A DNA stretch of 64,000 nt from assembly GCF_021134715.1 (NCBI RefSeq), contig NC_060023.1:744001-808000 (forward strand), in the 5' to 3' direction. Positions within the stretch are counted from its first letter, which is position 1. Each line of letters begins with the position of its first letter. Under the pieces are notes generated by a model that did no database searches, was not told where the DNA came from, and saw only the letters and a list, made by a program, of their open reading frames with translations. This stretch comes from Daphnia pulex (Eukaryota; Arthropoda; Branchiopoda; Diplostraca; Daphniidae). Of the stretch, positions 1 through 64,000 are shown piece after piece. The translations under genes were made by a program, and so were the position numbers.

Positions 1-12
1 GTCCACTTCACC

Positions 13-1421
13 ATGTCGTCCAACGAAGAAGAGCAGCCGACTTCATCGCCATTAAATGTCAAGTTTGACGTGGTTCCCGAAACGCTTGAACCTTCCTACA
101 AGGAGCATTTCCCAGTGTTTGTCAATGGATTAGTTCAAGGAGAGCCGGGCGGATTCGTCTTCCATCCGCACTACGCCCAAAATGCCAACAAGATTTACAA
201 CATGAAAGTGAGGAGCGACGACGTCTGGATCCGCACTTTCCCCCGATCCGGTAATTAAACTAAAATTTAAATTCATTAAATTAAATTTTATTAAATTTTG
301 TGGGTTGTTTTTAAGGTACAACTTGGACGTCCGAATTGGCCTGGCTCATCATGAACGATTGCAATTTCCAAGAAGCTGCTCGAGTGCCGCTAACTGTCCG
401 ATCGCCCAATATCGAGTAACCAATTTTGTTTATCTCAAATTCCTGAAGTGATACTTAATCATAATAAATTTGTTATCCAGTACCAATTACTTTGCCAATT
501 GGGGAGATTTCGCCCCGCCGGAAATAATGGATAACCTCATCACTATCGAAAAGATTGAAGAGATGACGTCACCCAGAGTCATCAAGTCGCACTTGCCCTT
601 TCAATTGCTGCCACCCAATTTACTCGACACTGCCAAGGTCCGCACATTTTTTCCAATTACATTTTTAAAAAAGCATTTGATTCATTTTGTGTTTGACTGA
701 TGACGTCAGGTGATTTACGTTGCCCGCAATCCCAAGGACGCCATCGTTTCCTTCTTCTATTTCCACAAATTAGTGAAATTGTGCTACTACGCTGGAGAAA
801 TGGACGACTTTGTCGACTACTTTCTCAACAACAAACGTAAAACACGTACAATGGAAATAACAAACACATTTTGAATAATTTAAAATTAATTGCAGTGCTG
901 TGGACTCCCTATTTCCCCACCGTCCTCGAGGCTTGGGCCAAACGTGACCATCCCAACTTGTTATTTCTTTTCTACGAAGACATGAAGAAGGTATGCAGTT
1001 TTAACAAAGGAATGGTACGTGTAATTTGATTGAATTGCCCGCAGGATTTGCCCAGTGAAATCCAGAAAATCGCCGCTTTCCTCAACAAAACGGTGACGCC
1101 AGAGCAGATTGAGAAGCTGGTCGATCACGTGGATATCGACAAATTCGCCAAGAACGAGTCGGTCAACATGACCCGCGAGATCAAAGCCGGCCTCTCCAAC
1201 GAAGGCCACACTTTCATCCGCAAAGGTGTGATAATTTATCTTGATTGACCTTGTATAAATCCCCGTGTTTTAAAAAAAAATACTGTGGGGTTATTTGGTT
1301 CACAGGTGAAACGGGAGGCTGGAAGAACCATTTCAGTCCGGAAGTGAACCGCAAAATCGACGAGTGGATCGAAAAGAATTTGGAGGGATCCGATTTGAAA
1401 TTCGTCACCGAACTCGACTAA
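13..1421 (+). CDS. Cytosolic sulfotransferase 1 (SULT family), 7 exons
   Basis: Transfers sulfonate from PAPS to a hydroxyl or amine of a small lipophilic substrate in the cytosol. The reading frame is rebuilt from exons 13-250, 316-415, 481-637, 710-836, 896-990, 1045-1225 and 1306-1421, all with GT-AG junctions and matching phases. Visible family motifs are the 5'-phosphosulfate loop FPRSGTTW across the exon 1/2 junction, the catalytic-His segment KSHLPF, the 3'-phosphate motif VARNPKDAIVSFFYFHK, and the C-terminal PAPS motif RKGETGGWK across the exon 6/7 junction. There is no signal peptide. The ATG at 13 is the first codon in frame and starts a typical SULT N-terminus; the promoter lies outside the window. 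An AATAAA begins 3 nt after the stop (1424-1429). It is the first member of an interleaved SULT/hydroxylase cluster. The family is certain; the substrate is not predictable. Confidence 0.93.
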
Positions 1422-2244
1422 AAAATAAAGAAATGGCGATTTTTATTTTTTAAATCATTTAATATTCGCTAGCTGTGAATCTGAATGTGCCAACCTGAAC
1501 TCACCGATTGCAACTGGAATCGGATTGTTGTAAACGTCAAATCTCCTCTGCATACTCTCCGATAACCGTATATTCAAAATATATTACACCTCAAGGCAAA
1601 GGTATAACCATTTTTATTTTATAATCGAGTTAAAAGAGATCGAATTTCGGTTATTTGCAACTAAAAATAAAAAATCGTGACTTTATCGACTCGTCATTCT
1701 CACCTTACGAACTCCTCGCCGCCCATCCATATAATGACGTGCTCTTATTCCCAAATGGCACACGCATGCAATAGTTGAAGCTTTTAATTCTTGTTCCCTT
1801 AGGTGAGATAACGCCCATGAAGGGTCGTTATCCTTTTTCTTTTTACTATTTCCAAGGTAAGATAAAATTCCTTCCTTTCAGACCTGTCGGTGGCAGCAGC
1901 ACTCAAGAACATCTCCAGTGCCAACGTCGATGTAGGTGGAGCTGCGCGTGTACTATTCTTTTAAAAATTAATACACTCGAGTCTTTTAAATTATTCAAAG
2001 TGCCTCTCAGCAGTTCCAGTCCGCACACAAAAACGACCTTCGGGTGTGTTACTACCAGATTCCAGTGCTTCGATGCAGATTGTAGCCTCGAGACAAATAT
2101 TTACAAAGCCAAGGAATATGCTATTTAAACCAAATTGGCGATAGAGAGAGAAAGAAAAAAAGGGTGGTAGAAGTGATTGGTTTGTTGCTGGACGAGACGC
2201 AGTTTAGAACGAGTGCGAGTCGAGCTCGCAGGTGTATACGAAGA
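1422..2244. other. Intergenic, SULT 1 to SULT 2; one weak exon candidate
   Basis: The polyadenylation signal of SULT 1 lies at 1424-1429. At about 1881-1936 an acceptor (TTTCAG) is followed by an open stretch reading LSVAAALKNISSANVDVG and a GT donor; a second acceptor near 2010 precedes another short open stretch. I cannot assign a family to either, and they may be relics. Nothing else is recognised. Confidence 0.4.
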
Positions 2245-3594
2245 ATGCCGTCTTTCGACAGCCATCACCAACCAGACGGCAGACTCCTCCAGTCGGGAGT
2301 CAAGTTTACCGTCATTCCAGAAACGCTGCAGAGTCCATTCAAGGATCACTTTCCTGCCTACTACAAAGGATTAGTTCGCGCAGAGCCCGGCGGATTTGTC
2401 ATCCATCCCAAATTCGTCAACAACGCCGAAAAGATTTACAACATGAAAGTGAGGAGTGACGACGTCTGGATCCGCACCTTCCCCCGATCCGGTAATAAAA
2501 TTAAAATTCATTCAATTAAATTTTATTAAATTTTGTGGGATTGTTTTTAAGGGACAACTTGGACGTCCGAATTGGCCTGGCTCATCATGAACGATTGCAA
2601 TTTCCAAGAAGCTGCTCGTGTGCCACTGACTGTCCGATCGCCCAACATCGAGTAAAAATTGATTTATAATAATTTCTTGGAATTGAAAACTAATATAATT
2701 CTGTATGTTTCCAGCACCCATTATTTTACCAACTGGGACGATCTTGCCCCGTCGGAAATCATGAACGCCAGAAAGTGTCGATCGGTCGAGAAGCTGGAAC
2801 AGATGCCGTCGCCCAGAGTCCTCCAATCTCATTTGCCATTCCAACTGTTGCCTACCAGATTGCTCAACACGGCCAAGGTACAGTAAATATGCCAGCTGTC
2901 AAAATTATGAAGCTTGTCATGGATTGAATTGATGGATGGACAATATACCCCCCATGGTGATTGATAATTTTTGTTTTCCAGGTAATTTACGTTGCCCGTA
3001 ATCCCAAGGACGCCATCGTTTCCTTCTTCTACTTTCACAAGCTGGTGAAATTGTGTTACTTCTCCGGCGAAATGGAACAATTTGTTGATTACTTTATCAA
3101 TAACCAAGGTTGGTTGTTGCCTTGTTGGCCGATTGCGAAATAATGGCGAGAGAAATTCGAGCCGAGCAGAGCTAAATTTATAAGTTGATGTGTGCGGATG
3201 TATTTTTAGTGTGCTGGACTCCTTATTTCTTCTCCCTTTTGGACGCCTGGGGCAAACGCAACCACCCAAATTTGTTGATTCTGTTCTACGAGGACATGAA
3301 AAAGGTTATTTATATTTATTTAAATTCAATTTATTTTTATCTCATTATATCTGGTTCTTTTGTTAGGATTTGCGGAGTCAAATCGAGAAGATGGCCTCGT
3401 TCCTCGACAAATCGCTGACTGAGAAACAAGTCGAGAAACTCTTGGATCACGTCAGCTATTTGAATTGCGCGGGGGAAATGGCCGACTGCCAGACGAGCCA
3501 TTTCACGCCGGAAGTGAGCCGCAAAATCGACAAGTGGATAGAAAAGAATTTGGAGGGATCCGATTTGAAGTTTCTCACCGATCTCGAGGAGTAA
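2245..3594 (+). CDS. Sulfotransferase 2 (SULT family), lacks the C-terminal PAPS motif
   Basis: Paralogue of the gene at 13-1421. Exons are 2245-2491, 2552-2651, 2715-2877, 2982-3108, 3210-3304 and 3367-3594. It keeps FPRSGTTW, QSHLPF and VARNPKDAIVSFFYFHK. The last two exons of the paralogue are replaced by a single exon that jumps from the helix LLDHVSYLNCAGEMAD straight to HFTPEV, so about 25 residues including the RKGxxGxWK motif are missing. That motif contacts the 3'-phosphoadenosine in characterised SULTs, so activity may be reduced or lost, although the frame is open to the stop. The ATG at 2245 is taken as the start; the frame stays open upstream, but no better ATG gives a SULT-like N-terminus. 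Intron 1 is almost identical to that of the first gene. Confidence 0.85.
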
Positions 3595-4313
3595 AACCAA
3601 AACCTATTACATGTGTACTATTCAGATCTTAACGTATTTTTCACCCCCGTAACATCGTTTACCATAAAATTCTAGAGGGGGGAATTGATGGACATTTTAT
3701 CCAGCGTAAAATATTATCCTCTGTATTAGGGTGTCAACTGTGTTATCAACATAATTTTAAATTACATGTTTACATTTTTTGACGAGCTCATTTAATCGGC
3801 TGGCAATTGTCAGATCTTCTTTCCCTACAGGACATCCGCCGGCCACCAAAAAGAAAGTGTACGAGTCAGGGTCAATTCACGTCCCGGTACAAATATTCTT
3901 TTGGCGGGATTTTCAAAACGTACAAGTTGCTACTATTGAAACTTTTAGTCGGAACTTAAAAGTATTCTTCGTGTGAAATCGATCAAGAACAGAAATAGAA
4001 ATGTAAATTGGGAATGCGGAGTACAATAAGGACACTGACCGCCATTTGCAACCGGAATTTTGACCTTTCGGTTTTTTATTTTTAGTTTTCGGTTTTTATT
4101 TTTAGTTTTGAGTATTTATTTTTAGTTATTTGAGAACCGGATTTGGGGAGAAATGGCAGCGTTGCTAGTGCAAGGCCTTGGCGTATTTCATTTTTCCTTT
4201 GAGAATATAAGAGAAGGCGGGAGAGTTGAGACGCGTCGTATTTCGGTGGTGGTTGTTGTTGCGACAATTGCACCTGTTTGGGGCTCTTCCGCTCTCGTGC
4301 GGATCAAAACGTC
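3595..4313. other. Intergenic, SULT 2 to FAXDC2-like 1
   Basis: AT-rich sequence with no convincing coding potential. Around 4070-4125 a short phrase built on TTTTTAGTTTTC is repeated three times. The last 100 bp form the presumed promoter and 5' UTR of FAXDC2-like 1. Confidence 0.5.
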
Positions 4314-5576
4314 ATGGAGCTAAAACAACTCGGTGTGTGGCCGAGGCGAATTCTTTTGGCCGGCACTTTGTTCCTCATCTCCATTCTCTGCGGGACGACG
4401 TAAGTCAAAAAATGACAAATTCGGCGCCAAATAATTTTTGAAATTTTCAATTTTGATTTTAACTTTTTTTTTGTTTTCTAGACAATTCCGGAACGCATCC
4501 AGCGTCGCTCTTGACTCTCAGTGGCAGAAAGTTCTCCGGCTGTTTGGACATGACGAGTTTTCCTTGTTCGTTTGGGGTAAGTCGTTGCTATCCTACCTTC
4601 TGCCCTGCTGGGTCTAATGTTGTAATAACAAACGCTTAACTGTGTCAAGGTTGCATACTCTCCATTCAAATTCCGTTTTGGAGTGTCAGCACTTTGTTCG
4701 TGTTCTTGGACTACTTTAACCTGCCGAAATGGGTACGCAAATACAAGATCCAACAGGGCACCAACGAACCAATCAATTTAAATAAACTTGTCGAGGTAAT
4801 ATGACAATTATTTGTTTTAAAATTTAACCCGCTTTAAAAATTCAAATTCTTGGCTTGTCGCCAGACGGTGAAAGTGGTGTTGATCAACCAATGGCTCATT
4901 TCTAATCCAGCCATGGTCGCCAATTATTTTCTCAAAAAATTGACCAACACCATGCCGATAATCTACGAATTACCAACTCCCCAGCGCTTTTTATGGCAAT
5001 TTTTCGTCTTGGTTGTTATCGACGAAATTGCTCAATATCACCTGCACAAGTAGAAAATATTACAGTTGCCTTATTTTTCGCCTTGTTGTTTAATCGTCTT
5101 TAAATGTATTTTTTTCAGGTTAATGCATCACCCGAAATTGTACGCCAAGGTGCACAAGAAACATCACGAGTGGACAGCACCCGTGGCTCTCTCCTTTGCG
5201 TACAGCACCAAGACGGAATATGTCATAAACATGATTCCGGTAGCGCTGGTATTCACCATCATTAAAACACATTTTGAATTTAAATAATCAATTTATTTGG
5301 TTTTTGCAGGGCCCAATGTTGATGAATCCTCACCTAGTCACCTTGTGGATTTGGTACATATTCGTCCACCTCAGGGGAATCAACAACCACACTGGCTATC
5401 AATTCCCGTGGCTTCCGACTGCGGAGCACCACGACTACCACCACATGTCGAGCCATTCCTGTTACGGTCGAACGCTCGCCATGGATTGGCTACACGGAAC
5501 GGACAAGGGTTTCTGGGCTTACCGGGCCCGGAAGAAGGGCACAACTGCTCAACAACCGGATAACAAATCTGAATAA
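4314..5576 (+). CDS. Fatty acid hydroxylase superfamily protein 1 (FAXDC2/C4-sterol-oxidase type), 6 exons
   Basis: Predicted ER-membrane di-iron oxygenase of the fatty acid hydroxylase superfamily, closest in layout to animal FAXDC2. Exons are 4314-4399, 4482-4576, 4651-4795, 4865-5049, 5119-5248 and 5310-5576. The three histidine boxes that bind iron are all present: HKLMHH (spanning exons 4 and 5), HKKHHEW, and HHDYHH in the last exon. Hydrophobic segments lie near residues 10-27, at the start of exon 3 and in exon 4 (FFVLVVIDEIA). The start ATG opens a basic-then-hydrophobic N-terminus (MELKQLGVWPRRILLAG) shared in form with the two paralogues. An AT-rich TATA-like stretch lies near 4204. 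The substrate is unknown: this family includes sterol and fatty acyl hydroxylases. Confidence 0.9.
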
Positions 5577-6702
5577 GAAATGAGTTTTTTTTTTTAATTT
5601 AAAATATTTCTTAAATGTGTATTAGGTAACCTAACCCGAAACGAATGTTGTTAATCTGTTTAATTTCGTTCCAATATAGATCGAATCGCGATAAAATAAT
5701 TGGAATTTTTGAATCTAGAAATAATTGAGAAATTGCACGGAACCGACAGGTGTAGTCTTTACCCCCCCCCCCCCCCCCCCCCCAAACTATCCCCGAGGCG
5801 TTTTCACCGCAGAGACCGAGAGTGTTTAATTTACGATGGAGGAAATTGATGGATGAATTTCCATCCGATGGGAATTCGTGAGAACATCTGACACGAATTG
5901 AACAAAACCACAGGAAAACCGGTTCACTGTACGGTAAGTGATTAAATGCACGCAGAATATTTTCTTGGAGCAGGAATTTATTGCCGGAAGCATTTGAACT
6001 GTTGACTTGAATATTCTGCTGGTTGTTACGTTATATGAGGCCCGTCATCTGACTGTGGTGATCCAACAAAGGTGAGTGAAATGCCAAGTCGCCGTCGGCG
6101 GTTATTATATAGTCTACAAAAGGGATCTTGAATCCCCAGTGTTATCTGCGGATGCCATTTCACTATTGTGTCTAGCATGTCGACAAATAATTTCCTGTTG
6201 TACAAAAGGAATGTCAACGCACAAGGAACGGTCCCTTAAAAAAGAAGTCTAATTCAACAATGGGTATCCCAGATTTCGAGAAAGTTGTTTCAATTTCAAA
6301 TGCCCCATATGAATCAACGGGAAGATATAAAGGCCAAGTAACTTTCAGAACCGGATTGACGAAAAAGCGAATGAATTTATTTATTTTTAATTATTATTTT
6401 TAAGTCTCTTAAATAGGACAACCGTCGGATGACTGGATATTGGGACCAATCGTGTGAGGCCGTAATTCAGGTCTTCTTCTTCACCAGAAGAAAGTATGGG
6501 CTTTGGCTCCACCCATTTTTAAAGCTAACAAAAATATGAAAATGAAATCCCGTTTGTTGTAACCTACTTTGCCTACAGGGACCGCACTCTATAAAAGATG
6601 GAAGTTGAGCCGAGTGGTGAAAGACTTGTGTGTTTTGTGGTCGTCGCGTGTGCAACGGTGCGCTCATAGCTGTCCGGCTGAGAAGTTCGTTAATTAGAGA
6701 AG
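5577..6702. other. Intergenic, FAXDC2-like 1 to 2, with poly-C tract
   Basis: Contains a homopolymer of 22 C at 5762-5783 and an AACCGGTT palindrome at 5917-5924 (grainyhead-type core). No coding region is recognised. The 3' end holds the TATA box of FAXDC2-like 2. Confidence 0.5.
6590..6597 (+). promoter_or_regulatory. TATA box of FAXDC2-like 2
   Basis: TATAAAAG, about 110 bp upstream of the ATG at 6703, in otherwise non-coding sequence. Confidence 0.5.
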
Positions 6703-7940
6703 ATGAAGCTGAAACAGTGGCTGGGACAAACGACATTGGCCTGCGCTTTATTTGTCGGATCCATCGTCTACAGACAACAGCTAGTGACGTAAGAGAATGG
6801 AAATAATGAGAACAATTGAATGGGAATCATTTCATATTTGGTTTGACAGGAAAGTGAGGCAGTTTCGGGATTATTCCGGTGATGTTTCGGACTCGCAATG
6901 GAAATCTATTCTCGGATACTTTGGCAATGACGACTATTATTTATACGTCTGGGGTAATAATAATAATATTTTCTGTTGAACACTGTCAAACCATTAATCT
7001 TTGTTACTTACTTGCAGGTTGCATACTCTGCATTATAATTCCGTTTTGGACTGTCGGCGGAATGTTCATGTTTATGGATTACTTCAACTGGCCAAAATGG
7101 GTCCGCAAGTACAAAGTTCAGCCTGGAACTAACGAGCCCGTTGATTTGAACAAACTCAAAGAGGTACACGACCAACAAACTCCATTTAATTGCGCCAAAA
7201 TCTTAATGAGTTATTCTGTTTGCCGCAGACAATTAAAGTGGCGCTGATTAACCAATGGACGATTGGCAATCCGCTCATCTTCATTAGTTTCGCCGTCAAG
7301 AAATTCACCAACACCATGCCGGCCATTTACGAGTTACCGACGCTCCAGCGCTTCCTGATTGAAATGGCCGTTTTGTTTATAGTGGACGAAATCGCCTTGT
7401 ATTACGTGCACAGGTAATTTTTGAATCATGTTTTATTTATTTCATGGTATGAATGTAACAGTGTCGGTTTATAAGGTTAATGCATCACCCAAAATTATAC
7501 GCGTGGGTCCACAAGAAACATCACGAATGGCACGCACCTGTCGCCATCTCCGTCATTTACACAACTAAAACCGAAAATCTTTTAATTACGGGCGGAACTG
7601 GCTTGGTAATTCCACCTCAATCAAGTTATCTTGAAGTTATTGCTTAATTTTTAATGTTGATCTTTATTAGGGTCCATTTTTAATGAATCCTCACCTAGTC
7701 ACTTTGTGGATCTGGTACGCTCTGGTTAACTTGAGAGGCCTGAAAAATCATTGCGGATACAATTTCCCTTGGCTACCGACTCCGGAGGATCACGACTATC
7801 ACCACATGATGAGCAATGCCTGTTTCGGTCGAACACTGGCCCTGGACTGGCTCCACGGGACGGACAAGGGTTTCCGGGATTACCAGGCCCGGAAAAAGAA
7901 TTCCGCCGGGCATCAACTTGACCTGAAAAAATCCGAATAA
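6703..7940 (+). CDS. Fatty acid hydroxylase superfamily protein 2 (FAXDC2-like), 6 exons
   Basis: Tandem paralogue of the gene at 4314-5576 with the same six-exon layout: 6703-6788, 6850-6953, 7018-7163, 7229-7413, 7476-7605 and 7671-7940. The histidine boxes HRLMHH, HKKHHEW and HDYHH are intact, as are the conserved blocks INQW, KKFTNTMPAIYELPT, NPHLVTLWIWYALV and LDWLHGTDKGF. A TATAAAAG at 6590-6597 lies about 110 bp before the ATG. The stop codon TAA is embedded in an AATAAA (7936-7941), so the 3' UTR may be very short. No disabling change is seen, so it is probably a functional ER-membrane lipid or sterol hydroxylase of unknown substrate. Confidence 0.9.
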
Positions 7941-9018
7941 AAGTTTATTATTATTAAGTCAGAAAATGCGATCCTTTTAGCTTTGCAGTCAAGCAACTTA
8001 ATTGTCCTCGTGTGCAACACTAACAACGATCGACGCCCTAGAGGTAACCTGGTAACCCCCATAACTTGTTTAATTATAATGTGCCATTCCCAATGCTTCT
8101 ATGTGTTACAATTTTATCTTAACAATTCAAATTGGTTGACACCTTCAGAAAATTCCAACAAACTCGATTTACTTTACTCTGTTAAAATATTTTTCCTAGG
8201 AAGGAAAGAAATATATAATTTGGTTATGCAAAACTGCAAAAGTTAACTTTCAACCAATGTAATAGCAGTTAGCGAAGTGACTGGGCAGCTTTCAGAACCG
8301 GTTTGCTGTCCTGATTCGGAGAAATCTTGCAAGAAAACGACTAGATAATTTCCTTAAATTATACTTCCTGGTTCTAGGGTTCTATTTGGCTATACGGATA
8401 AGACAAAGGTACCACTTATTCTGTCAGAGTATCGTGACTTTTTGTGTAGAATATTAAATTAATCAAAAATTAAAATTTTTATGCAGCTAGTTTAGCAGCC
8501 CAGCACTTGGAAAGCGTGTAACGTGTTTTCCCGTTGGGCTTTTGGGCTCTGTTGCGACGTATTCATTTGCGCTCTTATCGCTGGGAAAAACAGGTTTTCC
8601 CTTGTTAATTGTTTGATTTGCGATAAACTTGATTCGACTGGCCGCCTATTACGAAATGAACTAAGGGTTTTTCTTAAATTAAAATCCCACCACAAGCGTC
8701 AAATGAAGCTGATTGTTTGCCATTGGGATTTGTACGATATTTTGCAGCCGGTCGGTGATAAACCAAGGGTGGTAAAACCCCTGTTTTATGACAGGTGCAT
8801 TAATCAAAGCTGATAATAAAAAATTGGGAAACACGCCAAATATCGCTATCAATTTATCAGCCGTTTATTGCGCGTGAACTGTAAATTATACGAAAATAAA
8901 TTTGAGAGTTAATATGTCAACCGGTAGGTATAAATAAGAAAACGGCGGACACACCTGTTCATAAGCTCAGTTTAATTCGATAGACAAAGATCACAAATTT
9001 GCAAACTATTCTTTCATC
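7941..9018. other. Intergenic, FAXDC2-like 2 to SULT 3
   Basis: No recognisable gene. AACCGGTTTGCTG at 8296-8308 recurs exactly at 12128-12140, upstream of FAXDC2-like 3. The 3' end is the SULT 3 promoter. A 96-codon open stretch near 8523-8813 has no family resemblance that I can see and is left uncalled. Confidence 0.45.
8929..8972 (+). promoter_or_regulatory. Core promoter of SULT 3 (TATA plus initiator)
   Basis: TATAAATA at 8929-8936 is followed by TCAGTT at 8967-8972, 47 bp before the SULT 3 ATG. The spacing of about 40 bp is a little longer than usual for TATA to initiator. Confidence 0.55.
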
Positions 9019-10446
9019 ATGTCAGGTAAATCTGTTGGCGATGGAGTCCTCCGTTCGAAAGTCAAGTTCAGTGTCATACCCGAGACCCAGCAGAGTCCCT
9101 ACAAGGAACTTTTCCCGGCGTTCGACGGTAAAGGTCTGGTCCGAGCCGAGCCTGGAGGTTTCGTCTACCATCAAAACTTTGCAGATAATTGCCACAAGAT
9201 TTACAACATGAAAGTGAGGAGCGACGACGTCTGGATCCGCACCTTTCCACGATCCGGTAAGTGAATTGAAATGTTCATGAATGAAATGAATTAGACAATT
9301 ATTTTTGTGGTTTTAAGGGACAACTTGGACTTCTGAATTAACTTGGCTCATCATGAACGATTGCAACTTCGAAGAAGCTGCTAGAGTTGGACAGCCCATC
9401 CGTTCTCCCAACTTGGAGTATTTAAAAAATATTTTTTCTTTAAATTAATTTGAAGGCTTGGATTTATTTTTATTTAATTCTTTAGTGCCAATTACATCAA
9501 TCACTGGGACAAGTTTGCCGCTGAAGGATCTTTTGATACGATGGATATTATTACCATCGATGAGATTGAGAAAATGCCATCACCCAGGGTCCTCAAGTGT
9601 CACTTGCCTTTTGACCTGTTGCCTCCCAATTTGCTCGACACCGCCAAGGTACAGAATTATTCAAATAGTTTTAAATTATTTTTCAATTTCCTCTTTAATT
9701 GCAGGTGATTTATGTGGCCAGGAATCCCAAGGATGCCATCGTTTCGCTCTTTTACTTCCACAAGTTGGTCAACCTGTGCACTTTTACGGGAGATCTGGAG
9801 ACGTTCGTCGACTACTTTCTCGATAACAAAGGTCCTAATTCATTTTGAATTGTCATTTTTAAAAATTTAGCCGACTTATTTTCTATTCCTAGTTCTGTGG
9901 ACTCCTTATTTCGGCACTGTTTTGGACGCTTGGGGCAAGCGCAGTCATCCCAACTTGCTTATCCTCTTCTACGAAGACATGAAGAAGGTAAATCGTCACC
10001 TTGTTTTTAATTTGATTATCATATTATCTTAATGTAATTTAAATTGTAAAAAAAGGACATCCGAGCTCAAATCAAGAGAATTTCCACTTTCCTGAACAAG
10101 CCAGTGACGCCAGAGCAAATCGAGAAGCTGGTCGATCACGTCCGTTTCGATAAATTCTCCAAGAACGAGTCGGTTAATTACACAAAGGAAATTAAAGCTG
10201 GTGTTGGTAAAGACGACCCGAATAATACATTCGTCCGCAAAGGTATATAAATTGTCGAAACGAGCAGGTGAATGCTGTTTCGATATTAAAAATGATTCAT
10301 TTTTGGTGTTTTTTTTTTAAAAAGGTCAAACGGGAGGCTGGAAGAACCATTTCAGCCCGGAAGTGAACCGTAAAATTGACGAATGGATCGCCAAGAATTT
10401 GGAGGGAACCGGTTTGAAATTCGTCACCGAACTGAACGATCAATAA
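9019..10446 (+). CDS. Cytosolic sulfotransferase 3 (SULT family), 7 exons
   Basis: Third SULT copy, with the full seven-exon layout: 9019-9256, 9318-9417, 9486-9648, 9705-9831, 9893-9987, 10056-10242 and 10325-10446. Motifs present: FPRSGTTW, the His segment KCHLPFDLLP, VARNPKDAIVSLFYFHK and RKGQTGGWK. It differs from copy 1 mainly in the substrate-facing stretch around exon 3 (NYINHWDKFAAEGSF), so its substrate may differ. A good TATA box (TATAAATA, 8929-8936) and an arthropod-type TCAGTT initiator (8967-8972) lie upstream. The stop TAA is part of an AATAAA at 10442-10447. It sits between the second and third hydroxylase genes. Confidence 0.93.
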
Positions 10447-12322
10447 AGATCGATCCTTAAACTTTATATCAGTAAATTCATCGGGGTTTCATTGGGTGAA
10501 AAACGATTTAGTGTCTTTGACAGCATTGGGCGTCAACCCAATGCTTGTCGTCGGCTAATATCATAAGATAATAATATCAACTGTTTATTTTTTAGATTGA
10601 CAAACTATTGCGCAGTTACACAGAATAAATTCTGACATAATAACGGGTTTTAAAATACACGGTTTTATGACAGGATCGACTCTGAAGTTAGTCACTCAGA
10701 TATTTGAATAAATGATAAGCCTTTATCACGCAAGTAACTGATAGTAACTCCAAAATTACACAGGTAAAAATCCACCAAATAGAGCTCTTTAAGTTAAAAT
10801 GTAAATTTTTTATTTGTTTCCAGAGAAAAAAGTAAATTATGTTTCTCTTCCTTCTTGTTTTTCCCAAGGTCAAAACGCCCCCAAAATGGTCGAAAAATGT
10901 TAGTCGAGTGCGGAATGTCAACTCATTCGGAGGTTGTCGTCTTGCTCCTCAAAAATCAAAATGTATTTTACCTTTCGGATGATTCCGGCCGGATCGCATC
11001 AGAAGAAGAGATTACATTTAAACCAGCAGTTGATTTTGAATGGGGTAAGTTGTAAAATCTTGTTATCTCGTTCACTCTTGTTGTGATTTATCGCTAATAA
11101 GATTTAAAGTAACTATTCTTAATGGATTACGTGGTTATTTCACTGACAAATGTTTGACACACTCTTCCACCACTTTTAAAAATTTAACTGATGATAATAT
11201 AACAGCGGTCGAGTCTTTCTAATAGCAGAAACCGCAATAAAGCCGATGGTAAAATCCTTTAGATACTCTGCGGTCGATTTTAACCGCAGAAGTGTCAAGT
11301 GTATTTGACCAACTAAATAAGAAATAATGGCCGTCCGTTTAGACACTATGGTAGTTGTGTAATAGATTTCCTCGACACTGTCAATGAGACAAACTGCTCA
11401 AGTGCTAAGTGCTGGTGTGTCAGCTGTTCCGGCTGATAATTTCTCCATTCCGTATTATTGCCACTAGATGTGGCATAGTGTCAACTACACTCCGGGGTAG
11501 TAGGTCGAATTTCAGTTTATGGGGGGTATTTATTCTCTGGATTTGGGAAATCCCTTGTGTGGTTATCTCATAAGAATTCTCCGCTATCATTTGGCACGTC
11601 AACGGTGCGTACGGAAAACGGTAAACACGAATAAGCAACGCATTCTCACGACGGTCGACTGTTGGACGATGACCGCGCCAATTCTAACCAAACCAGAATG
11701 TCTGGTGATAACAATAGTGCGCTCTCATTTTAAATTCTTTTACAGTTATTATCCACCGTTTGTTTTTTGTTTTACCTTTTTTTCCTTTCAAATGATGAAT
11801 AATTCCAGTCTCTCTCATAATTAAAATGTAGGTCAATCTTGTGCAGGTATTTCGATTGGGGTCATGTAGAGAAATTTAAAAAAAAAAGGCACTGAAATAA
11901 CTCTTGTCGTTATAGATCATCCTGACTGACGTGTCCAACCGACTTTTTTGCTCGTCAGGTTTAGCCAAGTAAAAGTGGGTGGTTAAATGATTGCACAACA
12001 GGTTTAGCATATCCCCTACAGTAGGTCAGTGAAATAGCTTTCTACAGTTACTCCCCTTGTGCAACTAGAGACAATGCTGAATCTATCGATCCCTCATGGT
12101 GTCAGTCGAATCGTGACTAGCTGTTGAAACCGGTTTGCTGATTACTCTGCTTACACACGGACACGGAAGAGAATGAACGACTCGTGTGTACAGTCTGTTT
12201 ATTTCATTCCCTTTTTCAATCGAGTGTCCCACTTGGCGCTGGCCATGGCCTCAGCCAATGATAAATGCAAGGAAGCGGTTGGATCGCCTTAGTTTTGTTC
12301 GGACTGTCCATTGTGCGGTGTC
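10447..12322. other. Intergenic, SULT 3 to FAXDC2-like 3
   Basis: About 1.9 kb without a convincing gene. A short open stretch at about 10855-11055 ending in VDFEWG is followed by a GT donor, but I cannot place it in a family. AACCGGTTTGCTG lies at 12128-12140. Confidence 0.4.
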
Positions 12323-13596
12323 ATGGAGCTGCTGAAACGGCTGGGCGGATGGCAGAGGCCGTCACTACTCTTGTTGGCCGCTACTTTACTGGTTGTGTCT
12401 CTTCTCTACGGACAATCGCTGACGACGTAAGGCAATTAATCGAGTGCAATTTAGACATTTTCCTAACAGTTTGTGGTTTATTCGATCCGCACAGGCAATT
12501 GAAACAATTCCGGACCGCATCCAGCGTCGCTCTCGATTCGCAATGGAAGAAAGTGTTGGCCTTTTTTGGAAATGACGATTTTTACTTGTATGTTGTTGGT
12601 GAGTAGTTTCCCGATTTTTATTTCAAATGATTGGATTTTAATTAATTTTAAAAAAAATTAATGGCAGGTATTTTGTTATCCATTCAAATTCCATTTTGGA
12701 GTTTCGGAATCATGTTCATGTTTGTGGATTATTACAACTGGCCCAGATGGACTCGCAAGTACAAGCTCCAACCTGGAACTCACGAACCGGTTGATTTGAA
12801 TCGACTTAAAGAGGTATCTAAATTAAATTTCTAAATGAATCCAATGAAAAAGCTAAAAATTATTTTCTGCATTAGACTATTCAGGTGGTGTTGATCAACC
12901 AGTGGTCCGTTTCCTTCCCACTCCTCATCTCCAGTTATTTCATGAAAAAGTTTACCAACACGATGCCAGTCATCGACGATTTGCCCAGTCTCCAGCGTTT
13001 TATCATCGATTTCATCATCTTTATTATCGTAGACGAAATCGGACTTTATTATGTGCACAGGTACTCAATTAAATTCAAGCTATTATAAAAATGATCGCAA
13101 TTAATTATAGATTAATTGTCTTTAATTAGATTAATGCATCATCCTAAATTATACTCGTGGGTGCACAAGAAACATCACGAATGGCCAGCGCCGATTGCCA
13201 TCACCTTTGTGTACAGCACTCGGATCGAATTTGCCCTCAATATGATTCCGGTTGTCCTGGTAAACTTTCATTTCTATTCCAATTGCATAATTTAAGATTT
13301 TATCCGTCAATTCAAGTTTTTGTTTTATTTTCAAATAACAGGGTCCACTCATGACGAATCCTCATTTATTCACTCTGTGGGCGTGGTATGCATTTGTACA
13401 CCTGAGGGGCTTGAAGAACCACAGCGGATATCACATTCCAGGGCTGACCAGTTCGGAGGAGCACAACTATCACCACATGATGAACAATGCCTGTTTCAGT
13501 CGGTCTCCTTTCCTGGACGGGATCCACGGAACGGATAAGGGCTTCCGGGCTTACCTGGCACGGAAGGAACTGGAGAAGCAGCAAAAGAATGAATGA
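12323..13596 (+). CDS. Fatty acid hydroxylase superfamily protein 3 (FAXDC2-like), 6 exons
   Basis: Third FAXDC2-like paralogue. Exons are 12323-12426, 12495-12598, 12668-12813, 12876-13060, 13130-13259 and 13342-13596. The start ATG at 12323 gives MELLKRLGGWQRPSLLLLAA, matching the N-terminus of the first paralogue; a longer frame from 12265 is out of phase and was not used. Histidine boxes are HRLMHH, HKKHHEW and HNYHH, with D replaced by N inside the third box but all box histidines kept. Around the conserved TDKGF block this copy has RSPFLDGIHGTDKGF where the others have RTLALDWLHGTDKGF, so its active-site surroundings diverge most. AATAAA lies at 13721-13726. Confidence 0.9.
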
Positions 13597-14103
13597 AATC
13601 ACAACGTTTGTAAGCTTTAAATAGCTTGTTAAGTTTTGTCTCAAATGTTACACTGATTGATGGACGGTTCAGTAGTATTTTAATCCGATTGTACATTTTA
13701 TGCGGCCATTTTTACCAGTCAATAAAAACCCAAATCAGTTTGAAATTTATTTCAGCCAACACAAGGTGAGTGACTAAATTCTTTGCTATGTTATTTCAAA
13801 TCAACTTCCGTGTTCACATGACTCTAATCGGGTCTGAAAACTTACCAACGGAAATTGTTTCATTGATGGGAGTCGTTGTTCTTTTTGAAATTTTTTCTCA
13901 CATACGTAGGCCGATATTTTAAAACTTGTTCTAGACATGCGCAACAAAAAAGAATAAGCCAAGAAGGTCAGTCTTTTACGACTAATTTGTATTGAGTTCC
14001 TTGCCGTCATTTGATATTTCAGTGCGCCATCTATTTTGTGCGTCTAAGAATCAATGCAGATATTCGACTACGTTAACTATATATGACTATTCTTTCGATT
14101 CTT
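13597..14103. other. Intergenic, convergent 3' ends of FAXDC2-like 3 and IR-A
   Basis: The two genes converge here. AATAAA at 13721-13726 serves the plus-strand gene. Nothing else is recognised. Confidence 0.5.
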
Positions 14104-16150
14104 TCATTCGTTTTCTTGTGTCGCTATTGTAATAATGTCCATTGACTCTACAATAACCTCTACACCTGTCACTTCTGTAACATTACTGGGTGGTTCCTCA
14201 ATGTTACTATTACCAGATAACTCTTCTTCGGTAATTGACAGTTCTTCCTGGGTTTCTCCTGTGAATTCTCCTGTGGATTCTCCTGGTGCTACCTGTACTA
14301 ACTCGGTGAGCGTTTTAACCCGGTGGCGCTCAGACAAGATGGCAACTATCTGCTCGAAAAGGAAAGCCATAAAAGATAGGCCCAGTCCAACTAGTAAAAC
14401 TAGAAATGCTCCCGTCAAATTTTTCAGGGACAGGCGTGAAGGATTGTTTCCAGGTGAATTGACTCCAGTCGGAGGTTTCCCGTTGCATTGCGGAGGCATG
14501 GGTCGGAACCAGGTGTCCCAGTAGTCGATTATTCCAGTTTGTTGAAGCTCCAATATCCTATGTTTGGGAGAATTGAAAGGTATTATAGTAGATGAACAAT
14601 TTGAAAATAAGTGAATTTACCTTACCCCTGAGTGGTACTTTGGGTGTAAGGACTGTTTTTCTGTAGGGCCAACGACGAGGTAACTCCGGTGAATCCTTCT
14701 TTCGCCAACTGCAACTTGCATTTGCCAGTTCTTTTAAATTCTGTCCTTATTGCGTCTTTTAGGTAATTTCTGGACTGTGTTAAGTAATTAGAAGTATTTA
14801 GCAATCTTGGGGAAAATGAGATTGATAAGGAAAAATAACATTTTACTTCAAAGTAAACATTTCTCGATCCTGACGCAACACTTTGAATGCAATTGGAAGC
14901 CAAAGCGCACCGAGAATTTGCATAAGAGTCGAGTTTCTTTTGTATTTTCAAGAACACACCCGTATTGTTATTTCTCTGTTGAGACGAAAATTTTAGTTTC
15001 TACCAATCTCAGACTTGTCTATTGATTACCTTAAGCAAGAGATCGATAGTGTCTGTTCTGACTAGTAAATTGATATCGGAGTTTTCAAAAATGTCGTAGA
15101 TGGAATTGATCAGTGGCTGATGGACCGGTGTCACGACGTAAGTGAAAAGAGTCGAGTTATACGCCTGGACAAAGATGAAAGCCGCTAAGCACCAAGCCGC
15201 AGCGACCAAACGAATGGATAACCGTTTCGATGTACATGGCCCACCTTGTGCAACATGTTAATTATGTTACATGTTCCTTTTGTGAATGTGAGTGAATTGA
15301 ATCAAACCTTGGGACAGCAAAGTTCCGAACGTGTACAGGTAGTATTGTCCAGTTTTAGTTTCCGCCAATTCGATTGTGTCCGCCTCTTTTTGGGAGGGCC
15401 GATATTTGTGAATGAAATTCAAAACGGCGATGACGCAGATAATCGACAAGCCAAGTACCAACCAAATCTTTGAAAAGAAATAAAGGGTAATATCAAGCTT
15501 TAAAAGTTAATTTCTGTCGGGTATATACCTGCCATTGAAACGGTTTGACGACGGCGTTGACGTTGGCCGTTTCATCCGGGACGGGAATGAGGAAAGCGGA
15601 AGAGTCGTAAACCCAAGGAAGTGTCAAATCGACGATTTTGTTGCGCCGACTTGTCGCAAAGACACTTTGGATCAGCAAATCGCATTGCTAATAGACCAAG
15701 AAAGTTATTAGAAAGTAGATTAAAGATCTTAGAATGATGGGAAAACCAACGTTATCGATCAAGTAGTCTATTTGGCCTCGCCCTATTTCCGGTTCCAGCT
15801 CTTCTGCCACTCGAACCATCTCGTACCTGCATGAAAGAATTGGGAAATCAAATAATAAGTAAGCATGTCATTTGCATATTTGGATTGGTTACGTGAAATT
15901 TAAACGAGCCGAAAGAAAGTCGAGGACAACGCCTCCCTTAAGTGGTCCCGACAATCCTTTGCGATTACCACTCCAACGTGGCTGAAATAAGTCAAATTAA
16001 GTATACATATTAACGGGAAAATTGACGAGAAATTTATACCCAAATGACGCGGAGATGTCGGCCATTGAGTTGGTTAGCTGCAGACGAACATGCTGGGTTG
16101 AAAACACTGCACCAAATGAAGAAAATTAAAAAGAGTAGAACTAAATACAT
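14104..16150 (-). CDS. Ionotropic-receptor-type ligand-gated ion channel (IR-A), apparently intact
   Basis: Divergent ionotropic glutamate receptor without the large N-terminal domain, as in arthropod IR chemoreceptors; predicted plasma-membrane cation channel. Approximate exons in transcript order: 16150-16040, 15980-15895, 15829-15754, 15689-15531, 15470-15304, 15241-15026, 14969-14857, 14771-14641, 14551-14104. A signal peptide (MYLVLLFLIFFIWC) is followed by the S1 lobe (LNGRHLRVIW, PRWSG, PLKGGVVLDF, RNKIVDLTLPW), M1 (WLVLGLSIICVIAVLNFI), an M3-like segment (FVQAYNSTLFTYVVTP), S2, and M4 (LTGAFLVLLVGLGLSFMAFL). The RRNKIVDLT block keeps the Arg that pairs with the ligand carboxylate in glutamate receptors. 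The C-terminal tail is long and Ser/Thr/Glu-rich. All exons are open; a clean 56-bp GT-AG intron lies at about 15025-14970. Confidence 0.88.
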
Positions 16151-17919
16151 TGAGAGCAATGGTCTGTAGTCTGAACTTATCTGTTTACTACTCTACGCAC
16201 AACTGAAAAATAAATTTCTTTTGGGGGACAAAGTTGTTCTACTTGTCGATGCAAACTGTCAAAAACTGACGAGCCATGGAGAAGGCTGTCAAAAATTGAT
16301 TGGGTCAGAGATTCAAGTTAGCATATTATATTTGACATCATGTTACAAATACAACTGATAACTAGCCTACTGATTGAATTTGGTAGGAATTAGTATCGAA
16401 CCGGATAAAACTTTCCGTCAGCCGCCGATCAACATGACAAAGACCGAATGACGTACACTCAGTCCTCAGTACAGACTCAGACTCAGCACAAAATTTGAAT
16501 AAACATTTCCCTAACGTGAACTTACATCATCACGCACAATCGATGACAGATTGACAGTTGGTTCACAGAGATTCTGAGAATGACAGGATTGACATTCTCA
16601 TAGTTGCAGTAACAACTTCAAGCTTTATAAATCAATTCAAGAATGCATGTTATGACTGGAATATTGAAAAATACAACACTGAGAATTATTTACTAAAATT
16701 GTTTATATTTATTTTTATTTATATCCACACACGGGCATGACCACCAGACTCTATGATGGATAAATGGCATCTAGCGATAGAGATTAACAACTGCATATTT
16801 CGTCTGCTCATCAGCATTTGCATAGAAATTTCGGAGGAATGGAATCGGAGGCTCGGAGCACAGTTGAAGAAAGATTTGATGGAAGATAGAAGCATGGACA
16901 AAGCATCATGGCCGAAGCACCTAAAACTATTTCTTGAAAGCAAGTAAATACATGTCTTTTGGTCAAGTGGTCAAGTCTTTCAGCAGACTTAATTCAGTGA
17001 GATTTGTTCTTGAAAAGTGGAGGGGAAAATGCCAGGTGGTGTGATGAAAAGCCACATGACCATGTGATCATGTATAATTGGAAAAGGAAAACTATCAAAC
17101 AATCAAGTATTTCTGTTTTTCAGATGAAGAAAAACTAAATAATTAAAATATTCATTGTTTGCCAATGTATTCCAGAAACTGTACATGCGAAAGATGGCAT
17201 CACTGAATCAGAAACTAGACGGTACATCAGATATCAATCTAGTTTTATTACGATTGTAACCCAACTTCTTGTGTTAATGAAGGATACTGGCCTACATTGT
17301 TTCCTTAATTTGCCATGCACAAGAAAAAAATTACGAGAAAAAATGTTGGCAATTAAAGAGTGTTTCTTTTTATTTTACAGTGATTGGGCGTCCACGAGAA
17401 AGCTGAAAACCTTGGAAGTTTTTGTTTTTCATCACCTCTGGTTGCATCATCATCTCCATCTAGGACATCAAGCTCCCTGAGTAAGTGAAATACCGATTCA
17501 ACATTCAATTTCTCATAGTCTTAAGTGTGCTGTCTGCCTGTATATGCTAGCTAGGACTTGATTTTAATTCGATACTGTTGTTCAGGGCTTTTTTCTTTCT
17601 TTTGTGAAGCCATTTACTGCGAATTTTTACTGCTTCCTTGCATTCAGTTCTCGATAGATTTGTTTCAATTGAATATCGCCCCCAACCCACCTCGGCTACA
17701 TGTCGTTCAAAATGTTGTCATGAAGGCTCGAGATCTTGGGGCAATTTCTGCGTTGTGTACAACACTGCGTTTGCTTTTTTTCAGCGTTATCCATTGTATT
17801 CACTCTTAGACAAATCAAAAATTGTTTAACCGTTTCATATCACAAATCTCAAGAACTGATCTTCGTAAAGTTAGGCAATTTGCAGCCTCCTCTTAACACA
17901 TCAGTCTAATTATTTTGCT
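16151..17919. other. Gene-poor stretch upstream of IR-A
   Basis: About 1.8 kb between the IR-A start and the 3' end of the coiled-coil gene. Several open stretches of 60-85 codons exist on the plus strand (for example 16753-16947 and 17271-17480), but none shows a domain, signal peptide or convincing splice pattern. I call no gene. Confidence 0.4.
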
Positions 17920-19206
17920 TTACAATCCTGAAAGTTGTTTTGCTTTCCTTTTCAAATCTTTGCCTTTCTCTTTGAGGTTTTCTGCATGTTCTTTGAGAAT
18001 GGTGGCTCTCTTGTACAATTGGGATCCTGTGCTTTGAAGTAATTTGATGAACTCGAGTTCTTCTCGCGATAGTGGTTGAATTCCAGTTTTCTTCTTAACC
18101 CACCGATCATACCAATAGTCTCGTCCGTAACTTGGGCTTGGTTTGAATTTGTCCCACGTCCCGCCCACCTTTGCCTCCGCTTCCGCAGCTCCTTTTTTGG
18201 CATCCGGAATGGCTTGTTGCAGAGCCGTAAGAGCTTCCGCTAGCGCTGCCAGCTGTTCGTCAGCCAACCTTTTCGCTTTTTGCCCGGAACGCAGCGTATC
18301 CTCACGAATCTGCCACATTATCCGGTTTTCGCTTTGCAAAGCTTCGAATTTCGTTCGCCACATCGTGGCTTCCTGTTTGGCTTCCTCGTTTTGGGTTTCT
18401 AATGAGAAGGAAGTGGCGAATTGCTCATCAGACAGCTCAGGATCCAAATGGCTTAATTTGTTCAATTGAATTTCAAGGTTTGTGGTGACTGAATCCAGGT
18501 TCTGCGTCAGGAGTTCGTTTTCTTGTTCCAGTGAGTCCACTTCAAATACTTTGATTGACAGGGCCTTTTTGTGGTTTCTCACAACGTTTTCCAACTCCGC
18601 AATTTCTTTCCTGAGCTGGGACTCGGCGACCTCCCATTCCAAAACAGTTTCACTATGTAGGACCTTTTCCTTCTCCAACTTTTCGATTCGGGATTGAAGT
18701 ATAGACAACTGGTTTTCAGTAGCCAAGTTGTTGGCGATCGGAACTGACGGGGGAAAAGTCTTGTGAGCCTCTGCCATTCGTTGATTCTTTTCCTGCAAGC
18801 TCACCAATGCCTTTTTCAGATCGTTATTCTCCTGCCGTAATTGCGATTCGGTTATGTGGCGATCCCATTCACTCTCGGAGGCCATTTCTTGAAAGCCCTG
18901 ATCCAACTTTTCATTGTCTTTTGGGGTTTCTTCCACATCATTCGTTATGACTGTGCTCAGGTTTTGAAATTGCTTTTCACATCGATCGATTTCTCGTTTG
19001 TTAAATCGATCATCATTTTCGAGCTTGTCAACTTTGCCTTCGGGTACTGTCGCCACTAAATGGTGAACGTCTGGTTGGTTTGGGACTGGTTCCTGTTTGG
19101 TTTTCCGTTGGAAGAAATCGGTCAGTTTGAATCCGATCCAAGCGAATGCGGGAAATAAAAATCCGAGTATCAGCATCACGATAAATGGCATCGCGATCAT
19201 TGTCAT
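17920..19206 (-). CDS. Membrane-anchored coiled-coil protein, intronless
   Basis: Uninterrupted 428-residue frame with no intron, unlike every other intact gene in the window. Residues about 4-27 (from MTMIAMPFIVMLILGFLFPA) form one hydrophobic segment, a signal anchor or uncleaved signal. About residues 70-330 are rich in E/K/Q/L with heptad-like spacing (ENDDRFNKREIDRCEKQF; RIEKLEKEKVLHSETVLEWE), indicating a long coiled coil. The C-terminal 100 residues are basic with an aromatic patch YGRDYWYDRW and an amphipathic end rich in Lys and Leu. A TATATAAG (19258-19265) sits 52 bp upstream of the ATG, so it is likely expressed. I recognise no named family; a Golgi/ER tether-like or cytoskeletal-linker role is only a guess from the architecture. 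Confidence 0.75.
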   Translation of the reverse strand: MTMIAMPFIVMLILGFLFPAFAWIGFKLTDFFQRKTKQEPVPNQPDVHHLVATVPEGKVDKLENDDRFNKREIDRCEKQFQNLSTVITNDVEETPKDNEKLDQGFQEMASESEWDRHITESQLRQENNDLKKALVSLQEKNQRMAEAHKTFPPSVPIANNLATENQLSILQSRIEKLEKEKVLHSETVLEWEVAESQLRKEIAELENVVRNHKKALSIKVFEVDSLEQENELLTQNLDSVTTNLEIQLNKLSHLDPELSDEQFATSFSLETQNEEAKQEATMWRTKFEALQSENRIMWQIREDTLRSGQKAKRLADEQLAALAEALTALQQAIPDAKKGAAEAEAKVGGTWDKFKPSPSYGRDYWYDRWVKKKTGIQPLSREELEFIKLLQSTGSQLYKRATILKEHAENLKEKGKDLKRKAKQLSGL

Positions 19207-19256
19207 TTATCGAAATTCTAGTTGTTGATTGTTATCGATGGGCTTGCCCCTCTTAT

Positions 19257-19266
19257 GCTTATATAG
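19257..19266 (-). promoter_or_regulatory. TATA box of the coiled-coil gene
   Basis: Read on the minus strand, CTATATAAGC lies about 52-61 bp before the ATG at 19206, a good core promoter position. Confidence 0.6.
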
Positions 19267-19689
19267 ACTCGTACCGAGATTAGTGAATCCGCTTGTCATC
19301 CTACGTAGCTCTTTTTGCAAAAAGTTACATTTTTTGAAGTCGTGCTTTTTAGTCATTAGGAAAATGAAATATTTTGGGTTTTAACCCACATTGTTCTCAT
19401 TAAAATTTTATTTGAAAAATAAATTTTGATGTTCATTTCACACATTTTTAAATGGGATCTGTGCGTAGCAGGTAGAGTGGTTAGGCAACTACGTAACCTC
19501 GGCCGTTGTAGTGACAAATCGACAAATCGTTTAATATTGATCGGTTGAACTTAAAACTTTTAACGAATTTAATTACGAGTAAAGTACTACAGTGAACAAA
19601 TCTTGTTTCAGTTTACGCGCATTGCAAACCTTTTGTGTTGCTCAAGCCTGCCCAGCAAGCGTAGATAGCACATACGAATTCAATCAAGA

Positions 19690-20165
19690 GCTTAATTAGG
19701 GCCCCCTTCTGGCCACGCGGAAGTATAACTGTCACTTATTGTGCCGTGCTCCATTTGCGGAACACCTAATAGATCAGAGTTTGTTAGTGAATTTGGTGCT
19801 GACCCCCTTTGTTTGCCCCATGGGTTTTTTTCCCCTCTTTTGAATGATGCCAAGTCATTACTTTTCTGGAAATTTTGAGAAGCTCCAGTGTAGAATGGAT
19901 AGAGCACAAGTCTGATAGGCACCGTTAGAGTTTGCTTCTCCTACAATGGCCCAATTAGCTGTTCCAGTCTTCAGCTGCAAATCAACTCGTAGGACACCAG
20001 TGCTACCAGCAATACCCCAATAAGCGAAATAGTATCTTCTTCCTGCTGGAGTGGGGACGACGAAAAAGTACTAGGGGTAAAGGCGTTTCCCACATTGAGT
20101 TTGACAGAACCAAATGGAACAGGTGTTGGCTGTAGTCGAATAGCTAACCGTCATTTGAGCATTTT
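19690..20165 (-). pseudogene. Decayed C1q-domain gene fragment
   Basis: On the minus strand, pieces of a C1q domain can be read in different frames: PVPFGSVKLNVGNAF, then FVVPTPAGRRYYFAYWGIAG and LQLKTGTANWAIVGEANSN. These match the C1q head of the next gene (NVGTALNP, APTPGKYYFAFSGI, GTADWILVGEGYG) but need at least one frameshift, and they lose similarity after EANSN. No signal peptide exon or C-terminal beta strand is visible. This is a dead tandem copy just downstream of the long-stalk C1q gene. Confidence 0.75.
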
Positions 20166-20331
20166 GATTTCTATATTGTTGTAGAACATTATCGAGAAAG
20201 AACGCGGAAGAAATCCATTTAAAAGTAAAATGCCTACTTTTTATTTATTCGTTCACCTCACACAAGTTATATTTTCGTATTCATCGTCTGTAGATAAAAA
20301 CAGCTACATGGGACGACCGTACAATAAAAAA

Positions 20332-23300
20332 TCAAACTGTTAATTCGTTCTCTTCCACTAGCCAACCGACATAATTAAAATAATTATGTAAAACATTATC
20401 GTGAATTCTTCCTTCTGATAAGTATAGCCTAACTTGGTCGCCTTTGACAAGTTCCAATGTAGCATGCATGGAAAAAGTCTTGAAGGTGGTGTCACCGTAC
20501 CCTTCTCCTACTAGGATCCAATCCGCTGTTCCAGTCTTCATCATCTGCAACAGAACTCTTGCTTTGACGCCGCTATCACTAATACCCGAAAATGCGAAAT
20601 AATATTTCCCTGGTGTAGGGGCGACGAATATTCCAGTGGCAGGGTTAAGGGCAGTTCCCACATTGAGTTTGATTGGATTAAATTGAATGGTGGTTAGGGC
20701 AGCCGAATAAACATTCGTCATTTTAGCGTGGAAATAAATAGCTGTAGATTTTACGTCGACAGTGCCGATCATTTTCTGCAACTCTATTTCATATGAAGAG
20801 GTCGAACGAGAGAAAAAGAAAAGTTATGTTTTATATACTGCGTGGAATACTGTAGGCGAGTAGGCCTATGTGTAAAAAATATTGAACGAATTATTTTACG
20901 GTACCTGAATCGGTTGTTTTAGTAAAATCGCAATAGACGTTTTTGACTTGTTTGTTGTCCATGATGGAGAAGATTCCGCTTTTGACGAATCCGATAGTCT
21001 TGAGGTCTCCACATGAGGTGGGGATTGTACCAAGAGAACTGGGAGTAGTAATTGCTATACAAAATTGTAAAAATGAATTATTTTTCCTTTAAATTTTTCG
21101 AAAATTTGTCAAAATATTTTTAGTTTGAAGCTGTTTTTTCGGCCTTACTATTTAAAGCAGTATTAATTGGGTCCAGCGCAGTTTTGTCGGCCTTATCGTC
21201 CAGCGCAGTTTTGTCGGCCTTATCGTCCAGCGCAGTTTTGTCGGCCTTAGCGTCCAACGCAGTTTTGTCGGCCTTATCGTCCAGGGCTGTTTTGTCGGCC
21301 TTATCGTCCAGCGCAGTTTTGTCGGCCTTATCGTCCAGGGCTGTTTTGTCGGCCTTATCGTCCAGGGCTGTTTTGTCGGCCTTATCGTCCAGGGCTGTTT
21401 TGTCGGCCTTATCGTCCAGGGCTGTTTTGTCGGCCTTAGCGTCCAACGCAGTTTTGTCGGCCTTATCGTCCAGCGCAGTTTTGTCGGCCTTATCGTCCAG
21501 GGCTGTTTTGTCGGCCTTATCGTCCAGGGCTGTTTTGTCGGCCTTATCGTCCAGGGCTGTTTTGTCGGCCTTAGCGTCCAACGCAGTTTTGTCGGCCTTA
21601 TCGTCCAGGGCTGTTTTGTCGGCCTTATCGTCCAGGGCTGTTTTGTCGGCCTTAGCGTCCAGGGCTGTTTTGTCGGCCTTATCGTCCAGGGCTGTTTTGT
21701 CGGCCTTAGCGTCCAACGCAGTTTTGTCGGCCTTATCGTCCAGGGCTGTTTTGTCGGCCTTAGCGTCCAACGCAGTTTTGTCGGCCTTATCGTCCAGGGC
21801 TGTTTTGTCGGCCTTATCGTCCAGGGCCGTTTTGTCGGCCTTATCGTCCAGGGCTGTTTTGTCGGCCTTAGCGTCCAACGCAGTTTTGTCGGCCTTATCG
21901 TCCAGGGCTGTTTTGTCGGCCTTATCGTCCAGGGCTGTTTTGTCGGCCTTATCGTCCAGGGCCGTTTTGTCGGCCTTATCGTCCAGGGCTGTTTTGTCGG
22001 CCTTATCGTCCAGGGCTGTTTTGTCGGCCTTATCGTCCAGGGCTGTTTTGTCGGCCTTAGCGTCCAACGCAGTTTTGTCGGCCTTATCGTCCAGGGCTGT
22101 TTTGTCGGCCTTAGCGTCCAGGGCTGTTTTGTCGGCCTTAGCGTCCAGCGCAGTTTTGTCGGCCTTAGCGTCCAGCGCAGTTTTGTCGGCCTTATCGTCC
22201 AGCGCAGTTTTGTCGGCCTTATCGTCCAGGGCTGTTTTGTCGGCCTTAGCGTCCAACGCAGTTTTGTCGGCCTTATCGTCCAGGGCTGTTTTGTCGGCCT
22301 TATCGTCCAGGGCCGTTTTGTCGGCCTTATCGTCCAGGGCTGTTTTGTCGGCCTTAGCGTCCAACGCAGTTTTGTCGGCCTTATCGTCCAGGGCTGTTTT
22401 GTCGGCCTTATCGTCCAGGGCTGTTTTGTCGGCCTTATCGTCCAGGGCCGTTTTGTCGGCCTTATCGTCCAGGGCTGTTTTGTCGGCCTTATCGTCCAGG
22501 GCTGTTTTGTCGGCCTTATCGTCCAGGGCTGTTTTGTCGGCCTTAGCGTCCAACGCAGTTTTGTCGGCCTTATCGTCCAGGGCTGTTTTGTCGGCCTTAT
22601 CGTCCAGGGCTGTTTTGTCGGCCTTAGCGTCCAGCGCAGTTTTGTCGGCCTTAGCGTCCAGCGCAGTTTTGTCGGCCTTATCGTCCAGCGCAGTTTTGTC
22701 GGCCTTATCGTCCAGGGCTGTTTTGTCGGCCTTATCGTCCAGGGCTGTTTTGTCGGCCTTATCGTCCAGGGCTGTTTTGTCGGCCTTAGCGTCCAACGCA
22801 GTTTTGTCGGCCTTATCGTCCAGGGCTGTTTTGTCGGCCTTATCGTCCAGGGCTGTTTTGTCGGCCTTATCGTCCAGGGCTGTTTTGTCGGCCTTAGCGT
22901 CCAACGCAGTTTTGTCGGCCTTATCGTCCAGGGCTGTTTTGTCGGCCTTAGCGTCCAACGCAGTTTTGTCGGCCTTATCGTCCAGGGCTGTTTTGTCGGC
23001 CTTAGCGTCCAACGCAGTTTTGTCGGCCTTATCGTCCAGGGCTGTTTTGTCGGCCTTATCGTCCAGGGCTGTTTTGTCGGCCTTAGCGTCCAGCGCAGTT
23101 TTGTCGGCCTTAGCGTCCAGCGCAGTTTTGTCGGCCTTATCGTCCAGCGCAGTTTTGTCGGCCTTATCGTCCAGGGCTGTTTTGTCGGCCTTATCGTCCA
23201 GGGCTGTTTTGTCGGCCTTATCGTCCAGGGCTGTTTTGTCGGCCTTAGCGTCCAACGCAGTTTTGTCGGCCTTATCGTCCAGGGCTGTTTTGTCGGCCTT

Positions 23301-24694
23301 ATCGTCCAGGGCTGTTTTGTCGGCCTTATCGTCCAGGGCTGTTTTGTCGGCCTTAGCGTCCAGGGCTGTTTTGTCGGCCTTATCGTCCAGCGCAGTTTTG
23401 TCGGCCTTATCGTCCAGGGCTGTTTTGTCGGCCTTATCGTCCAGGGCTGTTTTGTCGGCCTTATCGTCCAGGGCTGTTTTGTCGGCCTTATCGTCCAGGG
23501 CTGTTTTGTCGGCCTTAGCGTCCAGCGCAGTTTTGTCGGCCTTATCGTCCAGGGCTGTTTTGTCGGCCTTATCGTCCAGCGCAGTTTTGTCGGCCTTAGC
23601 GTCCAGCGCAGTTTTGTCGGCCTTATCGTCCAGGGCTGTTTTGTCGGCCTTATCGTCCAGCGCAGTTTTGTCGGCCTTATCGTCCAGGGCTGTTTTGTCG
23701 GCCTTATCGTCCAGGGCTGTTTTGTCGGCCTTAGCGTCCAACGCAGTTTTGTCGGCCTTATCGTCCAGAGCTGTTTTGTCGGCCTTAGTTTCCAGCGCAG
23801 TTTTGTCGGCCTTAGTGTCTTAAGCAGTTTGCATCGCTGTTAAAATTAATTCTTTCATTCAATTAAAATTTCGATAAATTTACTCACTTTCCAATGCTGT
23901 ACCCAATTTTGAAACATCGTCGTTGGTTTTCTCTAGATCAGTTTGAGAGGCTTTAGTCGCCAACTTGTCATTTGTTGCTGTAAATAACAATAGTAATTTT
24001 TAATTTTTTACATTTAGTCCCAATATAATTTATTTAAGTTATTGTTAGATAACTTTACTTTTCAGTGTCTCTTTCAAATCCGAAACTGTTTTTTGCGTTT
24101 TTGATAAATTGTCATTTGTGTCTGTAAAAGTCGATAGAAAGTTAGAAACATTTGTATTTTATTAAATATTTAACGATTAGGATTATTCTTTTTTTTTATT
24201 TAATAATATTTTAGTGTGACGGGTTTGCTAAAATTAATCTTAAAATCTTACCTTTCAGTTGCCTTGCTAAACTAGCAGTCGTTGCTTCAAGTTGTTTGAT
24301 TCTTAAAAAAATGGCACCCTGATAGAAAAGATCCCTAATGCTCGGATTATTTTTGAATTCAACAGTTTCGCCAGACTGCTGAGCTGCCGTTTCATCATTA
24401 ACGTGTTTAATGGGTTGATTGTTAAACGTTGAAGTGTAGGGAATGTAATAGGGGTGATAAGGGTCAAAGTTATTGACGGGTATTTGGCCATAAACAGCAA
24501 AGAGCCAAACCGAAAAAACAGCAATCAACTATAATGTATCAATTGACGAAAAAAAGAAAAGAAAAACAACAATCATCTTTATTGTCAAATCATGATTAAA
24601 TCATAAACGATGGTAGGCAGACTTAAATTCAATTGTTAAGTTCAATCTTTTCTTAATAGTATTTGTAAAGAAATCTTACCGGTATCTTTGTCAT
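20332..24694 (-). CDS. Secreted C1q-domain protein with about 98-unit nonapeptide stalk (C1q-1)
   Basis: Exons in transcript order: 24694-24680 (MTKIP), 24528-24250, 24122-24063, 23981-23891, about 23837-21150 (repeat exon), 21055-20905, about 20786-20332. Signal peptide MTKIPLIAVFSVWLFAVYG; a 105-residue linker ending in coiled coil (IRLKQLEATTASLARQLK in style); two short helical exons (TNDNLSKTQKTVSDLKETLK; KASQTDLEKTNDDVSKLG); then about 98 copies of ADKTALD(D/A)K; a Cys segment (SCGDLKTIGF, SGIFSIMDN, VYCDF); and a C1q head (STAIYFHAK, NVGTALNPATGIFVAPTPGK, YYFAFSGI, YFNYVGWLVE). C1q domains trimerise, so the stalk is probably a trimeric rod. An in-frame TAA at 23820-23822 precedes the first repeat if the CAG acceptor at 23838 is used; an AAG acceptor just after it skips the stop and keeps phase. 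Function may be secreted lectin-like or structural. Confidence 0.75.
21163..23818 (-). repeat. 27-bp tandem repeat, about 98 copies, coding for ADKTALD(D/A)K
   Basis: Uninterrupted array with unit length exactly 27 bp (nine codons). Units differ mainly at one codon (GAT or GCT, giving D or A) and at synonymous positions (GCG/GCC/GCT; CTG/TTG). Blocks of units recur: the distinctive run of three units with the 'tccagcgcag' spelling starts at 22141, 22627 and 23086, spacings of 486 and 459 bp (18 and 17 units). This points to recent expansion by unequal exchange of multi-unit blocks. The opposite strand is also open throughout because the unit is a multiple of three without stops. Confidence 0.97.
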
Positions 24695-24748
24695 CGTTTG
24701 CTTTTAAATATGAAACTACAAAAACTACTAGCGAGAAGAGGCTCGACC

Positions 24749-24756
24749 TTTATATA
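24749..24756 (-). promoter_or_regulatory. TATA box of C1q-1
   Basis: TATATAAA on the minus strand, 55 bp upstream of the ATG at 24694. Confidence 0.6.
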
Positions 24757-26981
24757 CTTTCCATTATTGGGCGTTTCTTACGTTCTCGTCCATTTCTCGT
24801 TTGTAGAACAGGTTCCCTTGCCGTTTTAACCTTCCTGAAGTAGAAAATTGTTATTTGCCTCTCAATATGTAAATTACATACCTTGCTCCCTTTTATTTTG
24901 GTTCTAATAAGAGCTGGTTACATGATATGCCCGCAGAAAGTTCAAGTCCGGTCACTTTTTTTTCTGTTGTTTGGAATTTCTTTGGGCGGATGAAATATGC
25001 GAGGCACAAGTTAGTTATGATGTGTCGATTATCTCGATTCGCTTAGTATTTGTTTTTATTCCAGATGCGGGAAACGAAATTGATTCGAGAGACTCGAATA
25101 AAATGGAATGCCTATAAATATTGCAGGGTCGCCGTTAATTGATTTATAAATGAAAGAGAATTGTTTTTCTTTCCTGGCTTCAAATCCATTTGAGGTGGAA
25201 ACTATTCCTGATCAATCATGTTATCGCAATTTGTTTAGTGTCGGTTTCGTCGTGAATGAACTTTAACCGAAATTTTTACGATATTAAATAGTATCGTTTC
25301 TCTGACCTAACGATTGCCGAATCATAAAGAATATCCGCGTTCAAAACAAAATAATAAAAAAAAAAAAAACAACAAAACAAGTTTTCGACTCGGTGAAGAG
25401 TTGGATGACCATTTGACCGTGAAACGTGATGTTAGGAAAAATAAGAAAACTTCTCCTTCGCTCGAAGGCTCGTAACCATGAATCTAAATATGTGTAGAAT
25501 GATAGAAATAGAAATATAGTAGTCATACAGCTTCTTGTCGAAGGTCAGGGTCTAGACACAAGCCATGATAACACATTCAAAAAATTCTGGATTTCAACTT
25601 TTGCTAGTCAATTTTCTTCTACTTTATTTTATTATTTTTTTCTCGATTTTTAGTTAAAGGAAATACTTTTCACGCCATCCAACCGATCCCCGAGTTCCTC
25701 TTTGTACGGGCCTCGGCCTCTATAGTTTTATCGCGACACCTTTGAGACACCTTTGGACATCAACTTTGATTGTTGTGCGCCTCTTAAATTGCCTTTGCAA
25801 TCTTTCTCTTGTGTGCTGGTCGAAACTTTGGCGCAGAGAAACTTCGTCGGATTTGGTCTGCACAAGGTTACTTTACGATTTTACATAATCAGAAACGTGA
25901 AGTGACTGCGAGGAAAAATCCCGCCCCTGATGAAACATGACCCCCAGGCACAGCGAATTACTGCCAGGTTATTTTGCTGACTTTTTTGTTTTTCTTTTTT
26001 TTGTTTTTTATTTTATTTTGTATACTGTTTTTTGTTTAGTATTGTGGTATTCCCCGCTTTTCAATGCCAAGTAGCCAATAAGAAGAAAACTTCTTGATTA
26101 AATTATCTATAGATCTTAGACTGAGCCTAATATGGTTTGTAGTTGAAGTATATCCAGTTAATTCATTCCTTTTTATCGCAGGTGCAATGGATAACCGACT
26201 GAACGTGATCGCTGTACTAGACTGACAAGTTCCTTCGGCGCTATCTTCGTTTCCCGACCCGAATTCTTAGGTCGGTGTCCATTCGCCTCATCATTCCACA
26301 TAGCTGTTTATTTGAAGTAATTGATGGCAATCAATTACAATCAATCTGGAAGGCGTCCAAGATCGATCGACTCTGTGACCCACGTCTGTCGGTGCTTCAA
26401 GGCCGCTCTAAGCCGTGCCAAAAAATATGCCCATGACGGAGCGAATGACCGTAATTTCATTCGTTACATAATATACGCATACATTATAAGACGGAAGTGT
26501 TCATCCCGAGATGCCTAAGATATTCCGTTCTGTATTCAATTTCGGCTGTACATTAATTCTTTGTTTATTTCTCTTAGACATCTGGCATTGGCAGGGACAT
26601 ATCGACTGTTGGACCGTTGGTGTAGACGAGCCTGGCTGCTGGCATGCCAGGACTGCTGGCGCAGATGCAAGGTAATTTTATTAGATAACATCATCATAAT
26701 TAAGTTATTATAGCGCTCGATGTGAATGCGAACCTATTGTTTTTATTAGGAATTTGGTTTCAATTGACGATAAGCTTGAAATCAAATGTTAGTTACTAAA
26801 CCACAAAATAATAGGGGGAAATCAATTTGTTAATTTTCTATCGGCGATTCGATTAGGCTTGCATTGTGGTCCGCTCTTGCCGACAGCCCCTCACCGTCGC
26901 GTGATTGATGAATATTTGACTATCGTGTTGTCTGATATGTGATTGGAAATTCAACTGTACAAAGCGGGGAAATGGACATAA
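24757..26981. other. Gene-poor stretch between C1q-1 and IR-B
   Basis: About 2.2 kb. Poly-A and poly-T tracts occur near 25350 and 25990. On the plus strand, an open stretch at 26321-26518 and a piece bounded by CTCTTAG and GTAATT at about 26577-26671 could be exons of an unknown gene, but neither shows a recognisable domain. Nothing else is called. Confidence 0.35.
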
Positions 26982-29412
26982 TTAACCGCGACGACCACGA
27001 TGCAGAGAAATGATTTTCTCGCAAAGAAAAGCCAGAAAAGAAAGACTCAGTCCGACCAGTAAAACGACAAATGCTCCGGTCAAATTTTTCAGGGAAAGTG
27101 GCAATTGTTTCTTTTTCTTGCTTTCCATCGGCGGTTTTCCGTTGCATTGAGGAGGCATGGGGCGGAACCAGGTATCCCAGTAGTCGATTATTCCAGTTTG
27201 TTGAAGCTCCAATATCCTTTTTTTTATTAACACACGTGAAACAAAATTTAGACAAAAGGGGAATGACCGGGAATGACCCTGAACTCTACTTGCTTACCCT
27301 TGGGTTATGATTTTGGTGTGGGGACTGGTTTTCGGAAGGGCGAACGATGACATGATTCCGATGAATCTTTCTTTTGCCATTTGCAAGTTGCACTTTCCAG
27401 TCTTTTTAACAAGCGATCTCCCACTCAACCGGACCGAAATGGTGGGGGTACTTTTCGGATCGTAATCCGGAAAAGAACTTTACAAATCCGGACTAGGTCT
27501 AATCTGTTCAGAATCGCAAGGCGATTCCAACGGAATTAAGTCCGGATTTTTATCTTTTCCCGTTCACGAGATAATCACGGTTGAAAATCGTGAAATATCA
27601 CGAAAACCCAAAGTCTCCACGTCCGACTACATCGCTTTTAGCCGTATATTCGGCTTGTAAAAAAAAACTAATTGATACAAAATGTAGCCCTTTCATCCCT
27701 CTTTCAGAATCCAAAAGGATTTTTTATAATTCTTTGAGATGTTTGAGATATCACGATTTTCGTGATACCCCCATTTCGACACATTTTCCAAGCATTTTAT
27801 TCGGCGTTGCCGATTGCCGTATATGTGACTTCGCCCCCACTCCTTCGCTTTTTCCATTGTTTCCTATGTATCAAGTCCCATCTGTATCGATATACAAGGC
27901 CTTGATACATAGGAAACAGGGGAAAAGCGAAGGAGTGGACAGTCAATTTTACAATTAGCAACTTGCCTGGAATTCTTCAGCAAACATCCTAGCTCAATGT
28001 AGACATTTCTATGTTCTGGTTTGATATTTCGAAGGCATTCAAACGGCATGACGCATCGAGAATTCGGGGTGGAATCCAGTTTTCTTCGTAATGTTGCGAA
28101 AAGGGTGTTGTTGTTGGTCTGTCGCACACAATGTAAATAAGTTGTTGTCAAAGTTCATCGACATTTTTTTTTTTACTTGCCGAAAACAAAATAGTTACGA
28201 ATCCATCTTCTCTGGCGAGTAAATTGATATCGCCACTATTGATAATGTCGTAGACAGAATTGATGAGCGGGTGATTGATTGGCTTTACGACATAAGTGAA
28301 GAGAGTCGACGTGTAGGCCTGGACGGAGATGAAAGCGGCCAGGGTCCAAACGCCAGCGACCAGTCGGTAAGGTAGTCGTTTCGATTTACAAGATCCACCT
28401 AATCAATCATGGAAAAGTTGTGACTTATTAATGCTGTGTGTCGTACATCAGCTAAACAATTATGCCATTTTATTTCGTTGTATTTGTTATAACCTTGCGA
28501 TAGCAAATTGCCGAAAACGTAGAGATATTCTTTTCCGGTTCCGACTTTGGTGATTTTTTTTTCAGCCGGTGGATTTTCGTTTGAACTAAATGTAGTTTCG
28601 AGTGCGGAATGATATTCCAAGTAGCGCTGGATCACATTCAAAGCTGTGATGACGCAAACGATCGATACTCCTAGTCCCAGCCAGACCTATCGATCGAATT
28701 ATAATCGATGCTGTTTAATGCGAAAATTGATAGTCTGAAGAAATTGAAATGTTTAAACCGGCCACTGGAAAGGTTTGACGACGGCGTTGATGTTGGCCGT
28801 TTCATCGGGGACGGGAATGAGGAAAGCGAAAAAGTCGTAAGCCCATGGCAAGGTCAGATCAACGATCTTGCTGGTCTGCAGTGTGGGAACCGTATCGTGG
28901 ACCAGCAAATCGCATTGCTGTGAAAGATCAGATTATTTTTTAATTGGATATCAGTAAGAAACGTAACGAACTCAACTTGATCCAACAAATAGCTGAAAAG
29001 TCCGCGTTCTTTTTCCGTGGCTTCCTGTCTGTTTTCGGTCACTCGAACCATTTCGTAGCTGGAGGTAAAATAAAATAAGGTATACGTGGTTAGTTAATGT
29101 GTTTAAGAAGCCAGTCAATTGGAATTGGTTTTGTTAGTTACGTGAAATTTAAACGGGCCGTCAGGTAGTCGAGGAGTACCCCACCTTTGAGAGGTCCCAG
29201 CAATCCTTTGGGGTTTCCACTCCAACGTGTCTTCAATCGATTGTTTTATGTCAAGTTAATTGATCTGAATCGCAATGATTAATGTTTGAATTTATGTTCC
29301 TTACCCAGATGACGCGAAGGTGTTGGCCGCTGAGCCGATTGGACGTCGATGATGTGCAGCGAATAAATATGGTGATCGCAGCTGAAAAGATGATGGAAGG
29401 TAAGAGCGACAT
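26982..29412 (-). pseudogene. Ionotropic-receptor gene IR-B, disrupted
   Basis: Paralogue of IR-C and IR-D. Readable pieces: signal peptide MSLLPSIIFSAAITIF and S1 start at 29412-29305, further S1 exons (the ETANINAVVKPFQWP exon at 28918-28760), M1 exon 28680-28500, M3 exon about 28400-28160 (FVQAYTSTLFTYVVKP), S2 piece 28150-27980, and the M4 exon 27233-26982 (LTGAFVVLLVGLSLSFLAFL). About 550 bp of foreign sequence (27405-27955) replaces the exon that in IR-D encodes the stretch after KTGK. The donor that should follow the YIEL codons is CT instead of GT. The frame also shifts at an 11-A run near 28161-28174. The promoter and signal peptide look preserved, so a truncated transcript is possible. 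It reads Thr where IR-A has the ligand-binding Arg. Confidence 0.75.
27405..27955. mobile_element. Foldback/MITE-like insertion inside IR-B
   Basis: This block has no counterpart in IR-A, C or D and interrupts coding similarity. It contains a long inverted repeat, 27837-27875 against 27901-27938 (38-39 bp arms, about four differences, 25-nt loop), plus shorter palindromic phrases around ATCACGATTTTCGTGAT (near 27750) and CGGATCGTAATCCGGA (near 27455). There is no transposase frame. Exact ends and a target duplication could not be fixed by eye. A non-autonomous foldback element is the likeliest reading. Confidence 0.5.
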
Positions 29413-30419
29413 TTTGATTCTGTTGTTTGAATGGGCTGCCAGATAAGTAGCTTATGTCGTGGTGGTTCCAGCAACGATGCCTTAAATATCCGAGCCTAAC
29501 TAACTTAACAATTCACTGACGTGAAACTTTGTTTTGGAGACCAGCACCGTCAATCAATTCGTGAATAGTTTTTGAAACGTTACGGATCCGTGCAATATTC
29601 GTATTCTCTAAAGTTGTTCAAATGCACTGCCGAGGGGCTCTTGATGTTAGATTAATGCGAAGCCAGTATTAAGCGAAACTTGGGATGTAATCGAAAATCA
29701 GCTCAAACTCAATGTTAGTTGCCATAGCAATTGAATGAGCAAATCAATTAGTTATTCTTCTACCGAATCGGCGATTCATGATGCTCTACCCATCGCGTGA
29801 TGAATGAATATCTTACCATCGTATTAATTGAAATGGGACTGGAACTTTTCCTTCTCCAAAGCGACGGACGACTAATTTGAGTTAACAATTGATGCGACTA
29901 AATCCTTGCTGTATTGTGAATTAAAAATCAATTTTGATTCACTTTGTTGCACAGATGGAACATTGACACACAGCACATTACATAACGAATGTGCTTGAAT
30001 GGAAGCAAAGAAGAAACAAAAAATTCATCCCGATTTATGCTGTGGCGTTTAGAAACCAGCCGAGTGTCCACCGATCCAAAAGAAAGCCTTTTGTATGCCA
30101 ACAGTCGAGACGAAGCTCAGCCCATCCTTGTCTCCACATTCCCTTTAACGTTGTTGGTCGCTGGCCAACGACATCATCGACTTGCCTCATTGCCTGTCGA
30201 CAAATCAGGTAGGAATCTCTTTCTTCACATTTCTGAATCGCGATTTCACGCTCTCGAATATTTTGCTGTGCCTAAATTGAACGGAAACTTTCGATAAAAG
30301 AAATCAGAAACGAAAAAGGCGTGCTGAAATGAACTATGAGTTAACAAATGGCAAATCGAACGACAACGTTGTGCCAAGTGGGGAGAAGGTGTATTTCGAT
30401 CGATTTCGATGATGGGCAG
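29413..30419. other. IR-B upstream region
   Basis: The IR-B core promoter motif lies near 29478-29492. Further upstream, a 102-codon plus-strand open stretch (29989-30297) overlaps a shorter one in another frame; neither has domain features. No gene is called. Confidence 0.4.
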
Positions 30420-31150
30420 GAGTGTACATGAGGGATCGATTTCATTTTCGGTTAGTTATTCAGGCCGTGATGCAATAGTTGCATATATCCATCGTCATTT
30501 CCTCTCAAGATCCGCCTCATCGAAATAGAATCGGACATCAGAGATGAACTAGCCTATCGATTGGATGATGTAACCCAACATATCTGGGTCAGTCTTATTT
30601 ATTGTTGATCGCATATTAACTATTTGTTGCTGCTACTGGCCTGTGTTGACAGCGATCCGCGATCGTTTCATTGTTTGTTTGGCTTATCGCAATTTTTCTG
30701 ACGCAGCGTGACGTGTCAATCATATAGTGAATCTCACTTCTTTGCTGCGTGAAATGTAACACAGGGCGATGTCGATAATAGCGAGTGCCAAATGAGTAGC
30801 CTCTAGCCTGGGCATGTCGTAATCGAGTCGAATTAGAAATTGAACCAGCATTTATTATCGGCTACTGATTGACTACCGTTCGCCCATGATATTTTTTCAG
30901 TTCTTTCAACTGTTGTACATTAACCAAACCCTTTAGGAAATTTCCGACTTCTTTTTTTTACTGTTTTTTTTTTCCCGTACGTGTTCCCGACATCCGGCGT
31001 ATTATCTCGACATCGAAAATAGTGGAATGGACGTAATCAGAATGTACAGACTGAAATCAAATGTTGTTAAAAGTACGGTATTAAATAGGAATAATTTCAT
31101 GATAAGTGAAAACCTTTGGATGGAATCTTGCAAAAGGATTATTAAGTTCA
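30420..31150. repeat. Duplicated IR downstream module, copy 1 of 3
   Basis: Non-coding block similar to 39500-40130 (downstream of IR-D) and, more weakly, to 36230-37000 (downstream of IR-C). Shared phrases include GCAGCGTGACGTGTCAATCA, ATTATCGGCTACTGATTGAC, ACATTAACC and CCTTTAGGAA. It shows that tandem duplication units extended beyond the receptor genes. Confidence 0.75.
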
Positions 31151-31300
31151 AGATGTTTTTGCTAATCTAAATTCAACTTATTCGAGCATAATGGTGGGTT
31201 CTTCTTTCTCTGTCGTTTGGGATGACGCCTAAGTTCAGTTATTTCGATCCAGCTCATCTTTTACAGTTGCCAAGTTGTTGTGTAGAAACAATACGAACTT
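31150..31300 (-). pseudogene. Relic 3' tail of an ionotropic-receptor gene (IR-E)
   Basis: 31150-31290 aligns with the 3' end of IR-D at 40120-40262, including the TTCGAG..ATGGTGGGTT phrase, TCTCTGTCGTTTGGGATGAC and the stretch that encodes the last residues in IR-D. Similarity stops just after AAGTTGTTGTGTAGAAA; the M4 exon and all upstream receptor exons are absent. The C1q-2 gene follows immediately in their place. Confidence 0.7.
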
Positions 31301-31567
31301 AAATGAAAGTTCGCTTACTGAACTGTTTTTGTAACTTGTGCTTTACAACCGATTTTCGTTTTCCAAGTTAAAAGAAGCGTTATTTCAGCAACAGTCAAAT
31401 TACAAAATTGATAAGAAATCATTCTTGAAATAATTTAAGCTTTGCATTAATTTTAGTGTTATCGATGTTTAATTGGTTTAATATGTAGTAGGTGCAACTT
31501 TTATTAGGGAATACTACAAGTGTGGTATTGGCTGCAGGCATTCATTCATTGACACTCTTGCAAAAGG

Positions 31568-32641
31568 CTAAACAGAGTTTTCGAAATCTTGTTGTAGAAG
31601 CCAACCAGTGAAGTGATTGTGGTGCTGGAAATTGTCAAATACGTAAGTGTCTGTCGACTTGTACTTGATGGCCAGCCACACTTGATCTCCTGATTTAAGA
31701 TTGAGTGTCGATTCCATATCGTACGTTTCGAATTGTCCCATGTTGCCAACTTCGTCAGCCAGAGCCAAACCGATTTCGTTGCCGTTCGAATACAAGGCTA
31801 GACCGATCTCTCGTCTTGTTGTAGCGGTATCATCGGTAAAGGGGAAATCGACCATTCCGGATACGGAGAAGAAGTAAGTCCCTGTGACGGGTGCCGTGAA
31901 GATGCCAGTGTCTATATTCATAGCGTTTCCGACGTTGTTCATAACGCGTTCGAATGGGATCGGAGTGTTTGTTAGATTGAAATTGGTTCCCTTTTGAACG
32001 TAAAAGTAGACTGGCACGGATTTGACATCGTTATAGCCGATCCATCTCTGTCCTATCACTACTACGAAATTGGAATATCAGTTGAGTTAGAATCGTCCTA
32101 GATTGAGAGGTGGTCGGAGTCGAATTTAAATCAATTTTGGATTTACCTGGATTTTCAGAGATTTTGGAGAAATCGCAATAGACTGTTTCGACCATGTTTA
32201 TACCCATGATGGAATAGAGTCCGCTCCAAATGTGCCCAAAAGACCACAGGTCGCCACAGGAATTTGGCATTCCGTTGATTAACTTTGGTTGGATGTCGTT
32301 TACGCTTTTCGGGGTAAACGGCGTTGGATTCTGCAGTGTGGTGATAATCGATTCTTGCCGATGAAGTTGGGCTTCTAGTCCTGTAATTTGTGCCTTTAGT
32401 TCAGACACTTCCGCTTGCAGTCTCGTTTGTTTTACCTCCATATCTTCTTTGAATAGGGTCTGCAAGAATAATTTAGTAGTTAAACAATTGAATTGATTTT
32501 GGGATCTTTTAAAAGATTTCTTACAAACGTGTCGGTTAGCTGTTGCAATTTATCCTCCAAATCGATGGCAGCGGCGGTCGAACATGTCGACCAAGCCAAA
32601 AATAAAACAGCTACTTGAAATATTATTAAGCGACGAACCAT
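31568..32641 (-). CDS. Secreted C1q-domain protein (C1q-2)
   Basis: Three exons: 32641-32524, 32460-32147, 32059-31568. The signal peptide (MVRRLIIFQVAVLFLAWSTC) is followed by a short coiled coil (LEDKLQQLTDT; KQTRLQAEVSELKAQITGLE), a Cys segment (SCGDLWSFGHIWSGLYSIMG, VYCDF) and a C1q head (VPVYFYVQKG, NVGNAMNIDTGIFTAPVTGT, YFFSVSGMV, STLNLKSGDQVW, HNHFTGWLLQ). It is secreted and probably trimeric. A TATA element at 32708-32716 and a possible AATAAA at 31500-31505 (minus) flank the gene. All exons are open. It occupies the position where the body of IR-E would be expected. Confidence 0.9.
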
Positions 32642-32669
32642 TTTCTTCGCCTTGTTAACAGGAGTACCG

Positions 32670-33260
32670 ATTGTTCTTCTGTGTGTCCAAAGGGGCGAAG
32701 CTTCTCCATTTTATATGAAATTGAAGGGTCTCTACATTCTCTATTTATTCTTGCTATCGGTCTAGTTTTTTTTTTAAATTCTTTTAACCTTTCCTTGTTG
32801 GATCTTGACAAACATGACGGGGGATTTATGAAGGGATATAAAAACGTACTTTGTTTGACAAGATTTATTTGTTTACTGCAAAGGGATCAACTTTTAAATA
32901 AAGGTCGAACGCGGATTAAGTAAGGGTGATAACATTCTGAAAACGGTAACATATGGAAAAATGTAATAAGCTTTTGTAACTTAACATACTCAACCGTTTA
33001 CTTCTCGCATTTTCCAATTATATTCAAGAGAGATTTTTATTTTTTGTGCAGATTTATTTGCTTGGATATTTATTTAAATACATTTTTATTTTTAGAATTA
33101 ACGCCATTTCCTGTGAGGATGGATCAGCCAGGAGTCTCGTGACACGTCCATGGGACACCACAGGACATAATGGCCCTCAAATGGAATCCAATTCATCAGC
33201 TAATGGTTTTGATTAAAGGTTAGGATCTCGGTTTTCCGCATTAGTTTTTGCTGTTTCTTC
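32670..33260. repeat. Duplicated C1q upstream block, copy 1
   Basis: Closely similar to 35470-36085: GAAGCTTCTCCAT, GAAATTGAAGGGTCTCTA, CTTTTAACCTTTCCTTGTTG, GGGGGATTTATGAAGGGA and TACTTTGTTTGACAAGATTT occur in both, in the same order. Copy 1 includes the promoter of C1q-2. Confidence 0.85.
32708..32716 (-). promoter_or_regulatory. TATA element of C1q-2
   Basis: On the minus strand CATATAAAATGG lies about 67-76 bp before the ATG at 32641. A near copy of this promoter stretch without a gene attached is found at about 35480-35560. Confidence 0.5.
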
Positions 33261-33857
33261 TCCTTGTCGTTTCGTTTCTCCTTGCAATATTTCGTAATCT
33301 GGTCTTACACTTAAAGTGTGACGGAAATCAAGATTTGTTGGGAAATAGCGAATAACGATCAGTCACGATCAGTGATTTGAGAAAACCAATAAGCTGTGCT
33401 TTTTATTGTTGTGCGCATTGAGAGTTTGAAACACCATTTTATATTACCCTTTTGACGTATTTGCAGTCGTTTATTACTGATATGAGTCTATTTTGGTTTT
33501 TTTAAGATAAGAAACATACACTTGCATTTTGAATTTAGTCTGTACTCATTTCAATCTTTTAAGTCAAGTTACGTGAGGGATAAGGATAAACTTACTAACA
33601 CTTAATGTCCCTTCAAAAAGTTCTGATTGCAGCCATCTGCAAATTTGAATTACTTTCCGCTTTGTCGACTTGAAAATATTATAAAAAAATGCTAATAAAA
33701 TTTGTGTTTTCCCAACTTTTATATTTAATAATAGGACCAGTGACACCACACCAATTCAGTTGTAATTTAACATGCATGCATATTTAATTATAGCAAGGAA
33801 TTGCTTTATCAATGCAGATTTAACTAAAAATTCAGTCTTAAATTATTGGGTTAAGTA
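33261..33857. other. Intergenic, C1q-2 upstream to C1q-3 3' end
   Basis: AT-rich; no coding or repeat feature recognised. Confidence 0.5.
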
Positions 33858-34974
33858 TTAACAATCAAAAACATCTTCTTCGAGCAGGTAGCCAACAAAG
33901 TCGCTGAAATTATTGCCGTCGGCATCGTGAATGACTCCCAGAAGGTGTACCAAACGAATTTGATCGTCTTTGGCGAGTTGCAGAGTCGACTGGAGTGCCA
34001 TCGTGTTCCAAGCTGCGCCGTGGGCTTCTCCGATTTTGATCCAATCGGCCGATCCCACCTTCATCTGCAGCTGAACTTTGACGTAAGTGTCCCAACCCAA
34101 ACCCGTGAAAGCGAAATAATATCTGCCCGCTTTCGGAGCGACAAACACTCCGGTTGATGGGTTCAAGGCATTGCCAATATTCAGCCTTATTAGGTTGTAG
34201 GGAACAACAGTGTTGACTGCGTCGTAGAGTCCAACTCTCTGCGCGTGGTAGGAAACGGGCCAAGACTTGATATCAGCGTAACCAATCCACGTCTGAAAGT
34301 CTGGAGTGAATTAACTTGTTACTAAATTTGATTTGAATAGAAGGTGCCGTATTGCAACTTACTCGGATCGGTTGCGGCGAGAGTAAAATCGCAGAAAACA
34401 GTTTCGACGGTTTTGACTCCCTTAATCAGAAACATTCCACTCAAAGTGTGGCCCATAATTTTAAGGTCCACGCAGGATTTGGGTAATTGAGTTGTCCCTT
34501 GCCTCAGACTAGTAGCGTTGCTGTAATTTCGACTTTGCTGCTGGGCAGTTAACAGCGGCTCTTGTGCCCCGCTTGTGCCCGAATTGCTTGAGCTTTCATT
34601 TGATTCACTTCAGTCTCAAGTCGAATCATTTTAGCTTCCAGTATTTCCTAATTGTTTTTGAAATAATGTTTAAATCCAATAACTCTGTAAAACTGAAAAT
34701 GAAGTTTACTTGATGTTGAACTTTAAGTTCTAGGGATTCCAAACGGCTGTCCTTGGCAGCTAAAATTTGCTCCATTTTCATCTTATCAGCGCCCGTTGAA
34801 ACAATTTAATGAAGTGTTATTATATTAAGTGTAATTCAAATCATTATCGCTTACATAGTTGATCCTAAGTTGTTCCAGTTGCTCGTCCACTGTTGGGCCA
34901 GCGATGACATGCGAATTCAACCAGGCTACGACCAGTAGACTTAATTGAATAGCTACAGGGAAGCGTCGAATCAT
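33858..34974 (-). CDS. C1q-domain protein (C1q-3), frameshifted in the stalk exon
   Basis: Exons: 34974-34858 (signal peptide MIRRFPVAIQLSLLVVAWLN), about 34777-34712 (MKMEQILAAKDSRLESLELK, coiled coil), 34646-34362, 34302-33858. The last exon is a complete C1q head (NIGNALNPSTGVFVAPKAGR, YYFAFTGLG, GSADWIKIGEAHG, FSDFVGYLLEED). In the third exon the coiled-coil frame (EILEAKMIRLETEVNQ) ends at TAA about 34545, while the Cys segment (LPKSCVDLKIMG, SGMFLIKG, VFCDF) is in another frame that itself has stops upstream. One inserted base or a two-base deletion near 34570-34605 would be needed to join them. It is therefore a recent pseudogene, an allele, or a sequence error. A TATAAAA lies about 65 bp upstream of the ATG. 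Confidence 0.75.
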
Positions 34975-35038
34975 TTTTGAATGGACCTTGTTGTCTGGAA
35001 TAATCGAGTCTGCTTTTCTCTATTGGCATTAATAGCAC

Positions 35039-35046
35039 ATTTTATA
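35039..35046 (-). promoter_or_regulatory. TATA box of C1q-3
   Basis: CTATAAAATG on the minus strand, about 65 bp upstream of the ATG at 34974. Confidence 0.55.
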
Positions 35047-35469
35047 GTGCTCGAGCTCAGGCATATCGCATACACCCTGCGTATTTTTTTTTTCACAGGT
35101 GGCTGCCACCTGAAGCAAATAGAGAACTAATTCTACATGTTGTGCGGCCCCAGCGGCCTAAGTACATAATTAGACAAGTGCTCATGTTTTTGAGCAGATA
35201 CTGAGTAAATAGTGTTGAAAAAGTCCAACTCAGAACTGCTGTGTCGAAACTTGTATGCAAAGTCATTGAATGTATTTGGAATATTGAGAAAATAATGAGA
35301 TTATTAACTTTCTATTTAGTAAATTTGGATTGGATATTTAAATTCAAGATTTTTGGTCTAGAACTTCAAGCACCAGATAGCAAAGTTGAACTTTTTCTTT
35401 TTTTTCTTTTTCAGTTTCTATCCTGTTACCTTCGATATTCCATTGTATTTGTTTTTGTATTTTTTGTGT

Positions 35470-36085
35470 TTGTATGTCTAAAGAGGCGAAGCTTCTCCAT
35501 CATGTATGAAATTGAAGGGTCTCTATATGCTCTATTTATTATTGCTATCGGTATAGTTTTTTTAAAATCCTTTTAACCTTTCCTTGTTGAATCTTGACGT
35601 ACACGACGGGGGATTTATGAAGGGAGATGAATACGTACTTTGTTTGACAAGATTTGGTCTTATTTGTTTACCGCAAAAGGCCCAACTTTTTTAAAGGTCG
35701 AACGCGGATTATCAGTAAGGGAGATAATTTCTGTTCAAACGGACACATGTTTTTTTCGCTTTTTGTGGCTATTTTCGTACCGCCACGTCTGCGTTTCTTA
35801 TATAATATGTATTAACGTTTGTTACTTAATATGCAAAACCGTTAACGTCTCCCATTTTCCAGTTATTCAAGAGAGATTTTGATTTTTTGTACTGATTTAT
35901 TTCCTGGGAAGTTTATTTGAATTAATTTTTTATTTTGTTTTTTTAGAATTTGCCATCATTTCCTGTGGGATTGAGCAGCCATGAGTTTCGGAACAAGGCC
36001 ATCGTTCACCGCCAGACACCAAGGCTCTCGATTGGAATCCGATCAGCTGATGAAGTTCATTCAAAGGTTAGTAGGATCTTTATTT
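35470..36085. repeat. Duplicated C1q upstream block, copy 2 (no gene attached)
   Basis: Copy of 32670-33260. The gene-proximal end, which in copy 1 leads into C1q-2, here runs into unrelated sequence upstream of C1q-3. It is therefore an orphan promoter left from a lost or rearranged C1q copy. Confidence 0.75.
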
Positions 36086-36229
36086 TCCGCATCAGTTCTT
36101 GCCGTTTCTTCTCCTAGTGAATGGCAATAGTTCGTTATCTGGTTGTGACGATCTGGAATTATGTGACGGACAAGATTTGTTGGGAAATATTAAATGGAGA
36201 AAAACGGTTGACAAATCGTGCCGATTCGA

Positions 36230-37020
36230 TTAGACTTGCATCGATTTAATTTTCAGTTAGTAATTCATGTAGTGACGATGCAATCGCTTCGCAAATCAAT
36301 TTTCAATTTTTTTCCTATGAATGTCTCAAGTGTACCAACTTATTCGCATTCAATTAGGAAAACTAATCGTTGGTCTTTTTGTCATTGCAAGTGTTTATTT
36401 TTGATCGTATCAACTTTTCGACATCGACCCGCATCGTCTTATTTTTTCCTTGGGTTTCGGCTCCTTGTAACTTTTCCGACACAGCGGGACATGCGAATTG
36501 TAATGAATCTCACTTCTCTGCTGCATGGAATGTACAGCACAAGGCGATGTCAACAATGCGAAGCGTCAAAATTAGGAGGGATATGTCGTCATTGATTCGG
36601 AAATCAAATCAGCTGTTGTCAGCTGTGTTGTACATTTTTTCGGGGACGGTCTCTTTTATGGCAAACATCAGGGACATACAAATAGGCTGACAGGTCACAA
36701 CATTTTGGGGGTTTTTACTTTTTTCAAAAGAGGCGCGATTATGTGCTAGATCTTTGTTTTAAATAGTTGTTGGCCACTAATTGACCGATGCCCGTTTTAT
36801 TTAATCAGTTCTTCTGAATTCTTTCGATTTAAGACATTTTCATTTGTTTGGGCTCTTTTCCTTTTCGTGTTCCCGATACCCGCGTACCTTGGCATCGAAA
36901 ATAGTGAAATGTGCAATCAAAAGTGTCATGTACGATATTGAAAAGATGCATTAGTTTTGGGTTGAATAATGTGTTAAAGGGATATTAATCAGTTTAAGTT
37001 TAGTTCTTGCTAAATCTCAA
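36230..37020. repeat. Duplicated IR downstream module, copy 2 of 3
   Basis: Non-coding; diverged relative of 30420-31150 and 39500-40130. Shared phrases include AATCTCACTTCT, TGCTGCATGGAATGTA, AGGCGATGTC and the ATCGAAAATAGTG region near 36890. It abuts the 3' end of IR-C. Confidence 0.65.
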
Positions 37021-37026
37021 TTTAAC

Positions 37027-39146
37027 TTATTCGAGGATGATGGGTTCTTCTGTCTTTTGGGATGACACCTCAATAAATTTATTTGCGTCTTGTTGCAACT
37101 TTTTATCTTTGCGAATGCGAAACTGCTCACGTCTAGAAACAATTTTTTCGCCGAGAAAAGCCAAAAGGGAAAGGCTCAATCCAACCGATAAAACGACAAA
37201 TGCGCCAGTCAAATTTTTCAGGGAAAGTGGCGAAAGTTTGTTTGATTTTTTTTCTTTTTTGGGTCTTCCGGGACATTGAGGAGGCATTGGGCGGAACCAC
37301 GAGTCCCAGAAGTCGACTAGGCCAATTTCTTGCAGATTCAATATTCTATTTCATTGTGAAGGAATGAAACAGAATTCCAGCAATTATTGAAAAGCAATTC
37401 TCTCTTTATTCTGCTGTACCAGCTTACCCTAGGGTCATGCTGTGCGTGTAGGGACTGTTTTTCTGTAGAACAAACGATGAAACAAAGGTGATGAATTCTT
37501 CTTTTGCAAATTGAAGGTGGCATTTTCCAGTCGTTTTATAATCACTCCTGATCTCATCTTTTAGGTAATTTCTTGTCTAGTTATATTAATCGATTTTGAA
37601 AGATTAAAATCGCAATCTGAACAATCGCAAAAAGCATCAAAATGCTGACATATTTTGACATATTTACCTCAAGGTAGACGTTTCCATATTTTAATTTGAC
37701 AGCTTCAGCGCAGCTTCGAAAAGATGGGCATTTAGAGTTCGGGTAGGAGTCGATTTTTTTCCTCAAATGCCCGAATATGCCCGTGTAATTGTTGGTCTGT
37801 CGCAGGTTAAATTCGAGTAAAGCTTTTGTTCTTTAGGGAATTGACATTTTTTCACTTGCCGCTATTAAAGGATACATTGTTCCCGATTCCCTGACCAGTA
37901 AATTGATATCGCCATTGTTGATAATGTCGAAGACAGATTTGATTAGCGGTTGTTCGATTGGCGTCACGACGTAAGTGAAGAGAGTGGACGTGTAGGCCTG
38001 GACGAAGATGAAAGCGGCCAGGATCCAAACGCCAGCGACTAGTCGATAGGGTAATTTTCCCGACCTACAAGGTCCACCTAACAAATAAAAAAAAGAAGTT
38101 TTGACTTGCCAATACTATGTATTTTCGTACAGCTGGCGAAATATGTCATTTGATTTCCTCGTGTTAAACCTTGTGATAGCAAATTGCCGAAGACGTAAAG
38201 GTATTGTTTTCCGGTCTCTCCTTTGGCGATAACTTTTTCAGTCAGTGCTGGATTGTCTTTTGATCGTGAAGGTGTTACAATTACCGATCGATATTCCAAG
38301 TAGCGCTGGATTAAATTCAAAACTGCGATGACGCAAACGATCGATATCCCCAGTCCTAACCAAACCTGGTGATCAAATAGTAGATACTGTTGAATACAAA
38401 ATGTAATAGTCAAGTTATTTCAATGTTCAAACCGGCCATTGAAAAGGTTTGACGACGGCGTTGATGTTGGCCGATTCATCAGGGACGGGAATGAGGAAAG
38501 AGAAATAGTCGTAAATCCATGGCATTGTAAAATCAACGACTGAATTGTACTGAAATGTCGGGATCGTATCGTGAACCAGGAAATCGGATTTCTTGAAAAT
38601 CAGATAATTCTTAGTGTGCGTCAGAATTTTTTTTATAGCTTATTCCTTATCATTATAGTTAATTCGTTTCAATCATTTATTTCAATAGAGAATGGAATGA
38701 ACTTAACTTGATTCCACAAATAGTTAAAAAGTCCTGGTCCTTTTTCTGATGGCTCCCCTTTGCCTTCAGTCACTCGAACCATTTCGTACCTGTATGGAAA
38801 ATGAAATAAGTTCGGTTATGTTTTATGTGTCGAACAGAAGCTAAGTCAATTTCTTTTAGTTGGTTACGTGAAATTTAAACGTCTTGATAAGAAGTCGATG
38901 ATTACTCCTCCTTTGAGTGGTCCAACTAGCCCCTTAGGGTTTCCACTCCAACGTGTCTGTACCGCATCCATTTAATGCCAGATCAATTGAATTTTAATTT
39001 CTTCATTAAGTCATGCCAAATTGTTGGTGTTTTCTTACCCAAATGACGCGGATGTGTTTGCCGTTAAGCGTGTTTGGCATTGATAAGGAACTGGGGATAG
39101 AAATGAAGAACCAAACGGGAAATATTAAGAAAGGCAAGAGCGACAT
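37027..39146 (-). pseudogene. Ionotropic-receptor gene IR-C, one in-frame stop
   Basis: Same family and layout as IR-D. Signal peptide MSLLPFLIFPVWFFISIPSS from 39146; S1 exons; the exon ESANINAVVKPFQWP at about 38580-38435; M1 exon about 38368-38170 (LGLGISIVCVIAVLNLIQRY); M3 exon from 38084 (FVQAYTSTLFTYVVTP); S2 exons around 37790-37510; M4 exon 37341-37027 (LTGAFVVLSVGLSLSLLAFLG). After LIAASEKMSIP the frame meets TAA (37833-37835), before the TNNYTG block that is in the same frame. A short intron here, as IR-A has, would resolve this, but the only GT/AG pair in place changes phase. Its ligand site reads Tyr where IR-A has Arg. It could still be functional if spliced differently. Confidence 0.6.
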
Positions 39147-39499
39147 TGCGATTCAGTTGAACGGACCAGCTGCTAGATTGGTACATAGAGTATCTTGCCA
39201 GCAACGATCCTTTAAATATCCTACCATAATATTTAATGTGCGCAGTAATTCACTGGCTTGAAAAAAATGTTTGTTGTGGAGACGGTAGGGCTGCTGTTGT
39301 CAATTTCAGAAATTCATTTCAGATTTCTACATTGTCTTTTGTGATGTTATGGACACAAATGCCCTTTGAGTGTGTCCGGTATTGTTTTGTCCAAGAGTAG
39401 AATATGAATCGGACGTTACGCCTACCGCCAAGCTCCATGTGAATCATAAATTCCATTTACAAAGGTAAACCCATTGAAGTCCGTGATCTTCATTTACTT

Positions 39500-40130
39500 G
39501 TCCCGGAATATCTCGCTTGTACTGGGTTTTCAGGTGAATTTCATTGCTTATTGTATATAATTCTGTGAACTTGATATTCCCGTTACCAAACGTATATGGC
39601 ATTAGCATTAGATGCACTAGCATAACGGTTGAATGTTGTAACCTAACCTATCTGGTTTAGTGTTTGTTGTTGATAGTCTGACCCATTTGTTGTTGGCCTT
39701 TGCTGAGCTCACCGTAAGTTTTCTGATGCAGCGTGACGTGTCAATCATAGTGAAATTTTTGCTGCATGAAATGTAACACAGGGCGATGTCGCTAATGTGG
39801 AGCGAGTTGCATTAGAAATTGAATCAGCATCTATTATCGGCTACTGATTGACTACCGTTCGCCCATTATATTTGACCAGTTCTTTCAGCAGTTGTACTAC
39901 ATTAACCGAACCCTTTAGGAATTTTTCCGACTTCTTTTTTTTTTACTGGGCTTTTTTCCGTTCGTCTTCCCGACAACCGGCGTATTATCTTGACATCGAA
40001 AATTGTGAAATGTTCGTAATTAAAATGTGCAGACTGAAATCAAATGGTGTAAAAAGATCGATATTAAATAGGAATTGGGTTATGACTTGTGATACCTAAA
40101 ATCATGGTTGTTTAGTTCAAGTTTTGTTTT
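39500..40130. repeat. Duplicated IR downstream module, copy 3 of 3
   Basis: Best match to 30420-31150, continuing into the IR-D 3' end. Between the IR-C start (39146) and this block nothing else is recognised. Confidence 0.75.
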
Positions 40131-40207
40131 TGCTAAATCTTAATTCAACGTATTCGAGGATGATAGTGGGTTATTCTTTCCTCTGTCGTTTCGGATGACA
40201 CTACAGT

Positions 40208-42201
40208 TCACTTATTTTGATCCAACTCATCACCTTTTCTATTGCGAAGTTGTTGTCTAGAAATAATTTTTTCGCCGAGAAAAGCCAAAAGGGAAAGGCT
40301 CATTCCAACCAATAGAACGACAAATGCACCGGTCACATTTTTCAGAGAAAGGGGCGAAAGTTCCTTTTTCTTTCCACTTGGGAGTTTTCCGTTGCATTGA
40401 GGCGGCATTGGACGGAACCAAGTGTCCCAGAAGTTGACCAGGCCATTTTCTTGCAGATTTAATATTCTATTTCATTTGATCATCGAATGAAACCAAAATT
40501 CCAGCAATTAACAAAATCTAATGTCATCTATTGAAGCTAGCTGTACCAGCTTACCCTTGCTGCATGCTTTGCGTGTAGGGACTGTTTTTCTGTAGAACAA
40601 GCGTCGACATGATGGCTATGAATTCTTCTTTTGCTATTTGCAAGTTGCACTTTCCAGTCTTTTTAAAATCATTCCTGATCGCATCTTTGAGGTAAACATT
40701 GGCCTAGTTTAATTAATCAATTTAAAAAGATTAAAAATTCTTTAAATCTTGTTAGAAAAACAGCCAACTGACTATAGTATTTTACCTCGAGGAGTACGAT
40801 TTTAGATTCTGGTTTGATGGGTCGGATGCAGTCAGACGCTGTTGCGCATCGAGAGTTCGGGAAAGAGTCGATTTTTTTCCTTAAATTCCGGAACAGGCCC
40901 GTGTAATTGTTGGTCTGTTGCACGTTACAATTAAGCAAGTTCCTTATGTCGTTAAGTTCACTGAGTTTTTTTTTACTTGCCGATAGTAAAGTATTCATAG
41001 ATCCGGATTCCCTGACAAGTAAATTTATATCGCCACTGTCTATTATGTCGTAGACAGAATAGATTAGAGGATTATTGATCGGCGTCACGACATAAGTGAA
41101 GAGAGTCGACGTGTAGGCCTGGACGAAGACGAAAGCGGCCAGGGTCCACACTCCAGCAACTAGTCGGTAAGGTAGTCGTTTCGATCTACAAGAGCCACCT
41201 AATCAATAATGAAGACGTTTTGGTTTATTGCTTATTGAGTCATTTAGTATCCTCATGTAAACCTTGTGAAAGCAAATTGCCGAAGACGTAAAGGTACTGT
41301 TCTCTGGTTTCTCCTCTGGCCGTCGTTAGATTGGAGCTTGGTCTAACTAAAGTTTCAATTGCCGATCGATATTGCAAGTAGCGCTGGATTAAATTCAAAA
41401 CTGCGATGACGCAGACGATCGATATTCCTAGTCCCAACCAAACCTGGTGATCGAATAGAATTAGATGCTGATGAATAAGAAATATTATGGCAAGTTATTT
41501 CAATTTCCCAACCGGCCATTGAAATGGTTTGACGACGGCGTTGATGTTGGCCGATTCATCAGGGACGGGAATGAGGAAAGCGAAATGATCGTAAATCCAT
41601 GGCAATGTGAAATCTACGACCGAATTGTACTGGAAGCTTGCGCTCGTATCGTGGACCAACAAATCGGATTGCTGTGAAAGGTAGTATAATTCTTAATTGT
41701 ACATCAGATTTTTTTTTGTATAGCCATTAATTTGTTTCAATTATTTCTTTCGATAGAGAATGGAGCGAACTTAACTTGATTCCACAAATAACTAAAAAGT
41801 CCTGGTCCTTTTTCTGATGGCTCAGGTTTGTTTTCCGTCACTCGAACCATTTCGTACCTGTATGGAAAATGAAATAAGGTAATGTGTCAGACGTTGGTTG
41901 AGTCAATTGTTATGTTAGTTACGTGAAATTTAAACGTTTCGATAAGAATTCGAGAAGCGCTCCTCCTTTGAGTGGTCCAACTAGCCCCTTAGGGTTTCCA
42001 CTCCAACGTGTCTATACCGCATCCATATAATGCCAGGTCAATTGAAGTTTATATTCAGCATTAAATCGCACTAAATCATTGGTGTTTTCTTACCCAGATG
42101 ACGCGGATGTGTTGGCCGTTGAGCGTGTTTGGCATCGATAAGGAACCGGAAAAAGAAATGAAGAACCAAAGGGGAAATATTACGAAAGGTAAGAGTGACA
42201 T
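40208..42201 (-). CDS. Ionotropic-receptor-type ligand-gated ion channel (IR-D)
   Basis: Start ATG at 42199-42201 opens a signal peptide closely like that of IR-C. Approximate exons: 42201-42092, about 42010-41928, 41855-41775, 41672-41520, 41445-41262, 41200-40785, about 40695-40560, 40460-40208. Features: S1 (PLKGGALLEFLSKR in style; VVDFTLPWIYDHFAFLIPVP), M1 (MGLGISIVCVIAVLNLIQRY), M3-like FVQAYTSTLFTYVVTP, S2 (TNNYTGLFRNLRKKIDSFPN) and M4 (VTGAFVVLLVGMSLSLLAFL). At the position where IR-A has an intron this copy reads through in frame (SASKKKLSELNDI). The ligand-contact Arg of IR-A is Tyr here, as in IR-C, so it probably does not bind amino acids in the glutamate manner. It is the most intact of the B/C/D group. 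Confidence 0.82.
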
Positions 42202-42257
42202 TGCGATTCAGTTGATCAAATAAGCTGCCAGATTAGTATCTAGTGTCTTTGTTGCCA

Positions 42258-42282
42258 GCAACGATCCTTTAAATATCCGACC
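42258..42282 (-). promoter_or_regulatory. Conserved IR-B/C/D core promoter element
   Basis: On the minus strand GGATATTTAAAGGATCGT occurs about 70 bp before the ATG of IR-D, and near-identically at about 39207-39222 (IR-C) and 29478-29492 (IR-B). ATATTTAAAG is a plausible TATA-type element. IR-A lacks it. Confidence 0.55.
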
Positions 42283-43950
42283 ATAATTCTCAACGTGCGC
42301 AGTAATTCACTGACTTGAAACAATGTTTCTTTGGAGATGGTAGGACTAATGAAAATAATTCCAGAATTCGTGCATAACCTCGAATTCATCAGATATTGTT
42401 TTGTCCTAGCGTAAAATCTGGAGTCGAAGGCAAATATTTTTAACTTCCTTTTCGATCGGGCCTTCACATCGCATGTAAATCCAAGTTAAATAAATCGTGT
42501 GTGCATCGTGCGCATTTCTGATTCAATCCACAGCAGGGAACATCCATTTTTCTTCCCCCGATTCAATGGAAAGGGATCCATCATTTCCATTCTCACGAGT
42601 CTGTTGTAATATTTAAACTCGGCCACTGAGCCACAAGTCAATATTGGTCGAGTCAATATTTTGCACAAAATGAATTTTACTTTTCTTTTAGTGATTTATT
42701 ATATTCTCGTTTCCAGCAGGAATGAAGTCCAGTTTCCTTATGTGCTATCTGTTCTAATTTCGGCTATTGTTGACACGTCGCTGGATGTGAACTGAAAAGA
42801 TTTCTGGTTTCCAATCCACCACTTTTGGGGCGGATTCGGGGTTAGCTATATTTATTCAATTTATCATCAATCATGCATTTCTCTTTGCAGTTGAAAATAT
42901 TCTTGAGCTGCGATCAAATCAAATTGGCCTAGGATTACAAGGAATTAAGTAGGGCAGGTAGTAACTACGGATAGTAAAAAAAAAAAAAAAAAAAGGATTT
43001 TGTTGTTGCGGACGCTGTTCCACTCTCGTAGTCATTGAAAATCAATCGAAAACATTTGCAGATGATGCTCAACTCGATGAAACATTTCCATTGCAGCGCA
43101 CACAATTATTTATCCAGGTTTTTTCTGGATGCATGTTTACTATGGCGACTGTCAAATGAAACAGACGGTAGTTTTTGATGACGGCTTGTTATCTATTTTA
43201 CCTAAAACTTTTTTTTCTCTCCGTCAATCACATCTTTGAAGCTGACATCGTTTTTCGTTCTTCTTGGAACAACGATCAATCCCACGTAACATTTCTGTCC
43301 AATTATCTTTGTCGTGCCGTGCTGACTTATTAGATCACAATTTTGACTTTCCGTTACTAATCGCCGCCCTCTTTGATCGATCTCCCCTCCGCCCGTTTCA
43401 CAAATTCGATCTACGTTTCACCTTTGGTTAGGTCGTCTAAAGGATAACACCTGTGAGAGTGGTCAAGTGACTTATCACGGGAGAAAAATTGAGGATCGCA
43501 ATTCAGGATCTTTCAATTCTTTCCTGAATTTCCAACCGCGCGATATTTTAAATTCATTGCACGTAATTTATATGCGAGTTAATTATTTTAATATGATGGG
43601 AGGATCGAAGTCAATTTTACCTGCAGCAAAGTTTCTGGGGGTTTTCTTGGGATTTTTTTTTTCCAGCCAACCAAAAAGGAAGAAGCAAAGAATTTCAAAA
43701 AGCCATAAAACACCCACAACTATTTTATTGGTTTGTTGTTCATACTGAAATTATTTATTCATAATCATTGGATACAAAAACAGTATTGAAGTATACTTGG
43801 GGCAAGCTTTGATCAAAAAAATTTTTATTTCTTTTCCCTCGGTTAAGTAATTTCAAAATTTTGTGGTGGGTGAACATTATAATAACAATGTAAGCAACAG
43901 TTCTCTTAATACTTAAATGAGGAGGTTTCATTAACCATTTTTAAATTCAT
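42283..43950. other. Gene-poor stretch upstream of IR-D
   Basis: About 1.7 kb with a poly-A run at about 42976-42993 and a 93-codon plus-strand open stretch (43467-43748) of low complexity at its C-terminus. No domain is seen; no gene is called. Confidence 0.4.
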
Positions 43951-43956
43951 CTCTAG

Positions 43957-44450
43957 GAAGTGCGTAAGCTGATTCTTCACATGGACCATCCACATGTATA
44001 CCAACATTTGGGCATGTCACCACCGAGAGGGTTTCTTCTACACGGTCCGCCGGGTTGCGGTAAAACGTTGTTGGCTAATGCCAACGGGAGATGGGCCGAA
44101 GGATTGTTGCCCAGCTTCTCACCTGCATGGATGGTAAAAGTCTTGTATTTTTTCGCCTATATTTCTTTAATCCCATTTAAATTTTAAGATTGCAGATCCC
44201 GGTTTTGGTGATTGGTGCTATACCAACAGACCTGGCGCCTTAGATTCTGCTTAAGAAGAGCTGGCCGCTTCTACAGAGAAATATCACCGGGAATACCAGA
44301 CCTCGTCACAAGACAAGAAGATTCTCAATGTGGTCTTCAAGAACCTCAGCTAAGCTTCAGATATGATGGAGTTGAGAAGTTCTCGGTTTTTAACATATTG
44401 GAATACGTCGGAGCTGATATGTACTTGTCTTGGCTTCCGATTCTGGCATG
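43957..44450 (+). pseudogene. Decayed NVL-like (nuclear VCP-like) AAA ATPase fragment
   Basis: An exon begins after CTCTAG with [20 protein letters not shown] and the Walker A block [19 protein letters not shown], characteristic of the first AAA module of NVL, a ribosome-biogenesis ATPase. It then jumps to [15 protein letters not shown] in another frame, so about 75 codons including Walker B are deleted. A GT donor follows. The next piece reads VLVIGAIPTDLAP, a stop, then in another frame RRAGRFYREISPGIPD. Introns are kept, so this is a duplicated rather than a retro-copied fragment. There is no intact frame. Confidence 0.85.
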
Positions 44451-45111
44451 AGGCATGATAGCCGTGAATAGGTAAAACAGGGGTATGGAAAGGCTCCATG
44501 CTCCATGCTCTCTCCATGCCCATGGCGGCCCATGGGTAATATAATGATTTGACATTCTGTTTTTCACTTCTCCCCATAATTTGACTCTATCCTTATTTTA
44601 GAACTTTTGAGCTGATAATTAATTTTTCAGATGGTAATTTCAGAAAATTGAGCAGGATTTTGTAAAATTCTTTTGTAAGAAAAAATCGTGGGTTTTAAGG
44701 CAACGTTGCTCTTATTTTACATTGCAGATTTGACAACACCTTGATGACCAGCTGTGACGTCGTCGAGCTAGACTGCTAGACGCTTAGCCCAGTTGACTAT
44801 CATTCTGAGATTGTTCGAAATCTTTGTAGGATGATTGCTTCACGGTAATTTACACCAACTGCTTTACAAATCCATCTTTACTTTATTAATTCTTATGTTT
44901 TAATATCCTGCCCAGGTACCTACACTGACCGCTGAGTCGCTGACGGCTGACGTTCGCCATGATTTGGATAGTTGTGAAAGATGTCCTTCTTCTGAGCACG
45001 AAGGAAGTACACCATGCTGATTGTATTTGACACCATGCAAGCCCTAACAGTTAGGGGAAAGCCACCTCATTTATGTATGTATATGTTTTAATACCTGCCC
45101 CTGTACCTACA
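44451..45111. other. Intergenic with a short duplicated segment
   Basis: About 44895-45075 resembles the DNA that flanks the retrotransposon (45085-45116 plus 49285-49440): TGTTTTAATA, GTACCTACACTGA, GAAGGAAGTA and AAAGCCACCTC recur in order. No gene is recognised. Confidence 0.5.
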
Positions 45112-45116
45112 CTGAT

Positions 45117-45403
45117 TGTTGGAAATGGAACTCTTGTTGGCGGTGTCGACCGTTCAACTTCCAAGATTGAGATAAGAGATGACACCTTTGTTGTTGCTAG
45201 TTCGTCCTTATATTTCACACTGCCGTATAATACAGCATTTTGGTATTTCAATAGTTGGTTTAGGGTTGAGTAGGGTAGGGAACAATAGATTGAATGGGAA
45301 GAGAGGGTAAAATTGGGGCCCTCTGTTGAGGTCCCTACAAATTACACAGAATTAACAATAGCAATAATGTCGATCACTGTTGGGATGCAATAAATTCCCA
45401 ACA
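45117..45403 (-). repeat. 3' LTR of the retrotransposon
   Basis: 287 bp, identical by eye to 48998-49284. In element orientation it begins TGTTGGGAATTTATTGC and ends ATTTCCAACA. Confidence 0.92.
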
Positions 45404-45538
45404 CACTCCCCAGTAGAGCCCGTTCAATTGGCTCGACATCCTGATCGACTTGATATCCGTTGGATTGGAGATCTGAAAATGCGGTTGAAGATGGATGGCC
45501 TGGATTAAGAGGAGCTGTTTCGTTGACTGGCTACGGAT

Positions 45539-47530
45539 TCAGTTAATTGTCCATTCCATTTGATTCCGATTGAGAGTTGGCTGACTCTTTGGAAGTTTGC
45601 CACCAGGATCCCATACCGATTGGTGTGTGTTGGAATCTTCTTCAATGTCCTTTAACACAAGAATATTTTTTAGTAGATGTGAAACGATTTTGTTTGGTAC
45701 CTGGGTTAACGAATAAGAGAACAGCAACTGGTTGATGAGATGTTCTTCTATACTTGGTAACCTTGAGATGCGTTTAGGAGCTGGTTTTACTGGCTCCAAG
45801 CGCTTCCGTTTCATTGAGTTTTGTTGATTGGCCAATTCCGGAAGAATTGCTGCTTGACTGCACGGCGATCTGAACTTCGGAATGATTTCTTGGTTGCTTT
45901 CTACGTTTGTTGAATTGACAAATGCAGCGGCTTCTTGAGGATTTTCTTTCGAAGCTTCCTGGATTTCTGGCGACGATGATAAATTTCCAGAAGAAGAGAA
46001 GTTGGTTTGTTTAAGTTGACTCGGAAAAGAGTTAAGTGTTTCCAGCGATGCAGCTGGCCTTCCCGAGGGGAAAAAAAGAAAGGTAGGAATATCCTTTTCT
46101 TTGGAGCCGGCTGGCGGAATCCTAATAATTGAATCTTTAGTTTTTAGACAATTGAATGTGTCAGGAACTTCTGCTTGATAAGTAGGAGTTTCTTGATGAC
46201 TAAGAGAGTGAGGAGCTTCTGCCGGATTGGCTGGAGCTTTTTGAAGATTGAGAGTACCAGGAGCTTCTGCCGGAGTAGCTGGAGCTTCTAGAATAATGAG
46301 AGGACGAGGAGCTTCTGCCGGAGTAGCTGGAGCTTCTTGAATAATGAGTGTGCAAGCAGTTTTTTCGTTGCTAGAGGAGCTCAAGAGATTTTTGGACTCC
46401 ACTGCATCTACACCATCTAAGTTTGCAAATTTGAGGTTAGTTGCTTTCAGCTCGTCTTCAAACCTTTTTTCGTCTTTGTTTCCACTGGATTTGACCGGAA
46501 TATCTGAGATTGATAGCCCTTTTTTTGGTCGTTGTTGGAGACTGGCTGTTCCAGGCTCCTTTTCCATCGGGACTTCTTTTGACTGGGCTGATTTGACGTT
46601 TTGGTCGCTGTAGCAACTTTTCGCGTTCGATGATGGGATTTTTTCTGCTCCTTCCAGATTTGCTGAGTTTTCTAACTTTGAAACAAAGGAATTATTTTCT
46701 TTTATTTCGTTCCTTTCAAACCTTTTTTTGTCGGGATATCCGTCTGGCCCATCCGGAGAATCCGAGAGTGAGTCTCCTTTTTTCGGTGGGTGAGGGAGAC
46801 TGGCCGTTCCAGTCTCTTTTTCTTCCGTCTGGATATTTTCTTTTGACTGGTATGAAGGGGTGTTTTGAAAACTACAGCTTGTTGTCGTAAGCGACGACAC
46901 TTCTAGTGGAGTTGGGTTTGGCACTAATACTGCTGCAAATTGAGATGTTGAGAGGGTTTTGAGAATTGACTCTATTACTGGATTTGTTTGAGAAGCTGGC
47001 TCCTGAGAAGCTGTTGGTGATAAGTTGACATCTCCTGGAGCGACGGGCACTGAAAAGGCTGTTGAGATGGCTGCGATCACCTGACTGATTATGTCCCGAT
47101 TGAGTTGTGCTTGGGTTGCTGCCTGGTTTGCTGCCTGGGTTGCTGCCTGATGTTGGAGAATTTGGAGCATTCTTTCTCTGTCCTTCTCCCATTCTTCGTC
47201 ATCTGCTTCCTTTTCGAGTTTGTCTAACCATTCTCTTCGTTTTTTCTTTAAGATGTGAATTTTGGCGACAATAACATCGTCCATTGTTTGGTACATGGTG
47301 TCGATGTCTGCATTGATCTCTTCTTGGTCTTCGCCTTCTTTGTACATTTCAGCCTGGACCCTTTTTGAGAATATCTCATAAGTTTTGTAGAATCCATCTA
47401 GCTTTTTTTCTAATTTTTCGACTTCGATAAACGCTTCCAACGTCATTTCTGTTGATTTGTACGTTTCGACGAGGTTAATGATACGGGTGATATGCTTTTT
47501 AATTAAAGTTCTTGCGTAATTTGGAGCCAT
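45539..47530 (-). CDS. Gag-like protein of the LTR element (663 aa)
   Basis: Single open frame from ATG at 47530. Residues 1-130 are charged and helical (TLIKKHITRIINLVETYKST; KLEKKLDGFYKTYEIFSKRV), in the style of the N-terminal region of BEL/Pao gag proteins. A Gln/Ala run follows (HQAATQAANQAATQAQ), then a long Ser/Pro/Glu-rich region with four degenerate copies of an about 21-residue unit around APATPAEAP (residues about 395-475). There is no CCHC zinc knuckle, protease or polymerase. The C-terminus (SVWDPGGKLPKSQPT) may come from the original 3' coding end, which would fit an internal deletion that removed pol. Its function would be capsid formation in trans with an autonomous relative. 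Confidence 0.7.
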   Translation of the reverse strand: MAPNYARTLIKKHITRIINLVETYKSTEMTLEAFIEVEKLEKKLDGFYKTYEIFSKRVQAEMYKEGEDQEEINADIDTMYQTMDDVIVAKIHILKKKRREWLDKLEKEADDEEWEKDRERMLQILQHQAATQAANQAATQAQLNRDIISQVIAAISTAFSVPVAPGDVNLSPTASQEPASQTNPVIESILKTLSTSQFAAVLVPNPTPLEVSSLTTTSCSFQNTPSYQSKENIQTEEKETGTASLPHPPKKGDSLSDSPDGPDGYPDKKRFERNEIKENNSFVSKLENSANLEGAEKIPSSNAKSCYSDQNVKSAQSKEVPMEKEPGTASLQQRPKKGLSISDIPVKSSGNKDEKRFEDELKATNLKFANLDGVDAVESKNLLSSSSNEKTACTLIIQEAPATPAEAPRPLIILEAPATPAEAPGTLNLQKAPANPAEAPHSLSHQETPTYQAEVPDTFNCLKTKDSIIRIPPAGSKEKDIPTFLFFPSGRPAASLETLNSFPSQLKQTNFSSSGNLSSSPEIQEASKENPQEAAAFVNSTNVESNQEIIPKFRSPCSQAAILPELANQQNSMKRKRLEPVKPAPKRISRLPSIEEHLINQLLFSYSLTQVPNKIVSHLLKNILVLKDIEEDSNTHQSVWDPGGKLPKSQPTLNRNQMEWTIN

Positions 47531-47579
47531 TGTGAGTTGGAGGTGGCTCCTAAGGAGCTGCTGAGAGTACGAAAAGAAG

Positions 47580-48979
47580 ATAATTAGTTTAAATTAATGT
47601 TTTGATTAAGTTGATTAGCCTTTTTGTTTGTTGTTCTGCTCGGTCTTCGGAGATTCGTGGTGCCGAATTAAATTCTGCTGTCTTTTCCACTTTCTTTGAA
47701 TTCCTTTATGTGAAGATATCTGCAAAAACTGAATGATTTTGGAGCTAGGGTAATTTTCTAGCTCCTTACAATCCCACAAACGGCATAATAACAATTTTTA
47801 GGAAAGAGAATTTAAAGAGTTTTTGCCGCAAGACGGCGGTTTCTAATTCCCAATTTTGTGCTCAGAGGGCGCTTTGTGCCTTCTCAGAAAAAGAGAAAGA
47901 TTTCCCTTTAAGCAAACAAAAAATGCAAGAGCGTAAGAGCGCGAGATTTGTTTCGAAATGGCGGAAGGCCTTTGTAAATAGAGAGAGAGAAAAAAAATTC
48001 AAGTTTTAATCACCCTAAGGCGCACACGAGGCGAACGCGTTGAAAGGGTAGAGAATTTTCCCGCGTTTTTTCCAGTTTAAAGGGGAAACCGGCCTAGCCC
48101 CCCAAAAAAGAGAATATTTTTCTGTCGTATTTAGAGAGATCGTTGTGCCTTCTGAGACAGAGAGAGATTTACCCAAATGATTGAATAACAAACAATGCAA
48201 ATTAATTCAAAAAATGAGAGAGATTTGTTTTCGGGAAATGGTCTAAGGCCATAGCAAAGAGAGCGATAATTTATTTAAGTCTTTTCACCCTGGGGCTCAC
48301 ACGAGGCGAACTCATTGAAGGGTTAGAGAAGTTCCCGCGTTTTCCCAATCTAAGAGGTAGGGAAGCAAGCCCCCCCAAAAAAAAATTCTTGAAAGGAAAG
48401 AGATTCCCGCGTTATCCCATTTTTAAAGAACGGGCAGTGAACCCAATCAGCTGAGATTCGTTTTTACAATGCCGGGAGGCGTATCAAGAGATAGAGAGGG
48501 AATTTAACCTAAGGCTCACACGAGGTGAACACGTTAAAGAGGTAGGGAAGTTCCCAAGTTTGCCCAATCTTAGATATTGGAAAGCAATATCCCCCCAAAA
48601 AAAAAAAAATTTGTTGAAAGGGAAGAGAGAATAATCAACTTAGGCGATGATAATTTACGTGACAAAAAAAGAAATCCCCCTTCAAAAATGATTTAGGAAT
48701 CCTATTTTAATTTTAAGAAACTTTGAGGAAATATTTTAGCTTTAATTCAAGAGAGAGAAGAAAAATAATTTACTGTTTAGAGGGATCTATTTGCTTACTA
48801 GACCCCTGAGAACAAGTTAAACTCAGAGAGAGAGAAAAAGATTCTAATAAATGACTGACCTGCCATAATTAAACACAATTTTCTTTGATAAATGGCGGCA
48901 ATGATTAAGCAAAAGGAGATAACGAGAGAAAGATTTGAGTGTGATAGAGCGAAACTAACTTAACACTGGTTGGAGAAAA
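47580..48979 (-). other. Retrotransposon leader with three degenerate repeats
   Basis: Non-coding leader between primer-binding site and gag. Three imperfect repeats begin near 48013, 48290 and 48508; each carries CACACGAGG(C/T)GAAC, a GTTGAAAG-like phrase and CCCGCG- or CCCAAG-type text, then a run of C followed by A. It might hold packaging or dimerisation signals, but nothing proves that. Confidence 0.55.
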
Positions 48980-48997
48980 CTCCGGTTCGAAGGACCA
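48980..48997 (-). promoter_or_regulatory. Putative tRNA primer-binding site
   Basis: Lies immediately inside the 5' LTR and reads TGGTCCTTCGAACCGGAG on the minus strand; the leading TGG would pair with a tRNA CCA end. The matching tRNA could not be named. Confidence 0.55.
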
Positions 48998-49284
48998 TGT
49001 TGGAAATGGAACTCTTGTTGGCGGTGTCGACCGTTCAACTTCCAAGATTGAGATAAGAGATGACACCTTTGTTGTTGCTAGTTCGTCCTTATATTTCACA
49101 CTGCCGTATAATACAGCATTTTGGTATTTCAATAGTTGGTTTAGGGTTGAGTAGGGTAGGGAACAATAGATTGAATGGGAAGAGAGGGTAAAATTGGGGC
49201 CCTCTGTTGAGGTCCCTACAAATTACACAGAATTAACAATAGCAATAATGTCGATCACTGTTGGGATGCAATAAATTCCCAACA
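48998..49284 (-). repeat. 5' LTR of the retrotransposon
   Basis: 287 bp, partner of 45117-45403; followed by target duplication CTGAT at 49285-49289. Confidence 0.92.
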
Positions 49285-49289
49285 CTGAT

Positions 49290-50770
49290 GTTCACCAGGA
49301 TTTGGGTAGTTTTGATTTGTGTTCTTCTTTGCCTGAGTTGATGAAGGAAGTATGCCTTACTTTGCGCTGATTGTTCTTGAATCTTGATGTCATGCAGGCC
49401 ATAACGGCTATAGAAAAGCCACCTCTTTTACAATGTATTTGTTTGTCAGTGTTGATAGTTGTGTCTAATTGCAAAATATTTGTCTAGTTATTGAATTTTT
49501 CTCTTCTCTTTTTTATTGCAGGTTTGACTACTTCTAAATATGAAGGGGGTGCTGTAAAATTTATGGTCATGGTTCCTGTCAGAAGTTTTATAGTGGCTTG
49601 CGTTTTATACTTTGCCAATTGTGTTTGAGATTATGGCTTTTTAAGTAAAGTTTTCTTTTTTTAAATGTCTGAAGAGATTGTGTTGTAAAATCTTAATAGA
49701 ACAAAGGGATTTTGCATTATTGATTTACAGACAAATAATGTATACTATGGAAAATCATAATTTGTGGCAATAGTATTTTACTTAATACCAGTGACAATAA
49801 GTAATGCAATATACAACATGAAATGATACATGAATTGTGTTTATTGTCCCACCTCCACTAATTTGCAAACACAACAGTCAACATACATACAGCAATACAT
49901 ACATACAACACAAATAGTTAACCCGTTGGCTGCCACGCCATACAACCCGTAGGTTGTTCTCTACTACTCTACGTGCCACGTCTGAAGGATCCATGGCCAA
50001 GGTGGGACTTGCCATTGCTGACAAGTCCGGGCTGACAAGGGGGAAGTCCCTATGGTGCATTGCCTAACAGGGCCTTTCGGCGCGGCCAATGCTAAGGAGC
50101 TAGGGGAGAACAAAGGCGTGGCAGACAACGGGTTAACTAACACAAAACAAACGCAACAATAGCAACAATACGATGATCCACGCTGACATTTTAGGGCTGC
50201 CGTCAATCTTTTGGTGTTCAATGTTCATCTAGGCAACATCTCTGCATTACCTAAATAAAAGGAGAAAACCGTTACTATTACGCGACATGACAATTGAACG
50301 TACAAATAGGTAACAGTGATCAGGTTTTTGGCTCAAAACTTTAACAGCTCGCATTATTTAAGGCTTAAACATAGCTGGCAATATTGAGAAATGTTAACAG
50401 AACAAAGCTCACTTGCTAGTCTTTTTAAAAAAATCCGGAAGTAAACCGGAAGTAACCACAGCGCCTTAACCATTGAGCTGTCGTCGAAATAAACCACATA
50501 TTCGTGATCTCCATGAAATTTGGGGTCGATTAGGTGGGATTTAAACGAAATCCAAAATTTGGCCAAAATCGAGAATTTTCCTGAACTATAGTTCAGGAAA
50601 ATTTTCGAAACCGGAAGTACGAATACGTAAAAAACAAAACATGAACTTTACAAAAAATTTGACGAGGATCGCGAATATGCGGTTCTTTCGTACGTCAGAT
50701 GAATATTTACTAAACTACAGACTGAAATGAGTAAACCGGAAGTAGAAATAAAAAATCAAATATCGAAAAT
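49290..50770. other. Gene-poor stretch with ETS-type motifs and a 30-bp palindrome
   Basis: No gene is recognised. CCGGAAGT occurs at 50435, 50446, 50611 and 50736 (again at 51876). A perfect 30-bp palindrome centred on CTGAACTATAGTTCAG lies at 50574-50603. At 49870-49905 a short CATACA-rich simple repeat occurs. Confidence 0.5.
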
Positions 50771-51530
50771 CTAACAAGTGAGCTTTGTTGGGGGAATAGT
50801 TACTGTTAGTTATCACTAAATATTTCAACAAAATAACTGCCAATTAATGTTTAAAGAGATGTGCAAAGTCACTGAAACTGACAGTTTTGACAGCTGCACA
50901 TTTTCAAAAAGCCATCTAGCGTTAGAAAAAAGAAACGTCCAGTAAAACTTTGTTTGCGCGTAAGAAGGGCCTGATTTTGGAAACTATTTACACAGACAGA
51001 GTTTAACGCAACTAGGCTATTAGTAGATAACCTACGAAAATAAGTCAATTGTTGGGTACCTCGTGGTGTTGGTAATCCCGTGGTGAGTGACTGCAGGTGT
51101 GTAACAGCGGCCGGAAGCGATCACTTGAGTGGTCAAACTGGCCAGTGCTAAGACGAGTTGGGTAGCAGCATGAGAAACAGTAAAGCAAGATGAGCGTGCG
51201 TCACGAAGATATCGATGATGCAAAACGTCCATGACTTTTCTGTCCCCGTGCAGGGACCACACAATTCCATCAAAGAAACTGCGTTGTAGATTGACATCGG
51301 CGGCCGACTCGAGATCCGAAGGACGTAAAAAATAATGCTGAAAAAAACGAATTTGAAAGCAAAAGTAAGCTTAAACGAATTAAAATTTTTGCGTCTTACT
51401 TAAAGATTTTGCAGGAATCAACCACTTCCGGCTGTCCACCCAACAAGAACGGCTTCTGGCGGGAAAGAATGGCACACATGCATCCGCAAGACCAAATGTT
51501 GACCGGAGATTATAGTGAGGAACACATCCA
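50771..51530. repeat. Tandem duplication, unit 1 (with kinase-like exon relic)
   Basis: Aligns with 51905-52640 over its full length: shared AACAAGTGAGCTTTGTTGGG, GACAGTTTTGACAGCTG, AGCCATCTAGCGTTAGAAAA, and later TCTTACTTAAAGATTTTG and ATGCATCCGCAAGACCAAAT. On the minus strand near 51415-51510 one reads PVNIWSCGCMCAILSRQKPF, resembling the DIWSxGC block of CDK/MAPK-type kinase domains. The flanking frames are broken, so this is a relic. Confidence 0.6.
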
Positions 51531-51904
51531 GGATTCCAAATCCTAAACACATGTAAAATTCAATGACATTTGATATAAGAATTGAATGGCGATTGATATA
51601 AGAAACAAAACAAAGGTCCAAAAGAGCTCGAGACTTGCACCTCAAATACATCTACTCACCAAGTCATGATCATTTCGTCCTCACCGAAAAGCAGCCAATA
51701 CACCACAAACAGCTACAGCCCAAAACTTCAAAATTGGTGGTAACAATCGACGTCAGTCCTTTGAATTTAAAACAACAACAAAAAAAAATAATAAGTAACA
51801 AATAATTGTGTCGAAACTTTAATTTCGGTTATTAATTTCGCCTAAAGCATCGCTTTTTTGACAGAAATCAGAAAACCGGAAGTAGAAAAAAAAACAAATT
51901 TTTG

Positions 51905-52640
51905 AAAACCTAACAAGTGAGCTTTGTTGGGGGAATAGTTATCGTTAGTTATCACTACAAAATTACCAAAAAAAACGGTCGATAAACGTTTAAAGAGATG
52001 TGTAAAGTTACTGAAACTGACAGTTTTGACAGCTGAAAATGTTCGAAAGCCATCTAGCGTTAGAAAAAAGAAACGTCTAAGTAATACACTAACACTTCTT
52101 TTACGCTCGAGAAAGGCCTGACTGATTTAGGAATTAATTATTCCACAGAGACAGAGTTAAAAGATAGCTATAATCTACGAAAATAAGTAAATTGTCGGGT
52201 ACCTGGGCATAGTCCCTTGGTGAGTCACTACAGGTGTGTCAAAACGGATGGAAGCGATCACTGGAGTCGTCTAACTCGTCATTGAGTAGCAGCATAACAA
52301 GCAGTGAAGCTAGATGAGCGTGCGTCGCGAAGATATTGATAGTGCAGAACCTTGGTATCAGTCATTCTTACGTCATGGACAAGGCAAGCATTTGCTGATG
52401 GATCTCCGACAATTCCAATAAAGAAACAGCATTATAGATTGACATCGGTGGCCGACTCTCGATTGAAGGGAACTGCAAAAAGGAGTTCAAAATTAAAAGC
52501 AAAATCAAACAAAAATAACATTGTTTGTCTTACTTAAAGATTTTGGAAGAATCAACCCCCTCCGACTGTCCACTAAAAAGAACGGCTTCTCTGGTGGCAA
52601 TAATATGGCACAAATGCATCCGCAAGACCAAATGTTTACC
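51905..52640. repeat. Tandem duplication, unit 2 (with kinase-like exon relic)
   Basis: Second unit, starting about 1.13 kb after the first. On the minus strand near 52545-52650 it reads PVNIWSCGCICAILLPPEKP, the same kinase-like block. The companion exon downstream (minus, about 52470-52270) is interrupted by stops, whereas in unit 1 the matching piece (51262-51032) is open. Neither unit encodes a complete kinase. Confidence 0.6.
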
Positions 52641-52699
52641 GGAGCTAGTAGCCAGGCAGCAACAAAACTTCCAGGATTCCACACCCTAAAACACAAGGT

Positions 52700-54300
52700 T
52701 AATTCAATGGGCCAATGGCTAAACACAAACCATCAAGTAATTCCTAAACAAAGAACAGAAAAGCAAAATGGTTTTACCGTTGTAGTGAAGCTCAACAAAT
52801 ATCCGAGGTGAAAAACATCGTAAATGACTAAATGTGAGCTTCGTAATCCGCCGGTTTCGACAGCGGCCTCTATATCGAGTCCTTTGCGCAATGGAAGTTG
52901 TGGATGTCACCCGGATACGCGTCTTGCCTTACTTTCTTATCGTTAAAAGAAACCGAAATAGTAAGGACTGTATTTCAACTCTCCATCCCATCCACCTGTA
53001 TGAAAATATTGTCATGAAAATTAAATACTTTCTTTCATTACCCAATATGAGACTTACCAGGGAATACTCGACTGATTCAGTTTTTCTAGCACACATTTAT
53101 TCATCATCAATTAGATATTGGAAAAACCACTTTAGCTAGATAGTGATGGTAGACCGATTCCAGCGATATTCATTGTTGGTGAGTTGACTGCTGTCTCTTG
53201 ATGCACTTTTATAGAAAGGAGTTGCAGTATAATTCACATTACATTCCAGTAGTAACTTTCGCAAAAATGCATTCCTTCAGACAGTCTTTATGATCTGTCC
53301 ATAGAAATGAGAAATCTAAATCAGAACTGAAAGAGTTACATTAGTTGTCATTGAAATGTTCACTGAAATAATATCACCATCAAGTGTTTAGGGAAAAAAA
53401 CGGGCAAATATTTATCCATATTGTTCCACACTGTGTTCCTTCTAGTGATGGCGTAAAAATTGTTCCAAATTATTCCAAAAACACAAAGAAAATTGAGAAG
53501 AAAACCGCAAGAACTTTCGACATGTGAGGAAAAACAATGCGATGCTAGCGACATCTAGCTACTGTCGAAGTGTCCGTTACTCCGTTTTTCCCATTTTCGT
53601 TTACATTTGGCTTTGGGGATAAAGAAAATTTGATGAACTAATTCACTTAATCACGCGCAAAAAAATAAAACTACTTCAAACTGGGCCATATTCATATAGC
53701 ACTACAAGAAATGTATTCATTCGCCAAGGTAACAAACGGTTCGAGTTCGACAGTTTCTGCCTCTACATTTTAGATCTGTATAATTCTGTACGATGACATC
53801 ATTTTTACGAAAATTGCATCAAGTTGAGAAGTAATTAAATTTTTCATGTGATGTAACAGTTACTGCATGCTGCAATCTGGTTTTCTTTTTTCTTTACTTC
53901 AGAAACGATAAGTCTGGTTCCTAGATTACTGATAAATCGAGTGAAAATTTGATCTTAGGCAGTTATTCCAAAGATTCTTTGGAATAACTTTATCTTCAGA
54001 AACAACATTTCTTTTCCTATCTTAGCTTTATTTTGTGATTGAAAATTACCCCGATTAATAATTTGAAACGTTTCTCTTATCTTTTCGAGAAGATTGGCCA
54101 ATACAATGAATTGAAATAAAAATAAATAAAAATTCGAATTACAAATACCGAGTCAAAGCCAATTCATTTCAGGAAAATCATCCTAGTCAGGCGTGAAAAC
54201 TCAAATATAATTACTTTTACGCTATGCAACGTCTTGGCAGACAAGATTTTAACCAAATTGTTGGACGATTTTCTTTCATGTGAAACGAGAACTGTGACAT
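52700..54300. other. Gene-poor stretch before the GT31 pair
   Basis: About 1.6 kb of AT-rich sequence. The open stretch at 52834-53139 has no recognisable domain. Nothing is called. Confidence 0.45.
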
Positions 54301-54319
54301 ACTATATGAGGCCAAATTG

Positions 54320-54590
54320 AATAAAGGAATCAACAATAAAGAGCCAGAAAACGGACGCGGTCGTAAGAAATCCGATTACAGCAACAAAAATACTTGTCAT
54401 CATATGGTCACGGAGTCACGAAGCCAAAGCAAAACCATTTGCGCCAATCACGGGCATCCACGAGTAAAAAGGGGGTGTAAAAAATTGAATAAATTCTTTC
54501 AGCGTACCACAAGACAAATCAGTTGGAACCCACTTCCTGACTACGACTGATTGACCAAAAAACCAGTTAACAATCCAAAAAGAGGTAAAT
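54320..54590 (+). repeat. Duplicated GT31 upstream/5' UTR block, copy 1
   Basis: Aligns with 56690-56952: TCACGGAGTCACGAAGC, GCGCCAATCA, TCCACGAGTAAAAA, TTTCAGCGTAC, CAGTTGGAA and a donor AG-GTAAAT recur in order. The duplication that made the gene pair therefore included promoter and 5' UTR. Confidence 0.75.
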
Positions 54591-54669
54591 TTACTTGTCG
54601 AATCAAATATTTTTTCCGCGCTGTAATCCAAATTTACTTTGAGATTCATTTTAGAGTTCAAAAGTTAAG

Positions 54670-56051
54670 ATGAAAATCACTGTAAAGATATTGGCCATAT
54701 TCCTGACGCTCTTGGTATTCGCAAATTCGCAGCTGATGGATAAAATGAATAGAGCAATTGTTGTAGAATCTAGTGCTGAAAAAATGAATAGAGCAATCGA
54801 GGCAGCCAATGAAGATAGAAAACTTTTGTACAGCCAGATGGCTCCCGATTTGATCGACATTCCTTATCCAGGAGTAGAAAACTATACGCACTACGCGGCG
54901 GCTCGTTTAGGGCTCTTGCTTGTAAATGCTAGGCCGTTGATGTCTGAACTCGGCCCGGTAATAAACGACGTCACATCTTTCAAATACCCCATCGCCACTA
55001 AGCAATGCGGGAACATCAATTCGAGCGTGAGAAGCGTTTTCATTGCTGTGATTTCTGCCACCGGCAATTTCGAAAAACGAAGCAAAATTCGGGAAACTTG
55101 GAAAAATCACATCGATTTGGTCCTACAAAAAGGTCTGCTCGGCAAGATTCATTTCGGTTTCATTTTAGGACAGCCAGAAAACGCCAATGAACTCCAAGGA
55201 AAATCCAAGGATATCCAAGAAAAAATACAAGATGAAAACGATAATTTTGGAGATATCATTCAGATAGAAATGTTGGATTTTTATCGAAATTTACCGTTGA
55301 AGATGGCAGGACTACTCAATTGGGTTATTACCAACTGCCGTCAAGTTGATTTCGTGCTCAAAATCGACGACGACATGTACCTCAACGTACACGTTCTAGC
55401 CCATTTCGTCAAAACCTACTACGAGTCGGGGAAAATGACGATTTTCGGCCAGAGTGATCGTGTCGATAGCAAATCCAACAACTGGGGTCCACAGCGAAGT
55501 ATACAATGTCAAAAAGCTATCATTTCAGTATCTGAATAACAATTATTACTTCGATTAAGGTGCCTCGCAATGGAAAATCTCGCTGGACGAGTGGCCCTGG
55601 AATACCTATCCCAATTACGTAAACGGCCCCGTCTATTTGATGCACAAAACAGCGATCGTTCCGCTTTTGGCCGCCATTCAAACGACGCCCATTATGCCTT
55701 TCGAGAACATCTATCTGACTGGAATCTGTTCAGAGAAAGCCGGAGTCAGAACGCAATATTCCTCTGGACCCAACAGGTTTAACCCATTCATGAAATTCCT
55801 TTCTCAATCTAAATCTAATAATACTTTGAATGAATCTGATTATTAGCATTGTGAAAGGATCGGCTTTTTCTAGCAATTGCGACGCGGACAAATATCTGAC
55901 ATGGAACAGCTTCACTGGTGGGATGCCGCACAGCGATATCGACAGCTTTTATCGCAGTAGTTTCAGCTGGTATTCAGTCTATTCATGGTGGCGTTGCACA
56001 CCGAAAGAATCTGTCCAGTTCAACTTTAGAAACGACATGTCGGCGATTTAG
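54670..56051 (+). CDS. GT31 glycosyltransferase 1 (beta-1,3-GalT/GlcNAcT-like)
   Basis: Predicted Golgi-lumen transferase adding a hexose in beta-1,3 linkage. Three coding exons: 54670-55499, 55560-55779, about 55850-56051, plus a spliced 5' UTR exon ending at 54584 (donor GTAAAT; acceptor TTTTAG at 54650-54654). The N-terminal hydrophobic segment (ILAIFLTLLVFANSQ) is a signal or signal anchor. GT31 motifs: FIAVISATGNFEKRSKIRETW, FGFILG, the DXD motif KIDDDMYLNV, and the acceptor-side block FENIYLTGIC. That last block normally reads E-D-(V/I); here Asp is Asn, so catalysis may be weakened. A duplicated KMNRAI phrase follows the signal segment and is absent from the second copy. AATAAA lies at 56138-56143. 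Confidence 0.88.
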
Positions 56052-56689
56052 ATGGAGGCGTGAAATACGCTGGTCCAATAACAACATTTTCCCTTTTTAA
56101 TTCGACAAGTCCTAGCTATAAGAATAAGATTGGCTGCAATAAACGATTGGATACCTTTATTTTCCCTTGCTATTTCAAGAAGACGATTTGAAAAAGTTAT
56201 TTTCACAATTTCTAGAGGAAACGAGAAGAAAATAAAATTGATCAACCACAAATCTTTTGTTCAAGTTAATTCATTTAAAACGGTCTGGCAGGAAATGTCA
56301 AACATTCAATCCTGAACGTTGTTGTTTCATGAAATAGGTGGAGATAACCTGCCAATCTACTTCCCAATTTGGTCACATGATGTGAAAGGTCTCGGTTTTT
56401 TCTGTTACTATTCGGATTATATGTTATTGGAAGACGATAGGGCTCAAGTAGTTCAGTTTTGTTGGTCATAGCAATTTTACTACCCAAGATTTTAAACCAA
56501 ATTGAGAGTAGCCTTTCCATCGGGTGAAAACGGGAAGAGATCGAGTTAGTTCAACAAGAAAAAACCGGTTTTGCAAGCCGCCAAATGAACGATTAAGGCT
56601 AACTTTAAAAAGAAAAGAAATAAGAGTGTCTCCATTTCAAAGAAATGATCGAAAATTGGTTAAATTGAGATTTCCATAGTATGAGACCA

Positions 56690-56952
56690 TAAAGTGAAAG
56701 CAAAACTCGATTAAAATCACGGACGCGGCCATATAACACCCAGTTTTAACAAATAACTTTCCGCCATATGATCACGGAGTCACGAAGCAAAACCAAAATT
56801 CAGCGCCAATCAAAAGCTTCCACGAGTAAAAAATTGCAAAGTGGCAAGTGATTTTATAAGGCCATTTCAGCGTACTAAAAGTCAGTTGGAAATCGACTTC
56901 CTGACTAATAAGAGTATTCTGATCGAGACCTACTTCCCCCAAAAAGGTAAAT
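56690..56952 (+). repeat. Duplicated GT31 upstream/5' UTR block, copy 2
   Basis: Partner of 54320-54590, in front of GT31 glycosyltransferase 2. Confidence 0.75.
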
Positions 56953-57031
56953 GTTTTCAAGTCAAAAGATTTTGCTTCTTTAAGTTAAATAAATTCTGTG
57001 GCGGAAGATTTTGCTATTCAGACGTGACTTG

Positions 57032-58381
57032 ATGAAAATGAAAATCGCTGGAATGAGATTGCCCATATTCCTGGCGCTATTGGCAATTGCAAAATCACAG
57101 CTGTCGCAGAATCACTTTTACAAAAAGTTAAATGTTATCAATGAAGAGAGACGAATTATTTCCAGCCTGGTTGTTCCTTCTCTGATCAACACTCCTTATC
57201 CAGGAGTGGCAAATTATACCCTTTACGAAACGGCTCGTTTAGGGCTGTTGATATCCAATGCAAATTCAATTATGCCAGAATTCGGCCCAGTGCTAAACGC
57301 TGTCACATCATTCAATTACCCCATCACTATTAAACGGTGCGGGGATATCGAACAGAGAAGGCAAAGTGCTTTCATTGCTGTGATTTCGGCAGCTGACAAT
57401 TTTGAAAAACGAGAGAAAATTCGCCAAACTTGGAAAAATCACATCGACTTCGTTCGGAAATTCAAACTGTTCAATATTCAATTTAGTTTCATTTTGGGAC
57501 AGTCTGAAGACGCGTTCACCCAAAGGAAAATTCAAGAAGAAAGCAAAACCCACGAAGATATCATTCAGATCGATAGGTTGGATACCCACAGAAATTTACC
57601 ATTGAAGATGGCCGGATTATTCAATTGGGTTAACACTAACTGCCCTAAACATGATTTCCTGCTCAAATTGGATGACGACATGTACCTCAACGTACACGTT
57701 CTAGCCAATTTCGTCAATACGTACCGTCAGTTAGGCAAAATGACAATTTTTGGTCAGAGTCCAAGAACAGGGTATCCCTTCATAAACAACTGGGGCCCAC
57801 AACGAAGTAAGTTACAGTTCGGTTACATTTTCGTCAAAGTTTCTTTTTCGAAATGAAAGTGGATCGCAAAAATAAATGTTTAATCAAACTTTATTTAGGC
57901 GGGATGCATGAAATCGCTTTGGAAGAATGGCCGTGGAATACCTATCCCAATTACGTGAACGGACCGGCCTACTTGATTCACCAAACTGCGATCCTTCCGC
58001 TTTTAGCCGCCATTCAAACGACGCCCATTATGCCTTTTGAAGATATCTACATAACCGGAATCTGTGCGGAAAAAGCTGGAGTCGCGACGCAATATTCCTC
58101 TGGATACAATAGGTAAATAATGAACCCTAGTCACTGGCTACTTTAACGATGTCACATTTTTAATTAATTTTGAAACCAAATAACACTCTGTATCGCATTG
58201 GAACCAGCTTGATAACAGGCCCGACCCCACGTAACGAATGTGATTTGGACAAATTTCTAACATGGAAGAGCTCCACTGGTGGGCTGTCGCACAATGATGT
58301 TGACAATTTCTATCGCGTTACCCTTCCGTGTAAACCGAGAGGATCCCAATTCAGCTTTAGGAACGACATGTCTGTTTTCTA
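57032..58381 (+). CDS. GT31 glycosyltransferase 2 (beta-1,3-GalT/GlcNAcT-like)
   Basis: Tandem paralogue of the gene at 54670-56051. Exons 57032-57807, 57899-58112, about 58220-58381, with a 5' UTR exon ending at 56946 and an acceptor at 57019-57020. The start is ATG 57032 (MKMKIAGMRLPIFLALLAIA); a second in-frame ATG lies 6 nt on. Motifs: FIAVISAADNFEKREKIRQTW, FSFILG, DXD in KLDDDMYLNV, and FEDIYITGIC with the Asp that the first copy has lost. The C-terminus ends FSFRNDMSVF. It is shorter than the first copy in the loop after FILGQSE. AATAAA lies at 58531-58536. It is the more likely active member of the pair; donor and acceptor sugars are unknown. Confidence 0.9.
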
Positions 58382-58539
58382 AATCAATCCAGGAAAAGGT
58401 TCACCTTTCAGAAACGACTAGCCGACTACCTTACAAACAACGTGACAGCTATCCCAAATCGACAATTGGAACAAGTTACTTTTCTTGATAATTGGCAAAT
58501 TTAGTTCATAGAATATTCTCAAATAACCCCAATAAAACA

Positions 58540-60100
58540 GCAAACTTCCCTCTTTAAGCTTTGAATTTTAAGTTTGAATTTTCCAGCCTCTCGTCTTTGC
58601 AAAACGAGAAAAAATTCAAACAACCTTGCTTAATCAATACAAATTAATTGGCGGTGATGTTATCGTTCAAAAAACCTTTTTTAGTCTAATGGTAAAAGCA
58701 TAATCGCGCTAGTGTGCCTCAGCATAAACTCACATGCTAAAAATCGTAATGACTAACCTCTTGATGACTTGAACGGCATTGGCGATGCAATTTTCCTCTT
58801 CTCTTGGGTCGAATACTGGCAGATAACCTTGCTCCATTCGCGTAGGTCCGATCTGAAAAACGAACGTATAATTATTATTAATAAGAAATAAAAGACTGGC
58901 AAATGCAATAATTTTTAACAAGGGAAATTGTCTGTGTTTGACAATCAATCGACACCACTTCAGCGGTTAAACAACGGTCTGTGCTATCTAGTGAGGATTT
59001 TGATAATTTCCTCCATTGTACTACATGAGTCTTCCTAATAAATCGTGTGACTGTAAAAGCTCCACAGTTGTACAATGAGCGTGACGCAGGAGGGCAAATT
59101 GTTTTCATTTTAAATGTCTAAACGTAAAAGATTTTTTGATAGAGGCAGTCGGAAAAGGAACATGAAAAAGATTATGTTCTAAGATAAGTGGCGCGGAATA
59201 CGTATCCGGATAACTCTTTGCTGGATTTTAAAGTGAATTTTCCATCAAACAAATGCAATGCTAGAGTGTGTGATAGCTGGTCTGGAAGACGGCATCAGAA
59301 ATAGAAAACATAAGGAATGACATGCCTTCTTTAATTGTATACCTTTCTCTTAATGATGTTTCGCTCTTACCACAACTAACACTAGCGCTTTTCCTTGTGC
59401 CGACTTAAATTAGTATATAGGGTTTCACTATAGATGCAAGCTCAAGTGAATAAAGAAAATTTTAAAATCTTGTTTCAAATTCAACTATACCGGACCTTAC
59501 ATTCTAGTTGGTTGCACTCCTCTCTCGGTCTGCATTTCCACAACAGCCCGGTGGCCTTCTGATCTTTCTCCGGGAAATCGCGAAGGAGTCTCTGGAGTAG
59601 ACGCGATGACAAGGACGTCCTATTGAGTATTGAAGTGGAAAATGTTAAGAATAAAATCATTAAAATTACTCATTTTTACTTGGGGTTTTCTAACATGATG
59701 CCCTAACATTTCTGCATGATGATGTTTGTTGTACTAGAAACATTAACTTCTCTTTTTTTGGAAGTACAATTTTATTTCATAATGTTTTCAAATGTGTCAA
59801 ACTAATGTTGATTGGAACTAGCATAGAACTTAGAAAGCATTTAGATTACTATGTTGACTGGTTTAAAAGAAATGGAATAAGCATACTTACTGATTAGTGC
59901 AACCACCAACCAACTGCAAATAAGTGATGAAACCATGTTAAGTGGCTGTCCACAAGTGGTTGTAGTCATCTTCATTCCTGGTATAGCTAACACCTTTGAT
60001 GTACCTATTAGGGAAAAATGTAACATTTACCACAACGCAATCAACATTATAACTGTAACTTTATAGAACCATTACAAGCATAGCAAAACAAATTTATCAA
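58540..60100 (-). other. Weak exon candidates, unknown gene or relic
   Basis: On the minus strand three acceptor/donor-bounded open stretches can be read: 58859-58757 (IGPTRMEQGYLPVFDPREEE), about 59620-59500 (DVLVIASTPETPSRFPGERS, ending GVQPTRM), and about 60006-59910 (YIKGVSYTRNEDDYNHLWTA, followed by a stop). I recognise no family, and the stop suggests decay. They may or may not belong to one gene. Confidence 0.3.
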
Positions 60101-62800
60101 AGTCTTCAGAATATCGCAGAATATGGTGTGAACAATTTGATGGTGAACAATTTTAGTACTTTTGTGTAATGCACTAAGAACTTATCTTAGCATTTCAAAA
60201 GTCAATTATAAGCCCTATGCCATCTTCATAAAATTTAATGCTCAAAGCCCTGATGGAGATGGCTCGCAATAACTAGCTCTATTCTTCTTCTGTTCCACAT
60301 GGCCACATTCAGTTTCAACTGTCCAATAATGTTGTAAACCAAAATGCGTTGTAATGCGAAGAGAATACACATACTGTTAAAGCTGAAATTCATTAGCACT
60401 TCCATTTGATAATAACGAGTTCAAGACATGATTTTCAATAAAAATTAAAAAGAAACTCCTAATTTCGAACTTCACAGATGAGTCTGGAAAAAAAGATGGT
60501 TGTCATGGCTCTAAAGTCTCACCGTCTCATGACACTGGAAGAATCAGCTGTTACTCCTCTCAATGAAGCCACCTGACGGACATGCTATCAACGATCTAGT
60601 CTAATCACAATTTCAGTTAAGCGCTGATTTCAATTTTGGTTTAGTAAATAAACATTTACAATTTCTTCTTATTCTTTAATGGCCAAAAATTAACTAATAA
60701 GCGAGTTGTGGATTTTGTAGACATTTCATGGAATTAAAAAAAAATAAATAACATGATAAAGAAAACAGTTAAATCCTGTCTAATTTTACTAGAAATTGAA
60801 CTTTTAACTAAACTAAATTGAAAAAGCATTTAATAACCCTGTTGTCCCCCTGGAATACATTATCTCCCCTAGCTTACCTTGAAATTTCCACTATCCACAT
60901 CTTTTACCTTGAATCATCTACTGTCAACTCTCAAAAGACCTTGAGATTACCCTTTTTTACAAGTTGATGGCCTTCATATTTCATTTAAAAGGCTGGCCAT
61001 CCAACGTTCCATCGTCAGTCTACTCTCCGTAGTTGGTCGAGAGAGTAACACAGAAATTCTCTTGTCCAACTATGGACTGTAGGCTGGGCCTTGTTCTTTT
61101 ACATTTTGTCCTGTAGTTGATCAAATGGAATCTACAACTTACGGTGCCATTTGATCAATTACTGTCGTGATGTAAACCGAGCGTCAGTTGACAATATCTA
61201 AATCAGGAATGAAATCCTGTACAGCAGTCGCTGAGAGCGAATAACTCGAGCACAAAAGCAGGACAGTGGTAAAGATACCACGAAGATTTTCAATACAAGA
61301 CGGGGTAGGGGGGGATACAAAAGGGGAATTGTTTTCAAAATTTTTCAAACATATCTTTCTAATCATAAGCTGTGGAAAAATTTATATTTAAGTGTTACCA
61401 GTAGGAGTTCTAAAAATCAAGAACTGCACTTTGTGCTTTTGAGGACCCTGAGTGGTGTAGTATTTCGGAGCTTTAGTGTAGTAGCACTAAACCTAAAAAT
61501 ATGTGGTTAACGGTACACCCTATATTGAGATTGTAGAAATAGTAGGATTCCTGGTTAGTCTCATGACCTTCCAAGACGTGTTTAAATGAGGCGGGTCAGG
61601 GAGCACCCAGCAAAAATAGAATACAGAGATGTGTGTAACAATAAATTATGCTGGTTGGCTAAGCAAAAAGTAAGGGGATAAAAGGGATGGTGGGAATTTA
61701 ATTTAAAATGAGAACAAACCAACATGTTGATTGTGTTTGAGTAGAAAAAAATGGAACATGGCGGCAAAAACTGGACTACTCCAGTCGAAAATTCGACGAT
61801 TAACCCTCGAAAACGGTTCTGCATTTTTCCACAGAACACACACAAAAAAAATTACGTTTGACGATCAGCTAATGATGTCTTGAAAAATATCCAGAAGGAG
61901 ATCTCGTCATGGTTGAGAAAGGAAAGCCACAACTTTTTTTAATCGACTCAACCACGAGTAGCAACAATATTTCATCACCAAAACTAAATCAGTCTGATGC
62001 ACAAAATCTGAATCTAGATTGAAGAGGAAAAACTCTTCTGAATTACTCCTATACTTCTGTAGGGGCGGGAAGAACCAATTTGTTGTAGGATTTATCCCTT
62101 TCAAGAAAATGGATTCAACAATGGGGACTTTTAATGGGGAAGTTAAAATGAGACCAAACCAACATGTTGATGGTGTTTGAAGAACACCAATCGGGAAAAA
62201 TTGAGACGTACAGCTGATACAGCTAGCATGGCAAATAGACGACATTTCGACAAAATGTTGCAGCATAGCAAGATACGACATTTTGGTAAAATGTACAGCA
62301 GTTACGGTCCGAAAGGAAATTATAGGCTAGATTACTTGTAAATTCACGCATCAAAAATTACATTCAGAAACCTTAAGGAATTAAGCAATTACTTTTACCA
62401 ATTTTATGATAGAAAAATTGTCGAAGTACACCGTAGTGAGTAGCAGCAACTCACTACGGAGCAGGGGAAATAAGAAACAAAACTGAATAAGCAATCAGCA
62501 TATTTTGAATGTGATGGCTGGTTAAATACCGTGGTTTACCTCAACTTCTGGCAACAAAAATTTTTGAAACTCAACGAGTCCATGTTTGAAAACAGAGGAC
62601 ATCAAACGACAATTATTGATTCTATCATAATGCACCTTTTTTTAAGTTTAATTCGAAAATGATGCTTTAACGCTAATGGGATAACTGGGATCGGCGGGAT
62701 TTTAAAAGGGTATAATATAAGCGAGAGCGTCTGTAAAAATCGATACACGAAAGGGTATTTCCTCAGTATTAGGATTATAGTTTAAAAAAAAAATAGGAAC
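60100..62800. other. Gene-poor stretch with a dispersed short repeat
   Basis: A phrase of about 50 bp around CCAACATGTTGAT(T/G)GTGTTTG occurs at about 61705-61755 and 62143-62195. A hairpin with 11-bp perfect arms (62431-62441 and 62449-62459) lies further on. Open stretches on the minus strand (62281-61907, 61845-61582) overlap these repeats and show no domain. Confidence 0.4.
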
Positions 62801-63168
62801 TAACTTCCGTCTTGGTCTACGGACAAAGGAAAATAGGCATGACCGCCGGGAGTGAATTTTGGTGGGGGTCGACTAATTATCGGTCTGCTCTCCATCAAAT
62901 GAAAAAGCTCACATGAGGAGGAAAAATTGGCAGCCAACAGGTTAACTAACAAAACTGAGTTAACTTGGTTTTTTTGCGGATTTGCAGTTTGGTAAACGGT
63001 CCCGCGTAGACTTGAGATTGGAATTCTTGCTATTTCAGGCAAAATTGGAATTCTTGCTATTTCAGGCAAAACATTGGGTTGGGGATTAAAGGGGGAGGGG
63101 GTCTCGGCCGCGATGACTTGGGGGTTTACAGTTCTGTGACCTACCTGGTTGACAAGACAGCTATCCAT
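62800..63168 (-). other. Open stretch with tandem LPEIARIPI, unassigned
   Basis: A 122-codon open frame on the minus strand, Pro/Ser/Asn-rich, carrying two tandem copies of LPEIARIPI from a 27-bp direct repeat near 63015-63070. A GT donor (GTAGGT) follows MDSCLVNQ. Upstream on the same strand, about 63475-63390 (GREIKSAVAHIFLGHTNRKC) and 63328-63210 (RLESESRFSASAEKAIRQIL) are also open and splice-bounded, but phases do not join cleanly. No family is recognised. Confidence 0.3.
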
Positions 63169-63479
63169 TCCAATCAGTATCTGTTACATAAGGTGTGTAA
63201 CTCCTAGGAGAGCAAGACAGGCTGCACCAGATCGTGTTGGAGTTTGGTTGCGAGTTGGTGCAAAATTTGACGTATAGCCTTTTCTGCACTGGCTGAAAAT
63301 CTGGATTCACTTTCTAATCGGTTAAACCTGTCGAATAAATCAAAAGGTTATTAGATAAAACAGATAAGAAAAATGTTTGATACATACCAGCTTCTTGAAG
63401 GATGGCCGGGATGGGATTACACTTCCGATTCGTATGCCCTAGAAAGATGTGGGCCACCGCTGACTTAATTTCCCGACCT

Positions 63480-64000
63480 AATCAACTGGCTGGACTGCAT
63501 TCTTCTTAACCAATTTAATGGACGGATGGACACCTCGTCCAGGTGGACTAAATTTAAAAAACAAACCAACACACACAAAAAAAAACATTTAAACCTTATA
63601 CACGGAAGAGCTATTTAATTACTTGAATTATTCCCGCAAATAAAAAAAATCTTTCTGAAAACTGTTTCCAACATATTATTTATACAAAAATTAAATTTAA
63701 AAATAAATCATTGCTAACACTATTTAAGGATTTCGGCAGTGCAATATTGAGCTATAGCGGTGTCGTTTTCATGCCATACGGTGCTGTTTCGTAATAATAC
63801 GTTGCAAACAACGTACAGAATGATCCACAACTAACGGAGAAATTGACAATTTAATTCAACTGCAACCAGCAATTGGTTAATATCAATATGTCGACGACAC
63901 ATTCCGGTTGCAGAAACATTTCCCTCATCTTCCAGTCAAGTCGAGGTATAGAAGGTAAGTCTCAAATGAACATCCATTCAGCGTCACCACCTATGTCTGT
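63480..64000. other. Window end, nothing recognised
   Basis: AT-rich; no coding or repeat feature that I can support. Confidence 0.4.

Follow-up and report, generated by a model that had tools for sequence, protein, structure and literature searches.

Fibres built on beta-layers are described from prokaryotes, phages, viruses and mitochondrial relatives in the accessible part of an eLife 2016 study (PMC4786415), which names NadA4 and a phage hyaluronidase among the beta-layer proteins and gives 14 tandem nonads as a long natural example. The same text reports the crystallised beta-layer of OMP100, whose nonad IENKADKAD reads as a-b-c, a K-A-D layer and e-f-g, with a C-capping network involving the Lys at beta1 and the Lys at e. 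Internal C-capping layers prefer a small residue at beta2 and Lys at beta1, while a second layer class has the form [aliphatic]-A-T-K. Note that, in this part of the paper, tandem layers are solved for the MAT type only and not for the KAD type.

The other system of interest is the C1q family. The initial annotation of our locus took collagen-like or heptad coiled-coil stalks as the normal support of C1q heads; in oysters, coiled-coil and not collagen stalks are already the usual C1q type (PMC6835236, accessible sections). C1q is a large family in the genus Daphnia, and one Daphnia magna C1q gene shows trans-species polymorphism near parasite-resistance loci (PMC11193740, accessible sections). 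In Daphnia pulex under predator cues, C1q genes were among those down-regulated (PMC4514973, accessible sections).

Here we analyse a 64,000-nucleotide stretch of the Daphnia pulex genome (the window; NC_060023.1, positions 744,001 to 808,000) that carries a C1q gene with a long array of nine-residue repeats. Judged from its sequence, this array probably forms, though we hold this with no great confidence, a trimeric alpha/beta coiled-coil rod that would hold the C1q heads.

Structure of the array gene

Tandem Repeats Finder placed the array at 21171-23814, with a period of 27, 97.9 copies, 0% indels and a score of 4427. On the minus strand it encodes 97 complete ADKTAL(DD/DA/ET)K units and a further, incomplete one, which bears out the initial annotation of about 98 nonapeptides phase-locked at nine residues. 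The repeats had also been called perfect, and they nearly are, but the full units comprise three types (69 ADKTALDDK, 27 ADKTALDAK and 1 ADKTALETK) encoded by 8 DNA variants. The order of the units revealed a higher-order duplication, with a best lag of 18 units. No Pfam family was found in the array at E <= 1.

Since three other frames of the array are likewise open over 895-899 aa, openness by itself is no evidence. A reading in another frame was rejected because only the minus-strand frame 21120-23819 (899 aa) joins the signal and C1q exons in phase, gene models having been built for this frame only. In this frame, as initially proposed, the array joins in phase 1 to the signal-like, heptad, short Cys and C1q exons, and all introns start with GT and end with AG. 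The features of the gene are as follows:

Exon 1, 24680..24694, minus strand: ATG and the first five codons, MTKIP, from the reading frame and a GT donor.
Exon 2, 24252..24528, minus strand: hydrophobic, signal-peptide-like LIAVFSVWLFAVYG (assessed by eye), followed by a short N-terminal region with heptads at its end.
Exon 3, 24059..24121, minus strand: heptad coiled-coil segment DTNDNLSKTQKTVSDLKETLK, register by reading.
Exon 4, 23888..23977, minus strand: heptads and one single nonad of the beta-layer type, LATKASQTD, register by reading.
In-frame TAA, 23820..23822, minus strand: met when splicing uses the CAG acceptor (exon start 23836).
Exon 5, 21149..23818, minus strand: 97 full nonads and one partial, with the C-terminal end LDPINTALN.
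Exon 6, 20905..21054, minus strand: short two-Cys segment TSCGDLKTIGFVKSGIFSIMDNKQVKNVYCDF.
Exon 7, 20332..20783, minus strand: C1q head and stop codon (Pfam PF00386, E 2.9e-14).

The span first proposed for the gene, 21163-24694, contains the array but leaves the C1q exon at 20332-20783 outside. The secreted C1q architecture proposed with it is confirmed by the signal-like exon, the in-phase chain and the Pfam match, which scores 53.8 bits against a gathering cut-off of 23.7. Moreover, the C1q head matched 19 PDB sequences at E <= 0.001, with the names C1q, C1q-like, cerebellin, adiponectin, caprin-2 and collagen VIII/X. By reading, the spacing from heptad to nonad continues across the splice junctions, where one Leu follows another after 7 or 9 residues. 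Exon 6 had no Pfam match; its place resembles that of the COLFI domain preceding C1q in a Daphnia magna gene (PMC11193740, accessible sections).

Two class assignments were rejected. The longest Gly-X-Y run in the spliced protein is 1, which excludes the collagen stalk of type I C1q and agrees with the absence of collagen noted initially. Membership of the trimeric autotransporter adhesins was discarded because the C-terminal 201 aa carry no YadA_anchor barrel and matched C1q alone (Pfam, E <= 1). The signal peptide, non-collagen stalk and C1q domain are those of the sC1q-like type II, in this copy only via the AAG acceptor described next.

The in-frame joining assumed at the outset holds for the exon phases, but the CAG acceptor of the repeat exon (exon from 23836) gives T-M-Q-T-A and then the TAA at 23820-23822. 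This site is TTA in the array-bearing relative L009. Because a Leu here would preserve the Leu spacing, first seven residues and then nine, the CAG acceptor seems to be ancestral and the TAA to have arisen by a nonsense change. It is a serious possibility, to which we give a little less than even weight, that the window copy is a pseudogene, its repeat exon stopped near the start by a nonsense TAA and its array now drifting as a minisatellite, a reading compatible with the rod model for L009 and L010. The alternative AAG acceptor (exon from 23818) is weaker than the canonical CAG, having an A before AG where the other acceptors read in the gene are all CAG or TAG, and it leaves the junction one residue out of register. 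Against the pseudogene, AAG avoids the TAA and keeps the frame, and the intron it defines before the repeat exon (69 nt, versus 51 nt via CAG) resembles in length the introns (59-71 nt) that separate the downstream exons placed in the paralog L016. Branch-point motifs favoured neither acceptor. Furthermore, all 97 units are open, as are the remaining exons and splice sites, and only 1 of 452 bases of the C1q exon differs from L009.

Related array genes in the genome

The window array is not a single oddity. A five-unit query against the same genome (133,188,837 bases, 13 contigs) produced 74 matches at four places, every one of them on contig C7. Besides the window gene, this chromosome therefore carries three relatives with an array:

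L009, C7:716 kb: 69 units; reading frame uninterrupted between the ATG and the C1q stop in each of the three splicings tried.
L010, C7:730 kb: 111 units; open from exon 2 to the stop, with a matching ATG exon and splice signals.
L011, C7:3.98 Mb: 5 units; C1q exon split between two frames, which suggests a damaged gene.

L009 and the window copy lie in an inverted duplicate of ~9.5 kb (17861-27409 in the window). Their exons 2 differ in 16 of 277 alignment columns, three of which are one codon gap, and as these differences are, by eye, mostly amino-acid-changing, there is no sign of constraint in this exon. Among the distinct changes between unit variants, pooled over the arrays, 24 of 55 were synonymous (expected 0.264, p 0.004); taken per array, the excess had p 0.03 in the window, 0.10 in L009 and 0.09 in L010, with changes shared between the arrays. 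This suggests modest evidence of selection inside the arrays, confounded by homogenisation. Since the conservation of the window-array codons includes the synonymous sites of K-A-D-K, homogenisation explains much of it.

The repeat unit and the rod model

Read from its Leu, the unit L-D-(D/A)-K-A-D-K-T-A corresponds to a-b-c-β1-β2-β3-e-f-g and aligns residue by residue with the OMP100 nonad as given in the accessible text of PMC4786415. The initial annotation had proposed a rod alternating helix and beta-layer, and this alignment, with Lys at both beta1 and e, supports the idea. Across the four genes, position a was always Leu and beta2 always Ala (282/282 units each), Lys occupied beta1 in 277 and Asp beta3 in 276, and position e was Lys in 268 and Arg in 5 (273/282 together). 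These counts take each array end to end; the unit finder accepts no residue but Ala at beta2, and at a only Leu or Val, and a unit lacking these ends the run, but the run reaches the natural array end in three genes, so the invariance is no artefact of dropped units. Most variation falls at the outward c position, which accepts eight residues. All 97 full window units keep an uninterrupted nine-residue spacing with a hydrophobic a. The small beta2, the Lys at beta1 and the Lys/Arg at e are the layer-sequence features of the C-capping class of alpha/beta coiled coils; counting against the layers, g is Ala, unlike the D/E/Q of N-capping layers (same source, accessible text). In L010, four units shift together from K-A-D-K to L-A-S-Q, an aliphatic-Ala-small layer near the second published class.

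In the PDB, an array profile returned two matches up to E 10, one to NadA at E 0.022 and one to a phage hyaluronidase at E 1.2; they are weak, and count for a beta-layer since both are of the kinds named as beta-layer proteins in the accessible part of PMC4786415. A different repeat query matched NadA (E 0.02) and, at E 1.7, the unrelated SkgA, and phmmer with 140 aa of the array found nothing in the PDB at E <= 1.

Could the array instead be a continuous helix that serves as a rigid spacer, either as a single charged alpha-helix or in a loosely paired bundle? We consider this unlikely. Single-chain AlphaFold, run on 108 aa of the window array with a four-row alignment, did give one continuous helix over residues 2-107 (mean pLDDT 63), and the units average 0.31-0.38 kcal/mol in helix propensity, similar to coiled-coil and lone-helix controls. 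However, the same output, one helix with pLDDT 87, was obtained for 114 aa of the autotransporter protein L064, run as a single sequence and a control by motif only, with no solved structure. As AlphaFold gives a plain helix for this control too, the single-chain run does not discriminate between the two readings. On a straight helix with 3.6 residues per turn, the hydrophobic moment comes to 0.0 and each Leu points 180 degrees away from the one before, which would leave neither a continuous amphipathic helix nor a hydrophobic stripe. Opposite-charge i to i+4 pairs number only one or two per nine residues, with none at i+3, unlike E/K-rich lone helices, and a continuous helix offers no reason for an invariant Leu and Ala nine apart.

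The low-confidence model (pLDDT 63) could also be read as a flexible, largely disordered linker that spaces the C1q head from the N-terminal heptads; the charge is high, hydrophobic residues are few, and minisatellite expansion tolerates changes in length. We regard a linker of this kind as improbable: Gly and Pro are absent within the units, Leu and Ala hold in every one of the 282, and the unit matches the crystallised OMP100 motif, as far as the accessible account of that structure goes.

The alpha/beta coiled-coil rod is the reading that we prefer. If expressed, the product of this gene family would be a secreted homotrimer, whose stalk would start as a heptad coiled coil and nucleate ~70-110 nonads of alpha/beta coiled coil. 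Each unit would contribute three helical residues (a,b,c), a triangular three-strand K-A-D beta-layer replacing d, and three more helical residues (e,f,g), and the three chains would step round the axis at every layer and so interlock. By a rough estimate from nine residues per unit, 98 units would make a rod of ~120-130 nm, with a trimeric C1q head at its far end that would probably bind a surface or microbial ligand.

Origin of the array

A search of the nonamer against phage and bacterial fibres, as initially suggested, found near-identical units. The prokaryote and virus search gave 64 and 127 pattern matches, from which 21 viral-contig and 13 genome loci were confirmed. The longest strict runs were six units in L064, an Actinobacillus protein of the YadA-anchored autotransporter type (PF03895, E 3e-18), and four in L043, a tail fibre on a viral contig (phrog_1980, E 8e-97) with ADKTALDNK; the other 32 loci had at most two. 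Pfam DUF4795 was also matched in L064. In PHROGs, a 303-aa piece of the array matched the tail-fibre family phrog_24919 (E 1.6e-28) without any single stretch passing alone, so this match rests on the summed repeats. With the BLAST low-complexity filter on, tblastn with two repeat queries found nothing in phages.

The near-identical units in L043 and Actinobacillus would fit acquisition of the array from a phage or bacterial fibre gene. Nevertheless, we consider such a horizontal origin very unlikely given the intermediates inside the family: single KAS/KAT nonads in L016 and L017, the nonad in window exon 4 and the five units of L011. In addition, the codons of the window array are common to L010 and L011.

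The genome has a large C1q family, with 150 C1q matches scored. The next most similar paralogs, L016 and L017, have 63% and 55% identity to the window C1q. A script found 57-60 nt phase-1 exons flanked by AG/GT, six in L016 and three in L017, that open with K-A/V-S or K-A-S/T; once joined, these exons form the nonad L-D-A-K-A-S-K-E-D at their junction, and eleven residues come after it. In L017, some additional copies have no AG before the motif. When the ~1.5 kb upstream of 27 loci (L016-L042) was scanned, the short-exon pattern occurred in these two only, with one chance-looking match in L023. By eye in the upstream frames, single [ILS]-x-T-K-x-D-L motifs were seen in 4 of 10 loci viewed (L020, L021, L022 and L027) and not in the other six.

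The single nonads at the L016 and L017 junctions plausibly represent the ancestral state. With these and the nonad of window exon 4, expansion from a single nonad is the simplest history: the array would have grown as a 27-bp minisatellite, within one exon, from a single nonad already in the family. The family would then preserve a stepwise route, from a single nonad through an exon-wise nonad plus hendecad and a short array to a long array.

Discussion

Our broader proposal, to which we attach about even chances, is that the longest alpha/beta coiled coils known to us evolved independently in an animal lineage, as secreted C1q trimers on ~70-110 consecutive KAD layers, by minisatellite expansion within one exon from single nonads that still stand at sister-gene exon junctions. 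In the literature searched, outside of which most subscription papers fall, we found no mention of ADKTALD and no animal case, either of C1q with nine-residue repeats or, in later papers, of nonads. If the proposal is correct, a C1q stalk of 70-110 nonads would extend the beta-layer fold to secreted animal proteins and would provide a natural, nearly perfect repeat for its study, and the length of the rod would vary between clones with the repeat number. Given the large C1q family and the Daphnia magna polymorphism near parasite-resistance loci, stalk length could even be a variable immune trait; this is speculation, in which the parasite link of Daphnia C1q is context only.

How does this gene compare with the systems described so far? 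In overall architecture (signal peptide, coiled coil, C1q) it resembles the bivalve sC1q-like type II proteins, whose stalks, in the accessible part of PMC6835236, are coiled coil by COILS alone, with no nonad array described. The Daphnia magna gene 11F-21.35 (COLFI and C1q) also has a short Cys segment before C1q but, unlike the window gene, no repeat array is mentioned for it in the accessible part of PMC11193740. Phage tail fibres and hyaluronidase (2C3F, 6X3M and L043) share KADK-type units with the window array, in short runs and with Peptidase_S74 or hyaluronidase ends, whereas the array gene ends in C1q. Among the structures in the accessible part of PMC4786415, the Tcar0761 protein (PDB 5APZ) has, as here, a long uninterrupted array, 14 consecutive MATKDDIAN nonads between heptads, but it is prokaryotic, with MAT layers of the N-capping class and far fewer units, whereas our layers are KAD. 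Finally, the stalk beta-layer of the trimeric autotransporter OMP100 (PDB 5APP) has, within a heptad coiled coil, the same nonad a-b-c-KAD-e-f-g and likewise a Lys at e; OMP100 carries one such nonad and a bacterial surface anchor, whereas the array genes carry 69-111 in tandem before an animal C1q head.

Inverted duplication around the array gene

Sequence comparison revealed that the C1q gene carrying the nonad array lies within an inverted duplicate. Its partner, in the 69-unit relative L009, is on this contig too, at a distance of approximately 48 kb. The two main blocks of the duplicate are 90-95% identical, and the duplicated segment includes both the C1q gene and the adjoining 428-aa frame:

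17861-27409, inverted duplicate of approximately 9.5 kb (partner L009 8519-56)
17923-19206, minus strand, 428-aa frame neighbouring the C1q gene

A Pfam search of this frame gave no match. The frame in the corresponding place of L009 is likewise 428 aa long and, as judged by eye, has a hydrophobic start followed by a coiled coil.

Other C1q exons and features

The window also contains the following:

31571-32077, minus strand, further C1q exon (Pfam E 3.3e-16)
33861-34310, minus strand, further C1q exon (Pfam E 1e-10)
46211-46348, minus strand, 48-bp tandem repeat within a 684-aa frame
54655-55536, plus strand, galactosyltransferase-type frame (Pfam PF01762)
56993-57853, plus strand, galactosyltransferase-type frame (Pfam PF01762)

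The 684-aa frame had no match in a Pfam search. In the five-unit relative L011, the C1q exon (5351-5858) is divided over two frames, and a TAA was also flagged in it.

A bacterial autotransporter with similar nonads

KAD, KAN and KAS nonads are abundant in the YadA-anchored Actinobacillus protein used as a control (L064 310-4344). Five stretches of this protein also matched Pfam DUF4795.
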